A stretch of 37,921 nucleotides of DNA from Candidatus Coprenecus stercorigallinarum (lineage in GTDB: Bacteria; Bacteroidota; Bacteroidia; Bacteroidales; UBA932), in contig DVIL01000007.1 in NCBI GenBank assembly GCA_018711305.1, positions 1-37,921 on the forward strand, given 5' to 3'. Under the pieces are notes generated by a model that made no database searches, was not told where the DNA came from, and saw only the letters and a list, made by a program, of their open reading frames with translations. Positions 1 to 37,921 of the stretch are shown piece by piece. The translations under genes were made by a program, and so were the position numbers. The number at the start of each line of letters is the position of its first letter. The stretch's first letter is position 1.

Positions 1-1055
1 TGCAGGCCGAGGCAGCCGCCCGCCAGGGAGCCGATATCATCGCGGTCATCCGTACCACCGGCCAGTCCCTGCTGGACTATGTGCCCTACGGAGCCACTAC
101 CGAAGGGTTCGGCGGTACCTACGCTACCCAGGAGAATTTCCGCATCATGCGCCAGGCCCTGGACAAGGTGGGCGAGGAGGTCGGACGCTACATCCGCCTG
201 TGCAACTACTGTTCCGGTCTCTGCATGCCTGAGATAGCCGTCATGGGCGCGTTCGAGGGACTCGACGTGATGCTCAACGATGCTCTCTACGGTATCCTCT
301 TCAGGGACATCAACATGCAGAGGACCCTCATCGACCAGTTCTTCTCGAGGGTAATCAACGGATTTGCAGGAGTCATCATCAATACCGGCGAGGACAACTA
401 CCTGACCACAGCCGATGCCGTCGAAGCTGCCCATACCGTGCTTGCCTCCGATATCATCAACGAGCAGCTGGCCCTCATCGCCGGTCTGCCGGAGGAGCAG
501 ATGGGACTCGGACACGCCTTCGAGATGGACCCGATGCTCGAGAACGGTTTCCTGCTGGAACTGGCCCAGGCCCAGATGGCCCGCGAGATTTTCCCCAAGG
601 CTCCGCTGAAGTACATGCCTCCCACAAAGTTCATGACCGGCAACATCTTCCGCGGCCATATCCAGGATGCTCTCTTCAACATGATAGGTATCTGGACCAA
701 TCAGGGCATACAGCTTCTCGGTATGCCTACAGAGGCTATCCACACCCCCTTCATGTCGGACCGCTTCCTGTCGATAGAGAATGCAAAATACATCTTCAAC
801 AACATGAAGAGCATCGGCGACGAGGTGGAGTTCAAGGAAGGCGGCATCGTGCGTACCCGCGCCAAGGAGGTGCTTGACAAGGCCATAGAGCTGCTGGAGA
901 AACTCCGCGAGGAGGGACTCTTCTCGGCTCTGGAGAAAGGCATCTTCGCGGATGTCAAGCGTCCCCGCAACGGGGGCAAGGGCCTCGACGGAGTTACTCC
1001 GAAAGGCAGCAATTACATGAATCCCTTTGTTAAATTAATGATAGGAGGAAAATAA
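1..1055 (+). CDS. kamD: Lysine 5,6-aminomutase alpha subunit, 5' end outside window
   Basis: This is the catalytic (TIM-barrel) subunit of the adenosylcobalamin- and PLP-dependent aminomutase that moves the terminal amino group of D-lysine or L-beta-lysine to the neighbouring carbon, giving 3,5-diaminohexanoate in the lysine-to-butyrate/acetate pathway. The reading frame is open from the first base; about 350 residues of a usual ~515 are visible. The visible N-terminal part (AVIRTTGQSLLDYVPYGATT, codons from base 3) and the stretch NYCSGLCMPEIAVMGA are typical of KamD. The GTG at 81 lies inside conserved sequence and is not the start. One base separates its stop from kamE. The usual upstream partners (kamA, kdd, kce, kal, CoA-transferase alpha) are expected beyond the left edge, which is an inference. 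Confidence 0.95.
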   Translation, partial: QAEAAARQGADIIAVIRTTGQSLLDYVPYGATTEGFGGTYATQENFRIMRQALDKVGEEVGRYIRLCNYCSGLCMPEIAVMGAFEGLDVMLNDALYGILFRDINMQRTLIDQFFSRVINGFAGVIINTGEDNYLTTADAVEAAHTVLASDIINEQLALIAGLPEEQMGLGHAFEMDPMLENGFLLELAQAQMAREIFPKAPLKYMPPTKFMTGNIFRGHIQDALFNMIGIWTNQGIQLLGMPTEAIHTPFMSDRFLSIENAKYIFNNMKSIGDEVEFKEGGIVRTRAKEVLDKAIELLEKLREEGLFSALEKGIFADVKRPRNGGKGLDGVTPKGSNYMNPFVKLMIGGK

Positions 1056-1056
1056 C

Positions 1057-1848
1057 ATGAGCGGCGGACTTTATTCGATGGAGGAGAAGGATTACGACAA
1101 GAATCTGAACCTCAAGGCTATAAAACCTTACGGAGACACCATGAACGACGGCAAGGTACAGTTGAGCTTCACGCTTCCCGTACCTGTCGGCGAAGAGGCC
1201 GTGGAGGCTGCCAAACAGTTTCTGAAAGGCATGGGACTGGACAACCCCCAGGTGGTGTTCTACAAGGAGCTTACACCGGGCTTTACATTCTTCAACTGCT
1301 ACGGTTCCGCCGTTCATACGGTGGACTTTACGGCAATCCACGTGCCCAAGGTAGAGTCTACCGTGATGGATATGCCGCAGACCGACGAGTACATAAGGGA
1401 GAATATCGGACGCAAGCTCGTGGTGGTGGGTGCCAGCACGGGAACTGATGCGCATACCGTGGGTATCGACGCTATCATGAACATGAAGGGCTATGCCGGG
1501 CACTACGGTCTGGAGCGCTATGACATGATAGATGCCTATAATCTCGGCAGCCAGGTGCCTAACGAGGATTTCATCGCCAAGGCGGTTGAGCTGCACGCAG
1601 ATGCCCTGATAGTGTCCCAGACAGTGACGCAGAAGGATATCCATATCAAGAACCTGACCGAGCTGGTGGAACTGCTCGAGGCAGAGGGGCTCCGCGACAA
1701 GGTAATACTGGCCTGCGGCGGTCCCCGCATCACCCACGAGCTGGCCAAGGAGCTGGGCTACGATGCCGGCTTCGGCATGAATACCTACGCAGATGACGTA
1801 GCCTCGTTCATCGCCGAGGAATATGTACGCAGACACAACGGAAAATAA
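1057..1848 (+). CDS. kamE: Lysine 5,6-aminomutase beta subunit (cobalamin-binding)
   Basis: This 263-residue subunit carries the B12-binding Rossmann domain and the PLP lysine. The base-off/His-on cobalamin motif DxHxxG is read as DAHTVG at residues 131-136, with the cobalt-ligating histidine at H133. A lysine follows eleven residues later at K144. These numbers match the His133/Lys144 pair known in the Clostridium sticklandii enzyme, so both cofactor sites look intact. An N-terminal dimerisation region (about 20-100) precedes the B12 domain (about 118-255). The start at 1057 lies one base after the kamD stop, behind AGGAGG at about 1043, a stronger Shine-Dalgarno sequence than most genes here have. 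Confidence 0.96.
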   Translation: MSGGLYSMEEKDYDKNLNLKAIKPYGDTMNDGKVQLSFTLPVPVGEEAVEAAKQFLKGMGLDNPQVVFYKELTPGFTFFNCYGSAVHTVDFTAIHVPKVESTVMDMPQTDEYIRENIGRKLVVVGASTGTDAHTVGIDAIMNMKGYAGHYGLERYDMIDAYNLGSQVPNEDFIAKAVELHADALIVSQTVTQKDIHIKNLTELVELLEAEGLRDKVILACGGPRITHELAKELGYDAGFGMNTYADDVASFIAEEYVRRHNGK

Positions 1849-1868
1849 TCACTAAATACATTATTACA

Positions 1869-2528
1869 ATGGACAAGAATCAGATAAGAGAGGTGATAGC
1901 CCGCAGGGCTGCCCTCGAGCTCAAAGACGGGGACGTGGTGAACCTCGGAATCGGACTTCCGACCATGATTCCCGATTATCTCCCTGAAGGAGTATCAGTT
2001 ATCCTCCAGAGCGAGAACGGACTGGTAGGTATGGGACCTACCCCAAAACCAGGAGAGGAGAATCCGGACCTCATCAACTCCGGCGGCGGATACATCACGG
2101 CCGTGCCCGGAGCCTATGCCTGCAGCTCCCTCGCTTCGTTTGAGATTATCCGCGGCGGCCACGTGGACGTTACCTTCCTCGGAGCCCTCGAGGTGGACGA
2201 GCACGGCGACCTCGCCAACTGGATTATCCCCGGTAAGAAGGTGCCCGGAATGGGCGGTGCAATGGACCTGCTGGTAGGAGCCCGCAAGGTTATCCTGACT
2301 ATGGAGCATACCGCCAAGGGCAATCCCAAAATCCTCAAGAAATGCCGTCTGCCCCTGACAGCCGCCGGACAGGTCAATATGATTATCACCGAGATGGGCG
2401 TGATGGACATCACCGACAAGGGTATCGTCCTGCGCGAGATCCATCCGGAATTCACGGTGGAGCAGGTTCAGGCCGCTACAGAGGCCCAGCTTATCATAGA
2501 TCCTGATTTAAAGCCTATGCGTCAGTAA
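1869..2528 (+). CDS. 3-oxoacid/butyrate-acetoacetate CoA-transferase, beta subunit
   Basis: This is a family I CoA-transferase beta subunit of 219 residues. The active-site glutamate is E49 in QSENGLVG; it forms the glutamyl-CoA thioester in this family. The N-terminal GIGLP and the later SSLASFEIIRGGHVD stretch are also typical. In lysine fermenters the enzyme transfers CoA from butyryl-CoA to acetoacetate, releasing butyrate. The alpha subunit is not in the window and probably lies upstream of kamD. Twenty bases separate it from kamE and twelve from crt, so it is in the same transcript. The sequence alone does not settle the substrate, and acetate could serve as acceptor as in AtoDA or CtfAB. 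Confidence 0.93.
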   Translation: MDKNQIREVIARRAALELKDGDVVNLGIGLPTMIPDYLPEGVSVILQSENGLVGMGPTPKPGEENPDLINSGGGYITAVPGAYACSSLASFEIIRGGHVDVTFLGALEVDEHGDLANWIIPGKKVPGMGGAMDLLVGARKVILTMEHTAKGNPKILKKCRLPLTAAGQVNMIITEMGVMDITDKGIVLREIHPEFTVEQVQAATEAQLIIDPDLKPMRQ

Positions 2529-2540
2529 TTTTACTGTACA

Positions 2541-3320
2541 ATGGAATACAATTTTCTCAGAATAGAGACTCCAGAGGAGGGTATCTGCATCCTGACGATA
2601 TCCCATCCCCAGTCGCTCAACTCCCTGAGCCGCCCTGTACTGGAGGAGATGTACCGCTTCGTGACGGACATTCCCGAAGGTACCGCCGTGCTGATAATCC
2701 GCGGGAACGGCCCGAAGTCTTTCGTGGCCGGCGCCGACATTTCCCAGATGGCGGGATTCGACGCAGAGCAGGGACTGGACTTCGGCCGTTTCGGAGCCGA
2801 GGTATTCCGCAGGATAGAGGAGCTGCCTTTCCCGGTGATTGCCGCCGTGAACGGGTATGCCCTCGGAGGAGGATGCGAACTGGCCATGGCCTGCGACATC
2901 CGCATTGCCTCTGCCAAGGCCAAGTTCGGGCAGCCGGAAGTGAAGCTCGGCATTATCCCCGGATTTTCCGGTACCTACCGCCTTCCCAAATTGGTGGGAC
3001 AGGGCTATGCCAAGGAGATGATATACTCCGGAAGGGTGATTGATGCTGCCGAGGCCCTGCGCATCGGACTGGTCAATCACGTATTGCCCCCGGAGGAACT
3101 GATGGACTATGTCCTGGGCCTGGCCCGCGACATCCGTGCCAACGCTCCGATAGCGGTACGCAAGGCGAAGGCCTGCATCAACTCCTGCTACGACATGGAC
3201 GAGACCACGGCCCTGGCCGCCGAGAACCGGGCATTTTCCGAGTGCTTTGCCACAGAGGACCAGAAGACCGGTATGCAGGCATTCCTCGGCAAGACTGCTC
3301 CTGTATTCAGGAACAAGTAG
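2541..3320 (+). CDS. crt: Enoyl-CoA hydratase (crotonase)
   Basis: This crotonase-fold protein of 259 residues should interconvert 3-hydroxybutyryl-CoA and crotonyl-CoA. The oxyanion-hole motif AGADI is at 63-67 and GGG at 109-111. Both catalytic glutamates are present: E113 in GGGCE and E133 in GQPEVKLG. The length and the position between a CoA-transferase and hbd fit a short-chain crotonase. In the direct lysine route crotonyl-CoA arises from 3-aminobutyryl-CoA deamination, so Crt and Hbd would serve to recycle acetoacetyl-CoA into the same butyryl-CoA pool. Confidence 0.94.
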   Translation: MEYNFLRIETPEEGICILTISHPQSLNSLSRPVLEEMYRFVTDIPEGTAVLIIRGNGPKSFVAGADISQMAGFDAEQGLDFGRFGAEVFRRIEELPFPVIAAVNGYALGGGCELAMACDIRIASAKAKFGQPEVKLGIIPGFSGTYRLPKLVGQGYAKEMIYSGRVIDAAEALRIGLVNHVLPPEELMDYVLGLARDIRANAPIAVRKAKACINSCYDMDETTALAAENRAFSECFATEDQKTGMQAFLGKTAPVFRNK

Positions 3321-3357
3321 AGATGACACAATATAGAAAGATAAAACACAAACTGTT

Positions 3358-4206
3358 ATGACAATAGATAAAATATCCGTAATCGGCACCGGAACCATGG
3401 GTTCCGGTATCGTACAGGCTCTGGCTCAGGCCGGCCGGAAAGTGACCATGAAGAGCCGCAGCGAGGCTTCCAACACCAAGGCCATGGGCCGTATCACCAA
3501 ATCCCTCGGCAAGCTCGTCGAGAAAGGCAAGATGGAGCAGGCCGCCATGGACGCTGCTCTGGCGAATATCACCGTTACCACCGACTATAAGGACATCGCC
3601 GATTCCGACCTGATCATAGAGGCCGCAGTCGAGGAGATGGACCTGAAGATAGAGCTCTTCAAGATGCTGGACGGCATCTGCAAACCTGAGACGATCATTG
3701 CCACCAACACCTCTTCGCTCTCGATCACCGGTATTGCGGCGGCAATCTCAAGGCCCTGCCATGTAATCGGCATGCACTTCTTCAACCCCGCCACCGTGAT
3801 GAAACTCGTGGAGATCATAAAGGGGCAGCGTACATCCCAGGAGGTGTTCGACGCCGTTTTCGCTCTCTGCCAGGAGATAGGCAAGACTCCCGTGGCCGTT
3901 AACGAGGCTCCCGGTTTCGTAGTGAACCGTATCCTCATTCCGATGGTCAATGAGGCCGTGGGCATCCTCGCTGACGGAGTGGCTTCCCGCGATGACATAG
4001 ACGCGGCGATGAAGCTCGGTGCCAATCATCCTATGGGACCTCTCGCCCTGGCCGACCTTATCGGTCTGGACGTATGCCTGGCCATCATGGAGGTACTGCA
4101 CCGCGAGTTCGGAGACGACAAGTACCGTCCTCACCCTCTGCTGAGGAAGATGGTGCGTGCCGGACTGCTCGGAAGAAAGACAGGAGAAGGATTTTACAAG
4201 TATTAA
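3358..4206 (+). CDS. hbd: 3-hydroxybutyryl-CoA dehydrogenase
   Basis: This 282-residue protein has a Rossmann NAD(P)-binding domain (GTGTMGSG, residues 10-17) followed by the helical C-terminal domain. The catalytic histidine is H140 in GMHFFNP and its glutamate partner is E152 in LVEII; NTSS at 117-120 is the family substrate-site motif. It should reduce acetoacetyl-CoA to 3-hydroxybutyryl-CoA. At the end of beta-strand 2, where NAD-dependent clostridial Hbd has an aspartate (LRD), this protein reads KSR (residues 32-34), a change usually linked to NADP(H) preference. The gene lies 37 bases after crt and 18 before bcd. Confidence 0.95.
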   Translation: MTIDKISVIGTGTMGSGIVQALAQAGRKVTMKSRSEASNTKAMGRITKSLGKLVEKGKMEQAAMDAALANITVTTDYKDIADSDLIIEAAVEEMDLKIELFKMLDGICKPETIIATNTSSLSITGIAAAISRPCHVIGMHFFNPATVMKLVEIIKGQRTSQEVFDAVFALCQEIGKTPVAVNEAPGFVVNRILIPMVNEAVGILADGVASRDDIDAAMKLGANHPMGPLALADLIGLDVCLAIMEVLHREFGDDKYRPHPLLRKMVRAGLLGRKTGEGFYKY

Positions 4207-4224
4207 TTTAAAGCATTGTAGAAA

Positions 4225-5367
4225 ATGAATTTCAAACTCACACCGACACAGTCGCTTTTCAGGCAGATGATCCGGGAATTCGCGGAAAAGGAAGTGAAGC
4301 CCCTGGCAGCCGAGATCGACGAACAGGAGAGATTCCCCATAGAGACGGTCCAGAAGATGGCTCCGCTCGGACTCTTCGGCATACCCCTCCCCGTTGAATA
4401 CGGCGGGGCAGGCGGGGACAACATCATGTACACCATCGCAGTGGAGGAACTTTCGAGGGTATGCGCCACGACAGGAGTCGTGCTTTCCGCACATACCTCC
4501 CTCTGCCTTGCACCTATATTCGAGCACGGCACCGAGGAGCAGAAGCGCAAGTATCTGCCCAGACTGGCTTCCGGCGAATGGCTCGGAGCCTTCGGTCTGA
4601 CCGAACCAAATGCGGGTACAGACGCCTCGGCACAGCAGACCACCGCAGTCCTCGACGGGGACGAGTGGGTACTGAACGGCAACAAGATTTTCATCACAAA
4701 TGCCGGCCATGCCCATGTCTACGTGATATTTGCAATGACTGACAAATCCTTGAAGAACAAGGGTATTTCCGCCTTTATCGTAGAGGAAGGCACCCCTGGT
4801 TTCGAGGTAGGCAAGAAGGAGCTGAAGCTCGGTATCAGGGGCTCCGCCACCGCCGAGCTTATCTTCTCCGACTGCCGTATACCCAAGGCCAATCTTCTCG
4901 GCAAGGTGGGAGGGGGCTTCGCGATAGCCATGAAGACCCTCGACGGAGGCCGCATAGGTATCGCCTCGCAGGCCCTTGGAATAGCCCAGGGAGCTCTCGA
5001 CGAGACCGTCAAGTACACCATGGAACGCAAGCAGTTCGGCAAGTCCATCTCCCAGTTCCAGAACACCCAGTTCCAGATGGCCGACCTGAAGACCAAGGTC
5101 GAGGCATCCCGTCTGCTCGTCCGCTCCGCAGCCTTCAAGAAGGACTGCAAGGAGCCTTATTCGGCCGATGCCGCCATGGCCAAGCTGTTCGCTGCAGAGA
5201 CCGCCATGGAAGTGACCACCAAGGCAGTGCAGTTCCACGGAGGCTACGGCTACACCCGCGAGTATCCCGTGGAGAGGATGATGCGCGATGCCAAGATCAC
5301 CGAGATCTACGAGGGTACATCTGAGGTACAGAGAATGGTGATAGCAGCCAGTATGTTTAAAAAGTAA
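4225..5367 (+). CDS. bcd: Butyryl-CoA (short-chain acyl-CoA) dehydrogenase
   Basis: This FAD acyl-CoA dehydrogenase of 380 residues, the usual length for the short-chain class, carries the flavin signature LTEPNAGTDAS near 129-139. The C-terminal IYEGTSEVQR holds the catalytic base at about E363, the position used by short-chain and butyryl-CoA dehydrogenases. Followed directly by etfB and etfA, it should act as crotonyl-CoA reductase. In many anaerobes this Bcd-EtfAB set bifurcates electrons from NADH to crotonyl-CoA and ferredoxin, but the sequence alone does not prove bifurcation here. Confidence 0.95.
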   Translation: MNFKLTPTQSLFRQMIREFAEKEVKPLAAEIDEQERFPIETVQKMAPLGLFGIPLPVEYGGAGGDNIMYTIAVEELSRVCATTGVVLSAHTSLCLAPIFEHGTEEQKRKYLPRLASGEWLGAFGLTEPNAGTDASAQQTTAVLDGDEWVLNGNKIFITNAGHAHVYVIFAMTDKSLKNKGISAFIVEEGTPGFEVGKKELKLGIRGSATAELIFSDCRIPKANLLGKVGGGFAIAMKTLDGGRIGIASQALGIAQGALDETVKYTMERKQFGKSISQFQNTQFQMADLKTKVEASRLLVRSAAFKKDCKEPYSADAAMAKLFAAETAMEVTTKAVQFHGGYGYTREYPVERMMRDAKITEIYEGTSEVQRMVIAASMFKK

Positions 5368-5379
5368 AATCAGGAAAGT

Positions 5380-6165
5380 ATGAATATAGTAGTTTGTATC
5401 AAGCAGGTACCCGATACCACCGAGATAAAGATCAATCCTGTTACCGGAACCCTCATCAGGGATGGAGTGCCCAGCATCATGAACCCCGACGACAAGGGCG
5501 GACTCGAAATGGCTCTGCGTCTGAAAGACAAGTACGGGGCCCATGTCACGGTCATCACCATGGGACCTCCTCAGGCGGACCTGATCCTCAGGGAAGCCTA
5601 CGCTATGGGTGTGGACAGGGCGATACTCCTGACCGACAGGAAATTCGCCGGAGCCGACACTCTCGCTACATCCAATGCTCTTGCCGGGGCCCTCAGGACT
5701 CTGGAATGGGATCTGGTAATTACCGGCCGTCAGGCCATCGACGGAGATACCGCCCAGGTGGGTCCCCAGATTGCCGAGCACCTGGACGTGCCTCAGGTAT
5801 CGTATGTATGCGACCTGGAGGTGGAGAAAGGAGGCAAGACCCTGCGTGTCAATAAGGAGACCGAAGAGGGAATGCAGATTCTCGAGGCTCAGATGCCCTG
5901 TCTGCTGACAGTACTGTCGTCTGCCGTGAAGCCGAGGTACATGAGTGCTCCCGGCATCGTCCAGGCGTACAATAAGCAGGTAGAGGTATGGGGGGCGGAC
6001 AAGATCGATGTGGACGAAAGCAAGCTCGGTCTGAAAGGCTCTCCGACCAAGGTGCTGAAGGCCTTCACAAAGGGTCTGAAAGCTCCGGGAGAGATATTCG
6101 AGGTGGACGCAGAGGAGGCTGTAGGCCTGATAGTTTCCCGCCTCAAGGAAAAATTCATCATATAG
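5380..6165 (+). CDS. etfB: Electron transfer flavoprotein beta subunit
   Basis: This 261-residue protein has the EtfB start VVCIKQVPDT, followed by NPDDKGGLEMALRLK and the loop GRQAIDGDTAQVGPQIAE (about residues 111-128). In bifurcating Etfs the corresponding loop contacts the beta-subunit flavin, so a second FAD is plausible. It should dimerise with EtfA and pass electrons to Bcd. It lies 12 bases after bcd and 24 before etfA. A link to the membrane oxidoreductase at 24493-26304 is proposed in the findings. Confidence 0.95.
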   Translation: MNIVVCIKQVPDTTEIKINPVTGTLIRDGVPSIMNPDDKGGLEMALRLKDKYGAHVTVITMGPPQADLILREAYAMGVDRAILLTDRKFAGADTLATSNALAGALRTLEWDLVITGRQAIDGDTAQVGPQIAEHLDVPQVSYVCDLEVEKGGKTLRVNKETEEGMQILEAQMPCLLTVLSSAVKPRYMSAPGIVQAYNKQVEVWGADKIDVDESKLGLKGSPTKVLKAFTKGLKAPGEIFEVDAEEAVGLIVSRLKEKFII

Positions 6166-6189
6166 TAACACCGTAATACATCATAGATT

Positions 6190-7197
6190 ATGATCAACAA
6201 GAACGACTATAAGAACGTATATGTGTTCGCAGAACAGAGAGGCGGTGTTATCCAGCCTGTCGCACTGGAGCTTATAGGCAAGGCCCGAGACCTTGCGGAA
6301 GCACTGGGAGAGAAGGTGGTTGCCATCCTGGCCGGCTACAATGTGGAAGGGCTCATCCCCACACTTTTCGAGTATGGCGCCGATGAGGTAGTGGTCACCG
6401 ACCATATAGAACTCAAGGACTACCTGACTGAGCAGTATGCCCAGTCCGTATATCAGATCATCACAGCCATGCGGCCCAACATAGTGCTTTTCGGAGCCAC
6501 GACCATCGGCCGTGACCTTGCTCCCAGGCTCTCCGCCCGCCTGTCAACAGGACTTACCGCGGACTGCACTAAGCTGGAGATATCGGAGGACAAGCAGCTG
6601 ATGATGACCCGTCCGGCCTTCGGAGGCAATCTGATGGCCACCATCATGTGTACCGAGCACCGTCCCCAGATGTCCACGGTACGTCCGGGTGTGATGCCCA
6701 AGCGTGACCCCGAGCCCGGCCGTACAGGCTCAATCGTCCGTTTCGAGACCAAGTTTGACCACTCCAAGATCAGGGTCCGCCTCATCGAGGAGGTGCGTGA
6801 GGAGAAGAACAAGGTGGATATCACCGAGGCCAAGATCCTCGTCTCCGGCGGCCGCGGAGTAGGCTGCAAGGAGGGTTTCGCAAAGCTGCAGGAACTGGCC
6901 GACGTACTCGGAGCGGAGGTGTCCGCATCCAGGGCAATGGTCGATGCAGGCATCATGCCGCATGACCGTCAGGTGGGCCAGACCGGCAAGACCGTCCGCC
7001 CCGATCTCTATCTCGCTCTCGGTATATCCGGAGCCATCCAGCATCTGGCAGGAATGGAGGAGTCCGGCTATATCGTAGCCGTGAACAAAGACAAGTTCGC
7101 GCCCATCTTCAATGTTTCGGATATCGGTATAGTAGGGGATGTGAACAAGATAGTTCCCCTGCTGGCCGAGAGACTCAAAAAAGAGATGCAGAAATGA
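6190..7197 (+). CDS. etfA: Electron transfer flavoprotein alpha subunit
   Basis: EtfA of 335 residues has an N-terminal domain that pairs with EtfB and a C-terminal FAD domain. The FAD-binding sequence is complete: VSGGRGVG near 218-225, SASRAMVDAG, QVGQTGKTVRPDLYLALGIS and the GAIQH that follows. Its stop codon overlaps the start of the serpin gene as ATGA, so translation of the two is probably coupled. It is the last metabolic gene of the operon. Confidence 0.95.
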   Translation: MINKNDYKNVYVFAEQRGGVIQPVALELIGKARDLAEALGEKVVAILAGYNVEGLIPTLFEYGADEVVVTDHIELKDYLTEQYAQSVYQIITAMRPNIVLFGATTIGRDLAPRLSARLSTGLTADCTKLEISEDKQLMMTRPAFGGNLMATIMCTEHRPQMSTVRPGVMPKRDPEPGRTGSIVRFETKFDHSKIRVRLIEEVREEKNKVDITEAKILVSGGRGVGCKEGFAKLQELADVLGAEVSASRAMVDAGIMPHDRQVGQTGKTVRPDLYLALGISGAIQHLAGMEESGYIVAVNKDKFAPIFNVSDIGIVGDVNKIVPLLAERLKKEMQK

Positions 7198-8375
7198 AGA
7201 AAGCATTGAAATACCTTATGCTTGTGCCGGCTATGGCCACAGTGGCCATGGCCGCCCAGGCCGGTGACAATCTCAATAGGGGAGCCGCTTCTGCGGGCTC
7301 CTCTTTTGCATTCGGACTTTTCCAGGATGCTGTCTCGTACGACGGCTCCGATATAGTCTTCATATCCCCGCTTAGTGCATCGATGGCGCTGTCCATGACT
7401 GCAAACGGGGCGGAAGAGGCCACTTTGGATGAAATGCTGTCCGTTCTCGGTCAGGATGCTTCCATAAAGGATCTAAACGAATACAACCGTAGCGTGATGG
7501 ACTTTCTGGCCTCCGGTCCAGTGGGCATAGAACTTAATGTGGCCAACTCTATCTGGGTTTCAGACCTTTTTCCGGTCAGGTCCCGTTTCTGCAAGACAGC
7601 CGTCAAGTATTACGATGCCTTGGTAAGCAATCTGGATTTCTCAGACCCCGCTTCTCCTTCTGTCATTAACAGCTGGTGTTCGGAAAATACCAACGGGCGT
7701 ATCGGCAAGATGATAGAAAGCATCGACCCAGCTACTCAGATGTATCTGTTGAATGCTTTGTATTTCAAGGGAATGTGGTCCTGTCCATTCGATGCTGCCA
7801 GAACGCGTGAGGACATTTTCCACGGCAATAACCGGAGCTCCAAGGTCGAGTTCATGCACAATACTGCTGACTTTGCCTATTATACCGGTCCTGAAGGCTC
7901 AGTGTTGGAACTTCCTTACGGAAACGGCTCATTCGTGATGGATATCTTTCTGCCTGCTGAAGGAACGAGTGCCGAGGAATTCGTGTCAGGTCTGGATAGC
8001 GAGGCCCTGAGCACTCTGACCGGCCTGCTTCAGACAGACCGCATAAAGGTGACCATTCCCAAATTCAAGGCCGAGTATGAGACCTCCCTCATCGCCACAC
8101 TGCAGCGCCTCGGAATGCGGACTGCCTTCACTCCTGCGGCCGATTTTTCGGGAATAGCCAGGGAGCCTCTGATGATCAGTGAGGTAAAGCAGAAGACATT
8201 CATCGAGGTCAATGAGAAAGGCTCGGAGGCGGCAGCTGTCACCTCTGTGGGCATCATGCGGACATCCCTTGCCCCCGATCCGTTTGAGTTCAAGGCTGAC
8301 CGCCCCTTCGTGTTCCTGATACGCGGGCGCGAGTCCGGTCCGGTCCTCTTCATGGGAATTGTCCGCAATCTGTAA
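7194..8375 (+). CDS. Secreted serpin-family protease inhibitor
   Basis: This 393-residue protein starts with a signal peptide (MKKALKYLMLVPAMATVAMA, likely cleaved after AQA at 23) and has no lipobox cysteine. The serpin fold is recognisable from NSIWV, LLNALYFKGMW, the breach region and the end FVFLIRGRESGPVLFMG. The reactive-centre hinge EKGSEAAAVTSV is nearly canonical, with small residues where strand insertion occurs, so the protein is predicted to be inhibitory. Counting from the hinge places P1 in the segment MRTS. Bacterial serpins such as the Bifidobacterium one inhibit elastase-like enzymes; the target here is unknown. The ATG overlaps the etfA stop. Confidence 0.93.
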   Translation: MKKALKYLMLVPAMATVAMAAQAGDNLNRGAASAGSSFAFGLFQDAVSYDGSDIVFISPLSASMALSMTANGAEEATLDEMLSVLGQDASIKDLNEYNRSVMDFLASGPVGIELNVANSIWVSDLFPVRSRFCKTAVKYYDALVSNLDFSDPASPSVINSWCSENTNGRIGKMIESIDPATQMYLLNALYFKGMWSCPFDAARTREDIFHGNNRSSKVEFMHNTADFAYYTGPEGSVLELPYGNGSFVMDIFLPAEGTSAEEFVSGLDSEALSTLTGLLQTDRIKVTIPKFKAEYETSLIATLQRLGMRTAFTPAADFSGIAREPLMISEVKQKTFIEVNEKGSEAAAVTSVGIMRTSLAPDPFEFKADRPFVFLIRGRESGPVLFMGIVRNL

Positions 8376-8417
8376 AAAGACTATATCAGCAATCCTGATT
8401 GTGTCGGGTCGTCAACA

Positions 8418-8462
8418 AATTGACTTCGTGGTGCAGTCCAAGCGCGCACCACGAAGTCAATT
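8418..8462. terminator. 17-bp perfect inverted repeat between convergent genes
   Basis: The left arm AATTGACTTCGTGGTGC (8418-8434) and its exact complement (8446-8462) flank an 11-base loop. The repeat lies between the serpin stop (+) and the flavin-reductase stop (-), where a bidirectional terminator would sit. There is no clear T-run on either side, so termination by this hairpin is uncertain. The right arm and the six bases after it recur with one mismatch at 13238-13260, which suggests a dispersed repeat. Confidence 0.6.
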
Positions 8463-8489
8463 CGTTAAAAGTGATAGTGCGTCTGCCGG

Positions 8490-9048
8490 TTATTTGAGGC
8501 GGCGTCCGTCCGAGAAGGCGTTGCCGACTTTTTCTCCGACTTTCAGATAGATGTTGTTGAACGGGTCGAAGATGACGGGGGAGACCTTTGCGGGATCCAC
8601 CTTGCTCGGGGGTGAGGACTCTCTCGTCCACGCTGACGTTTACGATCTCGCCGCGCAGGATGCAGGTCTCGGGATTGTAGTCCTTCAGGCGGCATTCCAC
8701 TGCCACTGAAAGTTCTTCAATCAGAGGTGCGTCCACGAACTCCGACTTGACGGCGTGGAAGCCGGCACGGGTGAATTTGTCAGGAGTGTTGTTGCCGGAT
8801 ACCAGACCCACGTAGTCGCAGGCGGTGATGTGTCCGGCCTCGGCCATGCTGACCGTGAATGCTCCGCGTTTGAGTATGTTCTTGACTGTCTTGTGACCCG
8901 CGCTGAGACACAGGCTTATCTCGTTCTGCTCGCTGATACCGCCCCATGCCGCGTTCATGGCATCGGGCGTGCCGTCCTCACCGTAGGTGGCGATAATGTA
9001 TACCGGCTGTGGGTAGGTGAGGGGTTTTGCTCCGAAATTCTTTCTCAT
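8490..9048 (-). pseudogene. Flavin reductase family protein, frameshifted near 8604
   Basis: The N-terminal part (MRKNFGAKPLTYPQPVYIIA and onward) is a flavin-reductase-like FMN-binding split-barrel protein that would bind FMN and reduce it or use it with NAD(P)H. The frame is normal as far as DERVLTPE. One extra base (or two missing) near 8604 then shifts it. In the other frame the expected tail continues as VDPAKVSPVIFDPFNNIYLK and ends GRRLK at a stop at 8490-8492, giving about 186 codons, the usual family length. Without correction the protein runs into unrelated sequence and would stop only at 8386. A real recent mutation and a sequencing error are both possible. It sits 24 bases downstream of the flavodoxin gene. 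Confidence 0.85.
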
Positions 9049-9072
9049 AATGGAGGATTTGTGGTTGTACGG

Positions 9073-9624
9073 TTATTTTACCCAGGCTTCGATATCGGCC
9101 CTGGAAGGATTGTTCAGCAGCTTGCCGCTCTGCCAGTTGATGTCGGGGTACTGCTTCTTGAGCTGGGCGGCGGAGTTGGTGATGCCGCTGCCGCCGGAAG
9201 TGGCGAAGGGTATCGCGGTCTTGCCCTCGAAGCCGTAAGCCTCGATAAAGGTATTCACTACTGTGGGCGCCAGGTTCCACCAGATAGGGAAACCGATGTA
9301 GATTACGTCGTAGTCTCCGGCATTTTTCAGGTCTCTGACTATGGCCGGACGGAACGACAGGTCGTGCATCTCCACGCTGCTGCGCGATGATTCGTTCCGC
9401 CAGTTCAGGTCGGCTGCCGTGTATTTCTTCTCGGGGGTGATTTCGTACAGAGTGCCTCCTGTGGCTTCGGCAATCATCTCTGCAACCCTCTCAGTAGTTC
9501 CGGTGGCTGAGAAGTAGGCCACTAGTGTCTTTTTTCCGTTCATAATGTCATTTTCCGGGTTCTGGGCGGCAGCGCAGAAGCATATTCCGACGGTTGCTGC
9601 CATGATTAATAATGTATGTTTCAT
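9073..9624 (-). CDS. Flavodoxin-like protein with signal peptide
   Basis: This 183-residue protein has a signal peptide (MKHTLLIMAATVGICFCAAA) followed by a flavodoxin domain. The FMN phosphate loop is SATGTTERVA at about 38-47, and later loops read IGFPIWWNLAP and FATSGGSG. The domain resembles Bacteroidetes exported flavodoxins thought to carry electrons outside the cytoplasm. An internal start at about 9543 (MNGKKTLVAYF) would give a cytoplasmic form, but the hydrophobic leader in frame favours the longer product. A good -7 box lies at 9640-9648. Confidence 0.88.
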   Translation of the reverse strand: MKHTLLIMAATVGICFCAAAQNPENDIMNGKKTLVAYFSATGTTERVAEMIAEATGGTLYEITPEKKYTAADLNWRNESSRSSVEMHDLSFRPAIVRDLKNAGDYDVIYIGFPIWWNLAPTVVNTFIEAYGFEGKTAIPFATSGGSGITNSAAQLKKQYPDINWQSGKLLNNPSRADIEAWVK

Positions 9625-9639
9625 CTTTTATTGTTTTCT

Positions 9640-9648
9640 GCAAAATTA
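9640..9648 (-). promoter_or_regulatory. Bacteroidetes -7 box for the flavodoxin gene
   Basis: Read on the minus strand this is TAATTTTGC, matching TAnnTTTGC, 16 bases before the ATG. No clear TTTG -33 box is present. A direct repeat of CATATTTAC on the plus strand (9675-9683 and 9696-9704, 21 bases apart) lies just upstream, a layout typical of an activator site. Confidence 0.6.
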
Positions 9649-9707
9649 TGCCGGCAGCAGCGATTGACTGTTACCATATTTACAGAAAAATCTCACATAT
9701 TTACCTG

Positions 9708-10256
9708 TCATGATTCAAGAAACTCCCTCAGGGCTGTACCCCCGTCAATCGAGGGGCAGAACTCCTCCAGCACGTTGAACTGCGGAGAGCGGCCGTAGAT
9801 GGCGATGCCGTCCTTGAGAGTATTGAGTACGCAGATATCTCCTGCGATGCCGCATACATCCACAACCTCGATGTCCAGGCGGTAGAGCAGGAAATCTATA
9901 TGTCTGGCCGAGCAGCGGTTCTTGAAGATAGAATATTCCTCGAAGTTCTTCTTTTCGCCCTTACGGAACATCTTCACCTCACCCTGGGTGTTGTACACTG
10001 CATCCATAATCGGCTGGTAGACAGCAGCCCCTATGGTATTTACCACGCAGTGCATAGGCCATTGGCCTCCGTTTTCGATGAACGAGCAGTGCCTGTAAGG
10101 ATGCTGGTCCATGGTGATCAGCTTGCAGATATATTCTCCGTCGGTCTTCAGGATATAATCGGCCAAAGCGTCCATTTTCTCCTTTGCACCCTCCACTTTC
10201 AGGCTTCCGCTGATGAAATCTATCTGCGGATCCACAATCATCAACAGCTTTCTCAT
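9708..10256 (-). CDS. pncA: Isochorismatase-family cysteine hydrolase, probable nicotinamidase
   Basis: This 182-residue hydrolase has the catalytic triad Asp-Lys-Cys as D9 (VDPQIDF), K99 (FRKG) and C142 (GIAGDICVLNT). Metal-binding residues D50, H52, H56 and H69 follow the nicotinamidase pattern. It would convert nicotinamide to nicotinate for NAD salvage. The family includes other amidases, so the substrate is inferred. It starts 24 bases after the helicase stop and is probably cotranscribed with it. Confidence 0.85.
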   Translation of the reverse strand: MRKLLMIVDPQIDFISGSLKVEGAKEKMDALADYILKTDGEYICKLITMDQHPYRHCSFIENGGQWPMHCVVNTIGAAVYQPIMDAVYNTQGEVKMFRKGEKKNFEEYSIFKNRCSARHIDFLLYRLDIEVVDVCGIAGDICVLNTLKDGIAIYGRSPQFNVLEEFCPSIDGGTALREFLES

Positions 10257-10280
10257 AAATACATTCAGTTTATATGTCGG

Positions 10281-12455
10281 TTATTCATTTGCTTCAAAAC
10301 ACGTGCCCTTGCCAGTATATTCCCTTACTATCTCCAGTATGCGCTCCCCGTATTTTTCCGCTCCTGCCTTGCCGAAATACGGGATACGGAGCAGCGACTG
10401 CATGTCCTGCGGCATGAGGTTGCTGATGCCGAGGATGGCTTTCTGCTGGAGGATGACGTAGGCCGGCACGCTCCGTGACGTGGATTCTGAGCGGCGCCAT
10501 TCTACCAGAGCCTCATACAGCTCAGGATGCAGGATATCGGCAGGAACCTCGGCCTTGGCTTCTTTTTTCTTCCTGCTTTCTTTTTGGGTCTGTCCGGCTT
10601 TTGGGGCGGTACGTTGCGGCCCTTCTATTGACAGCAGGTTCTTCTTGCGGAGGTAGGACGCTGTCTGAAAGCCTTCTGCCGCTGTATATTCGAGGAGTGC
10701 GGTCTTCATGCCGAGGCTCTTGTGGAACTCATCCATTTCCTGCCGCAGCTTCTTGTCCGCTTCCTGATTGTCAGAACTTAGGCGGGAGTCTGCGGGAAAG
10801 ATCTCGGCAAGGGCTTCCAGTTTTTCCCTGAAATATTCCGCACCTGAACGGACTCTTTCCTGGATGGACGGGCATGAGGCATAGCCGGAAGGATTGTTGC
10901 CGACCATGCGTGTGTACTGCAGCTGGAATTTTCCGGCCACATCCCGGACATCGTGCACAAAATCCTGCAGAGCTTTTTTGTATTCCCCGATCTGCTTGGG
11001 ATATAGTTTTATGAGACTCTCTTCGGCTGCACCTACATATCTCCTGAGTGGTTTTTCAACCGGAGAGAAGTCGAAAAGTTCCGAAAGCAGGCCGGTGAAA
11101 TACTGCTGTCGGAAGAAGCAGATGCGGTTTCCGTCCGGCTCGCTGAGCCTTGCATGTGCAATGAAATCCTCCACGGCATCGTCGTTTATCACGGACCGTC
11201 TGGACAAGGGGGCACTCAGGACCAGTCCTTCCAGACTACGGCAGCGGCTCAGGGCCACGTAGGCCTGGCCGTGGGCGAAGGATGCGCGGGCGTCGATGAT
11301 GGCCCGGTCGAATGTCAGGCCCTGGCTCTTGTGTATGGTAATGGCCCAGGCCGGTTTCAGGGGATACTGATAGAAGATGCCATCGACCTCTTCGCGTATT
11401 TCACGGGTAGTCTCGTCAAGGACATAGCGGGCATTGCTCCAGGCTTCCTGCCGGACGGTCAGGACTGAGCCGCTGTCCCTGCATTTCACCTCTATCATAT
11501 CCTCGGATATATCCACAACTTCTCCTATGGTCCCGTTGACATAGCGGTGCTCTGCGGAAGTGTCGTTCTTGACGAACATGACCTGCGCCCCCTGCTTGAG
11601 TACCAGTGTCTCGTCGGTGGGGTAGGAGTACTCCGGGAACTGGCCCTCAATGGTGGCCTGAAAGGAGTAGGAAGGGCCGGGCAGCAGATCCATCTCGCTG
11701 TCGTTGATGCGCTGGGCCTGGATATTGTGGGTGACCAGATGTATGTATCCGTCCTCCTTTGAGGGGCGGAACTCCGGAATATATCTCCGGTTCAAGGCCT
11801 GCATTACCTCCGGCGTGCACCGGCCGTCGCGTATGCTGTTGAGCAGCTCCAGAAAACGGCTGTCGCTCTGACGGTAGACTTTTTTCAGCTCCACCGTGCA
11901 GTACTCGGTCTGCTGCAGGGCACGGCTGGAGAAAAAGTAGGGGGTATCGTAGAACGTGTGCAGAATCTCCCAGTCCTCGTCCCGGACTACGGGTGCAAGC
12001 TGCTGCAGGTCTCCGATCATCAGCAACTGTACGCCTCCGAATGGCTTGTTCCGATTCCTGAAGCGCCTCAGCACGCTGTCCACGGCGTCCAGCAGGTCCG
12101 AGCGCACCATGCTTATCTCGTCTATTACGAGCAGGTCAATACTGCGTATGATGTTGATTTTATCGCGGCTGAAACGGAAATACCTGTATGCCGGCGTCCT
12201 GCTGTCGGTCGTGAAAGAAGAGTCGGGCACATAGGGTGCAAACGGCAACTGAAAGAATGAATGCAGAGTCATACCGCCTGCGTTGATAGCCGCAATGCCG
12301 GTAGGCGCCAGGACAATCATCCGCTTCGTTCCATCTTCCCTCAGCCTCTTCAGAAAAGTCGTCTTGCCGGTTCCCGCCTTACCTGTCAGGAACACATGCA
12401 CCCCCGTCTTCTCCACCAGTTCCCGTGCCAGCTCCAACTCTCTGTTCTCTTCCAT
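10281..12455 (-). CDS. PIF1-like superfamily 1 helicase with C-terminal HRDC domain
   Basis: This 724-residue protein carries a helicase core: Walker A GKAGTGKT at 25-32, APTGIAAINAGGMTLHSFF, Walker B LLVIDEISM, the GDLQQLAPV motif and the late PIF1/RecD-like ITIHKSQGLTFD and AYVALSRCRSLEGLVL. A charged linker (KKKEAKAEV) leads to a C-terminal HRDC domain at about 645-715, a nucleic-acid-binding module also found in RecQ and RNase D. It probably unwinds or remodels DNA such as G-quadruplexes or forks. This helicase-HRDC architecture is widespread in Bacteroidetes. It is the first gene of a two-gene unit with the nicotinamidase-like gene. Confidence 0.92.
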   Translation of the reverse strand: MEENRELELARELVEKTGVHVFLTGKAGTGKTTFLKRLREDGTKRMIVLAPTGIAAINAGGMTLHSFFQLPFAPYVPDSSFTTDSRTPAYRYFRFSRDKINIIRSIDLLVIDEISMVRSDLLDAVDSVLRRFRNRNKPFGGVQLLMIGDLQQLAPVVRDEDWEILHTFYDTPYFFSSRALQQTEYCTVELKKVYRQSDSRFLELLNSIRDGRCTPEVMQALNRRYIPEFRPSKEDGYIHLVTHNIQAQRINDSEMDLLPGPSYSFQATIEGQFPEYSYPTDETLVLKQGAQVMFVKNDTSAEHRYVNGTIGEVVDISEDMIEVKCRDSGSVLTVRQEAWSNARYVLDETTREIREEVDGIFYQYPLKPAWAITIHKSQGLTFDRAIIDARASFAHGQAYVALSRCRSLEGLVLSAPLSRRSVINDDAVEDFIAHARLSEPDGNRICFFRQQYFTGLLSELFDFSPVEKPLRRYVGAAEESLIKLYPKQIGEYKKALQDFVHDVRDVAGKFQLQYTRMVGNNPSGYASCPSIQERVRSGAEYFREKLEALAEIFPADSRLSSDNQEADKKLRQEMDEFHKSLGMKTALLEYTAAEGFQTASYLRKKNLLSIEGPQRTAPKAGQTQKESRKKKEAKAEVPADILHPELYEALVEWRRSESTSRSVPAYVILQQKAILGISNLMPQDMQSLLRIPYFGKAGAEKYGERILEIVREYTGKGTCFEANE

Positions 12456-12499
12456 GCTCTCAGTGTTTTAAAGTTAGGCAGGTAAAGTTATGGAAAAAA

Positions 12500-12530
12500 T
12501 TTGGGAATGTAAATATTTTTCTATCTTTGC
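12500..12530 (+). promoter_or_regulatory. Promoter of tRNA-Arg
   Basis: A -33 TTTG (12500-12503) and a -7 TATCTTTGC (12522-12530) are separated by 18 bases, an almost ideal Bacteroidetes housekeeping promoter. The tRNA starts 77 bases downstream, leaving a processed 5' leader. Confidence 0.85.
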
Positions 12531-12607
12531 AGCCGCATTCGGGAAACAGGCGACGTGTGTGTCCTCAGCGGACACGTTCAAGCGTGCGAGCCCATCCGAA
12601 TGACTAT

Positions 12608-12681
12608 GGTCCGGTAGCTCAGCTGGATAGAGCAACAGCCTTCTAAGCTGTGGGTCTTGGGTTCGAATCCCAACCGGATCA
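12608..12681 (+). tRNA. tRNA-Arg (anticodon TCT)
   Basis: The 74-base sequence folds into a full cloverleaf: acceptor GGTCCGG with CCGGATC (one G-U), D stem GCTC/GAGC, anticodon stem ACAGC/GCTGT with loop CTTCTAA, and T stem TTGGG/CCCAA with TTCGAAT. The anticodon is TCT, reading AGA/AGG. The discriminator is A and the terminal CCA is not encoded. Its 3' end is copied 195 bases downstream, which marks it as a past integration site. Confidence 0.97.
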
Positions 12682-12874
12682 CATATAAACATGATGCGCC
12701 TGACCTTCCGGTCAGGCGTTTCTGTTCTGAAACTGACATGACGTGAACTTGTTCACGGAATGGAAGTTACGGAACAGAAAGACGGGCGGAGCCCGGCACA
12801 TCATGTGCAGCTATGTAGGATCGCCCGTGGCGCAGGGCAAGGGAAAAAGCCTTTAGGCTTAATCCCAACCGGAT
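12666..12874 (+). repeat. Duplicated tRNA-Arg 3' end, attachment-site-like
   Basis: AATCCCAACCGGAT occurs at 12666-12679 inside the tRNA and again at 12861-12874. The surrounding bases also resemble the T arm: TTAGGCTT before the second copy against TTGGGTTCG in the tRNA. A duplicated tRNA 3' end is the usual footprint of a tyrosine-recombinase-driven insertion. No integrase gene remains nearby, so this would be a relic. Confidence 0.55.
12697..12728 (+). terminator. Terminator of tRNA-Arg
   Basis: A 9-bp stem CGCCTGACC/GGTCAGGCG closes a TTCC tetraloop at 12697-12718 and is followed by TTTCTGTTCT. The stem is strong and the T-rich tail adequate for intrinsic termination. Confidence 0.8.
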
Positions 12875-12952
12875 TGCATGCTATTCTGGTAATTGATTAT
12901 TTACAAGCCCGTTTTTATTGTATCGAAACAGCTGTCGTCTATCATTTGTATG

Positions 12953-13170
12953 TTACTTTTTCACCTCCCAATAGCCGCCTTTGTTCGGTCCAACCCTGTC
13001 AATAAGGCCGATATCCTTGAAAATCTTAAGGTATTTCTTTACTGTAGAGTCGGATAGGCCCAACTGTTCTGCGAGCATTTCCCGGGTAAGGGTAGGCTGG
13101 ACAATAATAGAGTTGAGAATGGCTCTGGCAGTCTTGTTGAATGGTTCTTTCTTCGTATTTTCTTGGGTAC
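12953..13170 (-). pseudogene. C-terminal winged-helix remnant of an ATP-binding/RecG-like regulator
   Basis: In a minus-strand frame ending at the stop 12953-12955 the DNA encodes about 70 residues with a clear helix-turn-helix: TLTREMLAEQLGLSDSTVKK, then YLKIFKDIGLIDRVG and GGYWEVKK. This is the typical C-terminal winged helix of the AlbA_2/RecG-like ATP-binding proteins and of some Fic proteins. A stop lies in frame just upstream and no catalytic part is present, so it is a fragment. It probably belonged to the mobile element that once used the tRNA-Arg site. Confidence 0.65.
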
Positions 13171-13237
13171 TTTAAAGTGAGCGAATGTTCAGTCCGTTTT
13201 GTAATAATCTGATTTACAAGGATGTTTTTCAATCTGT

Positions 13238-13260
13238 GCACCACGAAGTAAATTCGTTAA
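13238..13260. repeat. Solo copy of the 8446-8468 repeat arm
   Basis: Twenty-three bases match 8446-8468 with a single mismatch (A at 13250, C at 8458). Here the left arm is missing, so no hairpin can form. Confidence 0.7.
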
Positions 13261-13478
13261 GAACAGGTACAATATTCTGCCCCTCTCTTGCCCGAAATCA
13301 AGACGCGGCCTTGACTTTCCCAAGGGTACTTTGGTTATCCGAAAATACACCTAAAGCCGTTTACGTCCCGTGGCATCATTTATTTACGTTTTAGTAGTAT
13401 CGCAACCATTTGATTTATTGGGCGTTGTAGTCAAGTGACGACAAAACGCTGTTCTGGCCGGAATTCGCTATGCGGTCC

Positions 13479-13502
13479 AAGGGTAATTTTGCGGATAATC
13501 AT
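13479..13502 (+). repeat. Short dispersed repeat, copy 1
   Basis: AAGGGTAATTTTGCGGATAA begins a 24-base unit that matches copy 2 at 22 positions. In one frame it follows an ATG and reads KGNFADNH before a stop. Confidence 0.65.
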
Positions 13503-13737
13503 AAATGACATAATACAGGAACCCCTGGTGACTGCTATCCCTATGCCATCACTACAGCTGAGGCGATTATCGTGGCATCATCGGCTGCCGCTGCCTGTCA
13601 ACGACAATATCTCAAATGAGACAGATTTTCAGCAACATAACCCCTGACGATAAAGCCACCACACGAACACTGAACTTTTACGATAAGACCGCCGCTGAGA
13701 CGGTTTTATACGGCATGAGCACTCAGCAAACGCAATC

Positions 13738-13892
13738 TTTGTAAACAACTGATATTCAACCGAAGTTGTACAACTATTCTTTTTAGTGATGTGTAAAAGC
13801 CACGAACAGCCCGTTTATGGCGCAACATAAAATCCAGTTGCTTTGTAAACATCTGGTTATCAGAAATTGTCTTACAACGATACTGTTTAGTG
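13738..13892 (+). repeat. Imperfect direct repeat starting TTTGTAAACA
   Basis: Two 51-base units (13738-13788 and 13842-13892), 104 bases apart, share TTTGTAAACA, an internal TACAAC and a final TTTAGTG; about 36 of 51 positions agree by hand alignment. The first unit overlaps the stop of the 13616-13744 reading frame. It could be a recombination or replication site of the lost element. Confidence 0.45.
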
Positions 13893-14101
13893 GAGATTGG
13901 AGTGGAGATATGACCACCTGATTTAATTAATTTGATTACCAAACTCCAATTCTGACTCAGAGATGCCGCCTCTATCTCATGCTGGGCAGGATAGTGTTGG
14001 TGATGGTGATGAGTCTGTAATCTTGCACATTTAGTAAAGTTCTATGAAATAGGAGAATCACCCCGACAACACAACATTATTACCCCCATTAAAGACAGAC
14101 A

Positions 14102-14204
14102 TATCTTTGCATAGATGTCTAAGGAAAAGGGTAATTTTACGGATAATCACATTCCACTATACACAAACAGAGGCGGACCGACCGGCGGCCGCCCCTGTGT
14201 TTTC
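14102..14204 (+). promoter_or_regulatory. Orphan promoter plus hairpin; possible short transcript
   Basis: A -7 box TATCTTTGC (14102-14110) is followed by an ATG at 14115 opening a 31-codon frame (MSKEKGNFTDNHIPLYTNRG and onward). A hairpin with arms ACAGAGGCGG and CCGCCCCTGT at 14167-14198 (one G-U pair) ends in GTTTTCC. This could be a short RNA, a truncated leader, or just a terminator for the cupin gene, whose stop is 23 bases away on the other strand. Confidence 0.35.
14127..14150 (+). repeat. Short dispersed repeat, copy 2
   Basis: This 24-base unit matches copy 1 at 22 positions, and its last 16 bases (TTTTACGGATAATCAC) match copy 3 exactly. It lies within the 31-codon frame downstream of the orphan promoter. 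Confidence 0.65.
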
Positions 14205-14220
14205 CGGTAAGGCAGGGATC

Positions 14221-14631
14221 TTAGAGCAGACTCTTGCATTCGCGTATCTCGGCGTCTTCAGCCGTGTACTTTTCAAGACTGCCGCTCTTGGCCTGAATGC
14301 AGATATAGGTCATCGGCTCGGCAGAGGTGCATTTGAGGTTGCGGAAGCATCCAGGGGAGACGCGCACCACTGACCCTTCTGCGATGTCGAAAACATCATC
14401 ATTTACCTGAAATTTTCCGGCACCTGAGAGGATGATATAGTTCTCCTCGTTGGCCTTGTGGCTGTGGAAGAACGGCACTGCGGCTCCGGACGGCAACGAG
14501 CCGAAGGAGATCTCGCAGGAGTCAGCTCCGGTTGCTTCCTTTACGAACTGCTTGCCTTCAAATGATTTCAATGTCCCTACGGATGCGTGTGCCCAGGTCT
14601 TGCCTGTGTTCAGAATTTTAATGTTGCTCAT
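14221..14631 (-). CDS. Single-domain cupin protein
   Basis: This small 136-residue beta-barrel protein of the cupin superfamily has motif 1 as FHSHKANEENYIILSGAG, with metal-binding candidates in HSH and the following glutamates, and motif 2 around VRVSPGCFRNLKC. Such proteins bind a metal and act as isomerases, dioxygenases or sensors; the substrate cannot be read from the sequence. It has its own promoter and no operon partner. Confidence 0.85.
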   Translation of the reverse strand: MSNIKILNTGKTWAHASVGTLKSFEGKQFVKEATGADSCEISFGSLPSGAAVPFFHSHKANEENYIILSGAGKFQVNDDVFDIAEGSVVRVSPGCFRNLKCTSAEPMTYICIQAKSGSLEKYTAEDAEIRECKSLL

Positions 14632-14656
14632 ATTGCAGATCTTTATTTTTTACAAC

Positions 14657-14665
14657 GCAAATGTA
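14657..14665 (-). promoter_or_regulatory. -7 box for the cupin gene with upstream palindrome
   Basis: The minus strand reads TACATTTGC, matching TAnnTTTGC. Upstream, GTAAGTATCTTAC (14703-14715) is an inverted repeat with a 3-base centre and GGTAAC follows at 14721. TTACC-like half-sites also occur upstream of the flavodoxin gene at 9671, so a shared regulator is possible. Confidence 0.5.
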
Positions 14666-14781
14666 AGTCATTGCTTGATGATAATCAAGAGGTTACAAGA
14701 CGGTAAGTATCTTACGCCATGGTAACTTTTGCTGGAAATGAAGCGGTTGGAGATTGAAAAAATTTGCCTGTCGGTGGACTG

Positions 14782-15318
14782 TCAGACAGCCTTTCCCATC
14801 TGATATGCCGCTTCCACTTCCGCATGCCCCTTTATGTCTCCTGGAGCATTCACGCCCCCGGCGAAAACGGACCCTGCCAACCGCGCGTTCTCAAAGCACT
14901 CGATCCATCCTCCGAGTCCGGTAACTGCGCGTTCCGGAGTCTGAGGGTCCTCTTCGGCCGCAGAGCTTAGGAAATATATGTCCCTGAAATGATAATCCGT
15001 GGTAAACAGCGGATTGGTACGGTCGAGAAGGGTCTTCAACTGACCGCTCATCCCGTAATAGTAAATGGGGGTTGCAAAAGCGATGACATCCGCCGCATAC
15101 ATTTTGTCCACGATGGCTGGCGCATCGTCAGCGATAACGCATTTCTGAGTTTTCTGGCAGGCCAGGCAGCCAGTGCAGAAATGCAGGTTCTTTCCTTTCA
15201 ATGTGATGGATTCCACTTCATTGCCGGCCTCTGCCGCACCTTTGGCAAAGGCTTCGGCCAGTGCGTCAGAATTACTGTCGTGACGCAGGCTTGATGATAT
15301 TACCAGTATCTTTTTCAT
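14782..15318 (-). CDS. Flavodoxin-fold NADPH-dependent FMN reductase/iron-sulfur flavoprotein
   Basis: This 178-residue protein begins with the flavodoxin-like phosphate loop SSSLRHDSNSDALA (about 8-21), has the cysteine cluster CTGCLACQKTQKC (about 48-60) and the FMN-contacting ATPIYYYGMSGQLKTLLDR. The cysteine arrangement resembles the compact motif of archaeal and clostridial iron-sulfur flavoproteins, so a 4Fe-4S cluster next to FMN is plausible. It is likely an NAD(P)H:acceptor reductase with a role in oxidative stress. It is divergent from the PPOX-fold gene and shares its intergenic region. Confidence 0.85.
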   Translation of the reverse strand: MKKILVISSSLRHDSNSDALAEAFAKGAAEAGNEVESITLKGKNLHFCTGCLACQKTQKCVIADDAPAIVDKMYAADVIAFATPIYYYGMSGQLKTLLDRTNPLFTTDYHFRDIYFLSSAAEEDPQTPERAVTGLGGWIECFENARLAGSVFAGGVNAPGDIKGHAEVEAAYQMGKAV

Positions 15319-15321
15319 ACT

Positions 15322-15413
15322 GCAAAAATAGCGCTTTATGACTGTGAACGGATACCTGTTTTACTGAGGAAGGTGAAGGTTTTACGGATAATCACTTTAT
15401 TTGTTATTTTTGC
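15322..15413. promoter_or_regulatory. Divergent promoters with a central dispersed repeat
   Basis: The minus-strand TATTTTTGC (15322-15330) serves the flavoprotein gene and the plus-strand TATTTTTGC (15405-15413) the PPOX-fold gene. Between them, TTTTACGGATAATCAC (15380-15395) is the third copy of the short dispersed repeat and lies where the plus-strand -33 region should be, so it may be an operator. Confidence 0.6.
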
Positions 15414-15435
15414 TGCAGGAAATCAATTGAGTAAA

Positions 15436-15957
15436 ATGAGAAAAGCCAGCAGGGAAATGCCCGCGGAATGGGCTCTGGAGGTCATGCGTAAGGCCCCGTA
15501 CATCACAGTAAGTTTCACCCGGAAAGACGGTACTGCCTATGGTCTTCCTCTGTCGCTGGCTTCAGCCGGAGAGGACGGGCGGGTATGGTATTTTCACTGC
15601 GCCCAGGAAGGGGAGAAGCTCGAGGCGATTGCAGCGCATCCTGAAGTCTGTCTCTCTGCGGTAAGCAAATGCTCTCCGACCGTAGGGCCCAAGGACGGCT
15701 CATTCACCCTCCAGTACAATTCGGCTGTCGCTTTCGGAAGGGCGGAAACAGTAAAGGACGAAGCCGAGAAAATCCATGCTCTACGTCTCATCTGCGAACG
15801 TTTTCTGCCCCGGCACATGGACGCATTCGACGAGTCGGTCCGCCGCAGCCTGCACCGCACTGCCGTGGTACGCATTACCCTTACCGCACCGCCTACAGGC
15901 AAACGCAAGCAGTACGACAGGGAAGGGGAGGAGATGAAGTACGGGAGGATGGAATAG
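15436..15957 (+). CDS. Pyridoxamine 5'-phosphate oxidase-fold (PPOX) flavoprotein
   Basis: This 173-residue split-barrel protein resembles the PPOX/NimA-like family: YITVSFTRKDGTAYGLPLSL near the N-terminus, VWYFHCAQEGEKLEAI, then VCLSAVSK and YNSAVAFGRAETV. These proteins bind FMN or F420 and often reduce small molecules such as nitro compounds. The ATG at 15436 is preferred to an upstream GTG at 15373 because the promoter -7 box at 15405-15413 places the transcript start after that GTG. A good terminator follows. Confidence 0.85.
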   Translation: MRKASREMPAEWALEVMRKAPYITVSFTRKDGTAYGLPLSLASAGEDGRVWYFHCAQEGEKLEAIAAHPEVCLSAVSKCSPTVGPKDGSFTLQYNSAVAFGRAETVKDEAEKIHALRLICERFLPRHMDAFDESVRRSLHRTAVVRITLTAPPTGKRKQYDREGEEMKYGRME

Positions 15958-15980
15958 GATTGCGTTGACCACTGCACACC

Positions 15981-16015
15981 GCCGGACCGGAAGCGTCCGG
16001 CAAGATTCTTTTTTT
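15981..16015 (+). terminator. Intrinsic terminator after the PPOX gene
   Basis: Arms GCCGGAC (15981-15987) and GTCCGGC (15995-16001) enclose seven bases and are followed by a run of eight Ts at 16008-16015. The T-run overlaps the -33 box of the next promoter. Confidence 0.88.
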
Positions 16016-16044
16016 GGTTGGAACGGAAGTTTGTCTATATTTGC
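16013..16044 (+). promoter_or_regulatory. Promoter of the B12 locus
   Basis: TTTG (16013-16016), a 19-base spacer and TATATTTGC (16036-16044) match the Bacteroidetes consensus exactly. The riboswitch begins within six bases of the -7 box. Confidence 0.88.
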
Positions 16045-16049
16045 GCCGC

Positions 16050-16238
16050 TGAAAGTTTCCTGTCCGCCGCTCTGCGGTGGAGGAATTAAAAGGGAACCGG
16101 GTGAGAATCCCGGACAGTTCCCGCTGCTGTAATTTCCACGTCCTTCGGGACGGAAGTCACGCGGTAATCTCTTTAGCCACTGCCTTATGAGGTGGGAAGG
16201 CTACCGCGATGAGGAATAAGTCAGAAGACCTGCTTTCA
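16050..16238 (+). promoter_or_regulatory. Cobalamin riboswitch
   Basis: The aptamer hallmarks are all present: the GGGAACCGGGTGAGAATCCC segment followed by CCCGCTGCTGTAA, and the B12 box AAGTCAGAAGACCTGC at 16218-16233. A P1 helix TGAAAG (16050-16055) with CTTTCA (16233-16238) closes it. Downstream, GACTGTCTG (16244-16252) can pair with CAGACAGTC (16304-16312); this is the likely switching stem. B12 should lower expression of the lipoprotein genes that follow. Confidence 0.95.
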
Positions 16239-16283
16239 ACTTTGACTGTCTGCCCTGCGGGAGTACGGGTGCGGCAATGCTGA

Positions 16284-16517
16284 ATGGTTTTCTTCTTCAG
16301 GAACAGACAGTCTGCCCTTGTGCCGTATGGTACGGGGAAATCCCGGGAGTTGGAAAATTATTTGGCAATGAATTATAAGAAAGCAGGTACAGTACTGATC
16401 AAGGACAATGGCAGTCTTGGCATCCCCAGATATCCAATGCCCGGAATGGAACGTCCGGTATGGATCCCGGCACACATTGTATTCACACGCAAACCATTGC
16501 TTTATACGACACCATGA
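16284..16517 (+). pseudogene. Probable 3' scrap of a TonB-dependent B12 receptor gene (btuB-like)
   Basis: Between riboswitch and lipoprotein gene lies a 77-codon frame containing GIPRYPMPG. TonB-dependent cobalamin receptors end with a YPMPG-type turn before the last beta-strand. Just after YPMPG the expected strand appears in the next frame as WNVRYGSRHTLYS, so one frameshift would restore a receptor-like C-terminus. The frame's TGA overlaps the next ATG. Upstream of it no receptor sequence remains. An alternative is a short leader peptide under riboswitch control. The assignment rests on motif resemblance only. Confidence 0.4.
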
Positions 16518-17485
16518 GACATTCTGTAATTTATGCGGCTGGGCTTGTAGCCATAGTCCTGACAGCCTGCAGCAAGGAAAAGGCCGGAAAGGACGCAACT
16601 CCCTACATCACCGAAGTATTCGAATATATGCCGGCCCCCGGTCAGTTTGTCAATACTATGCCCCTCTATGAGGAAGGCGACACACAGGAGACAATGAACC
16701 GGAAAGTCCTGGAGGCCATCGGAAACAACAACCGCGGGCTGATCTCCCTCGGCGGCTGGGGCGGATATGTGGTGGTGGGATTCGACCATACGATCGAGAA
16801 CCGGGAGGGGCTGTGCGACTTCCGGGTGCTGGGCAATGCATTCGGGGACGAAGGGGGAAGCAGCGAGCCGGGTATCATCATGGTCTCCGTCGATGCCAAC
16901 GGCAACGGGCTGCCCGACGACCCATGGTATGAGATAGCCGGAAGTGCTCATACCGACCCTGCGCAGGAAGCCTGGTATCAGGCTGCAAGGGACAACGGCA
17001 ATGACGTGGCCCTTCACCCGGACTACAGTATGACTTACCTGCGTCCGGAACAGGAACCGGCAGCCTCCGAAGAAGAGGAATACATCCTTTGGGAGGATAT
17101 CCTGGGCCGTCGGGGCAGCATCCCGAAAAACAAGTATCACACCCAGCCCTATTTCCCGCAATGGTACGGGGAGGACAGGCTCTCTTTCAGTGGTACCTGC
17201 CTGCCCCAGAACGGTATCGACGAGAGCGGGGAGGGGACATACTTCGTCCTCTACAAGTTCCGCTACGGCTATGCGGACAATGACACCAATTCCGGAGCCG
17301 GATCAGCCGTCGACATATCCTGGGCCGTGGACAGCAGGGGCCAAAGCGTGGACCTGCCGGGAGTGGATTTTATCCGGATCTATACCGGGGTCAATCAGGT
17401 AAATGGCTGGATAGGCGAGTGCTCCACTGAGATAATGGGAGTGGAGGACCTCCATCTGCTTGGAGAAGAAATAGCAACTGATTAA
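16514..17485 (+). CDS. Surface lipoprotein of the B12 locus, function unknown
   Basis: This 323-residue protein starts at 16514, where a lipoprotein signal ends in LTAC with the lipidated cysteine at C19. The longer frame starting at 16460 has no signal and is disfavoured. The mature part begins ITEVFEYMPAPGQFVNT and includes an acidic stretch near VDANGNGLPDDPWYE that resembles a calcium-binding loop. Proteins of this type, often annotated as cell-surface or PKD-like, occur beside btuB/btuG in Bacteroidetes. A role in B12 capture is inferred from the riboswitch and neighbours. The btuG-like gene starts 33 bases downstream. Confidence 0.85.
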   Translation: MRHSVIYAAGLVAIVLTACSKEKAGKDATPYITEVFEYMPAPGQFVNTMPLYEEGDTQETMNRKVLEAIGNNNRGLISLGGWGGYVVVGFDHTIENREGLCDFRVLGNAFGDEGGSSEPGIIMVSVDANGNGLPDDPWYEIAGSAHTDPAQEAWYQAARDNGNDVALHPDYSMTYLRPEQEPAASEEEEYILWEDILGRRGSIPKNKYHTQPYFPQWYGEDRLSFSGTCLPQNGIDESGEGTYFVLYKFRYGYADNDTNSGAGSAVDISWAVDSRGQSVDLPGVDFIRIYTGVNQVNGWIGECSTEIMGVEDLHLLGEEIATD

Positions 17486-17518
17486 ACACACATATCGTAA
17501 CATTTTAACATTAAGAAC

Positions 17519-18988
17519 ATGAACAAAGGAATTTATTCGATGGTCCTGGCTCTGGCTCTCGCTGCAACAGGCTGTATTGCCGGCCTGACTTCGTGCACTG
17601 AAAAAAACGGCCCTGTCAATGAGAATCCTGTCTATGAGGATCCTGTTTTCGAACTGGATACCTCTGCCGACAATCCGGTGCTGCTTGTATCTGAAGAAAC
17701 GTATGCGCTGACCTATCATGCGGAGGGGATAAGCACCGTAACATTGGAAGACGTGCCGGAGGGTTGGCAGGCATCAGTGGACGGGGAGGCCGGCCGCATC
17801 TATGTCACAGCCCCTTCCGCCACTGCCGGTACAGCCGATTATAACCTGAAACTGACTGTTACTGGAAACGACGGAGAGAGCACCACGGTCGGTGGCGTCA
17901 GTTTCCACCGGGTCACATTCGACGGGGCAGGGGGAACATTTGTCCTGAATGAGGGAAACATGACCACTGAAAACGGCTCGCTCATCTACATCACTCCCGA
18001 GGGTTACGTCGTGGATACCGCCTACCGCCGCGTCAATGGCACTGACCTGGGCAATGTAGCGCAGGACATGTGTTTCCACGACGGGAAAATATACATAATC
18101 TCACAGAACGGGGATACCAACCCCGAGGGAACTTCATTCGAGAATGACGGAATGCTGGTAGTGGCTGACGCCGTGACTCTGAAGAAAGTGAGGAGTCTTA
18201 CCAAAGAGCAGCTTCCGGGTCTGGACTGGCCCACACACATAGCCGTGATAGACGAGCAGCATGTCTACATCAGGGACAACAAAGGTGTGTGGCGCCTGAA
18301 TATGGACGATGTCTCGCTGACTTTCATATCGGGTACGGAAGGGGCACCGAAGTCCAGGTTTGCAGTAACCGGCGGCGAGGTATATTTTCCTCATAACGGA
18401 CTGTTGTGCGCACTGAAGAAGATAGATCCGGCCACAGACCAGGTATCCTCAGTAGCACAGTACGCCTTCTGGGCCACCCCGTACATGGTTAATTATTTCC
18501 TCGGCATAGCTCCGGCGGATGACGGATGTCTCTGGGCAATATGCACCTCCGCAATGGATGGAGAAGGAGGGCAGATTACCCTGAACAAGGTTGATCCGGC
18601 GGCCTCCACCGTTACCCAGAACCTGCTCAGTGCCCGGCCTGACGCTGTCTACAGCTGCTGCATGGCTGCCAGCGGCAACACCGTCTACTATGCTTCCGGG
18701 ACCATGGTGTACCGTGCTGTATTTGATCCCGAAGCCGGGGAAGGAGATGTGACTGACGAAGTCCTGACAGACCTCTTCAACCTTGACGGCAATGCGGTAC
18801 AGCTGTACAACGGCCTTGGTGTCAATCCCATTACCGGCCACGTCTTCATCAACACGATAAAGGGTTTCGGCAATTTCTTCACCACCAACTCCATCTGGGA
18901 GTTTGACTTCAGCAGCAGCCTGGACATACCGGTGCGCAGGATAGACAACCTTACTCATTTTCCCGCAGGATTTTATTTTAATGAATAA
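17519..18988 (+). CDS. BtuG-like DUF5074/YncE-type beta-propeller surface lipoprotein
   Basis: This 489-residue protein has a lipoprotein signal with two candidate cysteines, C19 (ATGC) and C26 (LTSC). An Ig-like domain (about 40-125) precedes a beta-propeller made of repeated strands such as GGTFVLNEGN, MCFHDGKIYIISQNG, LLVVADAVTL-like blades and IAPADDGCLWAI. BtuG proteins of Bacteroides are surface lipoproteins with a seven-bladed propeller that bind cobalamin with very high affinity and hand it to BtuB. The riboswitch upstream supports that role. It lies two bases before the next gene. Confidence 0.85.
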   Translation: MNKGIYSMVLALALAATGCIAGLTSCTEKNGPVNENPVYEDPVFELDTSADNPVLLVSEETYALTYHAEGISTVTLEDVPEGWQASVDGEAGRIYVTAPSATAGTADYNLKLTVTGNDGESTTVGGVSFHRVTFDGAGGTFVLNEGNMTTENGSLIYITPEGYVVDTAYRRVNGTDLGNVAQDMCFHDGKIYIISQNGDTNPEGTSFENDGMLVVADAVTLKKVRSLTKEQLPGLDWPTHIAVIDEQHVYIRDNKGVWRLNMDDVSLTFISGTEGAPKSRFAVTGGEVYFPHNGLLCALKKIDPATDQVSSVAQYAFWATPYMVNYFLGIAPADDGCLWAICTSAMDGEGGQITLNKVDPAASTVTQNLLSARPDAVYSCCMAASGNTVYYASGTMVYRAVFDPEAGEGDVTDEVLTDLFNLDGNAVQLYNGLGVNPITGHVFINTIKGFGNFFTTNSIWEFDFSSSLDIPVRRIDNLTHFPAGFYFNE

Positions 18989-18990
18989 TC

Positions 18991-20259
18991 ATGAACAGCA
19001 GAAATTTACCTTATATCCTCATGACCGCCGCCATGCTGATTGCGGCCTGCACTGACAATCCCTCTCCGGACACCCCGGAGGGGGAAGATCCCGATGTTCC
19101 CCCCTTCTCCGGACTTACCGGCTATGCCGATCCCGAAGGAGTCCTCCTGCTGAGCGGCGGTGAATACACTATGGAGAATGCCTTCCTCACTTTCATTGCA
19201 CCCGACGGAACACTGGAAAACCGGGTGTATGCGTCTGCAAACGCTTCGGAATTGGGCAACGACGGGGTAGGAATGTCCATGAGCGAAGGGAAGCAGTATA
19301 TCCTGTGCAATGACTGGCGCAAGGCGGAAGGAAAGGAGAACAACGGCCTTCTCATAGTGGCGGATGCGCAGACCCTCCGGAAGGAACAGTCTTTCTCCAG
19401 GGCACAAATGACATTCAGGCATCCCGTCAACGGCACTATGGAGGAAGTGGACGAGAGTCTGGGCGGTATCGCTGTGCTGGACAGCCGCAATGTCTTCATA
19501 TTTGCGCAGGGTGTGCTGCGCTTAGACTGTTCCACCGGCGGGCTGAGTCTCGTCGAAGGCTCCTATGAGATAGGCAATATGGGGACAGCCAATACGGTGG
19601 AATCTATAGTCTCGCCCAGAGGTGCGACTGTTGTCGACGGACGTATGTATGCACTGGCAGGAGGGTTCTGGTCTTCTACGGCCCTGCTGGAGTTTTCAAA
19701 GGGTGAGAATGCTGTCAGCCGCCGTCTGGAGCTGGGAAAGGGCGACCTGGTCAGCGGCATGTGCCGGACAGAGGACGGCACTATCGTCGCTGCCACTTAC
19801 TACCGTAGCCGTCCTAATTCAGGCTTCCTGTATTTTATCGATGTGGAGAGTTGGAGCATAGTCGACCAGAAGACTGTCACAGCCAATATATCTCCCGGCA
19901 CCCATTCCAACTCCGGTATCACCCGTATCGGTGATTATATCTATTTTACAGGGGCAGAGGAATCGGAGTTCTCCTCCCGTCTGAAGACTACCCTCAGCCG
20001 TTTTTCCCTCGGAACCGGGAGGACGGAGAAGGACATAGTGGATTTCAGGGCCGACGAGCCGGATGCCAATATCCTGGACTGCAATGTGACAGGCGACCCG
20101 GACTCAGGGCTTCTCTATGTCGCTGTATCCCAGGAGAACATGGAGGGACTCGTTCCCCAATCCCATATTCTGGTCTATGACTGCAGCGTGGATCCGCCGC
20201 AGCTTGTCAGAAAAATCAGCGGTCTCACTCATTATGTCACGGGCATCTATCCGATGTGA
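18991..20259 (+). CDS. Second BtuG-like beta-propeller surface lipoprotein
   Basis: This 422-residue lipoprotein has lipobox IAAC with the lipidated cysteine at C20. It lacks the Ig-like domain of its neighbour but keeps the propeller and the same last strand: VRKISGLTHYVTGIYP here against VRRIDNLTHFPAGFYF there, so the pair is probably an old duplication. Blade-type segments include EGVLLLSGGEYTMENAFLTF and GLLIVADAQTLRKEQSF. It may bind B12 or a corrinoid variant, or partner the first propeller; this is inferred from context. It is the last gene of the riboswitch transcript and converges on the SMR gene. Confidence 0.82.
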   Translation: MNSRNLPYILMTAAMLIAACTDNPSPDTPEGEDPDVPPFSGLTGYADPEGVLLLSGGEYTMENAFLTFIAPDGTLENRVYASANASELGNDGVGMSMSEGKQYILCNDWRKAEGKENNGLLIVADAQTLRKEQSFSRAQMTFRHPVNGTMEEVDESLGGIAVLDSRNVFIFAQGVLRLDCSTGGLSLVEGSYEIGNMGTANTVESIVSPRGATVVDGRMYALAGGFWSSTALLEFSKGENAVSRRLELGKGDLVSGMCRTEDGTIVAATYYRSRPNSGFLYFIDVESWSIVDQKTVTANISPGTHSNSGITRIGDYIYFTGAEESEFSSRLKTTLSRFSLGTGRTEKDIVDFRADEPDANILDCNVTGDPDSGLLYVAVSQENMEGLVPQSHILVYDCSVDPPQLVRKISGLTHYVTGIYPM

Positions 20260-20349
20260 GGCATGCCGGAAGCATCCCTGGATCTTCTTGCAGGGGAGAT
20301 GGACGAGGTTTCATATCCGAGGGGAACGCGGATTCTCAAAGCAGGAAGC

Positions 20350-20673
20350 TCAGGATACCATCTTCAGTCCGATGATGGAGACGATGAGGGTGGTTATAAA
20401 GAACAGGCGCAGGAATGAGGCGGACTCGTGAAAGAATATGATACCGAGAATGACCGTGCAGACAGCCCCTATCCCGGTCCATACCGGATATGCCGTGCCT
20501 ATCGGAATGGTCTTTACCGCCTTGGCAAGCAGTACCATACTCATTGTCAGACAGAACAGAAAGCCTCCTCCCCACAGCCACCATGCAGTGCCAGTGACTT
20601 CCTTCATCTTTCCCAGGCAGAACGCAAATCCGGATTCAAAGAAACCGGCGATAATCAGGATAATCCAGTTCAT
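20350..20673 (-). CDS. sugE: SMR-family exporter, Gdx/SugE type
   Basis: This 107-residue protein has four transmembrane helices. The essential membrane glutamate is E13 in AGFFESGFAFCLG. The third-helix segment PIGTAYPVWTGIGAVCTVIL matches the SugE/Gdx subgroup, whose characterised members export guanidinium, rather than the EmrE drug-exporter subgroup. A TATCTTTGC -7 box lies upstream on the same strand at 20704-20712. No guanidine riboswitch is visible in the short leader. Confidence 0.88.
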   Translation of the reverse strand: MNWIILIIAGFFESGFAFCLGKMKEVTGTAWWLWGGGFLFCLTMSMVLLAKAVKTIPIGTAYPVWTGIGAVCTVILGIIFFHESASFLRLFFITTLIVSIIGLKMVS

Positions 20674-20703
20674 AAATCTAATTTTAACAGAATTTTAAGG
20701 ACT

Positions 20704-20712
20704 GCAAAGATA
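20704..20712 (-). promoter_or_regulatory. -7 box for the SMR gene
   Basis: The minus strand reads TATCTTTGC, a perfect TAnnTTTGC match 31 bases before the ATG. Confidence 0.65.
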
Positions 20713-20808
20713 GAGGATATTGAATTTGCGTAGCTTATCATTTGGTAAAAACGTAGCAAAAAATGGATTGGAGGGAAGTCATACCGTAGTAGTTTTCGTA
20801 TCTTTGTA

Positions 20809-20967
20809 GACAAGATATTGGTGGAAGCCAGCCCTTACGATACAGTTTGGGGAATCGGCATGAAAGAAGATGATCCAGACTGCCGAAATCCCCGTTTATG
20901 GAAAGGAGAAAACCTGCTTGGGTTCGCTCTGATGGATGTGAGGGAAAAACTCAGTAAGATGAAATAG
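20809..20967 (+). pseudogene. C-terminal remnant of a NADAR-domain (YbiA-like) protein
   Basis: The frame encodes DKILVEASPYDTVWGIGM, then a PRLWKGENLLGFALM segment and a stop. This is the conserved end of NADAR proteins, N-glycosidases acting on ADP-ribose-type or riboflavin-precursor substrates. Only about 52 residues of roughly 150-190 remain and no start codon is close. A promoter-like TATCTTTGT sits at 20799-20807, directly before the remnant, as though a deletion joined a promoter to the gene's tail. Confidence 0.8.
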
Positions 20968-21024
20968 ACCAATGGAAGCACCATGCAGGCACCAATCCGG
21001 AACGGACTTCAGCCCAGCCGTCAG

Positions 21025-21597
21025 CTACAGCAGTTTCTCATATGCCATGCGTTCGCCTGCCTCGTACCGGATACGGCCGCAATAGGTGAAGCCGAGGCGG
21101 GAGAAGACGCGCTGCATGTAGAAGTTGTCGTAGTTGGTGTCGACTTTGAAGCTGCGGATGCCGCGGGAGAGGGCTAGGTCGCAGACTGCCTGCATGTAGC
21201 GGACGGCCATGCCCTGGCGTTTCCAGGAGTCGGCGACCGCCAGCCGGTGCAGTACCACGTAGGGCTGTCCGCTCAGCCATTTCCCGTCCCGCAGACCGTC
21301 ATATGCAGGTTCTCCGTCAAAGACTACCGCCCCGTAGGCTATGATGTCCGGCTCCGGCTGTGTACTGCAGTTATCCGGTACGAATACGTATCCCCAGCCG
21401 CGCCGCACGTCGTTCTCCAATATCGGCACGGTAGGGTAGTTTTCGTCCCACTGGTGCTTGCCCTCGCGGTACATCTGGGCCTTGGCCTGCAGGATGATTT
21501 CCCAGATGGCCGGAACCTCTTCCATTGTCGCCGGCCGCAGGATATATCCGTCACTGGCAGTCTGTGTATATACGTCAGCAGCTATTTTCTTGTTCAT
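21025..21597 (-). CDS. GNAT-family N-acetyltransferase
   Basis: This 190-residue GCN5-related acetyltransferase has the acetyl-CoA loop KRQGMAVRYMQAVCDLA (motif A) preceded by LHRLAVADSW, then FKVDTNYDNFYMQRVFSRLGF, which is motif B. It most resembles the uncharacterised Bacteroidetes group that begins with ILRPATMEEVPAIWEII. The start MNKKIAADV at 21597 is preferred; the 35 residues before it are low-complexity and not GNAT-like. The acceptor is unknown. Confidence 0.88.
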   Translation of the reverse strand: MNKKIAADVYTQTASDGYILRPATMEEVPAIWEIILQAKAQMYREGKHQWDENYPTVPILENDVRRGWGYVFVPDNCSTQPEPDIIAYGAVVFDGEPAYDGLRDGKWLSGQPYVVLHRLAVADSWKRQGMAVRYMQAVCDLALSRGIRSFKVDTNYDNFYMQRVFSRLGFTYCGRIRYEAGERMAYEKLL

Positions 21598-21871
21598 ATC
21601 CTCACGTTGCTTTTTAGTTATGTCGTAAAATACAGATGCATAAATAGTTACAATATAACTAAAATATATAGTGGCGCATGGTTGAAAGTGCAAGCCGCTC
21701 ACGGGCCTCTCTGAGGCAGGTTTTCGAAGAGATGCTTATCACGTTATATTTTAGTTATACTTTAAAATACTATAGTTCAGGTAATTGCTGTGTAACGAAA
21801 AGGCATAGTGGCATCCGGGGGCTGAACAGGCATTCACGCTATGTCAGTCCGGTGAGGTAAGTATCGGCGCA
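21598..21871. other. AT-rich intergenic stretch with TTTTAGTTAT repeats
   Basis: TTTTAGTTAT occurs on the plus strand near 21613 and 21747 and on the minus strand near 21656. The last two form an inverted pair sharing about 15 bases (TATATTTTAGTTATA) some 85 bases apart. No reading frame here resembles a known protein. The pattern could be operator sites for the GNAT promoter or a recombination footprint. Confidence 0.4.
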
Positions 21872-22105
21872 TCAGCAGTCCCCGCCGCTGCCGTCGGCTT
21901 CATCGCGGGTTGCCTTCTTAAGGCGTATATGTCGGAGGGCATAGAACCCTGCCATTATGAAATCGATTACGGCTATGATAAAAGGTGCTGAAGTGAAAAC
22001 TGCCGATCCACGGTATCCGAGCAGGGCCCATATCAAGAGTCCGCATCCTATCACTGCGTAAATTATTGCGTTGGTTTTATCCGAATATTGCTTTGCCATA
22101 ATCAT
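21872..22105 (-). CDS. Small two-helix membrane protein
   Basis: This 77-residue protein, starting MIMAKQYSDKTNAIIY, has two hydrophobic helices (about 13-33 and 40-57) and a charged C-terminal tail (RLKKATRDEADGSGGDC). Its ATG overlaps the stop of the DUF486 gene as TAATG, which implies coupled translation; a second ATG two codons later is also possible. The family is not recognised. It is the last gene of the long minus-strand run. Confidence 0.65.
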   Translation of the reverse strand: MIMAKQYSDKTNAIIYAVIGCGLLIWALLGYRGSAVFTSAPFIIAVIDFIMAGFYALRHIRLKKATRDEADGSGGDC

Positions 22106-22473
22106 TACTTCATGAATACGAAGTACACCGCCAGGATAAGGCAGACGAAGGCGGCGATATGGTTCCAGTGGAAGGTCTGGCCCTTGAATACCAGTATCGT
22201 GAAGAGTGAGAATATGGTCAGGGAGACGACTTCCTGGATTACCTTGAGCTGGACGAGGTTGAAAGGGCCGCCGTTGTCCACGAAGCCTATGCGGTTGGCG
22301 GGTACCTGGAAGGAGTACTCGAAGAGGGCGATGCCCCACGAGAAAAGGATGACCCCGATCAGGGGCCAGTTGTCGATGAGCTTCATCTCCTGCAGCTTGA
22401 GGTGTCCGTACCATGCGAAAGTCATGAATACGTTGGACACCATCAGCAGCAGTACAGTATAGAATCCGGTCAT
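22105..22473 (-). CDS. DUF486 / DMT-like membrane protein
   Basis: This 122-residue protein has four predicted helices, starting TGFYTVLLLMVSNVFMTFAWY and including IGVILFSWGIALFEYSFQVP. It matches the DUF486 family, which is distantly related to the drug/metabolite transporter superfamily and has no established substrate. It lies 24 bases after the nitroreductase gene and is followed by the overlapping small membrane gene. Confidence 0.85.
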   Translation of the reverse strand: MTGFYTVLLLMVSNVFMTFAWYGHLKLQEMKLIDNWPLIGVILFSWGIALFEYSFQVPANRIGFVDNGGPFNLVQLKVIQEVVSLTIFSLFTILVFKGQTFHWNHIAAFVCLILAVYFVFMK

Positions 22474-22497
22474 ATCGGAAACTTAATCAGTGAAAGG

Positions 22498-23139
22498 TCA
22501 GTCCACAAACTGAATCTTCGAGGCATCGCGGTCCTTGGCTGCAGGACTCTCGGCCGGATAACCGAATCCGATGCAGTAGAGCAGTTCATAGCCCTCGGAG
22601 AAGCCCAGACGTTTCAGATAATCAGCGGCCTCGGGCGATTTCATGAACCTTACAGGTCCGCCCAGGCAGCAGGAGCCGATGCCCATGGACCAGGCCGAGA
22701 GGATCATGTTCTCTCCGAGCAGGCCGCAGTCGATGGCCGACATGTCGTATGACGGATCATGGGCGATGAACACCACTGTGGGCGCATTGCGGAACATGTT
22801 CTTGAAGGAAGGATCCTCGGCGGCATGGGGATTGGACTTGACGTAGAGTTCTGTAAGGCCGTTGATGAACTCGGGGGAGTCCACCACGCGGATTTCCCAC
22901 GACTGGCGGTTCATGCCGTTCGGGGCGTTGATGCCGCACTCGAGTATCGTCTTCATGGTGTCGCGGCCCACGGCGGCGGGCTGATACTGACGCACGCTAC
23001 GGCGGGTCATAATGGTCTCGATCACAATGTCGGATGCACTCTTGGCGGAAGTTGTGCCCTCACTCCCGGCACCGCTCCCGCAGGAACTCAGGACTGCCGC
23101 GCACATCAGGGCAGCGGCGGATATCTTAAAAAGTCTCAT
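22498..23139 (-). CDS. Nitroreductase-family protein with lipoprotein signal
   Basis: This 213-residue protein starts with a lipoprotein signal (lipobox LSSC, cysteine at 20) and a short serine/glycine-rich linker. The nitroreductase fold follows: TIMTRRSVRQYQP for FMN phosphate binding, INAPNGMNRQSWEIRVV, and the later GIGSCCLGGPV and LLYCIGFGYP. Most nitroreductases are cytoplasmic, so membrane anchoring on the periplasmic side is notable. It sits 33 bases after cysteate synthase. Confidence 0.88.
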   Translation of the reverse strand: MRLFKISAAALMCAAVLSSCGSGAGSEGTTSAKSASDIVIETIMTRRSVRQYQPAAVGRDTMKTILECGINAPNGMNRQSWEIRVVDSPEFINGLTELYVKSNPHAAEDPSFKNMFRNAPTVVFIAHDPSYDMSAIDCGLLGENMILSAWSMGIGSCCLGGPVRFMKSPEAADYLKRLGFSEGYELLYCIGFGYPAESPAAKDRDASKIQFVD

Positions 23140-23172
23140 ATTTAATATTTTTAAACTTGAAATTCAGGACGG

Positions 23173-24465
23173 CTATGCAAACAGCCCTTCTATCTCCCGG
23201 ATAATCTTCTCCCGGTCCTCCGAAGGGGAGATGACCAGCGAGGGCTTGAGCATGTGTACCTTGCAGTCTTTCTTGAAATGGAGCTCCCCACCGCCTGTGA
23301 TATTGAGCATTATCACATCGTCACGGCCTACGGTGCCGGCATTGGAGGCCTGCACCAGACCGGCCAGGGCGGCTCCTGAGGCGGAATAGATATCCACACC
23401 TTCCAGTTCCTTGAACATGGCCGTGCAATGGCGGATTTCGGCATTCGTCACGGCATACATCTCTCCTTGGGTATCTTTCATGCAGTCGTACACGCCTCCG
23501 GCAATGGAGTATGGCGGTTTGCGGTTGGACAGTACCTTTGCATCTATCATAGCCGCTTTCTGACGCGCATCGTCGTCATCGAAAGGCAGCAGGTCTCTCT
23601 GTCCGGCCTTCCAGGCATCGAACATAGGCACGAAGGGGATGTTCTGCACCGTATGGAGCTTCATCCGGGCAGAACCGAAACGTCCGTCCTCAAGCAGCCT
23701 CAGATTGGCCTCATGGGCAGCTATGGCACCGGTTCCGCTTCCTATCGCCTGGAAATATGCATCGGGAATACGGCCTATCTCCACAGTGGCCGAAAGCACT
23801 GTAGTACCCATACCGTCGCGGCGGGCCACATTCTTGGCACCTCCCTCGTCGATGAACATTCCGGAGCTGCATGCGATCTGCGAGAGGGCGATGGCGTCGA
23901 AATAGTCGCTGCCGGCCGGAGCGCAGACGAGCTTCACGCAGTCCTTGATCGGTTTCTCGAACCAGAGGGCATCGATATTGTCGTGAGGGACGCAGAGCAG
24001 CAGGGGAATATCGTTTTCTGAGCATACTTTGGCGAATGCGCGGGCAGTGTTTCCGGCAGAAGCGACAGTGAGTATCTGCTTGCAGTCTCCCGGCAGGCGT
24101 CCGCATACGGAGTAGGCTTCTGTCTCCTTGAAGGAACAGGTCTTCATCAGAGCTCCACGTTCGGGCCAGTATCCGGAGAAAGTTATGTAGAGATTGCCAA
24201 GCCCCAGTTCTCTGGCCAGGCCTTCACTCCTGTATGTCACTGTTGTAGCCGAATCACGAAGCAGCCGGTGTACAGGCAGCCAGTCGGCAAAACGATAGAA
24301 ACCCCAGTCGCTGCCCTTGACATCTATCTGTTTCTTCTGGTACACGGTGCGGACCAGGGAGGGCATACCTGATTCAGGATCCGCCAGCATCCAGCCTTTA
24401 TCCTGAAATATCCGCCCTGTAGCCACGTTCATCAGTGAGTACACTGTTGGAGTAAAACTTTTCAT
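23173..24465 (-). CDS. Cysteate synthase (PLP-dependent, threonine synthase paralogue)
   Basis: This 430-residue fold-type II PLP enzyme closely resembles the Methanosarcina cysteate synthase, which replaces the phosphate of O-phosphoserine with sulfite. The shared stretch includes SEGLARELGLGNLYITF, GYWPERGALMKTCSFKE with the PLP lysine at K113, SAGNTARAFA and GGAKNVARRDGMGT. In Bacteroidetes such as Alistipes, cysteate is the head-group precursor of sulfonolipids (capnine, sulfobacin); a coenzyme M role is not expected. True threonine synthase is the alternative but lacks these stretches. It lies 27 bases after the membrane oxidoreductase. Confidence 0.88.
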   Translation of the reverse strand: MKSFTPTVYSLMNVATGRIFQDKGWMLADPESGMPSLVRTVYQKKQIDVKGSDWGFYRFADWLPVHRLLRDSATTVTYRSEGLARELGLGNLYITFSGYWPERGALMKTCSFKETEAYSVCGRLPGDCKQILTVASAGNTARAFAKVCSENDIPLLLCVPHDNIDALWFEKPIKDCVKLVCAPAGSDYFDAIALSQIACSSGMFIDEGGAKNVARRDGMGTTVLSATVEIGRIPDAYFQAIGSGTGAIAAHEANLRLLEDGRFGSARMKLHTVQNIPFVPMFDAWKAGQRDLLPFDDDDARQKAAMIDAKVLSNRKPPYSIAGGVYDCMKDTQGEMYAVTNAEIRHCTAMFKELEGVDIYSASGAALAGLVQASNAGTVGRDDVIMLNITGGGELHFKKDCKVHMLKPSLVISPSEDREKIIREIEGLFA

Positions 24466-24492
24466 AAGCGTAAATATGTGGTTGGTTTATAA

Positions 24493-26304
24493 TCAATTCA
24501 TGTTGTTGGCCACGACTTCGGCAAAGTCGCTTACTTTTCTCGGGGCATAAGGTGAGAAGGTCTTCAGGCACAGGGGACAGGCGGTGACAATCCTTTCGGG
24601 GGAGGCGTACATCAGATTGTCCAGAGCCTTCATGGTAATGTCCTTTCTGTCATCGTAGGAGAGGGTCAGACTGCCCAACGAACCTCCGCAGCAGATACTC
24701 TCATCGTGATGTTTTCCGGCCTCCACGAGTTCTCCCGCCGCACTCAGTACGGTACGGGGCTGCCGGTACACTCCGCATCCGCGTCCAAGTTCACAGGGGT
24801 CATGATATACAAGCTTCTCTCCTGAATTACGGAGACTTATTCTGCCTGACCTCATGAGTTCATCGAAGTACTCGGTATAATGCACTACGCGTATTCCCTT
24901 GAGATCGTAGTTCTCGCGGAATACCTTGTAGCATATCGGACAGGACAGCAGGAGGATTTTGGCCCCGCTTTCACGGATAAGCTCTGAATTGCGCTTTATC
25001 ATCTCATTTGCCTGGGCTTCTCTTCCAGCAAGTATCAGTGGCCGTCCACAGCAGATACCGCCGTTACGGTCCATGAAAGTAAAATCCACACCGGCACGGT
25101 CAAGGACAGTGGTCACGGCATTGGATATGACAGGGGTAAGTTGCGTCATGCAGCCGGCATAGTACAGAATCCTGTCCTGTGAGGATTCCCCTCCTTCTGG
25201 CAGGCTGTAAGTGGAGAAATAGCTGTAATCCACCTTTGCCGGAACAGCCCTTTGCCCTCTCAGACTGCGTTTGATGTTGCAAGAGTCGACCCCGACGGGG
25301 CATACCGCCACGCACTTGCCGCACATCAGGCATTTGTCCGCGCTCTCCTCGCAGCGGGCCCAGTTGCGGCGGCGCAGCAGACGGTTGAAATACACCGTAG
25401 CGTAGCGCAGGTTCTTCTTCTGTCCCATCATCGGACATGCGTCAATGCACATTCCGCAGTTGGAGCATGAGTATATCTGGGCGATGGAGTAGCCTTTGCG
25501 GGGATGGGAGACTTTGATGCCGGCATTGCGCAGGACTATCAGGAAGGCCTCCGTAGGGATGTGCATGTACCGGGTGAAAGGCAGCAGCACGAAGAAGGTG
25601 CCGAGGAGGGTAGAGTAGGCCCACCAGGTCGGCAGGATGTGGTAGGTATTGGTCAGGAAGTTGCTGAAGAGCCAATACATAGGGCGGGTGAGGAAACTTC
25701 CTCCGGCTATACCGGCGGTGAAGCTCTCGGCCAGCAGCCTGACTGGGAAAATGGCCCACAGGCAGTACATGGCCAGGCGGTCCGGCAGCTGGTTGCGGGT
25801 GGTCCTGCGCATTCCGAAAATCATCGAGCGGATGCGCTTGAACATGGCCAGGAACACGCCGCTGAGCACTACCAGCAGGAAAAAGTCCATCAGGAAGAAG
25901 AAGAACGATCCTTTGAGGGTATGGTCCGTCTCCATCACGAAGAACCTGAAGAACACGGGGTAGTAGAAGGTCGAAAGACGGTCAGGCACGAAGAGCCAGG
26001 TCTCGATATGACCCAGCACTATCAGCATGAACCATCCGAAGGCGATGCTGGAGTGCATGTAGCCCAACAGCGGCTTGCGTTTCCATATCTTGGTGTGCAG
26101 GAGGACGTCGCAGATGATGTCCTTGAGGTTTATTACCCATAATTTGGGGTTGATCAGGGAGATGAAGAACTTCTTTCTGTCCGCTGCGGGAAGCTGTATT
26201 ATGACCCGTATTATCCCTATCACCAGATAGATGAGTATGAAACTCATGCCTATCACAAATGGGAGGACGAAATCGTTGTATCCTGATATGAACCTGTCTT
26301 TCAC
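24493..26304 (-). CDS. Membrane FeS oxidoreductase: NarI-like, 4Fe-4S, two CCG domains (HdrED/EMO type)
   Basis: This 603-residue protein has five predicted membrane helices (about 13-36, 83-104, 132-155, 178-200, 226-246) with candidate heme ligands H84, H99 and H248. Two 4Fe-4S motifs follow (C280/283/286/290 and C325/328/331/335), then two complete CCG domains: C385, C418-C419, C455, C458 and C504, C538-C539, C576, C579. The same layout is found in HdrE-HdrD and DsrM-DsrK pairs when fused and in EtfAB:menaquinone oxidoreductases (EMO). It should move electrons between a soluble partner and the quinone pool. Its ATG overlaps the stop of the upstream ferredoxin-type gene. Confidence 0.88.
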   Translation of the reverse strand: MKDRFISGYNDFVLPFVIGMSFILIYLVIGIIRVIIQLPAADRKKFFISLINPKLWVINLKDIICDVLLHTKIWKRKPLLGYMHSSIAFGWFMLIVLGHIETWLFVPDRLSTFYYPVFFRFFVMETDHTLKGSFFFFLMDFFLLVVLSGVFLAMFKRIRSMIFGMRRTTRNQLPDRLAMYCLWAIFPVRLLAESFTAGIAGGSFLTRPMYWLFSNFLTNTYHILPTWWAYSTLLGTFFVLLPFTRYMHIPTEAFLIVLRNAGIKVSHPRKGYSIAQIYSCSNCGMCIDACPMMGQKKNLRYATVYFNRLLRRRNWARCEESADKCLMCGKCVAVCPVGVDSCNIKRSLRGQRAVPAKVDYSYFSTYSLPEGGESSQDRILYYAGCMTQLTPVISNAVTTVLDRAGVDFTFMDRNGGICCGRPLILAGREAQANEMIKRNSELIRESGAKILLLSCPICYKVFRENYDLKGIRVVHYTEYFDELMRSGRISLRNSGEKLVYHDPCELGRGCGVYRQPRTVLSAAGELVEAGKHHDESICCGGSLGSLTLSYDDRKDITMKALDNLMYASPERIVTACPLCLKTFSPYAPRKVSDFAEVVANNMN

Positions 26305-26630
26305 TTCTTTTGGTAGATTTTAGTTACACTTAGTATCAGATGTCTGGTATTGATGCCGCGGGGGCAGACAATCAGACACTTGCCGCATAGCATGCAATGG
26401 GATATCATTCCGAGTGCTTCGTCTTCACGTCCCCGGCCGAGCAGCAGGATTACCTTGCGCAGATTCATGCCACTGTGTCCGGCAGTAGGGCAGGAGGCGG
26501 CACAAGAGCCGCATGCCATGCACTTCAGCACGTCCGGCTCCTCGCGGGCAAGCTCCTCGAACCTGGTCCTGTCGAACTTGTCCAGATTGATGGCGGAACT
26601 GGGTGATATGCCGTATCCGAAGTCTATCAT
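26301..26630 (-). CDS. Small HdrC-like 2x[4Fe-4S] protein
   Basis: This 109-residue protein carries two CxxCxxCxxxCP motifs (C37/40/43/47 and C79/82/85/89), the arrangement of HdrC, a heterodisulfide-reductase electron carrier. It overlaps both neighbours by four bases (ATGA): hdrA-like upstream and the membrane oxidoreductase downstream. That suggests fixed stoichiometry and a role as wire between the flavoprotein and the membrane subunit. Confidence 0.9.
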   Translation of the reverse strand: MIDFGYGISPSSAINLDKFDRTRFEELAREEPDVLKCMACGSCAASCPTAGHSGMNLRKVILLLGRGREDEALGMISHCMLCGKCLIVCPRGINTRHLILSVTKIYQKK

Positions 26631-27652
26631 TGTTCCTGCAGGTATTCGTGAATACTGGTAGCGGCGGCCCTGGCCTCGGCTATGGTCTCAGGCAGTGTCT
26701 TGGGACCGGTGCATGCCCCGGCGTAGAATACTCCCGTGCAGTAGGACGCCTGCGCAGCTGTGAGAGAGTCCTTCGGCTTGAGGAAACCGTCCTCCATGGT
26801 AGAGAGCGCGAGGGTGCGCGCTATAGGATCCACAGCCCTGTTGTGGGACATTCCGGCCATGAGGACCAGCAGGTCCAGGGTCACTCTGAGCGGCTTGCCG
26901 GAGAGCGTGTCCTCCGCCTTGACGAAGAGGTGGCCGTCCTTGTCCTCGGAGACTTCCGAGACACGGCCCCTGACGAAGATCACGCCGTATTTCTTCTGCG
27001 CTTCGAGATACATGTCCTCGTATCCGCGTCCGAACATACGGAGGTCCATATAGAAACAGTATACTACAGCATCCGGGAACTGCTGCTTGATCTCGCAGGC
27101 CTGCTTGACGGCCGTGGCGCAGCATACCTTGGAGCAGTAGCGGTTGCCCACCTTCTCGTCACGGGAGCCCACGCAGTGTACGAATCCTATGCGGCGCGGA
27201 TTGTCTACAGCCGGGACGGGAATTCCTGAGAAATAATCTTCCAGGTCGGCGTTTGTTATCACCTTGTCGTATATGCCGTAGCCGTATTCTTCCTTCTTCG
27301 ATGCGTTGAACAGGGAAAAGCCGGTGGTCAGCAGCAGGGCGTCTGCCAGGACTGAAAGTCCGTTGGAGAGGATGATGTTGTAGCCGCGCTCGAGCTTATT
27401 GACCTGAGTTACTTCGGTGGAGGTAAACCACTTGACCCTGCCCATAGAGGCTGTCATCTGTCCCAGGACGTCTTCCGCAGGAGTTCCGTATGGAAAGAGG
27501 CGGTCCCAGCGGCCGAGATGTCCGCCCAGGCGATTCTCTCTCTCGATCAGGAAAACCGTATATCCGAGGGCATCCAAGGCTTTGGAAGCCTCTATTCCGG
27601 CCGGTCCTCCGCCGATTATCACTACATTTCTCTGTTGATTGGTCAGTTCCAT
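26627..27652 (-). CDS. HdrA/QmoA-like FAD flavoprotein, short form
   Basis: This 341-residue protein opens with the FAD dinucleotide motif VVIIGGGPAGIEAS (10-23). It has the HdrA cluster motif in HCVGSRDEKVGNRYCSKVCC (C160, C173, C177, C178). It ends with the second FAD segment TGVFYAGACTGPKTLPET. Classical HdrA is about 650 residues or more and has extra ferredoxin domains; these are missing, so the protein is closer to QmoA in size. In HdrABC and Qmo complexes this subunit holds the flavin that splits or relays electrons. It lies 20 bases after the hdrB-like gene. Confidence 0.88.
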   Translation of the reverse strand: MELTNQQRNVVIIGGGPAGIEASKALDALGYTVFLIERENRLGGHLGRWDRLFPYGTPAEDVLGQMTASMGRVKWFTSTEVTQVNKLERGYNIILSNGLSVLADALLLTTGFSLFNASKKEEYGYGIYDKVITNADLEDYFSGIPVPAVDNPRRIGFVHCVGSRDEKVGNRYCSKVCCATAVKQACEIKQQFPDAVVYCFYMDLRMFGRGYEDMYLEAQKKYGVIFVRGRVSEVSEDKDGHLFVKAEDTLSGKPLRVTLDLLVLMAGMSHNRAVDPIARTLALSTMEDGFLKPKDSLTAAQASYCTGVFYAGACTGPKTLPETIAEARAAATSIHEYLQEQ

Positions 27653-27672
27653 ATATTGTCGGTGTATGAGGC

Positions 27673-28746
27673 TTAGAATATTCTGATGTTGGCAGGGCTG
27701 GCTGGGATTCCGAGGTCCTTGCCGCCCACACCCTTGTATTTACGGGACTTATCGTACTGCACTCCCATCTTGTCCAGCAGCGGCTCCACGGCCACCTGAT
27801 GCATCTGCAGACCGAGGTCCCAAGGGTCGTAGCCCATGACCAGTGCGGCCACTTCTTCGGACGAGAGTACCGGTATGCCGTAGCCGGGCGTATCTCCGTA
27901 GGTCTTTCCGGTGGTCTCTGCGATGACATACTGCCAGCGGTCCAGGAAGTAGTTGCAGCCCGGGCAGTTGGTGATGATCAGGTCGGGGTGGAACGGTTCC
28001 ATGGACTCGAACTTCTTGTAGGTATTGGTCAGGGAATAGCCTCTGTTGGCCTTGACCAGATACTGCCGGAAACCGAAGCCGCAGCAGTGTCTGCGTTCCG
28101 GGTAATCCACCACGCTGCCTCCCAAGGCCTCTACAAGCCCGGCCAGGACACGTGGGTATTCGGCACCGCCCACAGACTTCGAGGGGAAGATCTTGGAGTA
28201 GTGGCAGCCGATGTGCTCGACCACTTTCAGAGGCTCCCCGGTATGCACGTTTATCAGCGGATACCGGGCCTGTTCCGATATCAGGAAGCGGTAGTGGTAC
28301 ATCATGTCGCTGGAGTGCATCAGGAAATCCGGCTTGACAAATTCGCGTCTGCAGGCCTTCCACAGCAGCTCATGTATCTTCTCCTCAATCTCCGGATGCT
28401 CCTCCCATGTCTGGAGAATCTCGGTATGCAGACCGAAGGAGGTGACGCAGGATACTACGAAATTCCTGTAGCCTGCCTGGTTCATCAGCGAGAACTGGCG
28501 GGCTATGATAGTCATCGACGTCTCTTCAGGCGTGGTGTCGCTGTGGTAGGCTATGCCTCCGCAGGTAGTGTGGAGCGGATCCTCGTAGAAATCCTTTCCG
28601 AAACGGTTGCGCACAATGTCCAGAAAGGCCTGCTCCGCACCCGGATTGAAGTTCTGGCGGATGCAGCTGCGGGCATAGAAATACCTGTCGTCAGGTATCT
28701 CCTTCTGGAATTCGGACCATATTCTTTTCTTTCCTTCGTAATTCAT
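27673..28746 (-). CDS. HdrB-like CCG-domain protein with degenerate first domain
   Basis: This 357-residue protein belongs to the HdrB family, whose two CCG domains bind noncubane 4Fe-4S clusters that cleave disulfides in methanogens. The second domain is complete: C181, C221-C222, C261 and C264 (NCPGC). The first has only C28, C62 and C100, with TCGG instead of CCG and SCVTS instead of CxxC. One of the two active-site clusters is therefore probably absent. The substrate is not a CoM-CoB disulfide in this organism; it is unknown. The gene lies six bases after the hdrC-like gene. Confidence 0.87.
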   Translation of the reverse strand: MNYEGKKRIWSEFQKEIPDDRYFYARSCIRQNFNPGAEQAFLDIVRNRFGKDFYEDPLHTTCGGIAYHSDTTPEETSMTIIARQFSLMNQAGYRNFVVSCVTSFGLHTEILQTWEEHPEIEEKIHELLWKACRREFVKPDFLMHSSDMMYHYRFLISEQARYPLINVHTGEPLKVVEHIGCHYSKIFPSKSVGGAEYPRVLAGLVEALGGSVVDYPERRHCCGFGFRQYLVKANRGYSLTNTYKKFESMEPFHPDLIITNCPGCNYFLDRWQYVIAETTGKTYGDTPGYGIPVLSSEEVAALVMGYDPWDLGLQMHQVAVEPLLDKMGVQYDKSRKYKGVGGKDLGIPASPANIRIF

Positions 28747-28752
28747 GCAATA

Positions 28753-29457
28753 CTACTGATTCTGTTGGTTAAGGTGCTCACCGTGAGTCTCGTTGAACAC
28801 TTCGTTGAAATACTCTTCCTCGCTCAGGCCCATCTCTTCGGCCTTCTTGCGCGAGAGATCCTTGATCTTTTCTACCCTGGCCGAGCCGCCGGTCACGTCG
28901 AATATCTTCTGCAGGTCTTCGAGAGACTCAGGGGCTATCTTCCGCAGAGGGCCGGGGCCGCTCTTTCCGTAATTTGCGCCTACGCGGTCGTACACGTCCT
29001 GCAGGTGGTCCTCAATCCATTTGCCCACTGTCCCGTATTCGGGATGCGAGGCATACTTGAAGGTCTCGGGATGGACGCAGTAGCCGTAATTGAGGATATT
29101 GCCGCAGAGCACCTTGGCGAGGGCATACTGCTGCCGTCCCTTCTCCGACTCGACGAAATATCCGAGCTCTACGGATAGGGTGCGCAGGGCAATGATTACC
29201 TGCCCCGGAGCATTGGTCCTCGGACAGCGTGTCACGCAGGACATGCACTCGCCGCAGTACCATATCGTATCGCTCTTGAGCAGCTTGATGATCTCCTCGT
29301 CGTCCTGGGTCTGGACTATGTTGACGATGTTCTTGGGGTTGTAGCGGTAGAATTCGGCAGCAGGGCAGACCGCGGTACAGGTACCGCAGTTGATGCAGGC
29401 CTTCAGTCCTTCCTGGAGCCGGACGTCGCTCATCAGCCGTTCGTATATCTTACCCAT
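28753..29457 (-). CDS. HdrC-like iron-sulfur subunit
   Basis: This 234-residue protein has two 4Fe-4S motifs (C21/24/27/31 and C68/71/74/78) in the HdrC arrangement, followed by an alpha-helical tail of about 130 residues rich in charged residues. The start MGKIYERLMSDVRL at 29457 is one base after the carB stop; a longer frame into carB adds a low-quality sequence and is rejected. The tight spacing puts the Hdr-like genes in the carAB transcript. It should feed electrons between HdrA-like and HdrB-like subunits. Confidence 0.9.
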   Translation of the reverse strand: MGKIYERLMSDVRLQEGLKACINCGTCTAVCPAAEFYRYNPKNIVNIVQTQDDEEIIKLLKSDTIWYCGECMSCVTRCPRTNAPGQVIIALRTLSVELGYFVESEKGRQQYALAKVLCGNILNYGYCVHPETFKYASHPEYGTVGKWIEDHLQDVYDRVGANYGKSGPGPLRKIAPESLEDLQKIFDVTGGSARVEKIKDLSRKKAEEMGLSEEEYFNEVFNETHGEHLNQQNQ

Positions 29458-29458
29458 A

Positions 29459-32400
29459 CTATTTGTACTCGTCCCAGGACTTGATCTGTATGTTCTCGAG
29501 CGGCATGTTGCAGAATGCCGTGATGAAGGCCGATGCAAGCCGGGTATTGGTTATGATAGGTATGTTGAAGTCCACTGCGGCGCGGCGGATGCGGTAGCCG
29601 TTGTCCAGCTCCTCCTGGGTCAGGTTCTTGGGAATGTTTATCACCAGGTCTATCTTGCGTTCGTGGAGCATCTCCAGAGCCTGGGGATGCTGGTCCGGCT
29701 GTGAGGGCCAGTAGACAAGATTGGCCGGCACTCCGTTGTCCACCAGGAACTTGTAGCTGCCGCCCGTAGCGTATATCGAATAGTTGTTTTTGGCCAGCAA
29801 CTTGCAGGCGCCCAAGAGCTCGACCTTCTGCTTGGCGTCTCCGGACGAGATCAGGATGTTCCTGCCCGGCACGGTATAGCCGACTGAGAGCATGGCCTTG
29901 AGCACGGCCTCGTTGGTGTCGTCACCTATGCAGCCCACCTCTCCTGTAGAGGCCATGTCCACGCCGAGGACGGGGTCGGCCTTCTGCAGGCGGGAGAAGG
30001 AGAACTGCGAGGCTTTCACGCCCACGTAGTCCAGGTCGAAGGCACTCTTCTCGGGAGGAGTGACCTTTTCTCCGGTCATGACCTTGGTGGCAAGCTCGAT
30101 AAGGTTGATCTTAAGCACTTTCGACACGAAGGGGAAACTCCTCGAAGCCCTGAGGTTGCATTCGATGACCTTGATGTCGTTCTCCTTGGCCAGGAACTGT
30201 ATGTTGAACGGGCCGGAAATCTTCAGGGCCTCGGCAATCTTGCGGGCTATCTTCTTGATTCTGCGGGCTGTCTCCACGTACAGCTTCTGGGGAGGGAACT
30301 GTATCGTCGCATCGCCCGAGTGCACTCCTGCAAACTCTATGTGCTCCGAGATGGCATAGGCGATGACAGTACCGTGGTCGGCCACTGCATCAAACTCTAT
30401 CTCCTTGGCATGCTGGATGAATTCTGAGACCACAACAGGATGTTTCTTCGATACTTCCGCGGCTAATTTAAGGAACTGCTCGAGCTCGGTGTCATTGGAG
30501 CAGACGTTCATGGCCGCACCGGAAAGCACGTATGAGGGACGCACCAGGACTGGGAATCCCACATCGCGGATGAAGCTGTGGATGTCGTTCATCGAGGTCA
30601 GCTCCCTCCATCTGGGCTGGTCAATGCCGAGGCGGTCGAGCATGGCCGAGAAGCGGTTGCGGTCCTCGGCGTTGTCGATGCTGTCGGCGGTGGTGCCGAG
30701 GATGGGGACCTTGGCGGCATCCAGGCGGGTAGCCAGGTTGTTGGGAATCTGGCCGCCCATGGAGATGATCACTCCGTGCGGCTCCTCCAGGTCGCAGATA
30801 TCGAGCACCCTCTCGTAGGTCAGCTCGTCGAAGTAGAGGCGGTCGCACATATCGTAGTCAGTGGATACGGTCTCCGGGTTGTAGTTGATCATGACTCCGC
30901 GCCAGCCGCTCTTGCGGATGGTCTGCAGGGCATTGACGCTGCACCAGTCGAATTCCACGGAGCTGCCGATGCGGTAGGCCCCTGAACCGAGCACGACAAT
31001 CGACTTGCCGTCATGCTCATAGGCTATGTCAGATGCAGTACCGTTGTAGGTAAGATAGAGGTAGTTGGTCTGGGCCGGGAATTCGGCTGCGAGTGTGTCG
31101 ATCTGCTTTACGACAGGCAGCACCCCGAGCTTCTTGCGGTATTCGCGGACCTTGATTACCATCTCCTCGGAATCAATGCGGTCTTTCAGTATGTGGCGTC
31201 CGATCTGGAAATCGGAGAAACCCTGGCATTTGGCCTTGCGCAGCAGAGCCTTGTCCAGCTCCTCGAGGGAGTTCAGGGCCTTGAGCTCCGCCGCCGTGTT
31301 GATGATGTTCATCAGCTTGTCGATGAACCAGCGGTCTATCTTGGTGAGCTCGTGTATCTTCTCAGGGGTATAACCGTGGATAAGGGCTTTGGAAATGACG
31401 AAGATGCGGTTGTCGGTAGGCTCCCGCAGGGCCTTGTCGATATTCTCTATCGGTATTTCCTTATTGCCTGTGAAGCCGTGCGCTCCCTGGCCGATCATTC
31501 TCAGACCCTTCTGCAGGGCCTCCTCGAAGGTGCGTCCGATGGCCATGACCTCGCCGACGCTCTTCATGCTGCTGCCGATCTCGCGGGAGACTCCGTGGAA
31601 CTTGGAGAGGTCCCAGCGGGGAATCTTGCAGACCACGTAGTCCAGGGCGGGCTCGAAGAATGCCGGAGTGGTCTTGGTGATGGAGTTCTTCAGCTCGAAC
31701 AGGCCGTAGCCTAAGCCGAGCTTGGCGGCCACGAAGGCGAGGGGATAACCGGTCGCTTTCGATGCCAGTGCCGAGGAACGGCTCAGACGGGCGTTGACCT
31801 CGATGACGCGGTAGTCCTCGGAATTGGGGTCGAAGGCGAACTGCACGTTGCACTCGCCGACGATGCCCACGTGGCGGACGATTCTTATCGAAAGCTCGCG
31901 GAGCAGGTTGTACTCATGGTTGGTGAGGGTCTGCGAGGGAGCGACCACGATACTCTCGCCGGTATGGATGCCGAGCGGGTCGAAGTTCTCCATGTTGCAG
32001 ACCGTGATGCAGTTGTCGAAACGGTCGCGCACCACCTCGTACTCTATCTCCTTCCAGCCTTTGAGCGACTTCTCGACCAGTACTTGAGGTGAGTAGGAGA
32101 AGGCTTTCTCTCCCAACTTGATAAGTTCATCAGGATTGTCGCAGAATCCGCTGCCGAGACCGCCGAGAGCATAGGCGGCGCGGAGAATCACCGGATATCC
32201 GAGCTCGGAGGCTGCCGCGAGGGCGTCCTCGATGTTGTTCACGGCATGATTCTTGATCGACTTGACGTGAATCTCGTCGAGCTTCTTGACGAAGAGCTCG
32301 CGGTCCTCGGTGTCCATAATCGCCTGGACGGGTGTACCGAGCACCTTCAGTCCGTATTTTTCCAGGATGCCGTCACGGTAAAGGGCCACTCCGCAGTTCA

Positions 32401-32683
32401 GCGCGGTCTGTCCTCCGAATGCCAGGAGAATGCCCTGAGGCTGCTCCTTCTTGATAACTGCCTCAACGAAGAAGGGGGTTACCGGGAGAAAATATATCTT
32501 GTCGGCAATACCCTCCGATGTCTGGACAGTAGCGATATTAGGGTTGATCAGGACTGTCTCGATGCCTTCCTCGCGCATGGCCTTGAGAGCCTGGGAGCCG
32601 GAGTAGTCGAATTCGCCGGCTTCGCCGATTTTCAAAGCTCCGGAACCGAGGAGCAGGACTTTCTTTATACTGGTGTCGATCAT
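29459..32683 (-). CDS. carB: Carbamoyl-phosphate synthase large subunit
   Basis: This 1074-residue protein, full length for the family, makes carbamoyl phosphate for pyrimidine and arginine synthesis. Two homologous ATP-grasp halves are visible: the first starts KVLLLGSGALKIGEAGEFD and the second IVVLGSGAYRIGSSVEFDW near 560. The C-terminal allosteric domain (about 935-1074) begins after NILISSGDAKQK. It lies five bases after carA, and its stop is one base before the hdrC-like start. Confidence 0.97.
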   Translation of the reverse strand: MIDTSIKKVLLLGSGALKIGEAGEFDYSGSQALKAMREEGIETVLINPNIATVQTSEGIADKIYFLPVTPFFVEAVIKKEQPQGILLAFGGQTALNCGVALYRDGILEKYGLKVLGTPVQAIMDTEDRELFVKKLDEIHVKSIKNHAVNNIEDALAAASELGYPVILRAAYALGGLGSGFCDNPDELIKLGEKAFSYSPQVLVEKSLKGWKEIEYEVVRDRFDNCITVCNMENFDPLGIHTGESIVVAPSQTLTNHEYNLLRELSIRIVRHVGIVGECNVQFAFDPNSEDYRVIEVNARLSRSSALASKATGYPLAFVAAKLGLGYGLFELKNSITKTTPAFFEPALDYVVCKIPRWDLSKFHGVSREIGSSMKSVGEVMAIGRTFEEALQKGLRMIGQGAHGFTGNKEIPIENIDKALREPTDNRIFVISKALIHGYTPEKIHELTKIDRWFIDKLMNIINTAAELKALNSLEELDKALLRKAKCQGFSDFQIGRHILKDRIDSEEMVIKVREYRKKLGVLPVVKQIDTLAAEFPAQTNYLYLTYNGTASDIAYEHDGKSIVVLGSGAYRIGSSVEFDWCSVNALQTIRKSGWRGVMINYNPETVSTDYDMCDRLYFDELTYERVLDICDLEEPHGVIISMGGQIPNNLATRLDAAKVPILGTTADSIDNAEDRNRFSAMLDRLGIDQPRWRELTSMNDIHSFIRDVGFPVLVRPSYVLSGAAMNVCSNDTELEQFLKLAAEVSKKHPVVVSEFIQHAKEIEFDAVADHGTVIAYAISEHIEFAGVHSGDATIQFPPQKLYVETARRIKKIARKIAEALKISGPFNIQFLAKENDIKVIECNLRASRSFPFVSKVLKINLIELATKVMTGEKVTPPEKSAFDLDYVGVKASQFSFSRLQKADPVLGVDMASTGEVGCIGDDTNEAVLKAMLSVGYTVPGRNILISSGDAKQKVELLGACKLLAKNNYSIYATGGSYKFLVDNGVPANLVYWPSQPDQHPQALEMLHERKIDLVINIPKNLTQEELDNGYRIRRAAVDFNIPIITNTRLASAFITAFCNMPLENIQIKSWDEYK

Positions 32684-32688
32684 GATGT

Positions 32689-33759
32689 CTACAGCATTTT
32701 AATGAATTTGTCAAAGAGGAATTCGGTATCGGTAGGACCGCTGGAGGCCTCGGGGTGGAACTGTACCGAGAAGAAACGGCCGCTCTTGTGCCGCAGGCCC
32801 TCGTTGGTGCCGTCGTTCATGTTGATGAAGAGAGGGTCCCAGTCAGCGCCGAGAGTATCCCCGTCCACCGCATAGCCGTGGTTCTGGGAGGTGACGTAGC
32901 AACGGTCAGTGCCTACGAGGCGCACGGGCTGGTTGTGGCTGCGGTGGCCGTATTTGAGCTTGAAGGTAGATGCGCCTCCGGCCTTGGCCAGCAGCTGGTT
33001 GCCCATGCAGATGCCGAAAATCGGCTTCCCGGCGGCCATGGCGGCCTGAATGTGACGGACGGCCTCGCCGCAGTACTCGGGGTTACCGGGACCGTTGGAG
33101 ATGAACAGGCCGTTGTAGTCCATGGTATTGAAATCATAGTCCCAGGGTACGCGGATGACCTCGATGTCGCCGGAGCGGAGGAGGCAGCGGAGGATGTTGT
33201 TCTTGACTCCGCAGTCGAGCAGCACTACTTTCTTCCCCTCAGGGTTGCCGTAACGGATCACCTCCTTGCAGCTGACTATGGCCACCTGGTTTTCCGAGCC
33301 CGGGTCGTAAAGTGTCTCCGGTACCTCGAAACCTTCCGGCACGATGCAGCCGGGCATGGAGCCCTGTTCACGGAGAATCTTGGTGATCTCCCTCGTATCC
33401 ACTCCGAAGATGCCCGGGATGCGGTACTCCTTGAGCCATTCGTCCAGGCTCTTGACCGCGCTCCAGTGGCTGTACTTGAAGGAATAGTCGGAGATGATCA
33501 GGCCCCGGACGTGAATCCGGTCGGACTCGAAGTTGACGGAAATACCGTCGGCCGTCTTCTCTTCAGGAACTCCGTAGTTGCCTACAAGAGGGTAGGTTAC
33601 ACATAATATCTGACCCGAATAGGAGGGGTCGGTGAGGGACTCGGGATAGCCGACCATAGCGGTGTTGAATACCACCTCTCCGTCGGCACGGCCCTCATAG
33701 CCGAAGGAAAATCCTTTGACTGCAAAGTCTTTTCCGAGATGTAATACTGCTTCTTTCAT
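32689..33759 (-). CDS. carA: Carbamoyl-phosphate synthase small (glutaminase) subunit
   Basis: This 356-residue class I glutamine amidotransferase subunit supplies ammonia to CarB. The catalytic cysteine is in GICMGNQLLA and the His-Glu pair in VQFHPEASSGPTD. The start MKEAVLHLGKDFAVKGFSF at 33759 matches the family start; the 19 residues before it overlap the promoter. It is the first gene of the long minus-strand run and has a TAATTTTGC -7 box upstream (33770-33778). Confidence 0.96.
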   Translation of the reverse strand: MKEAVLHLGKDFAVKGFSFGYEGRADGEVVFNTAMVGYPESLTDPSYSGQILCVTYPLVGNYGVPEEKTADGISVNFESDRIHVRGLIISDYSFKYSHWSAVKSLDEWLKEYRIPGIFGVDTREITKILREQGSMPGCIVPEGFEVPETLYDPGSENQVAIVSCKEVIRYGNPEGKKVVLLDCGVKNNILRCLLRSGDIEVIRVPWDYDFNTMDYNGLFISNGPGNPEYCGEAVRHIQAAMAAGKPIFGICMGNQLLAKAGGASTFKLKYGHRSHNQPVRLVGTDRCYVTSQNHGYAVDGDTLGADWDPLFINMNDGTNEGLRHKSGRFFSVQFHPEASSGPTDTEFLFDKFIKML

Positions 33760-33769
33760 ATCTAAGAAT

Positions 33770-33809
33770 GCAAAATTAGAAAAATTTGCCGTTTCTGCCT
33801 TATCTTTGT
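33770..33809. promoter_or_regulatory. Divergent promoter region of carA and the NfeD-class protease
   Basis: The minus strand has TAATTTTGC at 33770-33778 for carA, and the plus strand TATCTTTGT at 33801-33809 for the protease. No well-spaced TTTG -33 box is obvious for either. The whole divergent gap is 68 bases. Confidence 0.6.
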
Positions 33810-33827
33810 GGTACAAAAAGTCCGCAG

Positions 33828-35192
33828 ATGAAAAAAATACTTGTCACATTAGTCGCCATAGGGGCATTTATCAGCTATTTTTCAGCCGTTTCGGCATATT
33901 CCCAGGAAAAACAAGGCAAAGATACTGTCTACGTAATAGAGATCAGGCAGAATATCGACAACTCCTCCATGCGCAAGCTCAGTCTCGGACTGGAGGACGC
34001 GCAGGCCAAGGGAGCGGACTACATCATCCTGCATCTGGACACTTACGGCGGGGCAGTCGATGCCGCCGACAGCATGCGCAAGGCCATCCTTCATGCGCCT
34101 ATACCGGTAGTGGCTTTCGTGGACCTGCAGGCCGCTTCCGCCGGAGCCCTGATCTCCATCGCCTGTGACTCGATATACATGAGGCCGGGAGCCTCGATAG
34201 GGGCCGCCACCGTAGTCAACCAGAACGGGGAGGTGATGCCGGACAAATACCAGTCCTTCATGCGGGGAATGATGCGTGCCACCGCAGAGGCCCACGGCCG
34301 CAGAGCTGACGGATCCTGGTTCAGGGACCCTGCCATAGCCGGGAAAATGGTGGATACGGCGGGTGTGCTGAGCTTCACCCCGGACGAGGCCATGGAGGCC
34401 CGCTACTGCGAGGGCAAGGCCGAATCAATAGATGAGGTAGTAGAGCATATCGGGCTGGAAGAATGCGAGATAGTCCATCAGGAACTGTCCCCTTTAGAGA
34501 AGTTCATTCTCCTTATGATGTCCCCTCTGCTGCAGGGCATCTTCCTGATGATGATTGTCGGAGGCATCTATTTCGAGGTGCAGTCCCCCGGGCTGGGCCT
34601 TCCGTCCATCATAGCGGTATTGGGGGCGGTGCTGTATTTTTCGCCACTGTACATCCACGGTCTGGCCATGAACTGGGAGATAGTTATGTTCATTATCGGA
34701 CTGATCCTGCTTGGGGTGGAGATATTCGTCACGCCAGGTTTCGGGGTGGCCGGCATAATCGGAGCGATACTTTCCCTCGGGGCCCTTATCTTCGCGATGG
34801 TGGACAATGACCTGCTGTACTTCGAAGGACACCTCAATCCTCAGGTAATCCTGACCCCCTGCGCAGTAGTCCTGGTTTCTACCGTACTGGCTCTGGTTCT
34901 GTCCATCTGGGGAGCTTCGAAACTCTTCCCTAAGAAATCATTTTCCTACATCGCCCAGAAAACCGAGCTCAAGGGAGACGAGGGCTGGGTAGGAGTGGAG
35001 ACGGATTCACTTGCAGCATGTGTAGGACAAGTAGTTACAGCCGCTACCGAAATGTGTCCTTCAGGTAAGGTGGAGTATGGAGAACGGCAGTATGAGGCCG
35101 TTATGGAATACGGCTCCGCAAATGCCGGGGACAGCCTGAGGGTTATCCGCGCGGAGGGAGGGCGTCTTTACTGCGTCCGTCTTTCTCGATAA
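33828..35192 (+). CDS. NfeD-family ClpP-class membrane serine protease
   Basis: This 454-residue protein has an N-terminal signal (MKKILVTLVAIGAFISYFSA) and a ClpP-like protease domain with the nucleophile S104 in QAASAGA and the candidate general-base lysine K140 in MPDKYQS. Four membrane helices follow (about 225-350), including LLQGIFLMMIVGGIYF, and then a C-terminal NfeD/OB-fold domain (from about 390). Family members cleave stomatin or act in membrane quality control. Its last 50 bases overlap the end of ispG on the other strand. Confidence 0.92.
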   Translation: MKKILVTLVAIGAFISYFSAVSAYSQEKQGKDTVYVIEIRQNIDNSSMRKLSLGLEDAQAKGADYIILHLDTYGGAVDAADSMRKAILHAPIPVVAFVDLQAASAGALISIACDSIYMRPGASIGAATVVNQNGEVMPDKYQSFMRGMMRATAEAHGRRADGSWFRDPAIAGKMVDTAGVLSFTPDEAMEARYCEGKAESIDEVVEHIGLEECEIVHQELSPLEKFILLMMSPLLQGIFLMMIVGGIYFEVQSPGLGLPSIIAVLGAVLYFSPLYIHGLAMNWEIVMFIIGLILLGVEIFVTPGFGVAGIIGAILSLGALIFAMVDNDLLYFEGHLNPQVILTPCAVVLVSTVLALVLSIWGASKLFPKKSFSYIAQKTELKGDEGWVGVETDSLAACVGQVVTAATEMCPSGKVEYGERQYEAVMEYGSANAGDSLRVIRAEGGRLYCVRLSR

Positions 35193-36492
35193 TCTCCAGC
35201 AGTACGTCGATTGCCTTTTCCTGGGGCACTGAGCGGGCTACGGCCTCGCGTCCCCTGTAAATAGACACTTTGCCGCGTCCCTCACCGATGTATCCGTAGT
35301 CGGCATCGGCCATCTCGCCTGGACCGTTGACGATGCAGCCCATGACAGCTATGGTCAGGCCGCGGAGATGGGAGGTGCGCCGCTTGACCTCGTTGAATGT
35401 GGACTCTATGTCGTACAGAGTACGGCCGCAGCTGGGGCAAGCGATGTATTCGCACTGGGTGATACGGCGGCGCGTGGCCTGCATTATATCACTCTTAAAC
35501 TGCTCTATCTCAAACTTGTCAGCCTCCTTATCTCCATAAATGCAGCGTATTTCGAAATCATCGGCCTCCTTGTTGACAAGCATCGGCCCGAGGATACATG
35601 AGGCCTTGACAATGAATTCCTCGTGACTGTCGCAGTGCAGCTCGAAGGATGGGATGCCGTTTTTCTCTCCTGTGAGGAAATCTTCCGGAGACAGTCCGCT
35701 GTCGAAGAATCCTGCAATAAGTCCGGCAGGCCGGACCTCATTTACCGGAGGTTCCGTCAGTGAAACCCTGATGGTGTCTCCAATGCCCCTCGACAGCAGC
35801 GTTGCCAGGCCGGATGCGGATTTTATGCGTCCCATATCCCCGTTGCCTGCTTCTGTCACGCCGAGATGCAGGGGAAATACCACACCCTTTTCCTCCATCC
35901 ATTGCTGGAGGAGAATGTAGGCTTTTGTCATTACAGGGACATTGCTGGCCTTCAGCGAAAGCACGATATTGTAGAAATCTTCCTTCATGCACATCTCTAC
36001 CCATTCGGCCATAGCCTTCTGCATTCCTTCAGGTGTATTGCCGTATAGTTCTGTTATACGGTGACCTAAGGAACCGTGATTGATTCCTATACGGACAGCA
36101 GTACCATACTTGCGGCATTCTTTCAGGAACACCCTGAACTGGCTGCGTGCCACATCGTGGTCCTTTGCGAAGTTTCCGGGATTGATGCGCACCTTATCCG
36201 CTACAGAAGCCGCAGCGATGGCAACTTCCGAGGAAAAATGCACATCGGCGACAAGCGGGACGCGGATGCCCATGGAATGCAGCCTTGCCTTGATCTTCCC
36301 GAGAGATTCCACTTCCCTCAGCCCTTGGGTAGTCAGACGGATAAGACTGCAGCCGGCTTCATAGAGCCCGAGACACTGGGCAACGGCAGCATCAATGTCG
36401 TTTGTATCGCAGTTGCACATACTCTGCACGACTATAGGACGGGAGTCGTGTCCGATATGTATATCTCTTACATTTGCAGTGATATAGCGCAT
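35143..36492 (-). CDS. ispG: 4-hydroxy-3-methylbut-2-en-1-yl diphosphate synthase (IspG/GcpE)
   Basis: This 449-residue enzyme makes HMBPP, the penultimate step of the MEP isoprenoid pathway. It has a TIM-barrel N-terminal part (RPIVVQSMCNCDTNDIDA, VRINPGNFAK, GINHGSLGHRI) and a C-terminal 4Fe-4S domain with CPSCGRTLYD and GCIVNGPGEMADADYGYIG. The start MRYITANVRDI at 36492 fits; sixteen extra upstream residues would overlap the neighbour. Its size is intermediate between the short bacterial form (about 370) and the long form with an inserted domain (about 600 or more). Confidence 0.95.
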   Translation of the reverse strand: MRYITANVRDIHIGHDSRPIVVQSMCNCDTNDIDAAVAQCLGLYEAGCSLIRLTTQGLREVESLGKIKARLHSMGIRVPLVADVHFSSEVAIAAASVADKVRINPGNFAKDHDVARSQFRVFLKECRKYGTAVRIGINHGSLGHRITELYGNTPEGMQKAMAEWVEMCMKEDFYNIVLSLKASNVPVMTKAYILLQQWMEEKGVVFPLHLGVTEAGNGDMGRIKSASGLATLLSRGIGDTIRVSLTEPPVNEVRPAGLIAGFFDSGLSPEDFLTGEKNGIPSFELHCDSHEEFIVKASCILGPMLVNKEADDFEIRCIYGDKEADKFEIEQFKSDIMQATRRRITQCEYIACPSCGRTLYDIESTFNEVKRRTSHLRGLTIAVMGCIVNGPGEMADADYGYIGEGRGKVSIYRGREAVARSVPQEKAIDVLLEIIEKDGRSKDALPPRG

Positions 36493-36494
36493 GG

Positions 36495-37199
36495 TTATTT
36501 TATTTTTACATGAAGTCCCAGACTGATACTGGCCTGCCATGGATAGGAATAGAGCCAGGATATGCTGCTCATTTTTTCCGGATGGTACAGCATGGAAAGA
36601 GAGTAATGGAATGTTCCCTCGAGATGCAGTTCGAACCTTCTTCCGAAGATATAGGCGAGGCCGGCCCCTCCCTGAAGGCCGTAGTCTATCCGGTTGTCAA
36701 AGCAGTCAAACCCGTTCTCCTTGGTGGTGGCAAAGCGGTACCCGATAAAAGGTCCGATGCTCAGCAGGATTCTGAAATGCTCTCCGAGATCAATGTGGAA
36801 GGCAGATATCAGGGGAAGTTCTATAACGGATACCGTCTGCTGGAAACGGCTGAAATTGTATTCGCTGTTTACAAATCCGTATCTGGTATAGCGGAGTCCT
36901 GTCTGAAGTCCGAAAATGTCGATAACGTTCCAAAGCGGATGGTAATAGGTATAGAGGACAGCTATATTGACGGGGGAATTGACGCCTTTGGTGCCCATGT
37001 CCGGAGTCATGGAAACATCCGTGAAGGAGTAGTCGTAACGTACTCCGATAAGGTGCTCCGGCCTGTGGGTAGGCTTTATCACAACAGCCGTGTCCCATTG
37101 TATTCCAGGCTTGATCTTGACCGTATCATCCTGTGCGTTAGCCGATACAGCTGTGAAAAGCAGTAGTGTGAATGATATTATCGCAAGTACTGGTCTCAT
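36495..37199 (-). CDS. PorT-like outer-membrane beta-barrel protein
   Basis: This 234-residue protein has a signal peptide (MRPVLAIISFTLLLFTAVSANA, cleaved after ANA) and alternating hydrophobic strands typical of an eight-strand barrel, such as IAVLYTYYHPLWNVIDIFGL and SISLGLHVKIK at the end. It resembles the PorT/OmpW-like porin family, whose founding member is linked to type IX secretion; many paralogues have no assigned role. Its ATG overlaps the upstream stop (ATGA), and its stop is two bases before ispG. Confidence 0.8.
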   Translation of the reverse strand: MRPVLAIISFTLLLFTAVSANAQDDTVKIKPGIQWDTAVVIKPTHRPEHLIGVRYDYSFTDVSMTPDMGTKGVNSPVNIAVLYTYYHPLWNVIDIFGLQTGLRYTRYGFVNSEYNFSRFQQTVSVIELPLISAFHIDLGEHFRILLSIGPFIGYRFATTKENGFDCFDNRIDYGLQGGAGLAYIFGRRFELHLEGTFHYSLSMLYHPEKMSSISWLYSYPWQASISLGLHVKIK

Positions 37200-37921
37200 T
37201 TGAACATTTCTCCGATATCAATGGTCTGTATAAGTTCGGTGCGCTCCGGAATATCCACAATGTAGGCATTGTTGCCCATCACGTTGTTGAAACGGTACAT
37301 CATTACTTTCTCCGGCTGTTTACGGTCCAGGAGGGAACCTGTGTCTATCTGGCCGTTGCCGTTCTTGTCCTCTGTGATGCGGACCGAATACCTGCCAGCC
37401 TTCAGGTAGGGGAAATCCAGAATGGCGGACGAATCGATCTGGTAGGTGCGATAGACCTTGGTTCTCTTTTCGTCCACCAACTCCACCATATATTTTTCGT
37501 GTACGTTGGATGCTTCTATTGTCAGCGAACTGAGATTTTCGTCCTGAGGCAGGCTGAAAGTCTTGACGAGACTGTCGCAGTAGATTCCGTCTATGTCCAT
37601 GAAAAGGCTGTCGGGGATCCTGAGTGTGTACTCATAGCCGTTTACGAGTTTTTCTTTGAGGCGCAGTACATATTTCCGGATATTTGCCGTATCCCTTTCA
37701 ACGGTGAACATGGCCGGCGCCGTCTGCTCCCTTGTATTTTTGGATATGATGGATACGGAATCGAAAGGAGTCCGTATCATGGGGGATTCGAAGAGTATCA
37801 CAATACCGTCCTGGTCCACTTTTTCAGGCGAAGCATCCACTTCATAGGCTGCCAGTGTGTCTGCCTCTTCCACCATCTCGCCCCAACGGTTTTCCACCAT
37901 CTTGCCTTTCGGTCTTGCCAG
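37196..37921 (-). CDS. C-terminal part of an Ig-like-domain protein, 5' end outside window
   Basis: The frame is open to the right edge. About 241 residues are visible. They include a beta-rich stretch (ILFESPMIRTPFDSVSIIS), a segment TLRIPDSLFMDIDGIYCDSL and a C-terminal module with LKAGRYSVRITEDKNGNGQI, resembling the Big_5/carboxypeptidase-regulatory-like tail of a Bacteroidetes family of large exported Ig-like-domain proteins. It overlaps the PorT-like gene by four bases, so the two, with ispG, probably form an operon. The specific function is unknown. Confidence 0.7.
   Translation of the reverse strand: MARPKGKMVENRWGEMVEEADTLAAYEVDASPEKVDQDGIVILFESPMIRTPFDSVSIISKNTREQTAPAMFTVERDTANIRKYVLRLKEKLVNGYEYTLRIPDSLFMDIDGIYCDSLVKTFSLPQDENLSSLTIEASNVHEKYMVELVDEKRTKVYRTYQIDSSAILDFPYLKAGRYSVRITEDKNGNGQIDTGSLLDRKQPEKVMMYRFNNVMGNNAYIVDIPERTELIQTIDIGEMFK

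Follow-up and report, generated by a model that had tools for sequence, protein, structure and literature searches.

Hdr-like electron-transfer modules occur in several arrangements. HdrDE has HdrE- and HdrD-like domains, and Qmo complexes contain FAD-binding HdrA-like and NarI-type parts. In the sHdr systems a shdrC1-B1-A core is accompanied by hyp-C2-B2 (type I) or by B3 and etfAB (type II), as set out in the passages of PMC11582611 on these clusters, and a gene for the lipoate-binding protein LbpA accompanies the hdr genes in all 56 sHdr species treated in section 5 of PMC6067878. Our literature search found no prior report on the function of the set described below in the bacteria that carry it. 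The set lies in a 37,921-nt stretch of DNA (the window), in a same-strand run composed as follows:

33771..33778, minus strand: TAATTTTG, resembling the Bacteroides -7 box, 11 bases before carA
32689..33759, minus strand: carA, carbamoyl-phosphate synthase small chain (ATG at 33759 chosen by eye; the open reading frame list begins at TTG 33816)
29459..32683, minus strand: carB, upstream in the run (large chain of carbamoyl-phosphate synthase)
28753..29457, minus strand: hdrC1, 234 aa, two 4Fe-4S motifs
27673..28746, minus strand: hdrB1, 357 aa, HdrB fold
26627..27652, minus strand: hdrA of the short type (341 aa), with an FAD domain and a single 4Fe-4S motif
26301..26630, minus strand: hdrC2, 109 aa, two 4Fe-4S motifs
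24493..26304, minus strand: membrane subunit with NarI-like helices, 4Fe-4S and complete CCG motifs (two of each), starting at GTG
23173..24465, minus strand: cysteate synthase gene, here named capA, the final gene linked with the set in the window's family (TIGR03844, 477.5 bits vs. a cut-off of 324.9)
22498..23139, minus strand: nitroreductase-family gene, last in the run

The five hdr-like genes have the coordinates and spacing given in the original prediction, with gaps of 6 bases (hdrC1/hdrB1) and 20 bases (hdrB1/hdrA) followed by two 4-base overlaps. Gaps are also short in the rest of the run (carB-hdrC1, 1 base; membrane gene-cysteate synthase, 27 bases; cysteate synthase-nitroreductase gene, 33 bases), and no etf gene lies between carA and the nitroreductase gene. 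With 16 matches in the window vs. 10.3 expected, the -7-box-like sequence TAATTTTG is a weak signal. Since the next minus-strand match downstream of the carA copy lies only at 20705-20712, carA to capA may form one transcript. No inverted repeats were found ahead of carA or ahead of cysteate synthase, and we do not assign the nitroreductase-family gene to the hdr unit.

Conservation of the predicted metal ligands was counted over relatives whose alignments spanned 85% of the query and exceeded identity limits of 32-45%. Eight cysteines of HdrC1, and likewise C127, are invariant in 143/143 relatives; HdrC1 itself scores 65-83 bits against HdrC models, far short of the model cut-offs. The eight cysteines of HdrC2 are invariant in 131/131. 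HdrA carries a single 4Fe-4S motif (C160-x12-C173-x3-C177-C178), all four cysteines of which are kept in 140/140 relatives; it has neither the N-terminal nor the ferredoxin domain of methanogen HdrA, and matches 6tjr over the entire length (208 bits). The membrane subunit combines a NarI part with an EtfD/HdrD-like part (folds of EtfD, HdrB and NarI, with EtfD structurally closest). Both its 4Fe-4S motifs and both complete CCG motifs are present in all 134 relatives, as are H70, H84 and H248 in its membrane half. Because its anchor is of the NarI type, the set is probably quinone-linked.

In HdrB1 the C-terminal CCG motif (C181/C221-C222/C261xxC264) is complete, whereas the N-terminal site is a modified CCG (C28/T61-C62/C100xxS103) that lacks two of the five cysteines in 151/151 relatives; the pattern C..[TS]C..Cxx[ST] is present in all 151 sequences. 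The cysteine motifs listed earlier for the module thus proved invariant in the other four subunits, but HdrB1 has only one complete CCG. The same N-terminal pattern occurs in the HdrB1 of two reference clusters (L180 and L181) that we call sHdr from gene content only, and which carry GCV_H, DsrE-like, Etf and EMO-like genes. Three HdrB trees separate canonical from sHdrB1-like proteins (100/100) and place the window's HdrB1 on the sHdrB1 side. The suggested likeness to Hdr and Qmo therefore stands for an Hdr-like, NarI-anchored set, but not for HdrB1, which falls away from canonical HdrB.

The set is widespread within the order. Among 136 placements with enough flank, picked by HdrB1 match alone, 116 have all five genes in the order hdrC1-hdrB1-hdrA-hdrC2-membrane subunit, so the five genes are not rarely found together in relatives, as they would be had the predicted module been spurious. 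Of 155 HdrB1 sequences, 151 are distinct. HdrB1 occurs in 103 of the 295 sampled Bacteroidales genomes; of the 246 others in the phylum sample just two carry it, both of them distant and sHdr-type. No conserved neighbour gene was seen outside the window's family among the clusters inspected, in which only some neighbours are annotated. In one genome (L050/L179) a DsrE-like gene lies upstream, accompanied by genes for FlpD and an HdrC-like protein and by two HdrA genes.

Cysteate synthase, which forms cysteate from sulfite and O-phosphoserine, had been set aside in the original prediction; in the window's family it is not an incidental neighbour. In a family sample of 218 genomes, it is present in 124 of 129 genomes with HdrB1 vs. 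40 of 89 others (OR 30, p = 1.5e-18, kinship ignored), and it lies directly downstream of the set in 69 of the 109 family HdrB1 genomes with listed coordinates (15 more are unlisted). One of the 40 genomes that have cysteate synthase without HdrB1 (G645) is probably cut by a contig end. We surveyed the slot before cysteate synthase in one genus, in all 14 genomes with this gene. The whole set occupies it in four; four have only A-C2-membrane there, each with a C1-B1 pair elsewhere; and six have an FNT channel, with HdrB1 absent from the genome. Genome G646 carries A-C2-membrane as well as FNT. The FNT protein resembles FocA (237 bits) more than NirC (111 bits), and given this FocA-like score sulfite import by it is a guess. 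sulA was not recognised, by cluster and length, beside cysteate synthase in 20 loci, with c2 and others partly annotated. Across the 295 Bacteroidales the link is absent (36 genomes with both vs. 30.4 expected, OR 1.49, p = 0.14, kinship ignored), and a general tie of the set to cysteate synthase was rejected.

We tentatively propose, at somewhat less than even chances, that the set is a membrane-anchored, menaquinone-linked sulfur-redox complex that was recruited in the window's family for supplying sulfite to cysteate formation. The five genes would encode a single Hdr-like complex of Bacteroidales, in which HdrC1-HdrB1 may form a cytoplasmic wing whose sulfur site is of the sHdrB1 type. Electrons would flow through HdrA (FAD, 4Fe-4S), then HdrC2, reach the HdrD-like and NarI-type portions of the membrane subunit and pass on to menaquinone. 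As part of the cysteate synthase operon in the window's family, the complex would most likely form sulfite by oxidising sulfane sulfur bound to a thiol or a carrier; cysteate synthase could join this sulfite to O-phosphoserine, yielding cysteate as a sulfonolipid precursor. Outside this family the set would have to fill another role or a broader sulfur-redox task. The fuller version, in which a lipoate-independent sHdr-like complex of anaerobic gut Bacteroidales turns sulfane sulfur into sulfite with menaquinone as acceptor, feeding cysteate synthase for sulfonolipids, and some close relatives have swapped in a sulfite-importing anion channel, we consider unlikely as a whole.

An alternative that we regard as improbable places the complex in acyl-CoA or lysine/butyrate metabolism, with EtfAB passing electrons through the EtfD-like subunit into menaquinone and the Hdr-like subunits serving a second donor or acceptor. 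EtfD is the nearest structure to the membrane subunit, and a DUF224 protein of this EtfD-like kind is given an EtfAB:quinone role in Syntrophomonas wolfei (PMC3582634, in its passages on this protein). In the window, etf and lysine genes lie at 81-7197; lysine/butyrate-type genes are also close to the set in three other genomes (G021, G027, G298), EtfA lies 0.45 kb beyond cysteate synthase in locus L044, and thiolase/CoA-transferase genes lie near cysteate synthase or the set in L203 and, by eye, in L045. The suggestion that the set tracks lysine/butyrate genes was upheld to a modest degree: 24 of 43 genomes with lysine-5,6-aminomutase have HdrB1 vs. 15.0 expected order-wide (OR 2.8, p = 0.003, kinship ignored), and so do 22 of 37 with butyrate-type EtfB of over 330 bits (OR 3.2, p = 0.0014, kinship ignored). 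However, 79 of the 103 HdrB1 genomes are without the aminomutase and 35 without an EtfB match, and EtfB of any kind shows no association (68/182 genomes with HdrB1, p = 0.31, kinship ignored), on which ground a general tie to EtfAB was rejected. Electron entry from EtfAB also has to reckon with an operon free of etf genes, and leaves the sHdrB1-type site unexplained. Nor is that site, or the cysteate synthase link, called for if the complex works in the reducing direction, with the membrane subunit using its CCG motifs, in the manner of HdrDE, to reduce a disulfide or persulfide with electrons from menaquinol or another donor. No candidate disulfide was found, and we give this reading little credence, despite the two complete motifs in 134/134 relatives and the single CCG match in the EMO-like protein of sHdr cluster L181.

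The association with cysteate synthase could instead reflect descent alone, an ancient operon having been passed down within one family with no functional coupling, which seems to us rather unlikely. The lack of an order-wide association, the 40 family genomes that kept cysteate synthase without HdrB1 and the co-inherited car, MarR and SulP neighbours all fit simple descent. Descent accounts less readily for the 40 of 109 genomes in which the two co-occur yet are non-adjacent by HdrB1 position (36 after removal of the four with A-C2-membrane beside cysteate synthase), or for the second C1-B1 pair present wherever the operon lost C1-B1 (4/4). It is likewise somewhat doubtful that the set serves respiration without lipoate by oxidising a different thiol or organosulfur compound, and that sulfite plays no part: the absence of LbpA and the 67 of 103 HdrB1 genomes without cysteate synthase agree with this, but the family link and the slot swap would go unexplained. 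Should the proposed sulfite-supplying complex exist, it would be a sulfite source for the sulfonolipids of gut Bacteroidales, which have been linked to host inflammation in the literature, and a case of anaerobic sHdr sulfur chemistry without lipoate; we found no literature in which sulfonolipid, sulfite and cysteate are treated jointly. Should the sulfite step fall away, there is still a five-subunit Hdr-like set, carried by a third of the Bacteroidales sampled, that combines an sHdrB1-type wing with an EtfD-like membrane arm.

None of the described systems matches the set throughout. FAD-containing HdrA-like and NarI-type parts are common to it and Qmo, and its membrane subunit may correspond to the domain set of HdrDE. 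Unlike QmoABC, it has an HdrB and one HdrA, and the qmoC model gives 49.9 bits vs. a cut-off of 300, so we rejected that label. The HdrC, HdrB and HdrA core is homologous to that of methanogen HdrABC, a label also rejected, given the short HdrA, the single complete CCG of HdrB1 and scores far below the NCBIfam cut-offs. No QmoA or sHdrB stood among the structure matches listed, which excludes nothing. A plasmid cluster of Picosynechococcus sp. PCC 7003 (hdrC-B-A-C-B-FAD) begins with the same four gene types, its HdrB1 and HdrA being 40% and 44% identical to the window's and its HdrB1 having the same N-terminal pattern, unlike canonical HdrB. Where the window has the membrane subunit, this cluster has a second HdrB of the canonical type and a different flavoprotein, and no cysteate synthase is listed in that 25-kb stretch. 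EtfD/EMO proteins (DUF224) resemble the fifth subunit in joining NarI-like helices, two 4Fe-4S motifs and CCG domains in a single chain; the operon partners of the fifth subunit are HdrC1-B1-A-C2 rather than EtfAB.

The sHdr systems come close in other respects. A true sHdr label was rejected for want of LbpA and of hyp-C2-B2 or B3-etfAB, and because HdrA groups apart: in an unstable tree with unsettled bootstrap, the sHdrA proteins of L180/L181 branch with full-length HdrA (95/96), apart from the window's. No GCV_H (LbpA) was found in the window's own genome, which is 94% complete; it is present in 29 of 30 HdrB1 genomes (absent from G051), where it lies either on a different contig from HdrB1 or at a distance of 211 kb or more. 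C261 is kept in the window's HdrB1 and missing in L180/L181. In common with sHdr type II (shdrC1B1AHB3 and etfAB, with LbpA), the set has the C1-B1-A core, and like L180 and L181 it includes an EtfD/EMO-like membrane protein; in place of LbpA, EtfAB and B3, a small C2 and the NarI-HdrD membrane subunit directly follow HdrA.

The five-gene set is real and widespread, a variant of the Hdr-like complexes with an unusual structure. On the minus strand of the window, the gene order is carA, carB, hdrC1, hdrB1, hdrA, hdrC2, a membrane NarI/4Fe-4S/CCG gene, the cysteate synthase gene and a nitroreductase gene, with successive gaps of 5, 1, 6, 20, -4, -4, 27 and 33 bases. The five genes are as originally predicted, with some corrections (e.g., the N-terminal site of HdrB1 is modified, while its C-terminal CCG motif is complete). 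The features considered here are:

24493-29457 (-), the set, hdrC1-hdrB1-hdrA-hdrC2-membrane subunit (C1, B1, A, C2 below)
23173-24465 (-), cysteate synthase gene (capA)
81-7197, lysine-5,6-aminomutase, CoA-transferase, butyrate and etf genes
7194-8375 (+), serpin gene (PF00079, E 5e-101), with a 4-base overlap with the end of etfA and closing the lysine-butyrate run

HdrB1 was found in 103 of 295 sampled Bacteroidales genomes (E ≤ 1e-60), representing 71 of 177 genera. The original prediction proposed looking for the same gene order across Bacteroidales; among 155 HdrB1 placements, 136 had sufficient flank, and the complete order is present in 116 of these. Under the length and identity limits applied, 9 are without one part; 2 are rearranged as C1-C2-membrane-B1-A (L174, L175), 7 are C1-B1 pairs only, one is without the membrane gene (L051) and one is B1-A only (L055). 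The genes flanking the set differ from family to family, and thus the set behaves as a unit. The search tables show in-frame stops within the HdrB1 match in G640, G650, G667 and G741 (TAA) and in G140 (TGA). In G057 (L179/L050), DsrE-like, FlpD/MvhD, two HdrA-like (916 and 657 aa) and HdrC-like genes are immediately upstream of the set. Separate hdrC1-hdrB1 pairs without hdrA (L046, L147, L194, L197, L198, L249, L252, L253, L254) adjoin Mrp/NBP35, Nitro_FeMo-Co or DUF134-like genes, with cobO between the two genes in L147; those included in the tree form one clade.

Cysteate synthase is encoded on 87 of the 295 Bacteroidales genomes (86 exceed the family cut-off), and order-wide it is not associated with HdrB1 (36 genomes with both, OR 1.49, p = 0.14). 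Within the window's family, however, 218 genomes searched for both genes at equal settings (genome sets assumed identical) include 129 with HdrB1, 164 with cysteate synthase and 124 with both (a further 5 have only HdrB1, 40 only cysteate synthase and 49 neither gene), an association of OR 30 (p = 1.5e-18) with kinship ignored. Coordinates are listed for 109 of the 124 two-gene genomes and not for the other 15; in 69 of the 109, cysteate synthase lies ≤8 kb downstream of HdrB1 on the same strand, and in 40 the genes are not adjacent. The cysteate synthase gene comes after the membrane gene in about half of 80 named family loci.

In genus g10 of this family, all loci of the 14 listed genomes with cysteate synthase were read. 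The slot directly before this gene holds the full set in G027, G592, G601 and G649, A-C2-membrane without C1-B1 in G298, G624, G638 and G646, and an FNT-family anion channel (PF01226, 267 bits) in G607, G613, G619, G629, G634 and G642; A-C2-membrane and the channel occur together in G646. carB upstream and a SulP gene downstream are found in 13 of 14 loci (the G298 stretch has neither), as is a MarR-type gene ahead of the slot (no match in G642). A C1-B1 pair is present elsewhere on the genome in 4/4 genomes without C1-B1 in the slot and in 3/4 with the complete set; the separate pair appears to substitute for the one lost. HdrB1 matches are absent from all six FNT-slot genomes, where the channel seems to replace the set. 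The operon of these loci, carB-(MarR)-FNT channel-cysteate synthase-SulP (L213, L223-L227), may serve the same need by transport. Where other genera in the family have capA only, it often follows a MarR-type or Na/Ca-exchanger gene, and the channel swap is therefore not general.

Both CCG motifs of the membrane subunit are complete, and H70, H84 and H248 invariant, in 134/134 sequences; its structural model is EtfD-like over the whole, NarI-like at 4-268 and HdrB-like at 377-603. Electrons would pass from a sulfur substrate at HdrB1 through HdrC1, HdrA, HdrC2, the HdrD-like part and the NarI part to menaquinone. Sulfite is a substrate of cysteate synthase, and we consider it here because the set and this gene share an operon in the window's family. 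A role in supplying sulfite for cysteate, supported within that family and not outside it, is the boldest reading the data allow. Passages of PMC11582611 propose the sulfur-oxidising Hdr-like system (sHdr) as a cytoplasmic sulfite producer, and passages of PMC9304779 and PMC11211663 describe SulA/CFAT making sulfonolipid from cysteate in Alistipes and Chryseobacterium. The sHdr carrier, sought as GCV_H, was not found in the window's own genome, nor near HdrB1 in any of 30 HdrB1 genomes examined.

The set could instead be an electron entry from EtfAB to menaquinone for acyl-CoA/lysine-butyrate metabolism, which we regard as unlikely. This alternative is kept because HdrB1 shows a modest order-wide association with lysine-5,6-aminomutase (24/43 genomes with the aminomutase, p = 0.003) and because related genes are nearby: the etf and lysine genes of the window, a convergent EtfA gene 0.45 kb beyond cysteate synthase in G021, and thiolase, CoA-transferase and aminomutase genes within ~10 kb in G027 and G298. 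Against it, HdrB1 has no order-wide association with any EtfB.

In a phylum-wide sample (n = 247, E ≤ 1e-40), HdrB1 matches besides the own genome were confined to G335 and G417 (both ~1e-47), distant members of the phylum whose loci (L180, L181) resemble sHdr type II clusters and carry GCV_H, DsrE-like, Etf and EMO-like genes. In 151/151 sequences, HdrB1 has C28, [T/S]61-C62, C100-x2-[S/T]103 at its N-terminal site and a complete C-terminal CCG motif. The sHdrB1 proteins of L180 and L181 share this modified N-terminal pattern, as does Picosynechococcus HdrB1, whereas canonical HdrB (L199-L202) and Picosynechococcus HdrB2 have C..CC..CxxC. Three trees split the canonical and modified groups with 100/100 support, on long branches, and give no clear nearest relatives within the modified group. 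The HdrA tree, which is unstable, places sHdrA of L180/L181 with full-length HdrA and apart from HdrA of the set, a placement that counts against the sHdr kinship suggested by the HdrB1 site.
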